Positions 1 to 27,886 of a stretch of DNA of 27,886 nucleotides are shown here, one piece after another. The stretch comes from a virus. The notes under the pieces were generated by a model. The model saw only the letters and a program-made list of their open reading frames with translations, did no database searches and was not told where the DNA came from. A program made the position numbers and the translations under genes. The DNA lies in the IMG/VR virus record IMGVR_UViG_3300046003_006944, positions 1-27,886 of that record; one strand, 5' to 3'. Position 1 is the first letter of the stretch. Each line of letters starts with the position of its first letter.

Positions 1-141
1 GTAGGCCCATCGACCTATGAGCGCCGGGCAAGCTACCGCGCCACCCCGCGCATTACCCGCTATTTCAAAATCAAGCCATTCCAGTACGTGAGCAAAAGCG
101 TAACTCGCCCAAGAATAACGGTTGAGAAGTGGCTAATGTAG
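1..141 (+). CDS. C-terminal end of an unidentified protein (partial)
   Basis: A reading frame open from base 1 ends with TAG at 139-141 and gives 46 residues rich in Arg, Lys and Tyr, ending VEKWLM. The beginning lies outside the window. I do not recognise the family. It is either the last gene of the host flank next to the integration site or the last gene of the phage's late region. Which one depends on whether the tRNA-half at 377-426 is attL or attP. The frame is short and could be chance, although the absence of stops over 46 codons and the fact that no longer alternative exists here make it plausible. Confidence 0.4.
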   Translation, partial: VGPSTYERRASYRATPRITRYFKIKPFQYVSKSVTRPRITVEKWLM

Positions 142-255
142 AAATGCGGCGGGCGCCATGCGAAACAGGTTGCCGGGCCAGTGCACAGGCAATGTAACAT
201 GGCATTTAGCGGTTCGCCCCGCACACGCCTCTTGCGCTCGCCGCACCAATTTTAG

Positions 256-277
256 TGCTAAACTATTGCTAAACTAC
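256..277. repeat. Tandem 11-bp repeat, candidate integrase arm-type sites (left)
   Basis: Two consecutive 11-mers, TGCTAAACTAT and TGCTAAACTAC, lie about 100 bp left of the tRNA-derived core. The same pair, with 19 of 20 bases identical over the first 20, recurs at 475-496 on the other side of the core. Tandem repeats of one helical turn flanking an attachment core are the usual form of arm-type sites bound by the N-terminal domain of lambda-like integrases. The assignment is inferred from spacing and repetition only. Confidence 0.5.
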
Positions 278-344
278 ATGTGTGAGAATTGACACTATTC
301 GCACAGTTGAGAGTCAGTTGCAGCGTGCTTAATAAATAAAAAAA

Positions 345-375
345 GGCCGATTCCATTGCAGAATCGGCCTTTTTT
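345..375 (-). terminator. Intrinsic terminator downstream of the tRNA-Pro 3' half
   Basis: A perfect 9-bp stem (GGCCGATTC with GAATCGGCC), a 7-base loop and flanking A and T runs form a terminator that can work in both directions. On the minus strand it directly follows the CCA end of the tRNA sequence, where a tRNA gene terminator belongs. It would also stop leftward transcripts coming through the integrase gene. Confidence 0.85.
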
Positions 376-376
376 A

Positions 377-426
<50 letters not shown>

Positions 427-465
427 AATATATGAATTGTAAGTCGTTGATTTTGCTCGGCTTTG

Positions 466-1575
466 TCATTCGCCTGCTAAGCTATTGCTAAACTGCGCGT
501 TTTCCCCACCAATACCAACCAGTCTGAAAAGCCTGTCAATGGTCACTTTGGCATAGTGCTTGGTGTGCACATCTCCGGCAGTGTGGCCAAGCATTTCCCG
601 GCAGGCTGGCTCATCAATCGCATCTCCGATGCTGGCCCGAGTGCGGCGTAGAGCGTTTGGTGTCACTGTTTTTGGCAGTCCTGAGCGCAGCACAGCCCCA
701 CGAAAGGCCTTATAGATGCCAGACGCACCAAACACAGCCCCAGTGCTTTTCATTGGCAGAATAGCCTCCAAAAGGCGCGTTGAAACGGGAACAATGCGCC
801 GATGTTTCTTTTTGCCTTGGTCTGGCATGTCGATGCGAATAACCCACCGTCCGGGACCGATGCACTCCATCCACTCCCATTGCATTCCAAGGGCCTCGCC
901 CAGCCTCATGCCAGTGTCATAGAGCAGTAGGACCAGCGTCTTGATGTGTGGCGCACAGTTGCGGTATAGCGCTTGCCATTCCGGCCCGTCTGCTGCACCA
1001 CCATCGAGCACAACTTTTGACGGCTCCGGCATGCTCACCCGGCAAAACCTACTGATATTGTTGGCTGGTATTTTGCTGTTGTCGGCGGCGTACATTGCGG
1101 CCATTGACAGGTATTTCAAATCTACCTGCACCGCCCTGGGGGAGACGTGGCGCGGTTCACGCGGTCGGTCTTTGGGTGCGATATTTAGAAGCCACTGATC
1201 TTGCTTGCGGTAATCCTTTGCACGGGTGCGGGCATATTGGTCTATGTCTGCACGGGTTAGCTTTGATGCTGGCATACTGCCAAGGTGACGGTGCAACTGC
1301 TCGAGAGAGTATTTCCCGGTTGCGCCGCTTGATTTGTGCTGCAGGTGCCCGGTCCAGTAGTCGGCAAGCATATCGGCAATTGTGTAGCCTGTTTGGCGCT
1401 GCACTCCGAACTTGCCGGAAACGGCATCCGATACCAGCTTGTCACGAATGCGCTTTGCTGCGGTTTGCGATACTGGCCCAAGGTTCTCGCGAATACTCAC
1501 CCCGGCCACTTGCTTGATTATCGTTAGCGACTTTCCGCGCCGATATATCCCATCATCAACTTTTATGTAGCCCAC
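466..1575 (-). CDS. int: Tyrosine recombinase (phage integrase)
   Basis: This 369-residue protein catalyses site-specific integration and, with an excisionase, excision at the adjacent tRNA-Pro core. The N-terminal half has an arm-binding-like segment and a SAM-like core-binding domain (about 60-180). The catalytic domain follows (about 195-350): box I Arg224 in TGMRLGEA, the Lys/Arg cluster KKKHRR at 255-260, box II with Arg310 in NALRRT, His331 in MLGH and the nucleophile Tyr341 in KHYAK. The usual box II histidine is Asn307 here. The start is GTG at 1575-1573, overlapping the end of the HTH gene upstream. It is the last gene of the leftward operon and its end overlaps the candidate arm repeats. 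Length is normal for the family. Confidence 0.95.
   Translation of the reverse strand: MGYIKVDDGIYRRGKSLTIIKQVAGVSIRENLGPVSQTAAKRIRDKLVSDAVSGKFGVQRQTGYTIADMLADYWTGHLQHKSSGATGKYSLEQLHRHLGSMPASKLTRADIDQYARTRAKDYRKQDQWLLNIAPKDRPREPRHVSPRAVQVDLKYLSMAAMYAADNSKIPANNISRFCRVSMPEPSKVVLDGGAADGPEWQALYRNCAPHIKTLVLLLYDTGMRLGEALGMQWEWMECIGPGRWVIRIDMPDQGKKKHRRIVPVSTRLLEAILPMKSTGAVFGASGIYKAFRGAVLRSGLPKTVTPNALRRTRASIGDAIDEPACREMLGHTAGDVHTKHYAKVTIDRLFRLVGIGGENAQFSNSLAGE
475..496. repeat. Tandem 11-bp repeat, candidate integrase arm-type sites (right)
   Basis: TGCTAAGCTAT and TGCTAAACTGC repeat the pair at 256-277. The site lies about 50 bp right of the tRNA core and inside the last codons of the integrase gene, so it is carried by the phage. 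The distance from the core resembles that of the P' arm sites of lambda. Confidence 0.5.
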
Positions 1576-1799
1576 GGCCTCGATACCTTTTTTGGTTGCC
1601 TAAACTTTATTACTCCGCATTGATATTGCGTTTGCTCTATCCCGTATGTTGTCAGGCGCTCCATTGTTGCAGCGGTAATGCGCTTCTGGGAGCCTACGGG
1701 AACATACAAATCAGGGTAGTCTCTGAGCAATTTATATATAGTTGAGCGTGAGACGCTTAGCGCCTCCGCAGCTTGTTGTGGCGTGAATAGGCGTTTCAT
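1563..1799 (-). CDS. Small HTH DNA-binding protein of the excisionase family
   Basis: Seventy-eight residues. Positions 4-42 form a MerR/HTH_17-type helix-turn-helix (LFTPQQAAEALSVSRSTIYK, then LYVPVGSQKRI), the common fold of recombination directionality factors. It lies immediately upstream of the integrase and overlaps it by 13 bases, and its ATG overlaps the stop of the Lar-like gene (ATGA). Position and fold suggest an excisionase that bends DNA at the att site. The same fold also occurs in small transcription factors. The region after residue 45 is basic and has no clear domain. Confidence 0.75.
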   Translation of the reverse strand: MKRLFTPQQAAEALSVSRSTIYKLLRDYPDLYVPVGSQKRITAATMERLTTYGIEQTQYQCGVIKFRQPKKVSRPWAT

Positions 1800-2116
1800 G
1801 ATGCTATCAGCAAATTGTTATTGGCATCGGTCACACTCCACCCGCTCACCGCTGGCCACTGCGCCGCAGCGAGTGCTCCGATACGCTCGGCATCCTCACG
1901 GTCTCCGGCGATGTGGAGGGTGAGCGTCAGGGGCTCCGTGGTTGACGTTGGGACTTCGTTTTGATATAGCGCGTTCCACTCCTCAACAGCGTCATCTCGC
2001 GTGCCTGGGTGCGTGGTGCGCGCCCCACACTGCACGCAAATCACCCACGACCCGTAAAAAAATACCATTCTAATGTTGCGACTCCCACATCTGCACGGCT
2101 TCAATTCTTCACTCAT
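1796..2116 (-). CDS. Lar-like restriction-alleviation zinc protein
   Basis: This 106-residue protein begins LKPCRCGS and continues with a second pair VICVQCGARTT and the segment DAVEEWNAL, which together are the signature of the Lar restriction-alleviation family (Rac prophage Lar counters type I restriction). The metal ligands would be Cys8, Cys10, Cys27 and Cys30. The first pair is C-x-C where the family normally has C-x2-C, so zinc binding may differ. The second half (about 55-106) is an extra beta-rich extension. I chose ATG 2116-2114, eight bases after AGGAG; a GTG one codon earlier is possible. Whether it alleviates restriction here is inference from family. Confidence 0.7.
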   Translation of the reverse strand: MSEELKPCRCGSRNIRMVFFYGSWVICVQCGARTTHPGTRDDAVEEWNALYQNEVPTSTTEPLTLTLHIAGDREDAERIGALAAAQWPAVSGWSVTDANNNLLIAS

Positions 2117-2300
2117 CACTTTTACTCCTTACTGAGTAGTGCGTGCATCCAACGATTCTTGAGTTGCGCTTGTGAAAATCACATACCGTTTTTATACAGC
2201 ACTCCGTGCAAATCTGCTCCGCTCCAGGGCCGTAGAGCTCTTCAAGGCCCAGCAATGGTGGCTCAATATTAGCTTCACTCATAGCATTTGTCTCTCTCAT
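2109..2300 (-). CDS. Small Cys-rich protein, possible zinc-binding, unknown function
   Basis: Sixty-three residues starting MRETNAMSEA, with an ATGA overlap to the preceding gene. The middle holds CTECCIKTVCDFH and a later GCTHY, a cluster of cysteines and histidines that could bind one metal ion. ATG at the seventh codon (MSEAN) is an alternative start. It is part of the tightly packed small-gene run between the pentapeptide protein and the integrase. I do not recognise a family. Confidence 0.6.
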   Translation of the reverse strand: MRETNAMSEANIEPPLLGLEELYGPGAEQICTECCIKTVCDFHKRNSRIVGCTHYSVRSKSDE

Positions 2301-2398
2301 TCTGCGAACGCCTTTCCGTATTCCAAGCCATATAGAAACATGCGAAATGCGTTGTTTGTTTCTCCGTGCTCGTACCACTCTTTTGAGCCAAATTTCAC
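2297..2398 (-). CDS. 33-residue small protein, unknown
   Basis: A GTG start overlaps the stop of the previous gene (GTGA) and follows a GGGGGAAGG ribosome-binding tract. The product begins VKFGSKEWYEHGETNN and ends GLEYGKAFAE, an aromatic, acidic small peptide. Its stop overlaps the next start as ATGA. The double coupling supports a real gene. Similar short phage proteins exist but none with a function I can name. Confidence 0.6.
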   Translation of the reverse strand: MKFGSKEWYEHGETNNAFRMFLYGLEYGKAFAE

Positions 2399-2655
2399 GC
2401 CTTCCCCCTCATCTCGTTTGCGGCTTTGATGAATGCGTCTGCTGCTTCGAACGCTGCTACAGCCCCCTCTTGCAAAGTACCCCGAACGTTTGGTGAAACC
2501 ATCCAAGCCAAAAACGCTTCAAACGCCATGCGCTCGCGCTTGTCAATCGCAGCCGCACTTGTATTTGCTTCGCGCTCTTTCACGCACAGATTGCACTGTG
2601 CAGCGATATTACCATGATTGCACTTGCCACTATACATAACCGTGTCGATACTCAT
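2395..2655 (-). CDS. Small protein with N-terminal C-x2-C-type cluster, unknown
   Basis: Eighty-six residues. The N-terminus has CNHGNIAAQCNLC, a likely metal-binding knuckle. The rest is helical and alanine-rich (AFEAFLAWM, EGAVAAFEAADAFIKAANEM). The ATG overlaps the stop of the pentapeptide gene (ATGA). The helical half resembles other small phage proteins of unknown role in early operons. Confidence 0.65.
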   Translation of the reverse strand: MSIDTVMYSGKCNHGNIAAQCNLCVKEREANTSAAAIDKRERMAFEAFLAWMVSPNVRGTLQEGAVAAFEAADAFIKAANEMRGKA

Positions 2656-3194
2656 CTCTCTACCTCCTCCACGTCAAACTTTGCCTTAACAAAAGCGATG
2701 GCCGCAAGGTACTCACGCTCTATCGCCGTCCCACCGTGCTTTTTTGCTATAGCAGCGATAAACTCGGCCTCCGTGCCAACAAAACACCCGCGCTTGTAGA
2801 CTATCCCTCTGCCGTCTTGGTTGTCTATCGTACATAGCTGGCCGTGTTCTGACCCTATAGGCGCTATTGTTGTGACACGCCATTTTTTGTCAATACTGGC
2901 CCCGCTCAGGTCGGCCCCGCTCAGGTTGGCCCCGCTCAGGTTGGCCCCGCTCAGGTTGGCCCAGCTCAGGTCGGCCCAGCTCAGGTCGGCCCCGCTCAGG
3001 TTGGCCCCGCTCAGGTTGGCCCCGCTCAGGTCGGCCCAGCTCAGGTCGGCCCCGCTCAGGTCGGCCCCGCTCAGGTTGGCCACGCCAAGTGAGCTTTTTG
3101 CTTTTGCGCAGTGCTCAACAGACTCTTTAAAAGTGTCGTGCTCGCCCTTGTAAATAGCTACGCAATCTGTACAGCGTTTAATTATCTGTTGCAT
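2652..3194 (-). CDS. Pentapeptide-repeat protein
   Basis: This 180-residue protein has a short N-terminal part (1-38, with CTDC), then twelve consecutive pentapeptides of type A(D/N)LS(G/W) at 39-98, predicted to form a right-handed four-sided beta-helix. A C-terminal domain follows (about 99-180, [20 protein letters not shown]...[13 protein letters not shown]) that I recall from other phage pentapeptide proteins. Some family members mimic DNA and bind gyrase, but nothing here shows the target. The start follows a strong GGAGGAGGTGGAGAG site. The coding repeats are nearly identical at DNA level, a sign of recent expansion. Confidence 0.9.
2901..3080 (-). repeat. 15-bp tandem repeats encoding the pentapeptide helix
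   Basis: Twelve near-identical 15-bp units of type GGCCCCGCTCAGGTY (plus-strand view) make up the pentapeptide segment. Differences are limited to codons for D/N and G/W. Such uniform arrays can gain or lose units by slippage, which would add or remove turns of the protein coil. Confidence 0.9.
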
Positions 3195-3349
3195 CTCTCC
3201 ACCTCCTCCACAGGTTTACAATAGTTACCCTCGCCCTCCAGCGGGCACCGCATGGTACTGCACATCGTTGCGCTCTCGTGTGGCCGAGCGTGCGGGCAGC
3301 GCTCGGCTCTGCGGCATGTGGCGTACGCGGTGCATCGAGTCTTGGGCAT
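3182..3349 (-). CDS. 55-residue cysteine-rich protein, unknown
   Basis: It starts at ATG 3349-3347, sharing one base with the stop of the upstream gene (TAATG), and runs MPKTRCTAYATC to a TAA at 3184-3182, overlapping the start of the pentapeptide gene. Seven cysteines at 6, 12, 18, 31, 36, 44 and 53 are spread through it (C-x5-C-x5-C near the start). This suggests metal binding or disulfides. The frame fills an otherwise empty gap in the operon exactly, which argues that it is real. Confidence 0.65.
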   Translation of the reverse strand: MPKTRCTAYATCRRAERCPHARPHESATMCSTMRCPLEGEGNYCKPVEEVERCNR

Positions 3350-3678
3350 TATGCAAACCTTTCTAAAGCCGCAAGTCTGCGCTTTAGCATGGAGATCTCC
3401 TCGTCCTTGTCAACCCCGATCGCTTTTATGATCTCCCCCTTGTGGTCTTGATAGATTTTGTCGCGCACGTCCTTGCACTTGTACTCTTTGAGTATGTCAG
3501 GCATCAACTCACCAGCGAGGTACGCTTTGACCATCTCCTCAGCTTTGTAAAATGCGTTGTTTTCGAGGTCGATTTTAGCGTATGGAACATACTCGTTTAT
3601 AAACTCCAGTATAGCGTTATCAGCAATAGATCGCAGCTGCTCGGCAAAATCTTTGTAAATCTGTTCAAGTGTGTTCAT
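3349..3678 (-). CDS. Helical acidic protein of unknown function
   Basis: One hundred and nine residues from MNTLEQIYKDF, chosen because ATG 3678-3676 overlaps the previous stop (ATGA) and follows GGGGGAGAG. The protein is mostly alpha-helical and ends with a likely coiled coil (DKDEEISMLKRRLAALERFA). It could be a small oligomeric accessory protein. No family is recognised. Confidence 0.65.
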   Translation of the reverse strand: MNTLEQIYKDFAEQLRSIADNAILEFINEYVPYAKIDLENNAFYKAEEMVKAYLAGELMPDILKEYKCKDVRDKIYQDHKGEIIKAIGVDKDEEISMLKRRLAALERFA

Positions 3679-3842
3679 CTCTCCCCCATTCCCGCCACAA
3701 CGGCGGCATTGCGTTTCTCTATCTTCTCCCGCTCCCACCTGTCAACCGTCCCGCTCATCACCGCAGCCAACACGGAGAGCCCACCGACAACCACCAGAGC
3801 AGAGATGAGCGCTGATACTATGCAGATTTTAGCGTGTGTCAC
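3675..3842 (-). CDS. Small single-pass membrane protein
   Basis: With a GTG start at 3842-3840 the product has 55 residues: a short N-terminus, one transmembrane helix (ICIVSALISALVVVGGLSVLAAVM, about 6-29) and a charged tail (DRWEREKIEKRNAAVV). A start further upstream would add a very basic stretch in a frame that overlaps what looks like leader sequence, so I prefer the GTG behind GGAGG. It is the first clear gene after the internal promoter at 3950-3978. Its function is unknown; phage membrane peptides of this size include exclusion factors and lysis regulators. Confidence 0.5.
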   Translation of the reverse strand: MTHAKICIVSALISALVVVGGLSVLAAVMSGTVDRWEREKIEKRNAAVVAGMGER

Positions 3843-3940
3843 TCCTGCACATCCTCCGGCTCCGCTTTCTCTATGCCCTCGTGCGCGTCGATGGCGTGTG
3901 AGCACTCGATTTTTTGATTAAATCCTGCGTGCTGAACTTC
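3839..3940 (-). pseudogene. Possible frameshifted small gene behind the internal promoter
   Basis: One minus-strand frame reads KKFSTQDLIKK and runs into six A residues (plus-strand T3910-T3915). A second frame, offset by one base, then reads IECSHAIDAHEGIEKAEPEDVQE and stops at TGA 3841-3839, overlapping the GTG of the membrane protein as GTGA. Joined across the A run these would form one plausible small protein. Neither part has a normal start codon, so this may be a decayed gene, a slippage site, a sequence error or coincidence. Confidence 0.25.
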
Positions 3941-3949
3941 TTAATAACT

Positions 3950-3978
3950 AATATAGCAATTTACGCAACAAAAAGCAA
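3950..3978 (-). promoter_or_regulatory. Internal leftward promoter (duplicate of the main early promoter)
   Basis: On the minus strand TTGCTT (3978-3973), a 17-base spacer and TATATT (3955-3950) form a sigma70-type promoter. Its surroundings (3936-3978) match the main leftward promoter block at 9141-9183, including an identical 18-base core at 3945-3962. It would drive the small genes and the integrase separately from the replication genes. It sits just after the wHTH gene that ends at 3989. Confidence 0.65.
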
Positions 3979-3988
3979 ATTAAAAATG

Positions 3989-4312
3989 CTAAATATTGCT
4001 TATTTTTTCATTAACATTTCTTTTTGCATCGGCTTCATAGTGAGAATCTCCCGCATTTGATAGGGGAGTGTCCGGTTCACTTGCAAGCAGATATTTCATC
4101 TCCCCGGTGAACTTGCACTTTCCAAGGCGTAAAATGTGCCCGTTGTACCCGTGCCGCGTTTCCAAGTCGTTTATGCAGCGGTGCAGGCTGGATGAGTTGC
4201 ACTGCACAACCCTGCATAACTCTTGTGTTCGGACCACCTCACTCTTACCCCTAAAGTGGCGCAGGGCAAGTAATGTTCTACGCCATTGTGGTAAAATATT
4301 ACTACTCTGCAT
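3989..4312 (-). CDS. Winged helix-turn-helix protein, probable regulator or replication accessory
   Basis: One hundred and seven residues from MQSSNILPQW, chosen because ATG 4312-4310 lies eight bases after a full AGGAGG. An upstream ATG at 4360 has no such site. Residues about 12-75 look like a winged HTH: TLLALRHFRGKSEVVRTQELCRVVQCNSSSLHRCINDLE, then a wing ILRLGKCKFTGEMKYLL. The gene overlaps the upstream gene's stop by 11 bases. It lies at the end of the replication block and next to the internal promoter, so it may control that promoter. Confidence 0.65.
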   Translation of the reverse strand: MQSSNILPQWRRTLLALRHFRGKSEVVRTQELCRVVQCNSSSLHRCINDLETRHGYNGHILRLGKCKFTGEMKYLLASEPDTPLSNAGDSHYEADAKRNVNEKISNI

Positions 4313-4910
4313 CGAAGCATCCTCCTGGTAGCAGTGCGGTTGATATGTGCTCAATCTCATGCACCTTCTGCAATTGGCTGCTCCTTATGGCAACGGCCTT
4401 GCGGGTGGTGTCGGGGAGCCCGTTACCCTGAGCCTCGCTGATTGTTGCCAGCCCGGCAAGCACCGTGGAACCAGTTGCCCCGGCGGCAGCGGCGGCTTCA
4501 TAGGCCACCTGGAACTCCTTTTGCCTGAACCTCCAGTCATCGTATGTCCATCGGCATAATTCAACCCACCCTCCAAAACGCTCTATAGTGGCGTGTAAGG
4601 CCGTGTCTCCAAAATCCATGTCAGAGTATACCCCGGCGCTCTCCATGGCCTTCTGCACTATCGCCACGACGTTTTGCGCACGTTTTGAACCAGCCTCTCC
4701 AATCTGCTCAACAAAATCGGCGGGAATTGGGAAAGGAACCTGCCTTGTAGGGCGAAAATTTGAAATAATGTTCTGCACTGCCCTTTTGAACGCATCATCT
4801 GGCCACTCCTGCATAATCTGCCAGTACATCCCCATTACCCCACCATCGATCTTGTGACCATAAATCTTGCACATATAGGCCATGCTTTGGGCGAATAGCT
4901 CACGATTCAT
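4302..4910 (-). CDS. DUF6475-type replication protein, probable helicase-loader partner
   Basis: This 202-residue protein starts MNRELFAQSMAYMCKIYGHKIDGGVMGMYWQIMQEWPDD, followed by FKRAVQNIISNFRPTRQVPFPIPADF, a pattern I associate with the DUF6475 family found beside phage replisome organizers. Its place directly after the initiator gene corresponds to lambda P after lambda O. A role in delivering the host helicase is inferred from position and not from a visible ATPase motif. An Ala/Gly-rich helical part follows residue 130. GGAGG lies seven bases before the ATG. Confidence 0.7.
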   Translation of the reverse strand: MNRELFAQSMAYMCKIYGHKIDGGVMGMYWQIMQEWPDDAFKRAVQNIISNFRPTRQVPFPIPADFVEQIGEAGSKRAQNVVAIVQKAMESAGVYSDMDFGDTALHATIERFGGWVELCRWTYDDWRFRQKEFQVAYEAAAAAGATGSTVLAGLATISEAQGNGLPDTTRKAVAIRSSQLQKVHEIEHISTALLPGGCFDAE

Positions 4911-5712
4911 TTTCAGGCCTCCAGTTTATGATTTCTTCCAAATCTGAATCATCAACATCAACGCGCCCCTCTTTTTGAGCCTGTTTTTTATCTGCCGCAA
5001 GCTTTGAATCCCAATCGGTGAGGTAATCGAAGTCGCGAAGGAAATTTTTAGCCTGCTTAATCCACCCAACCATCTGGTTATCGTACTTCCACTCACAATA
5101 CCTGCCGTATGCCGCTGCTCCTTCAATCACCACATCTTCACCATCCTTGGCAACGCACTGCATCAGAAGCAAATCAATCTCTGGTGATACACAGCTTCCA
5201 TTTTTTGGATAGGCTTCGTTGAAACGCGCGCGCACGTGGTTCTTACCTGATCTAATCTGATCTAATCTAACCTGATCTAACCTAATCTGATCTAATCTAT
5301 GCGGCGTTTTGTCTGTCACTTGGTTGCGGACTGGTTGCGGACTGGTTGCCATCTGGTTGACATTGGCGTTTTTGATAGTGTATGAGCCATTTTCCTTGAT
5401 TGAAAGCATGGCAAGCTCTTCAGTGTAATTGGTCGGTTTGTGCCTATCTGCGCGAATCGTGTTATGCATGCGCCAGTGCTTGATAACTATTACACCAGAC
5501 TCAAAAATCAGCAAAAAACGCTTTGCTAAAAGCACTTTCAAGTCATCGTCTGAGGCGCTTATAGTGCGCGTTATTTTGCGAGGGTTACTTACAAAACCAT
5601 CGTCATCAGCACGCATGTGCAGGTGGAAATAAAGGGCCTGAGACGATAGCGGCATTTCTAAAAAAGCGTCACTATCGACAACTGTTAGCGAAAGCATTCG
5701 TTTCTCAGCCAT
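4900..5712 (-). CDS. Replisome organizer / replication initiator with internal iterons
   Basis: This 270-residue protein has an N-terminal winged-helix domain typical of phage replisome organizers (about 1-95: SSQALYFHLHMRADDDGFV, RTISASDDDLKVLLAKRF, ESGVIVIKHWRMHNTIRADRHKPT). A variable linker carries the RLDQI/V repeats, and the C-terminal domain (about 165-260, FNEAYPKNG, WKYDNQMVGWIKQAKNFLRDFDYLTDW) probably contacts the loader or helicase. By analogy with lambda O it should bind iterons in its own gene and open the origin. Two repeat arrays (5246-5300 and 5321-5364) lie in the linker. The start overlaps the VRR-NUC gene by eight bases. Confidence 0.88.
   Translation of the reverse strand: MAEKRMLSLTVVDSDAFLEMPLSSQALYFHLHMRADDDGFVSNPRKITRTISASDDDLKVLLAKRFLLIFESGVIVIKHWRMHNTIRADRHKPTNYTEELAMLSIKENGSYTIKNANVNQMATSPQPVRNQVTDKTPHRLDQIRLDQVRLDQIRSGKNHVRARFNEAYPKNGSCVSPEIDLLLMQCVAKDGEDVVIEGAAAYGRYCEWKYDNQMVGWIKQAKNFLRDFDYLTDWDSKLAADKKQAQKEGRVDVDDSDLEEIINWRPENES
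5246..5300. repeat. Iteron array A: 15-bp repeats in the replication gene, candidate origin
   Basis: Eleven consecutive pentamers of form YCTRA fill 55 bases. On the coding strand they group into three 15-bp iterons AGRTTAGATCAGRTT plus a partial one, encoding RLDQI, RLDQV, RLDQI. Iterons inside the initiator gene are the arrangement of the lambda-type origin. The identification as origin is inference. Confidence 0.65.
5321..5364. repeat. Iteron array B: 11-bp repeats next to array A
   Basis: Four tandem 11-mers begin with TGGTTG: TGGTTGCGGAC twice, then TGGTTGCCATC and TGGTTGACATT. Because 11 is not a multiple of three, the repetition does not produce a protein repeat and must be maintained, if at all, at DNA level. 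The helical-turn period suits protein binding on one DNA face. Confidence 0.65.
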
Positions 5713-6106
5713 GGCGGGCCTCTATTTCCCTGATCGCGTCATCAATCGTGCATGCAATCGCATAATTTTTTGAGCCCACGCTGCGCTCAAACACTTTTTG
5801 CCCAAGGCTTTGCTTTCCAGTGCTACTCTTTAACTCAAGGCACAAATAGCGGCCGGAAGGGTAAAGAATTGTAATATCGGGGAGCCCCTTTATCGCTCCG
5901 CTTATCAGAGTCTTTATGTGCGGCATGATAGTATGGCTCCCAAAAATGGCTTTGTATACTGCATCAGGAATGCGTATAAAGGCCAATTGCGTGCAGGTTA
6001 GGTAATCTTCCACCATAACCTGCAGATCGCGCTCCTTTGCCACGCCATGAGCGCTTCCACGGGCTTGGCGAGAGTATTGTTTCACTTGGTTTTGTTTTGA
6101 TAGCAT
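5705..6106 (-). CDS. VRR-NUC-type nuclease
   Basis: One hundred and thirty-three residues with the PD-(D/E)xK pattern of VRR-NUC proteins: Glu26 in AKERDLQ, Asp77 in GLPDITIL, Glu91 and Lys93 in LCLELKSSTGKQSLGQK, and Gln103. These small stand-alone nucleases occur in many phage replication modules and are related to Holliday-junction-type and structure-specific nucleases. Its position between NinB-like and initiator genes fits processing of recombination or replication intermediates. The start shares bases with the stop of the NinB-like gene (TGATG). Confidence 0.85.
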   Translation of the reverse strand: MLSKQNQVKQYSRQARGSAHGVAKERDLQVMVEDYLTCTQLAFIRIPDAVYKAIFGSHTIMPHIKTLISGAIKGLPDITILYPSGRYLCLELKSSTGKQSLGQKVFERSVGSKNYAIACTIDDAIREIEARHG

Positions 6107-6519
6107 CAGTCTTTTAGCCTTTTGTTGCGGTGATAGGCCATGAAAACGGCATAGTCTGGATCACCGGGAGATGGAAGGAAGATTTGCAGCTCTGCTGCAT
6201 GAGTCCGCACGCTTTGGAGGTATTCAGTAAATTCAGCGGTTGTGAGTGCACTTGTGCGCTTTGGGCGATCAATTGCTCTCCCAAAGCATTCAACGCGCTC
6301 AGTCCCAAGGAACTGCATGGAATAGTAGGCGTGCAGCTCCTCGGTGGTGTGGCCAGTTTCGTTTGCGATGCACTGCAGCCACGCCCAATACAGGCTGTTT
6401 TGATTGTTTGAGCGTGGCTTTTTTATAGGACTGGCTTCCAGCAAATAGGGCATTTGCATTGAGCTGAGGATTTCACCCAGCTCTTTAAGTCTCCATTTGC
6501 TATCAATTACCCAACGCAT
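6106..6519 (-). CDS. NinB-like recombination protein
   Basis: This 137-residue protein contains KPRSNNQNSLYWAWLQCIANETGHTTEELHAYYSMQFLG, matching the NinB pattern (R-S-x-x-Q-N-x-x-Y/W followed by helix and YY). NinB of lambda (Orf) binds SSB and single-stranded DNA and helps loading of the annealing protein, which fits with the erf and ssb genes just upstream. ATG 6519-6517 overlaps the Gp157-like stop (TGATG). A GTG one codon earlier is possible. Confidence 0.78.
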   Translation of the reverse strand: MRWVIDSKWRLKELGEILSSMQMPYLLEASPIKKPRSNNQNSLYWAWLQCIANETGHTTEELHAYYSMQFLGTERVECFGRAIDRPKRTSALTTAEFTEYLQSVRTHAAELQIFLPSPGDPDYAVFMAYHRNKRLKD

Positions 6520-7016
6520 CACTTGACCTGAATGTTCATTTTTTCGACAATTTCAGCACCAGGTACTTGAATGCCAAGCTTAATTGCCTTTTTAACGTCT
6601 GTAACCGATACGGATTTGACGGTTTTTATGAACGCTTCAGGTATCAGATCCTCATCAGTTATCTTGCAGGATTCGCTCTTGCGCCACCCGATAGAAATAT
6701 TGGCATCCTGAAACTTCTCGCCGGGCTTCATAGCTGTGCAGAGCGTTGATTTGAGACGCTCAACAGCGCTTTCCATTATGTTGCGTCGCTTTTGGAGCTT
6801 CAATTCCTCATTACGCAGCATTTCAGAAAAGCCATTATAGTTGACGATTTGACGGGCAACCTGAGCAATGAGGTCAACACGCTCAAGCTCGAGTTCATCA
6901 ATTCTATCGGCCAACCACTCAGGGATTTCCCCTTCGTTTTCGGACGCGTGATCTTCTGCTTCTTGTAAAAGATTAAAAAGGTCATCACTTACTGTGTAAA
7001 TGGCAAAGCACTCCAT
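6519..7016 (-). CDS. Siphovirus Gp157-like protein
   Basis: This 165-residue helical protein shows the Gp157 pattern: an N-terminal acidic coiled-coil part, then KLQKRRNIMESAVERLKSTLCTAMKPGEKFQDANISIGWRKSES and a C-terminal IPEAFIKTVKSVSVTDVKKAIKLG...VPGAEIVEKMNIQVK. Members lie in phage recombination operons next to ERF or RecT and SSB. Proposed roles include DNA protection, but the molecular function is not established. AAAGGA lies before the ATG. Confidence 0.88.
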   Translation of the reverse strand: MECFAIYTVSDDLFNLLQEAEDHASENEGEIPEWLADRIDELELERVDLIAQVARQIVNYNGFSEMLRNEELKLQKRRNIMESAVERLKSTLCTAMKPGEKFQDANISIGWRKSESCKITDEDLIPEAFIKTVKSVSVTDVKKAIKLGIQVPGAEIVEKMNIQVK

Positions 7017-7043
7017 GGATATTCCTTTGGCGCTGTTGGTGGT

Positions 7044-7424
7044 TTAGAATGGCAGATCGTCTTCCATTGGCACATCGGTTGGCACATCGGTTGGCACATC
7101 TTCGGCGCTTCTTGGCACAAGTGACCAAAGCGGCTTTGAGATGCTATTGGCAATGACCTTCGTTGTGCGATGCTTTTGCCCGTCCTTTTCATACTCATCA
7201 AGCTGCATCATCCCGGTAATTTCAAGGAAGGCCCCCTTTGTCACCGATCCGCACATTTCGGCAGTCTTCCCGAACGCCACGATATTGACCCATTGCGTCT
7301 TTTTCTTGTCATCCTTTCCACTACTGTCCGCTATTGAAAATGTTGCGATGGCCATCCCGCTTTGAGATGTGCGCAGCTCTGCATCCTTGCCGACTCTTCC
7401 CGATAATCTGATTGTGTTGCTCAT
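7044..7424 (-). CDS. ssb: Single-stranded DNA-binding protein
   Basis: This 126-residue SSB has one OB fold (about 1-105: NTIRLSGRVGKDAELR, GMAIATFSIADS, TQWVNIVAFGKTAEMCGSVTKGAFLEITGMMQ, KHRTTKVIANSI). A short linker follows with a threefold DVPT repeat, then the acidic tip MEDDLPF that binds partner proteins. It coats single-stranded DNA during phage replication and Erf-mediated annealing. The start overlaps the erf stop (ATGA). It is shorter than host SSBs, as usual in phages. Confidence 0.97.
   Translation of the reverse strand: MSNTIRLSGRVGKDAELRTSQSGMAIATFSIADSSGKDDKKKTQWVNIVAFGKTAEMCGSVTKGAFLEITGMMQLDEYEKDGQKHRTTKVIANSISKPLWSLVPRSAEDVPTDVPTDVPMEDDLPF
7067..7100. repeat. 12-bp direct repeats in the SSB linker
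   Basis: TTGGCACATCGG occurs twice and a third copy is partial (TTGGCACATC). It encodes the DVPT repeats between OB fold and acidic tip. The unit is a multiple of three, so copy changes would only lengthen or shorten the flexible linker. Confidence 0.85.
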
Positions 7425-8059
7425 GATACCGCGATCCCCTTCTCTTTGAGTGATTTGATAATGTTTTGGTATTGCTTTTCGTTCAGATCTTCAAACGTGG
7501 TAACCTTGTAGTGTTCGATGACCTTTTCCTTCCAATCCTCTGGCAATCCACCAACGGTTATTGCCGTATCGACTACAGTGTTGAGGTCGGTGGCGCTGAT
7601 AAGGTCAATTTTCTCAAGCGGGTCATCCTTTGGTCTTGTGTGGCGCACTGGTGCTGCTGGTGGCGTGTTGTGCGCAGCAGCGCTTCCGTCATCGTCCTCT
7701 TGAGCAATTCCCGCCATAGCGGCCAAGGAATATCTACGCAGGTATGTTGTTGCTGCACCGATTCCCTGAGCATCTGTTTTTGAAGGAACACACGAAGCAA
7801 TTGAGGTTATATAACCACCCTGAATGTGCGTGAATACTGTGGTCACATTTACCATCGCTCCATCAAACCCGGTTGATTGAATTATCCCGACACCCTTAAG
7901 GTTAAAAACCAGACGAACAGTATTGATTACCTCGGCAAGATCAGCGTATTTGCTTTTGAAATGAGGGTTGGTAGAGCTTTTTGCAGCGTTCTCAACCTCC
8001 TGCTGGGCTTTTGAGATTGCCACAAACAATTCAGGCGTTGCTTTTGACATGTCCAACAT
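7421..8059 (-). CDS. erf: ERF-family single-strand annealing protein
   Basis: This 212-residue protein contains the ERF core at about 8-130: LFVAISKAQQEVENAAKSS, NPHFKSKYADLAEVINTVR, GVGIIQSTGFDGAMVNVTTVFTHIQGGYI, and GIGAATTYLRRYSLAAMAGIAQEDDDG. ERF (P22 Erf) anneals complementary strands and supports phage recombination and circularisation. The C-terminal part (about 155-212) is a separate small domain. ATG 8059-8057 is preferred because GGAGGAAT precedes it and it shares bases with the upstream peptide stop (TAATG). Confidence 0.95.
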   Translation of the reverse strand: MLDMSKATPELFVAISKAQQEVENAAKSSTNPHFKSKYADLAEVINTVRLVFNLKGVGIIQSTGFDGAMVNVTTVFTHIQGGYITSIASCVPSKTDAQGIGAATTYLRRYSLAAMAGIAQEDDDGSAAAHNTPPAAPVRHTRPKDDPLEKIDLISATDLNTVVDTAITVGGLPEDWKEKVIEHYKVTTFEDLNEKQYQNIIKSLKEKGIAVS

Positions 8060-8160
8060 TAATTCCTCCACATATTTTGAAGTGTGTTAAGCGATGCACA
8101 GGCAACCACCACGATTGCCATGAGCAGAATGATTTCAGTTAAAAGACAATCTCTTCGCAC
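8059..8160 (-). CDS. 33-residue membrane peptide in the recombination operon
   Basis: A GTG at 8160-8158, seven bases after AAGG, opens a frame ending TAA 8061-8059, exactly overlapping the erf start (TAATG). The product has a basic start, one hydrophobic helix (IILLMAIVVVACASLNTL) and ends QNMWRN. It fills the only gap between the 8139 gene and erf. The function is unknown. The coupling arrangement makes a real gene likely, but the ORF is short. Confidence 0.5.
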   Translation of the reverse strand: MRRDCLLTEIILLMAIVVVACASLNTLQNMWRN

Positions 8161-8447
8161 TCAACCGCCTTTTCGAAAAGGGTGAAAATTTTAACACCAT
8201 CAAAGACCACTGAAAGTTCGTTGTACTCATCCGGGCGTGCCTCGATAGTTGGGCAATCATCAGCAAAAAGAGCTTTGAATACATCTGCATTCATTTGCAC
8301 TTCTGCACCATCAAAGCGGTTAACGCTTGCTGATAGCACGCCGCCAAAACCTTTGCCGCCATCAATCTGGTTAATCTCGTCCTGAATTTTTCTAAGCAAG
8401 ATGCAAACATTCATAACCGACACATTAAGATTTGATAGTGTTTTCAA
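8139..8447 (-). CDS. Small protein of unknown function
   Basis: With a TTG start at 8447-8445 (AGGAG six to seven bases before, codons TTG AAA ACA) the product has 102 residues. The part from MNVCILLRKIQDEINQIDGG onward looks like a compact alpha/beta fold (FGGVLSASVNRFDGAEVQMNADVFKALFADD, YNELSVVFDGVKIFTLFEK). Starting at ATG 8414 would leave no ribosome-binding site. It sits early in the leftward operon ahead of erf. No family is recognised. Confidence 0.6.
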   Translation of the reverse strand: MKTLSNLNVSVMNVCILLRKIQDEINQIDGGKGFGGVLSASVNRFDGAEVQMNADVFKALFADDCPTIEARPDEYNELSVVFDGVKIFTLFEKAVECEEIVF

Positions 8448-8646
8448 TTTTCGACTCCTCCCAAAAAGATTTGTATTCGCTTTCCATTTTCTTTTGCGCA
8501 TGCTCATCATCTTCTAAAAGAGCGCAAAGCCATTCCTTAACAATCGGGCGGGCTGAGTTAATTTCAAAGTGACTCCCACACGGGGAAAACTCAACCTCGA
8601 AATCAACCGCGCAACCATTGACGATGCCATGAATCACTGTTTTCAA
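8425..8646 (-). CDS. Small acidic protein of unknown function
   Basis: A TTG at 8646-8644, six bases after GGAG and again followed by AAA ACA, gives 73 residues beginning KTVIHGIVNGCAVDFEVEFSPCGSHFEINSARPIVKEW and ending in a charged helix. The TTG AAA ACA start is shared with the next gene downstream. The C-terminus overlaps that gene by 23 bases. The function is unknown; early-operon position only. Confidence 0.6.
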   Translation of the reverse strand: MKTVIHGIVNGCAVDFEVEFSPCGSHFEINSARPIVKEWLCALLEDDEHAQKKMESEYKSFWEESKIENTIKS

Positions 8647-8660
8647 AGACAACTCCAATC

Positions 8661-8701
8661 GTAAAATATTGCTGCCTGAGCGTAGTATTTTACTATTTTA
8701 C
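8661..8701. repeat. GTAAAATA / TATTTTAC repeats
   Basis: GTAAAATA at 8661-8668 is the inverted complement of TATTTTAC at 8686-8693, which is repeated directly at 8694-8701. The cluster spans the junction between two early genes. It could be a weak hairpin or a binding site; no known function. Confidence 0.45.
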
Positions 8702-8929
8702 CAGCTTAAGAGAGCTGCGCACTTTCACCATTGCATCTGCCGTAGCCAACTCGCTCAGGCACTTTTTACAGTGAAACGACAGTGCTGTTGAGCCGCTGGG
8801 CAGGTTGTACCAAAACCCGACAACATCACTGCTGAGGTGCTGTAGCCCATCCTCAAACGTCTTGCCAGATAATGGAGAAACGGCAACTTGGTGCCTCTCC
8901 TGAGCCTTTTTCACGAGTCTTGAGATCAC
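8693..8929 (-). CDS. Small protein with C-x2-C motif, unknown function
   Basis: Seventy-eight residues from a GTG start that overlaps the previous stop (GTGA). The middle contains GFWYNLPSGSTALSFHCKKCLSELA, where His53, Cys54 and Cys57 suggest metal binding, and the ends are basic. It is the second gene of the leftward operon. Not recognised. Confidence 0.6.
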   Translation of the reverse strand: MISRLVKKAQERHQVAVSPLSGKTFEDGLQHLSSDVVGFWYNLPSGSTALSFHCKKCLSELATADAMVKVRSSLKLVK

Positions 8930-9102
8930 TTTTTGACCTTTTTGCCCTTTCCAAACTTTTCAGCCTCGATCAATTCAAGCCCACGCAGGTAAATGTCGCG
9001 GTGCTTTTCACCAACATCATGGTAGCGCTGACGAACATCGCTCCCAAAGGTGATCATGACCGGGAATACTCCTGATACTTTTTCCTCTGTCTGAACTGCC
9101 AT
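8926..9102 (-). CDS. First gene of the leftward early operon, 58-residue basic-tailed protein
   Basis: It starts MAVQTEEKVSGVFPVMITFG at ATG 9102-9100, six bases after AAGGAG, and ends in a lysine-rich tail KFGKGKKVKK. It is the first reading frame behind the main leftward promoter. First genes in early operons are often antitermination or host-takeover factors, but there is no motif here to show that. Longer upstream starts would cross the promoter and are rejected. Confidence 0.7.
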   Translation of the reverse strand: MAVQTEEKVSGVFPVMITFGSDVRQRYHDVGEKHRDIYLRGLELIEAEKFGKGKKVKK

Positions 9103-9154
9103 GGTACTCTCCTTGCGGGGTAGTGTTGTATATTGTCTCAACTGCTTACTAACT

Positions 9155-9183
9155 AATATAGCAATTTTAGCAGCAATTAGCAA
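9155..9183 (-). promoter_or_regulatory. Main leftward early promoter
   Basis: On the minus strand TTGCTA (9183-9178), 17 bases, TATATT (9160-9155) give a good sigma70-type promoter. The predicted transcript starts about 45 bases before the AAGGAG of the first gene. The block 9141-9183 recurs at 3936-3978. Confidence 0.7.
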
Positions 9184-9197
9184 TAGGAAAAAGCAAT
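9160..9197. promoter_or_regulatory. AGCAAT operator-like array in the divergent control region
   Basis: AGCAAT occurs four times in the same direction (9160, 9172, 9179, 9192). The copies overlap the -35 of the leftward promoter and the candidate rightward promoter at 9177-9204. Copies one and three, and two and four, are 19-20 bp apart, about two helical turns. The likely ligand is the HTH regulator encoded at 9231. Confidence 0.5.
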
Positions 9198-9204
9198 TTA
9201 TAGT
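9177..9204 (+). promoter_or_regulatory. Candidate rightward promoter of the HTH regulator
   Basis: TTAGCA (9177-9182), 16 bases, TATAGT (9199-9204) lie about 27 bp before the TTG start of the regulator. The -35 overlaps the AGCAAT array, so the regulator could control itself and the leftward promoter together. Confidence 0.45.
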
Positions 9205-9230
9205 ATTTTTATTGAAAGGAGGGGTAAAAT

Positions 9231-9683
9231 TTGAACCGATACCGTGAATTGCGCATAAAAATGGGCAAAACACAAGGTGAAATGGCCGATTTGGTTGGTG
9301 TCGGGCAGAGAAGTTGGTGCGGGTATGAGCAGGGAACGAGCGAACCACGCCCGGCGGTTATGCAAAAAATAGCAAAAATGGAAGAAGAGAATGGCATAAT
9401 CGCAAAAAGTGAAGATGCAGCGACCCATCCCGACATCCCACAATCAGAGGAAGCAAAGGAGTATTACTATAGATTAAAAGAGGCGCGGCTTGTCCGGCGT
9501 GAGTTTATGGAGCATATAGAAGAAACGCTGCGGCGTGTGGACACGACATTGCGAGGTTTGGAGGTCGGCCCGCTAAAACAACCAGGGCTTTTGGATCGTC
9601 TGAAAGACGAGAACACGGTGGGACGGGAACAGCAGAAAGGAGCGCACAGCACAAGAAGGGTACGCCCCCACGAGGCCCTTTAG
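9231..9683 (+). CDS. XRE-type HTH regulator, probable phage repressor
   Basis: The protein has 150 residues from a TTG start behind AAAGGAGG. Residues 2-50 form an XRE helix-turn-helix (RELRIKMGKTQGEMADLVGVGQRSWCGYEQGTSEPRPAVMQKIAKM). The rest is charged and helical (about 80-115, EEAKEYYYRLKEARLVRREFMEHIEETLRRVDTTLRGL), probably a dimerisation coiled coil. There is no LexA/CI-type protease domain, so induction would not follow the usual RecA-dependent self-cleavage. Its position, divergent from the early operon and next to an operator array, is that of a lysogeny repressor. The TTG start would keep expression low. Confidence 0.75.
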   Translation: MNRYRELRIKMGKTQGEMADLVGVGQRSWCGYEQGTSEPRPAVMQKIAKMEEENGIIAKSEDAATHPDIPQSEEAKEYYYRLKEARLVRREFMEHIEETLRRVDTTLRGLEVGPLKQPGLLDRLKDENTVGREQQKGAHSTRRVRPHEAL

Positions 9684-9699
9684 ACTGCTGGATATTTCT

Positions 9700-10023
9700 A
9701 TGACAACCATGAGCATACAGCACGCAGCGTATTGGATGGGAATTATTGCCGGAGGCATAATTATTGTGCCAATCAGCGCCTTTGTGCTGTATGGCTTGAT
9801 ATTTGCATTAAGGCGTTGGTGGTTTTTTGCGCTGCCAGCGCCGATTATTGCTTGCGCCGATTATTACTTTGGGACATTCCCAAGCGTGAGCTTTGGCGGG
9901 TATGTGGCGGTGCTCCTGTTGTGGTTTGCCATCATATTACTTGCTTCAATTGTGATTGCGGGAATACAACGGACTGTGAGGATGCGCAATGTCAAAGGCG
10001 ACGGCCGGGAAGCGGCAGATTGA
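9700..10023 (+). CDS. Multi-pass small membrane protein
   Basis: One hundred and seven residues with about three hydrophobic helices (near 12-34, 40-60 and 68-91) and a basic tail TVRMRNVKGDGR. It directly follows the repressor gene and overlaps the next HTH gene by 35 bases. The size and number of helices would suit a holin, but the location beside the repressor is more typical of a superinfection or lysogenic-conversion protein. Neither is proven. Confidence 0.55.
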   Translation: MTTMSIQHAAYWMGIIAGGIIIVPISAFVLYGLIFALRRWWFFALPAPIIACADYYFGTFPSVSFGGYVAVLLLWFAIILLASIVIAGIQRTVRMRNVKGDGREAAD

Positions 10024-10300
10024 GGACTACGCAAGGCAATTCCCCTCAAAGATGGAGGCGGCCCGGCGCTCTGCCGGCTTCACGCAGCGGGATGTGTGTG
10101 CCCATCTTGGCATTGGATTAAAGACCTATACCAATTGGGCGGGCGGTGCGACAATACCGGACATATCCCAAGCATTTGCAATGTCGCGGCTATTCGGGGT
10201 AGGAATGGAGTATTGGGATACTGAAAAGCGTGGTATTGAGCCACGGGGGATAGTTGCCAGCATGCAACGCGATTTGGATCGGATAAAGCGCATTCTATGA
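9989..10300 (+). CDS. Second XRE-type HTH protein
   Basis: One hundred and three residues. Positions about 20-72 are a helix-turn-helix domain: SKMEAARRSAGFTQRDVCAHLGIGLKTYTNWAGGATIPDISQAFAMSRLFGV. A short C-terminal helix (GIVASMQRDLDRIKRIL) may mediate dimerisation. GAGG precedes the ATG. With the regulator at 9231 it could form a two-component lysis-lysogeny switch of the CI/Cro kind. It lies just upstream of the GCGTAA palindrome at 10319 and may bind it. Confidence 0.75.
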   Translation: MSKATAGKRQIEDYARQFPSKMEAARRSAGFTQRDVCAHLGIGLKTYTNWAGGATIPDISQAFAMSRLFGVGMEYWDTEKRGIEPRGIVASMQRDLDRIKRIL

Positions 10301-10318
10301 GCGCTTTTTGCATGAAAA

Positions 10319-10356
10319 GCGTAATTATTTACGCATTGAGCGCAATATATTATTAT
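10319..10356 (+). promoter_or_regulatory. Rightward promoter with GCGTAA palindrome
   Basis: GCGTAATTATTTACGC (10319-10334) is a perfect 6-4-6 palindrome. It overlaps TTTACG (10328-10333), which with 17 bases and TATTAT (10351-10356) forms a candidate promoter. A second short palindrome, ATTG-AGCG-CAAT, lies in the spacer. A related half-site recurs at the promoter near 11222. Confidence 0.55.
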
Positions 10357-10401
10357 ATTCATAGGCGTGTTCATGGTGCCATTATAACTAAGGGGGGGGG
10401 C

Positions 10402-10626
10402 GTGTTTGTAACCGACAAGCAGCGGATAACAGACTGGTGTGGGCAGGAAGATGTTGATTGGATGCATGAGGAAAAGAAGCGCCTTGCAAAGCTGGGGAAG
10501 AAATCCGAGATTCGTGAGGAGATGCGCAAGGAGCATGGCAGGGACAAATTGATGTTTGCCCTCATTTATTCCACCGGGCATTATCAGTGCAATGGTGTTG
10601 GCGTGATGGAGTGGAGGAACCTCTGA
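10402..10626 (+). CDS. Small charged protein of unknown function
   Basis: A GTG at 10402 behind nine consecutive G bases gives 74 residues starting with FVTDKQRITDWCGQEDVDWMHEEKKRLAKLGKKSEIREEMRKEHG. An earlier in-frame ATG at 10297 would make a protein that runs through the predicted promoter, so I prefer the later start. The sequence is helical and strongly charged. No family is recognised. Confidence 0.5.
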   Translation: MFVTDKQRITDWCGQEDVDWMHEEKKRLAKLGKKSEIREEMRKEHGRDKLMFALIYSTGHYQCNGVGVMEWRNL

Positions 10627-10859
10627 TGTATGCGCTACCATTCCAGCCAACCGAGCGGGTGCGGTTTATTGATGGCAATGTGAGCGGCGTGGTCGATAGC
10701 GTAATACTGTTCCCAGGCGGCTATTGTGAGTACAATGTTTCATATTGGAAAGATGGGGAGCGGTGCACCCTGACGTGTAATGAGCATGAGTTGTGCTCCG
10801 AAGATGGAGCAATGGAGCGTAGTGTGGTGGTCAAAAAGCCAAGGAAAAAGCAGTCATGA
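10626..10859 (+). CDS. Small beta-barrel-like protein, unknown
   Basis: Seventy-seven residues from MYALPFQPTERV; ATG 10626 lies eight bases after GGAGG and shares bases with the previous stop (TGATG). The pattern RVRFIDGNVSGVVDSVILFPGGYCEYNVSYWKDGERCTLTCNEHELCSED looks like a small SH3/KOW-type barrel, with a basic tail VVVKKPRKKQS. It could be nucleic-acid binding. This is inference from the pattern only. Confidence 0.6.
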   Translation: MYALPFQPTERVRFIDGNVSGVVDSVILFPGGYCEYNVSYWKDGERCTLTCNEHELCSEDGAMERSVVVKKPRKKQS

Positions 10860-11221
10860 TGATAATCTACATAGCCAGCCCCTACACTATGGGTGATGTT
10901 GGTCAAAATGTTAGAGTGCAGATAGAAGCGGCTCACCAGATCATGGACGCGGGCCACTGCCCAATTGCGCCACTGCTCAACCATTACCTGCACATCCACC
11001 GCCCACGGCAGTATGAAGAATGGTTGCGCATGGATTTGAAGCTGTTGAGCAAGGCTGATGTGCTGGTGCGCCTCCATGGGTTGTCGATAGGGGCAGATAA
11101 AGAGGTGGGGTATGCCACATCTGTTGGCATTCCAGTGTTCCACACAATAGAGGATGCAATTGAATACTGTGATGCTACCGAGCTTTGCAATCAGCTTGGC
11201 ATTGATAAACCTATGGTATGA
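10856..11221 (+). CDS. Nucleoside 2-deoxyribosyltransferase-like (DUF4406-type) protein
   Basis: One hundred and twenty-one residues with the family layout: IIYIASPYTMGDVGQN (phosphate-loop-like), AAHQIMDAGHCPIAPLLNHYL, LLSKADVLVRL, then GADKEVGYATSVGIPVF with the probable catalytic Glu83. Relatives cleave or transfer the N-glycosidic bond of deoxynucleosides or nucleotides. In a phage this may adjust nucleotide pools or base modification, or act on nucleotide-derived defence signals. Substrate cannot be told from sequence. It overlaps the upstream stop (ATGA). Confidence 0.75.
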   Translation: MMIIYIASPYTMGDVGQNVRVQIEAAHQIMDAGHCPIAPLLNHYLHIHRPRQYEEWLRMDLKLLSKADVLVRLHGLSIGADKEVGYATSVGIPVFHTIEDAIEYCDATELCNQLGIDKPMV

Positions 11222-11263
11222 GTGCGTAAACAATTGCGCACGATGCGTAATTTTTCGTATTAT
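11222..11263 (+). promoter_or_regulatory. Promoter and palindromic operator before the terminase genes
   Basis: GTGCGTAAACAATTGCGCAC (11222-11241) is an interrupted palindrome overlapping TTGCGC (11234-11239), which with 18 bases and TATTAT (11258-11263) gives a possible promoter for the packaging and head genes. TGCGTAA also recurs at 11244-11250. The half-site matches the palindrome at 10319. Confidence 0.5.
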
Positions 11264-11281
11264 ACTTGGAGGTGTTTCTAA

Positions 11282-11323
11282 ATGCGGGGTTGGGGGAATT
11301 ATGCCAGCAGGGTTTCTGAGTGA
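11282..11323 (+). CDS. Possible 13-codon leader peptide overlapping terS start
   Basis: ATG 11282, nine bases after GGAGG, opens a frame for MRGWGNYASRVSE and stops at 11323, beyond the terS start at 11301. The strong site belongs to this frame while terS has only GGGGG before its ATG, so translation of the leader may feed terS. If transcription starts after 11272 the GGAGG is not in the message. Tentative. Confidence 0.3.
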   Translation: MRGWGNYASRVSE

Positions 11324-11564
11324 GCCGACAGCGAGACAGCTTGAGGCCACACTTGCACATCATTGGGATAGGGGTGACGTTGAAGCCTCCAAGGATGTCC
11401 TGCGCTACATGAGAGACCGCAGCATCTACGACAATATCCGACTCAAGGCAGCGCTCACGATTTTAGAGCAGTACGCAAAGCAGGTTGAGGAAGCTCCGAT
11501 TGATAGCGGTCCGACAGAGATACAGGTAACAGATTTCAGGGCAAAGCCAAAGGATGAAGCTTGA
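11301..11564 (+). CDS. terS: Small terminase subunit (probable)
   Basis: Eighty-seven residues from MPAGFLSEPTARQLEATLAHHWDRGDVEASKDVLRYMRDRS. A helical body (DNIRLKAALTILEQYAKQVEE) follows and the tail TEIQVTDFRAKP resembles the C-terminal TerL-binding strand of small terminases. It overlaps terL by 11 bases. It is shorter than most TerS proteins and has no obvious DNA-binding helix-turn-helix, so the call rests mainly on position. Earlier in-frame starts would lie in the promoter. Confidence 0.65.
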   Translation: MPAGFLSEPTARQLEATLAHHWDRGDVEASKDVLRYMRDRSIYDNIRLKAALTILEQYAKQVEEAPIDSGPTEIQVTDFRAKPKDEA

Positions 11565-12945
11565 ACTATCACTCAACGAGAAGCAGGGGGCAGCATGGGA
11601 TTGCCTGCATAGTGGCGTTGAGCGCCTTGGCTATGGTGGTGCCCGTGGTGGTGGCAAGTCTCATTTCGTGCAGGATTGGCAGATATATCGCCGATTGCTC
11701 TACCCGAAGACCAAAGGCCTTATCATCCGGCAGACCTACCAAGAACTCCAAGACAACCACATCGACCCTATCCAAGAGCGGTTTGGACACATCTGCAAGT
11801 GGCGTGAGCAGAAGAAGCGCTTTGAGTTCCCCAATGGATCAATCCTCAAGATGGGTTACATCCGATACCCAAAACGAGACCTCAAGCAGTACCAGGGTGG
11901 CGAGTACACCGATATTTGCATCGACGAGAGCCAGATGCACGAAGATGTTGTCAGGCAAAAGCTGCTTGGATCCCTGCGCACCAAGAAAGAGCGCGGCATT
12001 GTTCCTACCTTCATTGAGACATTCAACCCCGGTGACATTGGCCACGCCGACCTTAAGAAAACCTATATCGACCGATATTCAAACGGCACTTTGCCGGGGA
12101 ACATGGCATTTATACAGGCAACCGTTGACGATAATCCAGCGGTCAATGATGAGTATGTGAGGCACTTGGACAGCCTGCCCGAGAAGCTAAGGCGGGCATG
12201 GCGCGATGGAGATTGGACAGTGTTTGAGGGGCAATTTTTCACAGAGTTCGGTTATCACCTGCGGGAGCTGCCGTTTCACATTGAGCCACACAAGGCGAAC
12301 ATTTATGGCTCACTTGATTACGGTGATGGTGAGGCAGAAGATAGCGGTGCAACGTCTTTTGGATACTGGCACGTTGATGCAGATGGTAGGCCGCACCGCC
12401 TCTTCACCTATTACCGCAAGGCGCAAAGCCCGGCAACCTATGCACGAGAGATCTTTGAGCAGTGCCAGAGCTTCTACTGGACCGGGGGAATCATCCCTAA
12501 GGCGATATATGCCGACCCGTCAATATTCGTCAAAAAGAAGCAGGATGATGGAACCAGCCGAAGTATTGCTGACATATTCATTGCGCACGGGCTACCACTG
12601 GTCAGGGCCAACAATGACCGGGTGAACGGGTGGCGGGTAATGCGTCACTTCTTCGGCGAGACCGATGGGGTGCCGAATAGCTACTATTGGGGCGAGGGGT
12701 ACAACGCTCAATATGAAGAGTTCATGCCGCTGCTGATGCATGATGACAACCGACCCGAGGACGTGAAGAAGTGCAAGATAGACCACGTTGGCGATGAGTC
12801 GCGATACTTCTATATCGCAGCGATGGCGATGGGGAGCGCTGCAAAGGTTCGGGCAAAGCGTGGGCAGAATAACAATCTTGGCAAAGCTGCAGCACTGCAT
12901 GAGTTTGCCAGCAAAAAGAAGATAGGGAGCATGGGGTTAAGATGA
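11554..12945 (+). CDS. terL: Large terminase subunit (DNA packaging ATPase-nuclease)
   Basis: This 463-residue protein packages DNA into the procapsid. The ATPase domain has Walker A GGARGGGKS (28-36), Walker B ICIDES with Asp124 and Glu125, and a coupling motif ETFNPG (155-160). The nuclease domain (about 245-425) has acidic residues at Asp255 (GSLDYG), Asp321 (IYADPS) and Asp414 (HVGDES). Length is typical. The start overlaps terS and the stop overlaps the next gene (ATGA). Confidence 0.97.
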   Translation: MKLELSLNEKQGAAWDCLHSGVERLGYGGARGGGKSHFVQDWQIYRRLLYPKTKGLIIRQTYQELQDNHIDPIQERFGHICKWREQKKRFEFPNGSILKMGYIRYPKRDLKQYQGGEYTDICIDESQMHEDVVRQKLLGSLRTKKERGIVPTFIETFNPGDIGHADLKKTYIDRYSNGTLPGNMAFIQATVDDNPAVNDEYVRHLDSLPEKLRRAWRDGDWTVFEGQFFTEFGYHLRELPFHIEPHKANIYGSLDYGDGEAEDSGATSFGYWHVDADGRPHRLFTYYRKAQSPATYAREIFEQCQSFYWTGGIIPKAIYADPSIFVKKKQDDGTSRSIADIFIAHGLPLVRANNDRVNGWRVMRHFFGETDGVPNSYYWGEGYNAQYEEFMPLLMHDDNRPEDVKKCKIDHVGDESRYFYIAAMAMGSAAKVRAKRGQNNNLGKAAALHEFASKKKIGSMGLR

Positions 12946-13220
12946 TGGACAGAGTTTTGAGCATGGGCCACAACAATCTTGCCAGTTGCGAAGAGCACGA
13001 CATGGTTCACTTTGTCATGGCGGCGGGTGAGTATTCAGAGCTGATAAATCAGAGGGGTGGGCGCGGTGCACGGGCGGTGCTCGATGAAATCCGCTCCATC
13101 GTTTGCCCTGAGTACAGTGCCGCAGAGCTTGAAGCTGCGGACATGTTGAGCCCGCGGGAAGAGGTGTTTCATAGCAAGGATGGTGTCGTTGAGATATTCC
13201 AGAAGGTGGATGTATTATGA
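12942..13220 (+). CDS. Small protein downstream of terminase, unknown
   Basis: Ninety-two residues starting MMDRVLSMGHNNLASCEEHDMVHFVMAAGEY; the second Met may be the start. The middle is helical (SELINQRGGRGARAVLDEIRSIVCPEY) and the end acidic. It overlaps terL and the next gene by ATGA junctions. It is not recognised and may be a packaging accessory. Confidence 0.65.
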   Translation: MMDRVLSMGHNNLASCEEHDMVHFVMAAGEYSELINQRGGRGARAVLDEIRSIVCPEYSAAELEAADMLSPREEVFHSKDGVVEIFQKVDVL

Positions 13221-13498
13221 GTAAGAAGGAAAAGGCTGAGGAGGTGGAGGAGATGGTTGTCAGACAGAAGCCTTCGCTGCATCTTGATGGTGATGATGCG
13301 CTCGAAGGGTGCACCCTTGGCGATACGGTCACCATGACCGTGAAGGCAAAGCTGGTTGGTGACAATCTGGACACCTATGGCGAAAAAGAGCGGCGCAATC
13401 AGCGCTTCGAGATTATCGAGATCAAACGGGACGGTGGAAACAAACAGGCCGAGAAGGCACAGAAACGCGGAAGGGGGATAATGGGCTATGAGGACTAA
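13217..13498 (+). CDS. Small charged virion-operon protein, unknown
   Basis: Ninety-three residues with an acidic start (SKKEKAEEVEEMVVRQKPSLHLDGDDALEGCTLGDTVTMTVKAKLVGDN) and a basic end (KRDGGNKQAEKAQKRGRG). The middle looks like one beta-rich unit. It is coupled to the gene before it and overlaps the signal-peptide gene after it by 11 bases. Similar small proteins lie near portal genes in other phages but I cannot name a function. Confidence 0.65.
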   Translation: MSKKEKAEEVEEMVVRQKPSLHLDGDDALEGCTLGDTVTMTVKAKLVGDNLDTYGEKERRNQRFEIIEIKRDGGNKQAEKAQKRGRGIMGYED

Positions 13499-14138
13499 GG
13501 ATCTTTTGTTTTTTGGTGTTGTGCTGGTGGCGTTGTTCTGCATGGCGAAGGTTGAAGCGGCCCCCGCACCATACACGCGGGCGCCCTACAACACCATCGT
13601 GCAGATTGACACTATTCTGCTTGATGGCAATGAGACTGAATACACGGCGCTGTTCTCCCAGGACAATGGCGGTGCAAAGTCGCTGCTGCTTGAGGTGATG
13701 GACGATAATTCGGCAGGGTTTGCCAGTGATAGTGCGTGTGCCCGCATTGAGTTGTTGCAGGCCTTTGGGCTGGGTGACGACAAGCATGTTGCCGTGATGC
13801 CATCCCGCGCACATCCCGATAGTACGGGGTGGCCTTATGGGGTATCGTTCGTAATTAACGATTCATTGCGAATTGCTGAGATGTGCACCACATGCACATG
13901 GGTGCAGGTTGCAAGCCCCAAAACGCTGTTTGGCGACACTGTAGATTGGGAGTATGGCGGCGATATTGGCAGCACGGTTCAGACGTTTGGAGCAATGTAC
14001 TATGTGCCAATCACCCCGGACTTCTCCCCGTTCATGGTGCTCAAGTTTACCGGGAGAGCCAACAACGCAAAGCGCGGTGCGGGCAGTCGGTGGATTGTGC
14101 GTTGGGTGCAAGAGGGTGGACTCAAAACCAAGAGGTGA
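13488..14138 (+). CDS. Exported protein with Sec signal peptide in the virion operon, unknown
   Basis: This 216-residue protein starts MRTKD, then the hydrophobic stretch LLFFGVVLVALFCMA and a cleavage-like VEA before APAPYT. The mature part is beta-rich: YNTIVQIDTILLDGNETEYTALF, a central KHVAVMPSRAHPDS, CTTCTWVQVASP, and an ending with GRANNAKRGAGSRWIVRWV. No family is recognised. Its place between terminase and portal suggests a virion or assembly role, but the signal peptide predicts export. The middle section has a pair of close cysteines (CTTC) that could form a disulfide outside the cytoplasm. Confidence 0.75.
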   Translation: MRTKDLLFFGVVLVALFCMAKVEAAPAPYTRAPYNTIVQIDTILLDGNETEYTALFSQDNGGAKSLLLEVMDDNSAGFASDSACARIELLQAFGLGDDKHVAVMPSRAHPDSTGWPYGVSFVINDSLRIAEMCTTCTWVQVASPKTLFGDTVDWEYGGDIGSTVQTFGAMYYVPITPDFSPFMVLKFTGRANNAKRGAGSRWIVRWVQEGGLKTKR

Positions 14139-14140
14139 TC

Positions 14141-14380
14141 ATGTACTGGAAAGTGTTTCGTCCACTCGTCAGGTTGTGGAAGTTCAATAGAAACTATGAG
14201 ATGAGCCGTCTCAGTGGATTTTTGGGCAAGGCTCTGGATGCGCGTGTGGGGGTGTATCTCAAGCTCCCGCTTGGGGCGAGAGTTGAGGCTGCAAAGAAGG
14301 ACAAGCTGGTTGCCAAGAGTACAGAACTTTACATCAAGATCAAGAAATTTCGTGTTAGCGTGGGGTTAGAAATTGATTGA
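14141..14380 (+). CDS. Small basic protein, unknown
   Basis: Seventy-nine residues from MYWKVFRPLVRLWKFNRNYEMSRL; ATG 14141 follows GAGGTGATC. The protein is basic and amphipathic with two lysine-rich stretches (EAAKKDKLVAK, YIKIKKFRV). An upstream start in the same frame would overlap the previous gene heavily and lacks a ribosome-binding site. Its role is unknown; membrane association is possible. Confidence 0.55.
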   Translation: MYWKVFRPLVRLWKFNRNYEMSRLSGFLGKALDARVGVYLKLPLGARVEAAKKDKLVAKSTELYIKIKKFRVSVGLEID

Positions 14381-14425
14381 GATAAAGCATAAAATGTTTG
14401 CCAATCAAACAATCGACTGCGCACA

Positions 14426-15133
14426 GTGGGAGGATACGCACCTTCGTTTTGTTGGGTGCATGATGGCGCAGCTCAATTCATAATCCAAAACAGCGCGGGG
14501 CCATACGCGCTCTACCTGTTGGTTAGCTCACGCGCTGTAGATGGCACAATACGTAACTGCTCTGGAGATGGTGTTTACGGTACGCAGATAATGAATATGC
14601 TTATCGAGGGGGTTTCTGGCGTAGGTGTTTTTCTTAATGGGTATGGCAATGCGCACAGAGTTGTAGTTGATGGGGCCCCTACCGCGTTCAGCTCTGGCGG
14701 TATCAACAATGTTTTGACAGAGTGCATAGCGGCTAACGCTACAACTGGGGTTTTTAACAACAACGCATTGCTGCGTATTTCCGATTGCAGCATTATATCA
14801 ACTACGATAGGGCTCTCTAACTCGGGTTCTGTGAGCATTGAAAACTGCAACGTCTTTGGTGTAACAACGCCAATAAGCAATACGGGTTTTGTCGACGGTG
14901 CATGTATTGTAACCGCAGCGAGTCCGGTAGTGGACTATGTTGACGGAGATTTTAGCAACAGCGCGGAGAACAATCTGAGGTCTGTGCAAAAACCTGTCGG
15001 GGCTCAGTTTGATGTTGGCCCGACAACGGCATACATCACCGCAGGGCTCCCGCCGCAGATAGTAGCAGGTGGTGGTGGCGGAGATCCGTCTGTTATCTAC
15101 ATCAATGGCGGGCGCTATAGGCGCAATTCGTAA
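14426..15133 (+). CDS. Parallel beta-helix adhesin or tailspike-like protein
   Basis: The 235 residues read from a GTG show repeating short beta strands ending in small or Asn residues (GTIRNCSGDGVYG, MLIEGVSGVGVFLNG, VLTECIAANATTGVFNN, LRISDCSIISTTIGLSN, VSIENCNVFGVTTPISN), the form of a right-handed parallel beta-helix as in tailspikes. A glycine hinge (AGGGGGDP) and the tail INGGRYRRNS follow. The start is doubtful: no good ribosome-binding site lies before the GTG, and an ATG at 14394 opens another frame that stops at 14482, so a frameshift near the N-terminus is possible. The likely role is surface binding. Confidence 0.6.
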   Translation: MGGYAPSFCWVHDGAAQFIIQNSAGPYALYLLVSSRAVDGTIRNCSGDGVYGTQIMNMLIEGVSGVGVFLNGYGNAHRVVVDGAPTAFSSGGINNVLTECIAANATTGVFNNNALLRISDCSIISTTIGLSNSGSVSIENCNVFGVTTPISNTGFVDGACIVTAASPVVDYVDGDFSNSAENNLRSVQKPVGAQFDVGPTTAYITAGLPPQIVAGGGGGDPSVIYINGGRYRRNS

Positions 15134-15148
15134 AGGTTTGGATAAATT

Positions 15149-15958
15149 ATGGCAATAGGAATAGGCTTACTCAAACAGGCAACCATCGGGGTGTTCCCGC
15201 AGCTCCTCGCCCGTGGCAACTACCGTTCCAACGTGTCAAGCGGGTATTTCCCTATCTATCGTGGCGCTGCCGCTCTTGGTACTGAGCATCTTACACTCAC
15301 GGGAATGGATTCATCGTATGGATACCGCGCCGATACGGGGGAGATTAAGCTTGATGGTGTCAACGATTACTTGACTGGCAGTATCAGCATAAATCCATCC
15401 GAGATGACGCTGTTTTGCGCGGTCGATGATGATGGGGTGGGGAATGGTGGAGACCCTTCATATCTGCGGCTTATTGGAAGCTTGGTTAGCATAAGCGTTG
15501 GGAGACACGCCCTTACAGACAGGTCGCTGATAACAATCAACGGCGTGACAAAGGACGATTACAACGCTGGTGCATACGGGAGCTACCGTTCGCACTTTTT
15601 AAGCGTAAGCGGTGGTAAGGCTTACGAAAGGGTGGAGGCCACCTCGGATTGGCTTGAGATTGACCCCTCTCCCGTATTCAACGGTACTAATTACAACGCA
15701 ACAACGCTTAGTATCGGAGCACAAGCAGCAGACCAACCGCTCCGGTTCCTACTCGGCGCTATCAAATGCGTAGCCATCTTCCCGCGTCAACTCACACCGG
15801 AGGAGACCACATGGCTGAGTGCTGCTGCTCTTGCTGGCTTTCCGGGGCTCTACGCCAACGCATCTGGCGATACGGCAACGCTGCACTTAGATGACAAGAT
15901 TTCTGACACATCATCATATCGCGTTGGGCGGTACCGCAGGGGTTTGTATCGTAGGTGA
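15149..15958 (+). CDS. Concanavalin/LamG-like lectin domain protein, probable receptor-binding
   Basis: This 269-residue protein has a short N-terminal segment (MAIGIGLLKQATIG) and then a jelly-roll-type domain (about 60-225: IKLDGVNDYLTGSISINPSEMTLFCAVDDDG, LSIGAQAADQPLRFLLGAIKCVAIFPRQLTPEE). That pattern is common in LamG/concanavalin A-like folds of phage appendages. The C-terminus ends YRVGRYRRGLYRR, sharing GRYRR with the beta-helix protein before it. It probably binds carbohydrate, though no sugar-contact residues can be assigned. Confidence 0.6.
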   Translation: MAIGIGLLKQATIGVFPQLLARGNYRSNVSSGYFPIYRGAAALGTEHLTLTGMDSSYGYRADTGEIKLDGVNDYLTGSISINPSEMTLFCAVDDDGVGNGGDPSYLRLIGSLVSISVGRHALTDRSLITINGVTKDDYNAGAYGSYRSHFLSVSGGKAYERVEATSDWLEIDPSPVFNGTNYNATTLSIGAQAADQPLRFLLGAIKCVAIFPRQLTPEETTWLSAAALAGFPGLYANASGDTATLHLDDKISDTSSYRVGRYRRGLYRR

Positions 15959-16006
15959 GTAATCATTGAAAAGCTGTTATTTTTAGCAAATTTATCTGAG
16001 GGAATT

Positions 16007-17851
16007 ATGAAGTTTAATCACACCAATGCAGACCACATCCAGCAGGCGTACCAAGATGTCGAGGAGCGCGTTGGAGACTTCTTTGGCTCAACGCTCTATA
16101 GTGAGGAGTGGAACAGATACCAAGTGCGCCGGGATGCATACTATTGCCGTCACCGCAGCGAAACGGCCTATTGGCGCAGTAAGTTGCACCTTGCCACGTT
16201 TTGGCTGTCGGTCAAGGCTTTGGAGGCACAGCAGGTGCAGGCGTACAGCCAATGGCCGCTAATAAATATCACTGCTACCGATGATAGTATGGTTGATGCT
16301 GGGGCAAACGAGAAGGCGCAACTGCTCCAATCCGATCTCAACTATGACCTGCAGGGCGGGCGCTTTGATGCCAAGCTCAAGCGCATGCTATGGTGGGTGA
16401 ACATAAAGGGGCACGCGGTTGGCCGGGAGTACATCCGCAGCGAGGCAAGCAGCGAATCCATGCAGCTTGCCATGGGTGGACGCACCGACCAGATAAAGCG
16501 CGTTGAAAGAACGGTAACCATGCCTATTCACCCGCTGAACTATGCGCATGACATCACCTGCACCGACTTTGTTGATAGCCCCTGGGGGGCAGTGCGCTTT
16601 GAGGTGCCAATCTCTGAGATCTACAAAATGCGCGGCAACTCCCTCTATAATCAGAGTGGGGTGAATGAGCTTCTCAAAAAGATTCAGGATAACAAGGGAG
16701 CTGGAACCGGGTACTCCTACGGCAAAACCACATTCTACACCGACCATGGCGACATATCAACCATGCGACGGCACTACATTGTGCTGGAAGAGTATAATGG
16801 CCCGGTGCACTCAAGCAACAACCTGGGCAACGATACCCGCTATTATATGCTGTACTGCCGTCCGTACAATCTGGTTCTGAGGATTGGACCCAGCCCGTTC
16901 AAGCTGCATCCATACTGGAAGATGCAGGCGCACCCCGATCCAGATGGCCCGTTTGCTGTTGGCCCTTGTGACATGGTGCTCCCCATCAACGAGTGGGAGA
17001 ACAGCACAGTGAACCAGTACAATGACTATGTTAACGCCTCCCTCAAGTTCCTTTACAAGGTCAAGCCCGAGAGCATCGTGGGCGGTGCCATGAGCCTTAT
17101 TGACGGGCTCCCCCTTGGGATGGTGCAGATTGAGGATGATGAGAGCGGGAACGCATGGGCCCAATCTATCGAGCCTATCCGGCAGAACATGGGGACTATT
17201 CCCCCGGTGAGCGATGCTATCGCCTTAATCGACAAGTACAAGGAGCAGCAGGGGGTAAGCAGCAATCAGCGCGGGGTTGGGAGTGACCAGTTAAGCGACA
17301 CGGCAACCGGGATTACCACCATGGCCCGGCGTGAGGACATGATGACCCAAGCGATACTTGACGGTATTGATCGCGGCATCGAGGATGGCATGTCTATTAA
17401 AATTGAACTCATGACCAAGTTTTTCAAAGAGAACCGCGTGGTGCCTGCCGACTACGACGGGCAAACGCGCTACGTTGAGCACTTCCCCCATGAGCTCGCT
17501 GGGCTTGGGTGGATTCCAAAAGCGCAGCGGCAGACCCCTGATGTTGAGATAGCCAAGAATATGAGCTTCCTCAAGTTTCTGGCTGGATTAAATCAGATGG
17601 CAGGGGCTCCCGTGGTACCTCCCCGGGTACTTGTAAAGGCGGCAAAACGGGTGGGAATGAGCATTGGCGTATCTGGTGCCGAGGAGATATTTGCAGAGGT
17701 GTTGCAGGGTATGCAACAGGCCCCCATGATGCCCCCGCAGGTTGGCGGGCCGATGCCGGGCGGGCAGGCTCAGGGAGGCGATCCTATGGCAAGCATGAAT
17801 CAAGAGGCTGCCGCAATGGGGCAGGGTGCAATGGCCGCAGCAATGGTGTAG
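16007..17851 (+). CDS. Portal protein
   Basis: This 614-residue protein lies between terminase and scaffold/capsid genes, the usual position, and its length fits podovirus-type portals. It has an N-terminal helical part (TNADHIQQAYQDVEERV), a central clip/wing region with MVLPINEWENSTVNQYNDYVNASLKFLYKV, and a C-terminal helix-rich stem with SDTATGITTMARREDMMTQAILDGIDRGIEDGMSI. The tail is rich in Met, Gln, Pro and Gly (about 565-614). Twelve copies would form the ring through which DNA enters and leaves. GAGGGAATT precedes the ATG. Confidence 0.88.
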   Translation: MKFNHTNADHIQQAYQDVEERVGDFFGSTLYSEEWNRYQVRRDAYYCRHRSETAYWRSKLHLATFWLSVKALEAQQVQAYSQWPLINITATDDSMVDAGANEKAQLLQSDLNYDLQGGRFDAKLKRMLWWVNIKGHAVGREYIRSEASSESMQLAMGGRTDQIKRVERTVTMPIHPLNYAHDITCTDFVDSPWGAVRFEVPISEIYKMRGNSLYNQSGVNELLKKIQDNKGAGTGYSYGKTTFYTDHGDISTMRRHYIVLEEYNGPVHSSNNLGNDTRYYMLYCRPYNLVLRIGPSPFKLHPYWKMQAHPDPDGPFAVGPCDMVLPINEWENSTVNQYNDYVNASLKFLYKVKPESIVGGAMSLIDGLPLGMVQIEDDESGNAWAQSIEPIRQNMGTIPPVSDAIALIDKYKEQQGVSSNQRGVGSDQLSDTATGITTMARREDMMTQAILDGIDRGIEDGMSIKIELMTKFFKENRVVPADYDGQTRYVEHFPHELAGLGWIPKAQRQTPDVEIAKNMSFLKFLAGLNQMAGAPVVPPRVLVKAAKRVGMSIGVSGAEEIFAEVLQGMQQAPMMPPQVGGPMPGGQAQGGDPMASMNQEAAAMGQGAMAAAMV

Positions 17852-17858
17852 GAGAGGT

Positions 17859-18185
17859 ATGTTCAAGAAGGCTGAAAAAGAAATCGTATTCGTTCCGATA
17901 GTTGGCACAGACTCACGCCCATACGAAGATCGCTGGGTTGATGAGGCGTATCTGAGAACCATTGAGGGGTTCGGAGGCAATGGCTATTTCATTGGCGAGG
18001 TTGCCGAAGGGCTGCGCCGGCTGCGCGAGTTGGCCGACAAGGCAGAGACCCCGGAGGAGCTGAAGGGGTACAATGCCGGGATTGCATCGCTCAAGCGGTT
18101 GCTCACCCTCCCCGAGCGGGCAAAGCGGGTGCGCCTGCAGGTGGCAGAGATTGAAGAAAGGCGGCGCGGCGTTGAATTTGGATAA
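17859..18185 (+). CDS. Helical protein after portal, unknown
   Basis: One hundred and eight residues from MFKKAEKEIVFVPIVGTDSRPYEDRWVDEAYLRTIEGFGG; GGAGAGG precedes the ATG. The second half is coiled-coil-like (LRRLRELADKAETPEELKGYNAGIASLKRLLTLPERAKRVRLQVAEIEERR). It may be a head or assembly accessory. No family recognised. Confidence 0.65.
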   Translation: MFKKAEKEIVFVPIVGTDSRPYEDRWVDEAYLRTIEGFGGNGYFIGEVAEGLRRLRELADKAETPEELKGYNAGIASLKRLLTLPERAKRVRLQVAEIEERRRGVEFG

Positions 18186-18495
18186 CATCAAAGAAATGAT
18201 CTTGGCAGAGCTGGGTGCGTTCGAGGTCCACAATGGCCCGTTTGAGTATTTCCTGCGGGTGTACCGTGACAATGAGGAATACAAGGAGTTCGATGAGCAC
18301 ATCGTGCTGCACAGCTTCAAGCGCACGTCTCCCCGGTACAAGGCAACAGATCCAGACATTGCGCTCAAGAGAACCATCACCGATACGATAATGCCTATGG
18401 TTTTTGAGTGGCTTGAATTGAAAGATCCCGGTCCCAGCAATATATTTATATACTACAACGATCCAGTTGTTGGAACAAAGGTGAATTTAGAGTGA
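18172..18495 (+). CDS. Unknown virion-operon protein
   Basis: One hundred and seven residues if started at TTG 18172, which follows AAAGG; TTG 18178 or ATG 18196 are alternatives. The sequence LDNIKEMILAELGAFEVHNGPFEYFLRVYRDNEEYKEFDEH is followed by a beta-rich part ending GPSNIFIYYNDPVVGTKVNLE. Its stop overlaps the GTG of a tiny basic peptide gene. It is not recognised. Confidence 0.55.
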   Translation: MNLDNIKEMILAELGAFEVHNGPFEYFLRVYRDNEEYKEFDEHIVLHSFKRTSPRYKATDPDIALKRTITDTIMPMVFEWLELKDPGPSNIFIYYNDPVVGTKVNLE

Positions 18496-18545
18496 AAAAC
18501 GGTAAAAAGTGTGGCAAGGGGAAGAAAAAACCCAAGCCGTATTGA
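18492..18545 (+). CDS. 17-residue strongly basic peptide
   Basis: GTG 18492 overlaps the previous stop as GTGA and encodes MKNGKKCGKGKKKPKPY before TGA. Nine of 17 residues are Lys. It lies after the portal-linked genes and before the terminator and scaffold gene. Coupling and composition suggest it may be made, possibly to bind DNA or the scaffold, but a frame this short could be chance. Confidence 0.4.
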   Translation: MKNGKKCGKGKKKPKPY

Positions 18546-18620
18546 ACTCACAAGTAATACTTAACAGTTGGGCAATCCTTTACGTTTGGCGGCCACCATG
18601 CGCAAGGGGTGAAGAAATTA

Positions 18621-18659
18621 GGGCTGGTAAGAGCTTACCCTCTTGCCAGCCCTTTTTTT
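18621..18659 (+). terminator. Intrinsic terminator or attenuator before the scaffold gene
   Basis: GGGCTGGTAAGAG pairs with CTCTTGCCAGCCC (12 of 13 positions, one G-T type mismatch) and seven T bases follow. It ends transcripts from the terminase-portal block and separates them from scaffold and capsid expression. No promoter is evident between it and the scaffold gene at 18685, so read-through or antitermination is probably needed. Confidence 0.85.
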
Positions 18660-18684
18660 ATGCCCAAACCAATGAAGGAGCAGT

Positions 18685-19695
18685 ATGAGTGAAGAAGGCG
18701 CAGCAGTAGACACGTTAGCCAGTGTTGACACGACACCGACAGCACCAGCGCAGGACGCGGGAGCGAAACCAGTGCCGGTAGCGGGTGAAACGGGGGCAGT
18801 ACAGGCAGCGTCGCAACAGGCGATGCCAGCAGATGCGAAACCAGTACAGGACGCACCGCAAGCGGCAGCACCAATGCAGGTCGAAATTGAGCCGGAGCTG
18901 TTGAGCTTTGCCGATGCAAAAGGCTTGACTGCGGAGCACCTGGGCGATGAGAAATTCAGGGGCTTTGCCAAGAGTTACCGTCAGGCAGAGGCCAACATGA
19001 ACAGGCTGCAACAGGAGAACCGTCAGCTAAATGAGCAAATTTCTGCGCTAAGTGCGCAATCTTTTGCGCAGCCAGTTGATGAGGTTGGCCCGGTGCAGCA
19101 GGTTAAGGACACCTATGCAAGGGCTTTGCAGAGCCAGTGCGCTGTTTTGGGATGCCAAAGCGCAGCGGAGTTGCAGCAGAACCACCCGCAAGTGTGGCAG
19201 CGGTTGCAGCAGGCAAAGCAAGACGCATGGGAGGAGGCAGTTGTTGAGGAATCGAAGTGGCAGCAGGGGAAGTCAGCGCGTGAAGCGGCGCAAAAGGATA
19301 AGCAAGCCCGTTTTCAGCAAGAGTTCCAATCTGCAAAGATGGCCTACTCGGAGAATATTGTCACCGCAAAGCAGAAAAATCCATCAATCGAGATGGATTT
19401 GATAAAAAGCGGAGTGGTGAGCATGCTCCAAGAGGTCTCAAAGGCCACAAAGATGCCGCTTGAGTACATGATGGCACACAAGCCACTGTTTTCAAAGGCG
19501 GCAGAGCTTGCCGAAGCTTGGAAGTTTGTCAAGAACAAGGACAAGTGGGAATCTGAGCGGCGGCAGGAGTGGGAAAAAGGTTTAAAAGAGTCTAAAACAG
19601 CCGAAATGCCGGGCGATACACCGATCCCGATGGACCAATCAGTGCTTTTCAGCCTGCGGTCCCAGCGTTCCGGCAAAGGCGTATCAATTCAATAG
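18685..19695 (+). CDS. Scaffold protein
   Basis: This 336-residue protein has a low-complexity Ala/Pro/Gln/Val N-terminus (about 1-70), a long helical and coiled-coil middle (AEANMNRLQQENRQLNEQISALSAQ, Q-rich 115-230) and a basic C-terminal part. It lies directly upstream of the major capsid gene. These are typical scaffold features: it guides capsid shell assembly and is then released. There is no protease motif. AAGGAG precedes the ATG. Confidence 0.85.
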   Translation: MSEEGAAVDTLASVDTTPTAPAQDAGAKPVPVAGETGAVQAASQQAMPADAKPVQDAPQAAAPMQVEIEPELLSFADAKGLTAEHLGDEKFRGFAKSYRQAEANMNRLQQENRQLNEQISALSAQSFAQPVDEVGPVQQVKDTYARALQSQCAVLGCQSAAELQQNHPQVWQRLQQAKQDAWEEAVVEESKWQQGKSAREAAQKDKQARFQQEFQSAKMAYSENIVTAKQKNPSIEMDLIKSGVVSMLQEVSKATKMPLEYMMAHKPLFSKAAELAEAWKFVKNKDKWESERRQEWEKGLKESKTAEMPGDTPIPMDQSVLFSLRSQRSGKGVSIQ

Positions 19696-19704
19696 GAGTG
19701 AATC

Positions 19705-20922
19705 ATGGCAGTAACTGCAAATTATCGGACGAGTGCTAACAGCACGACCGAAGGAACTCAGGCGCGTGATGTTTCTGACATCATTTTCCACACTGGTGAG
19801 CCTACCGAAGCCCCCCTGGTCACTCTGACTGGTGGAAAGCTGTACAAGAGCGGTGGGCAGGAGCCCGAAGATGTCAAGGGTGTTGTTGCCCGTGAGGCTT
19901 GCGACAATGTCAAGTATGAGGTGATTGAAAAGGATCCTCTCGCCCGCACTGTCGTGACCAACGGAGCGATTGCCAGCACTACGACTGCAACACTGGTGGT
20001 TGATTCTTCTGCCAACATTCGTGTTGGTGACACCATCTTCAACAAAACCAGCGGAGAAGTGTGCTATGTGACCGCAATTGATGCCAACGGCACCGATGTG
20101 ACTGTGCGGCGCAACCTTGGCAGCTCCTCCTTCGCCATCGCTGATAATTCGGTGTGGACCATCATGGGCAACGCCTTCAAGCAGGGCGGAAGCAAGGCTA
20201 CGCTTAAGAGCCAGCTTGCCGCAGCCCGTGAGCGCTATGTGCAGATCACCAAGCGCAGCTTTGGTGTTACCGATACCGCGATGAACCTCATGCTTGAGAC
20301 CAAGCAGGTTGATTTGTGGGATGAGGAAGCAACCCAAGCGCTGGTTGAGCACAAGAAGGATATTGAGTACATGTTCTGGATGAACCCGCAGGCCGATTCC
20401 ACCACCGATAGCGGCAGCAATACCGTCTATTTGACTCGTGGTATCATTGGTGAGCTGGTTGCAGCAGGCAATTTCACTGATGTTGGTGGCGGGTTGACTG
20501 AGGATGAGTTCTTCGGCCCGATCGCTGAGAAGATTTTCGAGTTCGGCCCCGCACGCAAAAGCCTGTTTGTTGATGCTCGCTTCAAGAGCATTATCAATCA
20601 GTGGGAACGCGCAAAGGTGATGAGCAAGAACCGTGAAACCAAGTCCGGGCTGAACATCCAAGAGCTTGAGACCGGGCACGGCATTCTTGAGATCGTTCTT
20701 TGTGGTGTGTTCGGCAAGTTCTATGGCGACACCAAAAAGGGTTTTGGCGTTGCTCTGGACCTTGAACGCTTGGCTTACAAGTATGTCAAGAACCGTGACA
20801 CCAAGATCGACGAGAACATCCATACCCCCGGTGACGATGTGAAGGAAAGCCAGTACATCACCGAGGCGGGGCCCTCCCTGCGCTCGCTGGCACATCACCG
20901 GGTAATTTACAACGCAGCATAA
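19705..20922 (+). CDS. Major capsid protein, SU10/DUF5309 type
   Basis: This 405-residue protein starts ANYRTSANSTTEGTQARDVSDIIFHTGEPTEAPLVTL, then carries an inserted beta domain at about 95-140 (VRVGDTIFNKTSGEVCYVTAIDANGTDVTV-like), then KRSFGVTDTAMNLMLETKQVDLWDEEATQALVEHKKDIEYMFWMNP and RGIIGELVAAGNFTDVGGGLTEDEFFGPIAEKIFEFGPARKSLFVDARFKSIINQWERAKV. This order is the DUF5309 capsid family, an HK97 fold. AGGAG lies six bases before the ATG and a terminator follows the stop. Confidence 0.9.
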   Translation: MAVTANYRTSANSTTEGTQARDVSDIIFHTGEPTEAPLVTLTGGKLYKSGGQEPEDVKGVVAREACDNVKYEVIEKDPLARTVVTNGAIASTTTATLVVDSSANIRVGDTIFNKTSGEVCYVTAIDANGTDVTVRRNLGSSSFAIADNSVWTIMGNAFKQGGSKATLKSQLAAARERYVQITKRSFGVTDTAMNLMLETKQVDLWDEEATQALVEHKKDIEYMFWMNPQADSTTDSGSNTVYLTRGIIGELVAAGNFTDVGGGLTEDEFFGPIAEKIFEFGPARKSLFVDARFKSIINQWERAKVMSKNRETKSGLNIQELETGHGILEIVLCGVFGKFYGDTKKGFGVALDLERLAYKYVKNRDTKIDENIHTPGDDVKESQYITEAGPSLRSLAHHRVIYNAA

Positions 20923-20927
20923 CAAAC

Positions 20928-20954
20928 GGAGGGGGAAACCCCTCCACATTTTTT
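20928..20954 (+). terminator. Intrinsic terminator after the major capsid gene
   Basis: A perfect 7-bp stem GGAGGGG/CCCCTCC with a GAAA tetraloop is followed by ACATTTTTT. Located six bases after the capsid stop and just before the next ribosome-binding site. Partial termination here would set capsid expression well above later genes. Confidence 0.8.
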
Positions 20955-20969
20955 ACCATGGAGGATTAC

Positions 20970-21479
20970 ATGAATCGTATTATCGGCATTGTGCTTTTGT
21001 TTGTCGGCATTCTGGTTGCCGCTGAGACCACCAGCTTTTCGGATTTTGACGCAGGTGTGAAGCCGTCAAATATCCATGCGGTGCAGATTGTTGATGGCGG
21101 CTCTAACGAGTCTTCTGATTCGCTTTCTGCCGCAGAGGTTCTTTACATTGGCCCGATCAGCCTGACGGCCGACCGCAACAGTCCCATGTACAAGGGGTTC
21201 GGTTACTTCCTGGGCATTGTTACCGGGACCACCCCGGTTGCAGCGTTTGATTACACCCTATTGTCGGGGCCAGATCTTTCTGATACCACGGGAAGCTGGA
21301 CGCTGGTTGATACCCTTACCACCACTGCGCAAAGCGGGTACGTGAGCCTATCCGACAAGGCGGCAAACTACATTGTGTTTCGCGTCAACAACTACGATGC
21401 GACCACCACCAGCTTGCCCAATCCCTGCAATGTGTATTTCAAGCGTGACGAAGTATTCAATAACGACAAGCGCAAATAG
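20970..21479 (+). CDS. Exported protein after the capsid gene, possible head decoration
   Basis: This 169-residue protein starts MNRIIGIVLLFVGILVAAETTS, a signal peptide with a likely VAA cleavage site. ATG 20970 is preferred over 20958 because GGAGG lies five bases before it. The mature part is beta-rich (VQIVDGGSNESSDSLSAAEVLYIGPISLTADR, SGPDLSDTTGSWTLVDTLTTTAQSGYVSLSDKAANYIVFRVNN). The location after the capsid gene fits a decoration protein, but the signal peptide does not fit cytoplasmic head assembly. It is bracketed by two terminators. Confidence 0.7.
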   Translation: MNRIIGIVLLFVGILVAAETTSFSDFDAGVKPSNIHAVQIVDGGSNESSDSLSAAEVLYIGPISLTADRNSPMYKGFGYFLGIVTGTTPVAAFDYTLLSGPDLSDTTGSWTLVDTLTTTAQSGYVSLSDKAANYIVFRVNNYDATTTSLPNPCNVYFKRDEVFNNDKRK

Positions 21480-21486
21480 TGCAACC

Positions 21487-21514
21487 GCCTGCCGGGGCAA
21501 CCCGGCGGGCTTTT
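21487..21514 (+). terminator. Intrinsic terminator after the exported protein gene
   Basis: GCCTGCCGGG pairs with CCCGGCGGGC around a GCAA tetraloop (one G-T pair), followed by only four T bases. It is strong as a hairpin and moderate as a terminator. It is the second GNRA-capped hairpin within 600 bp. Confidence 0.7.
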
Positions 21515-21527
21515 CCTGTTTGGGGGA

Positions 21528-21812
21528 ATGATGAAAGGTAAAAAGACAAACGACGGCCACGCTGGAATTATCCCGGCTGTGCGCGATTCAAAGGCTGATA
21601 TTGAGGCGCTTGAGCGCATGCCTGTACCACCTGTTGAGGATAAAGAAGAGTGCTTTGTGTTCCTTGGGTGCGGCACGCATTTGGTATCTGTTGGGCAGGA
21701 AAAGAAGCGCGTTGAGGTTGAGTTTGCAGCGGTGAATGGGTACAAGTTCAAGACGGCCAACCGTGCAGTTGCCGATGCTCTAATCGCTCGCGGATTTAAG
21801 CAGGTGTCATAA
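21528..21812 (+). CDS. Small protein before the head-tail adaptor, unknown
   Basis: Ninety-four residues starting MMKGKKTNDGHAGIIPAVRDSK; the second Met may be the start. The C-terminal half is a small alpha/beta unit (ECFVFLGCGTHLVSVGQEKKRVEVEFAAVNGYKFKTANRAVADALIARGFKQV). The gene follows GGGGGAATG and shares one base with the adaptor start (TAATG). It may be a virion accessory. Not recognised. Confidence 0.65.
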   Translation: MMKGKKTNDGHAGIIPAVRDSKADIEALERMPVPPVEDKEECFVFLGCGTHLVSVGQEKKRVEVEFAAVNGYKFKTANRAVADALIARGFKQVS

Positions 21813-22438
21813 TGGCGCTGTCTTTTGAAAACTTGCGCAATCGCATGACGCGAGATTTTAAACTGCTCGGGCTAACCGATACGGCAACGCAAACAGATGT
21901 TGTGTGTGATGCTGTCGGGGAGTTCCTTGAAAAAATGGATGTGCCAGTGATAGCTGCGGCACTTTCAGTGAGCCCCGGCGTAGCTTTGTACTCCATCCCG
22001 GCAACCATCGATAAAATAGTGGATGTGCGCGATGAGTCCGGCGAGAGCGTCAACTACTCAATTGACACCACGACAGACACTATTGCCTTAGCAACCGCCC
22101 CGGCCGACGCTGCATCCTACACGGTGTATGGCACAACTCAAAATGTGCGCAGCAACCTTGACGCTGTTGTTGCTGCAATCCCTGAGAACGATGAGCACGT
22201 TTTGTATGCATACGTGAGAGCTGCGGCATACGAGTGGGCGCACCATGACAAGGCCCCAGGATTATGGCAGAAGGCTCGCGCAAAGGCTACTGCACGGCGC
22301 AAGAGTAAGAATCGGGCATTGAATGTGAGCGGGCTCACAGTGCGTCAGCGGGATGTGCGGGGGCGCTACATCGACGATCTGTATAGTGAGCAGGGGTATA
22401 CGCCATCTGTATCAACTCAATTTGAGAGCGATCTGTAA
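21812..22438 (+). CDS. Head-tail adaptor-like protein
   Basis: This 208-residue protein has an N-terminal helical part (FENLRNRMTRDFKLLGLTD...VVCDAVGEFLEKMDVPVIAAALSV), a beta domain (about 55-110) and a helical C-terminus (DEHVLYAYVRAAAYEWAHHDKAPGLWQKARAKATARRKSKNRAL, then RDVRGRYIDDLYSE). The adaptor of P22-type podoviruses has a similar helical body and extended tail. The location after the capsid genes and before a large beta-rich tail protein supports this role. Confidence 0.65.
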   Translation: MALSFENLRNRMTRDFKLLGLTDTATQTDVVCDAVGEFLEKMDVPVIAAALSVSPGVALYSIPATIDKIVDVRDESGESVNYSIDTTTDTIALATAPADAASYTVYGTTQNVRSNLDAVVAAIPENDEHVLYAYVRAAAYEWAHHDKAPGLWQKARAKATARRKSKNRALNVSGLTVRQRDVRGRYIDDLYSEQGYTPSVSTQFESDL

Positions 22439-24279
22439 TGGGAAACAACACCCGCTTCCAGTATTCCAAATACTATCACATTGATGGTGGGATTGATGAA
22501 TACCATCCTCCCGGTGAAATCGCTGACAACAAGGCGCAGTCCGGGCATGATATTCACATTGTCGGCAAAAAGGTTGTCATGCGGCCGGGCAGGACGCTGT
22601 GGAGCGATCAGACGCTACCTGGGGTTGTGCGCGGGGTTGCAGAGTTCATCGATGCAAGCGGCAACTCAAAAATTATCGTTGCCTCAGATGGCAAGCTGAT
22701 AAACGTCACAGCAACAGCTCAAACTAACCTTGCCACAGGCATGGTCAATGAGGGGGTGCACTTCACCTCGCACCGTGGCAAGCTGTTTGTGAATGGTGCG
22801 ACAACTCAGAAAAAATATGATGGGAGTGCCGTTGACCCGGTTGGGCTATCCGCACCGGGCACGACTCCAACAGCAGCATCTGGTGCAGTAGGAGCATTGA
22901 CGGGCAGCTATTCTGTTAAGGTCACATTTGCCATTGAAAGCGCAGGGGTGACACTGTATGAAAGCAATCCGTATGATGCCAGTAACACGGTTGCATTGAC
23001 AGCCAGGCAGTTGTCATTAAGCAGCGTGCCAGTATCGGGCGATACACGGGTAACGCACCGCTATATCTACCGCACTGTGGCTGGTGGGTCGAAGTGGTTT
23101 TTCGATGGGAAGATTGCAGATAACACGACCACGACCTACACCAGCACTCAGGCTGATTCAACGCTTGGGCGGCTTGTTGAGACAAACCACGGGCATCCAG
23201 TGACCGCTCCGGTGTGTGTCGGCGTGAATGAGCGGCTTGCATGGCTGGATGGTAACAAGGTCAGGCTGAGTGAGGCTAACGTATCCAACGCATACATGGA
23301 GTATCAGGTATCAACCCGCTTTTGGGAAATCCCCGGCAATGGAAAGGGCGTTGGGCTGGCTGCAGTCTACAATCAGGCCAGCGGGCGGCAGGATCTATAT
23401 GTGTTCGCCGATGATTCAATCTCTGTGCTGCCTGGGGGAAACCCAAATGAGCCGCTACAGATGGTTGTTGATACGGTCGGGTGCGCTCAACACGATAGTA
23501 TTGCGGTTTACAATGGGGCGATAGTTTTTCTAAGCAACAGGCAATCAGTCTGCATGCTGGTTGGCGGGCGCGTTGTTGATTTGACTTCTCGCAACATCCC
23601 GGTGTCGATGATTCGCACGCTCAATAATGCGTCTGCACGAGGTGCGATAATTTACACAAACTACTATGCTCTGTGCATGCGGGATGATTCCGGCAAGCTC
23701 TACAACCACAAGGTGTGGGTGTGTGACTTGTCGCGCATTAGAGAGGTTGAGCCGGGGCGAGCTGATGGCGTGTGGTATCCATGGAACATTGATGCTGAGT
23801 ATATCGTTGAGCGCAAAGACGGCACGATTCTGGCCGTTGACAACAATACAAAGCGCATTTGGAAATTATCACTTGAAACACGGGCAGACTCGCAGACGGA
23901 TGGAAGCACAGTTGCCATTGAGCCACATGTTAGAACGAAGAACTTCTTCTCAGATTCAATGCTGGTGATGAAGCAGCCGCGCATGCTGAGTATTAGGGGA
24001 AAATTCCAGCTCCCGATCATGGTTACGCCATACGCATACCAGGGTTTTGCCAATGATGAAATGTACTTCCAGACGGTGGAAGCCGTGGCTGTATTTGGTG
24101 CATATATACTTGGTGGAGCCCCAACGACAAAAGCGATAGAGGAGCTGGAAGCCCCTATCCCCTACAGTTGTGTTGGCAATACATTTTCGTTTCTTTTCGT
24201 CCAAGAGGCTACCGGAGATCAGTACTTTGAGATCGACGGCTATCTGTTTACCTATAGCACTTTTCAGAGGCAGCTATGA
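22438..24279 (+). CDS. Large beta-rich tail nozzle or stabilisation-like protein
   Basis: This 613-residue protein starts GNNTRFQYSKYYHIDGGIDEYHPPGEIADNKAQSGHDIHIVGKKVVMRPGRTLW and has repeated beta units typical of a propeller (AEFIDASGNSKIIVASDGKLINV, GVHFTSHRGKLFVNGATTQKKYDG, VGVNERLAWLDGNKVRLSE, YNQASGRQDLYVFADDSISVL, VCDLSRIREVEPGRADGVWYPW, TILAVDNNTKRIWKLS). The position after the adaptor and before the fibre matches nozzle or gp10-like proteins of short-tailed phages. The propeller is inferred by pattern. Confidence 0.6.
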   Translation: MGNNTRFQYSKYYHIDGGIDEYHPPGEIADNKAQSGHDIHIVGKKVVMRPGRTLWSDQTLPGVVRGVAEFIDASGNSKIIVASDGKLINVTATAQTNLATGMVNEGVHFTSHRGKLFVNGATTQKKYDGSAVDPVGLSAPGTTPTAASGAVGALTGSYSVKVTFAIESAGVTLYESNPYDASNTVALTARQLSLSSVPVSGDTRVTHRYIYRTVAGGSKWFFDGKIADNTTTTYTSTQADSTLGRLVETNHGHPVTAPVCVGVNERLAWLDGNKVRLSEANVSNAYMEYQVSTRFWEIPGNGKGVGLAAVYNQASGRQDLYVFADDSISVLPGGNPNEPLQMVVDTVGCAQHDSIAVYNGAIVFLSNRQSVCMLVGGRVVDLTSRNIPVSMIRTLNNASARGAIIYTNYYALCMRDDSGKLYNHKVWVCDLSRIREVEPGRADGVWYPWNIDAEYIVERKDGTILAVDNNTKRIWKLSLETRADSQTDGSTVAIEPHVRTKNFFSDSMLVMKQPRMLSIRGKFQLPIMVTPYAYQGFANDEMYFQTVEAVAVFGAYILGGAPTTKAIEELEAPIPYSCVGNTFSFLFVQEATGDQYFEIDGYLFTYSTFQRQL

Positions 24280-26075
24280 CAAGAGCATTTTTGATTGTTG
24301 CGTTGTTGTTTGGTGGAGCTTTTGCAAGTGGCGGCGATACCCTGCGGTGGCCCGTTGATTTGCGCAATGTGCAGGACGGTGATACGTTTTTTGTCAGCCG
24401 TCACATCGCCCCGCTGCGCGATAGCACACAGAGCGTTATCAATGGGCGGCTTGGCAATGTGAATATTGCTACCAATGCCAATATCGGGCAGGATAAAATC
24501 GATAGCACTGGCACAGGGTGGTTGTATCGGTACGGGAAAAAGTTCACAAAATGGTCTGGTGAACTATTGTCGTTTAGAAGTTCACGCGGGATCAATGTTT
24601 TTGTGAACGACACTACGGCCAACTCCCAGCCGTTCAGCATTATCAGTGACAGCTCCGATACGGTTGCAAAGTTTTCAGAGAGTGGAGTTGTGCTTAAAAA
24701 AGGTTTAAATGCAACAACGGGCAGCTTTAGCGGAGATGTAAGTGGTGATGATTTTGATCTGGATTCGGTAACCTGCACAAAAGTCAACAGCGGGCAGGGC
24801 TGGACTGAGATTTATCCGCAGGACCAGAACTTGAGAACTACGGACGGGCCTACCTTTACAGGCGCAACCCTCAGCGGCTTGACCGCCTCCCGCTTGACAG
24901 CCACCAACGCCAGCAAGGGCCTTGCCTCTGTACCGACTCTTAGTAGCTGGATAGCTGGCACCGCCAACCGTATCACGGCAACCGACAACGGTTCTGGCGG
25001 TCTAACCCTTAACCTGCCGCAGGACATCCACACCGGAGCATCTCCGGCATTCGCTCAGCTCAATATTGACAATTTGCGGCTTGATGCTAACACTTTGTCA
25101 AGTACAAACACAAACGGGGATATCAACCTTGAGCCAGACGGGACTGGCTCTGTTGTTACGACTAAAGCGCTGTCTGCTGGTAGTATTTCTACAGCTGGAA
25201 CTTTTAGCTGTTCCGGCAACGCCACCCTCGGGAATGCGTCAACGGATGCGCATGCGATAAGCGGAGCCGTAACTTTTGCTCCTGGGGTACAAAGTTACAA
25301 ATTTGGCAACCGCTCAATGGCAGCATATTTACAGAGCCAGACCAGTGGCGTTGTGGCAGCGCTTGGGCTACATACTGCTGATGGTGACGGGACTGACGCA
25401 CTTGGTATATCTTTGTGGGCTAAAGGCACGCCGCTTAGTTATACAGTTCGCGAGAACTTAAATATTGAGTATGATAATACCAATCGAAGATATTTAGTTT
25501 TTAGCGGAGCTGTTGGAACTGGCGCAGTGCTATTGCCAATCGTACTATCTGCTGCTGGTAACGCCACCCAACTCGTGCTCAACACCGACAACAGCGTATC
25601 GATGAGCGGCGCTCTCACCGCAGCCAGCTTGACAACCGCTGGGGCTTCGACAGTTGGCAGCCTCACTACCGACACGCTCGCAGGAATCACCACAATAGCA
25701 GGTAGCTGGTATCAAGACACCGCCTTTGCGTGCACCTTGTCGCGAGTTGGGTATACCTCAACGCTGAGTTATAACGCAACACACAAGGACTCCATTGGAA
25801 CCTGTCGCATAGTTAAAACCGGGGCGAACTACAACGTGTATTTGTACGATTTTGACGCTATGGTGACCGCCTCCAGCTTTGGTTTAATGTATCTAAAATC
25901 AGTGCTCCCTGTCGCTTGGAGGCCAAACGGTACCTATTCCTGGATGATAGGTGATAACGGCGGGGCGAATTTCGCTACAGGATCCTACGACCCTTCAAGC
26001 TATCGCTGGATGTTCAGCTTTGAAACAGGCAACTCTATGTGGCTGACGGCGTTTGCGACGAGCTACACAAAATGA
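24276..26075 (+). CDS. Tail fibre-like protein with Sec signal peptide
   Basis: This 599-residue protein starts MTRAFLIVALLFGGAFASGG; the hydrophobic core and AFA cleavage motif before SG form a textbook signal peptide. A long repetitive beta part follows, rich in Thr, Ser and Gly (GPTFTGATLSGLTASRLTATNASKG, ITATDNGSGGLTLNLPQDIHTGASPAFAQLNIDNLRL, INLEPDGTGSVVTTKALSAGS), typical of trimeric phage fibres. It ends with a globular tip (about 490-599, Trp-rich). The start overlaps the upstream stop (ATGA). Fibre genes normally lack a signal peptide. Confidence 0.75.
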   Translation: MTRAFLIVALLFGGAFASGGDTLRWPVDLRNVQDGDTFFVSRHIAPLRDSTQSVINGRLGNVNIATNANIGQDKIDSTGTGWLYRYGKKFTKWSGELLSFRSSRGINVFVNDTTANSQPFSIISDSSDTVAKFSESGVVLKKGLNATTGSFSGDVSGDDFDLDSVTCTKVNSGQGWTEIYPQDQNLRTTDGPTFTGATLSGLTASRLTATNASKGLASVPTLSSWIAGTANRITATDNGSGGLTLNLPQDIHTGASPAFAQLNIDNLRLDANTLSSTNTNGDINLEPDGTGSVVTTKALSAGSISTAGTFSCSGNATLGNASTDAHAISGAVTFAPGVQSYKFGNRSMAAYLQSQTSGVVAALGLHTADGDGTDALGISLWAKGTPLSYTVRENLNIEYDNTNRRYLVFSGAVGTGAVLLPIVLSAAGNATQLVLNTDNSVSMSGALTAASLTTAGASTVGSLTTDTLAGITTIAGSWYQDTAFACTLSRVGYTSTLSYNATHKDSIGTCRIVKTGANYNVYLYDFDAMVTASSFGLMYLKSVLPVAWRPNGTYSWMIGDNGGANFATGSYDPSSYRWMFSFETGNSMWLTAFATSYTK

Positions 26076-26392
26076 GCACTCAGATAGTAGAGCTAAACCC
26101 CTCAGCGTCTAAACTTTTTGGGCGCTACAATAGGGGGGATATTATATTAGTATTGTGCGATGCGGCGGCAGCTCCGTTCGATGTGGTGCTGCCCGACCCG
26201 CGCTCCCTTGAGGATACTTTGTTAATCATAAAGAAGGTGGACTCAACGGATAACGCGGTATCGATTCGCCCCGCGCTACCTACCCAAACAATCGACGGTA
26301 GCGCAGCGCTTAGTATAGAGGTGCAGTATAAAGCATACACATTGGCCCCCCACAGCCGTACCAATCAATACTTGATAACGGCGCAGACCTAA
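26072..26392 (+). CDS. Small beta-roll protein linked to the fibre
   Basis: One hundred and six residues from MSTQIVELNPSASKLFGRYNRGDIILVLCDAAAAPFDVVLPDP; ATG 26072 overlaps the fibre stop (ATGA). The pattern LLIIKKVDSTDNAVSIRPALPTQTIDGSAALSIEVQYKAYTLAPHSRTNQYLI is the sort of small domain often fused to tail fibres (DSTxNxVxI...TIDG). It may be a separate fibre subunit or a chaperone. It could be part of the fibre complex. Confidence 0.6.
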   Translation: MSTQIVELNPSASKLFGRYNRGDIILVLCDAAAAPFDVVLPDPRSLEDTLLIIKKVDSTDNAVSIRPALPTQTIDGSAALSIEVQYKAYTLAPHSRTNQYLITAQT

Positions 26393-26401
26393 AGGGATAA
26401 G

Positions 26402-27886
26402 ATGAATCTTCCATCCATCGACACGAAGCGCGGGGGGCGCAACACCTCGCTAACCAACATAAATTTGCCGACCGTTCAGCCCGGGCAGACGCTTCCCCTG
26501 TCGCCCAACAACGCGCCGCAGACCCCTGCTCCCGCGCCGGCTCCGCAGCCGTTTGCAACACAAAATGCAACACCTCAGAATGTTTTGCAGACTGCGCAGA
26601 ACCGCGCTATCGGCCAAGCCAACAGCCCCGTGCAGCAGCTTGTTTCACAGCGCGCGCAGGAGGTGCTCAATCCGCAGACTCCTTTTAACGAGCAAGAATT
26701 TATCCAGACGGCCATCGACAAGGCCAACCGTGAGCAGGCGCAGGCGTTTGAGCAGGCGCGCCAAGCTACTGGCGGGGTGTCCAACGTCGGCATGAACGAC
26801 AAGGCCCTCGGACAGCTCGCGCTACAGGGGCGGCAGCAGATTGCAGACTTAAAGCGCACCGTTCCGATTGAGGCGCGCAACGCAGCTTTTGCCGATATGG
26901 CGCAGCGCATTGAGCTTGGCAACAAGACGGCGGCCAACGAGAGCGCTATCCGAGCCCAAGACATCGCTAATCTTGTCGCTGTTCGTGGGGCCGCTGAGGG
27001 TGACCTTGAGCGCGATTTTAAAATGACGACGCTTCTGGCTGAACAGGATTTTCAGAAAGAGATTACCGGCACGCAGCAGGCACACCAGCTTGCGATGCAG
27101 AACAACGACATTACCGCAGCCCGTGAAACGCTCAAGCAGCAGCTCGCTTTTGAGGAGGCGCAGTCAAAGCTCGGTCGGCAGTTCACAGCAGAGCAGAACA
27201 TGCTCAACCGCGCTTTGCAGGAGAACTTGGCCGCGCTTGATATAAACGGGCAGCGGGAACTTATGACTCTTAAGAGTAAGCTCGACGGCGACCAGTTTGT
27301 GATGGAGAGCGAATTTACCGCGCAGCAAAACGACCTCGACCGCCAGCTTCAAGAGGCGATGTTTAACGGGGAGACTGAGCGGCAGGTGCAGCTTTTGAAC
27401 CTTAAGTCTGAGCTTGACGAGGTGGCCGCTTCGGAGCAGCGCAAACATGAGACGATTATGTTTAACGCTGAGGCTGCGCTGCAAAAGGATATGCAGCTTT
27501 CCGAACAAGAGTATGGTGCAGCGCAGAAGCTGCTGGACCGTAAGCTGCAAGAGTCTTTGCAGACAAACGACATAGCGGGGCAGCGCTCGCTTGCCAAGCT
27601 CCAAAGCGACCTTGAGCTTGAGCGCATGACGGCGGGGCTGAGCAACCAAGAGAAAGCTATGCGGCTTGAGGATGAGCTTGCAACAGCCCGGGCAGACGGT
27701 GATGTTGAGCGACAAAGACAGATTTTTAGGTATCAGACCGACGAGCGTTTGCGGGAGATGGTGTCACAGTACGGCCAAGACCGCGCCATGGCGGAGCTTA
27801 ACACTGAACTTGAGACAGCGCTACGCAACAACGACGCAGAGAACGCGCTGTATTTGCAGGAGAAGCAGAACAACTTTGTTCGGGAG
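26402..27886 (+). CDS. Long coiled-coil virion protein, partial at right edge
   Basis: The frame starts at ATG 26402 behind AAGGGATAAG and stays open for all 495 codons to the end of the window. Residues 1-60 are rich in Pro, Gln and Asn (LPLSPNNAPQTPAPAPAPQPF). The remainder is a heptad-like helix rich in Gln, Glu, Leu and Arg. A turn-like motif N/D-G/D near residues 235, 282, 322, 389, 432 and 477 marks quasi-repeats of about 40-47 residues with one longer step. Such proteins in short-tailed phages are often ejected with DNA; a tape-measure role is also possible. Confidence 0.7.
   Translation, partial: MNLPSIDTKRGGRNTSLTNINLPTVQPGQTLPLSPNNAPQTPAPAPAPQPFATQNATPQNVLQTAQNRAIGQANSPVQQLVSQRAQEVLNPQTPFNEQEFIQTAIDKANREQAQAFEQARQATGGVSNVGMNDKALGQLALQGRQQIADLKRTVPIEARNAAFADMAQRIELGNKTAANESAIRAQDIANLVAVRGAAEGDLERDFKMTTLLAEQDFQKEITGTQQAHQLAMQNNDITAARETLKQQLAFEEAQSKLGRQFTAEQNMLNRALQENLAALDINGQRELMTLKSKLDGDQFVMESEFTAQQNDLDRQLQEAMFNGETERQVQLLNLKSELDEVAASEQRKHETIMFNAEAALQKDMQLSEQEYGAAQKLLDRKLQESLQTNDIAGQRSLAKLQSDLELERMTAGLSNQEKAMRLEDELATARADGDVERQRQIFRYQTDERLREMVSQYGQDRAMAELNTELETALRNNDAENALYLQEKQNNFVRE

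Follow-up and report, generated by a model that had tools for sequence, protein, structure and literature searches.

Predicted signal peptides on three late-operon proteins, one of them fibre-like, of a temperate SU10-type podophage

The record and its gene map

The stretch of DNA analysed here, the window, is the whole 27,886-base uncultured virus record IMGVR_UViG_3300046003_006944, which is incomplete at its right end. It belongs to a temperate SU10-type podophage. The left arm lies on the minus strand and carries the integrase gene that marks the phage as temperate (466-1575; PHROG 1, E 4e-35), together with Lar-like, DnaD-like loader, NinB, Gam-like, SSB-like and Erf genes. A pentapeptide-repeat protein is encoded in the same early region (2652-3194, minus strand). 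The right arm is the late operon, in which the terminase large subunit (11554-12945, plus strand, as are all late features listed here with matches; PHROG 979, E 7e-31), an SU10-type portal (16007-17851; PF23899, E 4e-9), a gene in the scaffold position, an SU10-type major capsid protein (19705-20922; PF17236, E 2e-28), an adaptor with a weak match to its SU10 counterpart (21812-22438; PF24175, E 0.01) and a tail stabilisation or head-closure-type protein (22438-24279; PHROG 511 and 8040) occur in this order. A strong terminator-like hairpin, 14 pairs and then a T-run, lies just 5' of the scaffold-position gene at 18620-18653.

Three further plus-strand genes of the late operon are the subject of this report: SP1 (13488-14138, 216 residues), SP2 (20970-21479, 169 residues) and SP3 (24276-26075, 599 residues). 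The SP3 gene is overlapped by one for a 106-residue protein (26072-26392, plus strand) that resembles a fibre-associated domain by eye only, and beyond it a long glutamine-rich reading frame (26402-27886), apparently helical and possibly an internal virion protein, runs off the right end.

The window capsid protein is about 30% identical to its nearest others, apart from that of an identical contig, L002 (IMGVR_UViG_3300044951_001847), which matches the window at 100% over 10385-23001. No other close relative was found in the collections searched, and scans of genome collections with the capsid and terminase proteins returned distant Clostridia prophages only. Hints about the host conflict: the DnaD-like loader is Firmicutes-like, and the short signal peptides look diderm. 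Homologues of SP1, SP2 and SP3 were sought by tblastn of 50,697 phage records and in PHROGs, Pfam, NCBIfam, PADLOC, PDB and IMG/VR, which yielded the one identical contig and, for SP3 as the exception, matches to generic fibre repeats. SP3 was also absent from 395 genomes in the phylum to which a Bacteroidaceae metagenome-assembled genome belongs.

Signal peptides and their rarity

The preliminary description had assigned complete Sec signal peptides to these three genes, with cleavage after VEA, VAA and AFA, and had judged chance an unlikely cause; all of this was borne out. From the ATG codons at 13488, 20970 and 24276, the proteins begin MRTKDLLFFGVVLVALFCMAKVEA/APAP (SP1, residues 1-24), MNRIIGIVLLFVGILVAA/ETTS (SP2, residues 1-18) and MTRAFLIVALLFGGAFA/SGGD (SP3, residues 1-17), where the slash marks the predicted cut; all three are tripartite, with the basic start and the small residues at positions -3 and -1 that are typical of Sec substrates. 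We scored them with a home-made scorer of the n, h and c regions, tested on seven known E. coli signal peptides (9.9-13.4). The values were 12.5 for SP1, 13.4 for SP2 and 11.2 for SP3, in the range of OmpA and OmpF, with the best cuts after residues 24, 18 and 17. No further transmembrane-like segment is present in SP1 or SP2; in SP3 a single stretch near residue 407 is moderately hydrophobic.

Sequence context marks these codons as the natural starts. The ATG at 20970 is preceded by GGAGG at 5 nt, which makes a longer reading frame from 20958 unnecessary; that at 24276 has AGAGG as its ribosome site; and that at 13488 is adequate, with a G-rich motif, GGAAGGGGG, farther from the ATG. Later in-frame starts of the three genes showed no convincing ribosome site, except possibly a weak one at M19 of SP1. 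Contig L002, being identical over 10385-23001, confirms the first two starts and not the third.

Genes were counted as passing if they satisfied the scorer, began with ATG, had a Shine-Dalgarno-like motif and encoded at least 110 residues. In the window SP1, SP2 and SP3 alone pass, i.e., 3 of 33 genes, compared with 6/1719 in loci from phages whose terminase or capsid protein is related to that of the window, 1/519 in loci chosen for the fibre repeat and 186 of 200,000 random N-termini; loci rich in bacterial chromosome, the positive control, gave 43/1085. The binomial P for 3/33 is about 2e-4 against the related phages and 4e-6 against the random N-termini. Sec export of the three proteins is therefore predicted, and on these sequence features we regard it as probable. 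Full-text literature searches found no direct report of Sec signals in virion proteins, which is weak evidence since the texts covered were open access.

Two extra genes and a fibre

Downstream of the window capsid gene come, in order, a hairpin plus T-run (20928-20945), SP2, a stronger terminator-like hairpin (21487-21510; 10 pairs, 9 of them GC) and a small gene for a 94-residue protein (21528-21812), all read on the plus strand. A clean view of this region is given by L342, L343 and L346, prophages in Clostridia-type genomes with the same late gene order; in these, and in Roseobacter phage CRP-810, the small gene lies 48-74 bases after the capsid gene, with one hairpin in the gap. A stable hairpin after the capsid gene is present in all four SU10-type relatives examined for it (L342, L343, L346 and L004; 20923-20970 in the window). 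By this comparison SP2 is a cassette that brings its own terminator and was inserted after the capsid hairpin, ahead of the small gene. This reading rests on synteny because what links the small genes is their position and length, their sequences being only 15-21% identical. The preliminary description had put the gene at 20970 at the head decoration locus. On gene order we reject this, since the relatives carry a different small gene there, and SP2 matched no decoration family in PHROGs or Pfam. Mature SP2 is predicted, at low confidence, to be beta-structured; a structure prediction without an alignment reached a pLDDT of 40, and a viral fold search gave nothing below E 0.02 and was disregarded.

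SP1 lies in a 3-kb block (12942-15958, plus strand) between the terminase and portal genes. These two genes abut in L342, L343 and L346, where the block is absent. It contains two small genes, SP1, a gene for a 79-residue basic protein (14141-14380), a beta-helix-like gene (14394/14426-15133) and a LamG-like gene (15149-15958) whose LamG match is below the cut-off. The beta-helix-like gene is frame-disrupted and looks split: a 29-residue frame from the ATG at 14394 (MFANQTIDCAQWEDTHLRFVGC...) overlaps a main frame open from 14426. Contig L002 carries the same split sequence; the gene may use a real frameshift or be a pseudogene. The beta-helix-like and LamG-like proteins also have a C-terminal GRYRR motif in common (15100-15133 and 15900-15958), which suggests a common sorting or attachment tail. 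Mature SP1 is apparently beta-rich; it has no family or PDB match, and an AF2 model of the mature part made without an alignment (pLDDT 30) was unusable.

SP1 and SP2 are thus each an extra gene between genes that are adjacent in relatives, as is characteristic of morons. SP2 also has its own terminator, the hairpin at 21487-21510 that is additional to the post-capsid one; for SP1 the only candidate is a weak one at 14197. A search of the plus strand upstream of SP2, limited to sigma-70-like sites, found no promoter, and we therefore call these genes moron-like and do not class them as morons. They are probably moron-like cargo, not decoration proteins. The idea that all three genes encode virion proteins accordingly gives way to one fibre and two cargo genes, SP1 and SP2 being insertions relative to the related phages.

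SP3 is the only one of the three in the canonical fibre slot, after the stabilisation gene, and its description as fibre-like was upheld by a repeat common to annotated tail fibres. This repeat block, at about residues 226-298, matches the Melnitz tail fibre (64% identity over 36 residues, E 8e-5), and the C-terminus appears knob-like by eye. We collected 80 contigs with the repeat block, 79 of them with a complete gene start, and in 78 of these 79 the fibre has no signal peptide. No S74 domain or known MAT tip was found in SP3, and a PDB search gave no match to the solved Bdellovibrio MAT domains, whose deposited structures are C-terminal constructs and omit the conserved beta-rich domain of about 130 residues that comes after the MAT signal peptide; lacking such a match, SP3 is not called a MAT protein. 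No second fibre gene is visible in the incomplete 27.9-kb record, and SP3 might therefore be the sole fibre of the virion.

The one exception among the 79 is L277 (IMGVR_UViG_3300049844_000214), a contig of 36.5 kb that carries terminase, head and tail genes. Its 439-residue fibre (5575-6894), which matches the SP3 repeat block at E 2e-12, begins MKEKSLIVSLVAIFGGLIGFQACA-SQ and bears a signal peptide; the gene starts one base past the preceding gene, with a GGAG motif, and sits between the tail genes and a transglycosylase SLT gene (Pfam E 2e-12), with holin-like genes also downstream. L277 has no capsid protein detectably like that of the window, so the two predicted exported fibres probably represent independent cases. 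At its tip the L277 fibre matches Bd2734 of Bdellovibrio bacteriovorus (PDB 8OKW, E 1.3e-4). Bd2734 is one of the 21 fibre-like proteins of the MAT family, which have a signal peptide and are localised on the predator surface (PMC10769870).

Another phage contig, L165, encodes a 662-residue LRR-like protein (14079-16068) with a predicted signal peptide, adjoining a portal-type gene. It was dropped as a precedent because of a possible alternative start, which lies after the signal peptide.

Proposed role and comparison with known systems

The explanation we favour, with modest confidence, is that SP1, SP2 and SP3 are late-expressed, Sec-exported envelope proteins, the fibre probably acting as a receptor-occupying protein or adhesin and SP1 and SP2 being moron-like. 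The virion operon would produce the three proteins late, the SP2 cassette using the strong capsid transcript by read-through, and the Sec pathway would move them into the envelope of a diderm host and not into the head, keeping them away from cytoplasmic assembly. SP3 would form a trimeric adhesin of the tail-fibre type on the outer surface. Once exported, and certainly once freed by lysis, it could occupy a surface receptor on the infected cell, debris or neighbours. The simplest benefit would be that superinfecting phage is excluded and progeny are not trapped on debris; alternatively, SP3 could serve as a host adhesin, for which PblA/PblB and the MAT fibres are precedents. Receptor occupancy by SP3 is a tentative assignment, and SP1 and SP2 may be its partners or independent morons. 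A surface-displayed layer is, by this account, the best of the options raised in the preliminary description.

Several lines of evidence favour this explanation. The signal peptides are of E. coli strength at natural starts and occur far above the rate in related phages; SP2 lies outside the conserved order of capsid gene, hairpin and small gene, and SP1 in an extra block; nearly all fibres that share the repeat are signal-less, and the independent L277 fibre combines a signal peptide with a MAT-like tip; and streptococci offer a precedent for phage tail proteins as surface adhesins. Counted against it are that no SP1 or SP2 homologue of known function was found in the searches and no SP2 promoter was detected, and that SP3 is possibly the sole fibre and does not match the solved Bdellovibrio fibres.

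Among the other explanations, we consider it unlikely that the hydrophobic N-termini stay uncleaved and are used in the particle, e.g., as buried plugs or membrane-contacting entry peptides. Hydrophobic termini do occur in virion proteins, and cleavage here is a prediction, but all three N-termini also show the basic start of Sec substrates and their small residues at -3 and -1, SP1 and SP2 belong to the accessory genes, and the 78 signal-less fibres are all free of any such segment.

SP3 could instead be a real virion fibre that is exported first, waits in the periplasm and joins tails at lysis. Its place in the canonical fibre slot of a record that displays no other fibre agrees with this, as does the ability of P22 tailspikes to join preformed heads in vitro. 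We nevertheless judge such late assembly improbable: we know of no tailed phage that assembles a fibre after export, 78 of the 79 repeat-sharing fibres do without a signal peptide, and SP1 and SP2 would be left unexplained as inserted cargo.

It is equally improbable that we are dealing with a prophage in decay or already domesticated, with the fibre and its neighbours now working as ordinary secreted adhesins of the host. The disrupted frame of the beta-helix-like gene would fit, and so would a signal-peptide density (3/33) nearer that of loci rich in bacterial chromosome (43/1085) than that of phage loci; against this, every essential head gene seen is intact, and the identical contig L002 is a sign that the phage circulates, although independence of the two records is uncertain. 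That the hydrophobic starts arose by chance and lead to no export, an idea to which the home-made scorer and the possible later start M19 of SP1 lend something, is highly improbable given P of about 2e-4 against related phages and the strong Shine-Dalgarno motifs of SP2 and SP3.

Returning to export into the envelope, the window phage has its capsid, portal, gene order and post-capsid hairpin in common with SU10-type podophages, but the SU10-type relatives examined have neither SP1 nor SP2 and no signal peptide on the fibre. Like phage morons, SP2 is a hairpin-bounded extra gene between genes adjacent in relatives, and SP1 belongs to an extra block; unlike them, both lie inside the virion operon and have signal peptides on their products, and no sigma-70-like promoter was detected for SP2. 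The superinfection-exclusion lipoprotein Llp of phage T5 is likewise phage-encoded, sits in the envelope and could mask a receptor; by comparison, the window proteins have no lipobox, and SP3 is fibre-like, not a small lipoprotein.

The usual view is that tail fibres are produced and put together in the cytoplasm. A more general proposal, which we advance as speculative and rather doubtful, is that certain tailed phages export a fibre dedicated to receptor binding, together with helper proteins, to cover the envelope of the dying cell, and that such fibres are a source of MAT-like bacterial adhesins. If true, the window and L277 fibres would connect the receptor-binding proteins of phages with the surface adhesins of bacteria, and an export-tagged fibre would suggest a late, receptor-level form of exclusion.

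PblA and PblB of Streptococcus phage SM1 are tail-module proteins that become bacterial surface adhesins; they belong to a Gram-positive system, reach the surface via permeabilisation by holin and lysin, and bind phosphocholine (PMC2920869, PMC4508584). S. mitis PblB is drawn without a signal peptide and a pneumococcal PblB is predicted to have one (PMC2920869, PMC4508584); the export route of SP3 differs in its predicted signal peptide. The Bdellovibrio MAT fibres resemble SP3 in having a signal peptide followed by phage-tail-fibre-like repeats, and they carry an adhesive tip (PMC10769870). Unlike them, SP3 is encoded in a phage operon, and its sequence matches none of the solved MAT domains, whereas the tip of the L277 fibre does give such a match.
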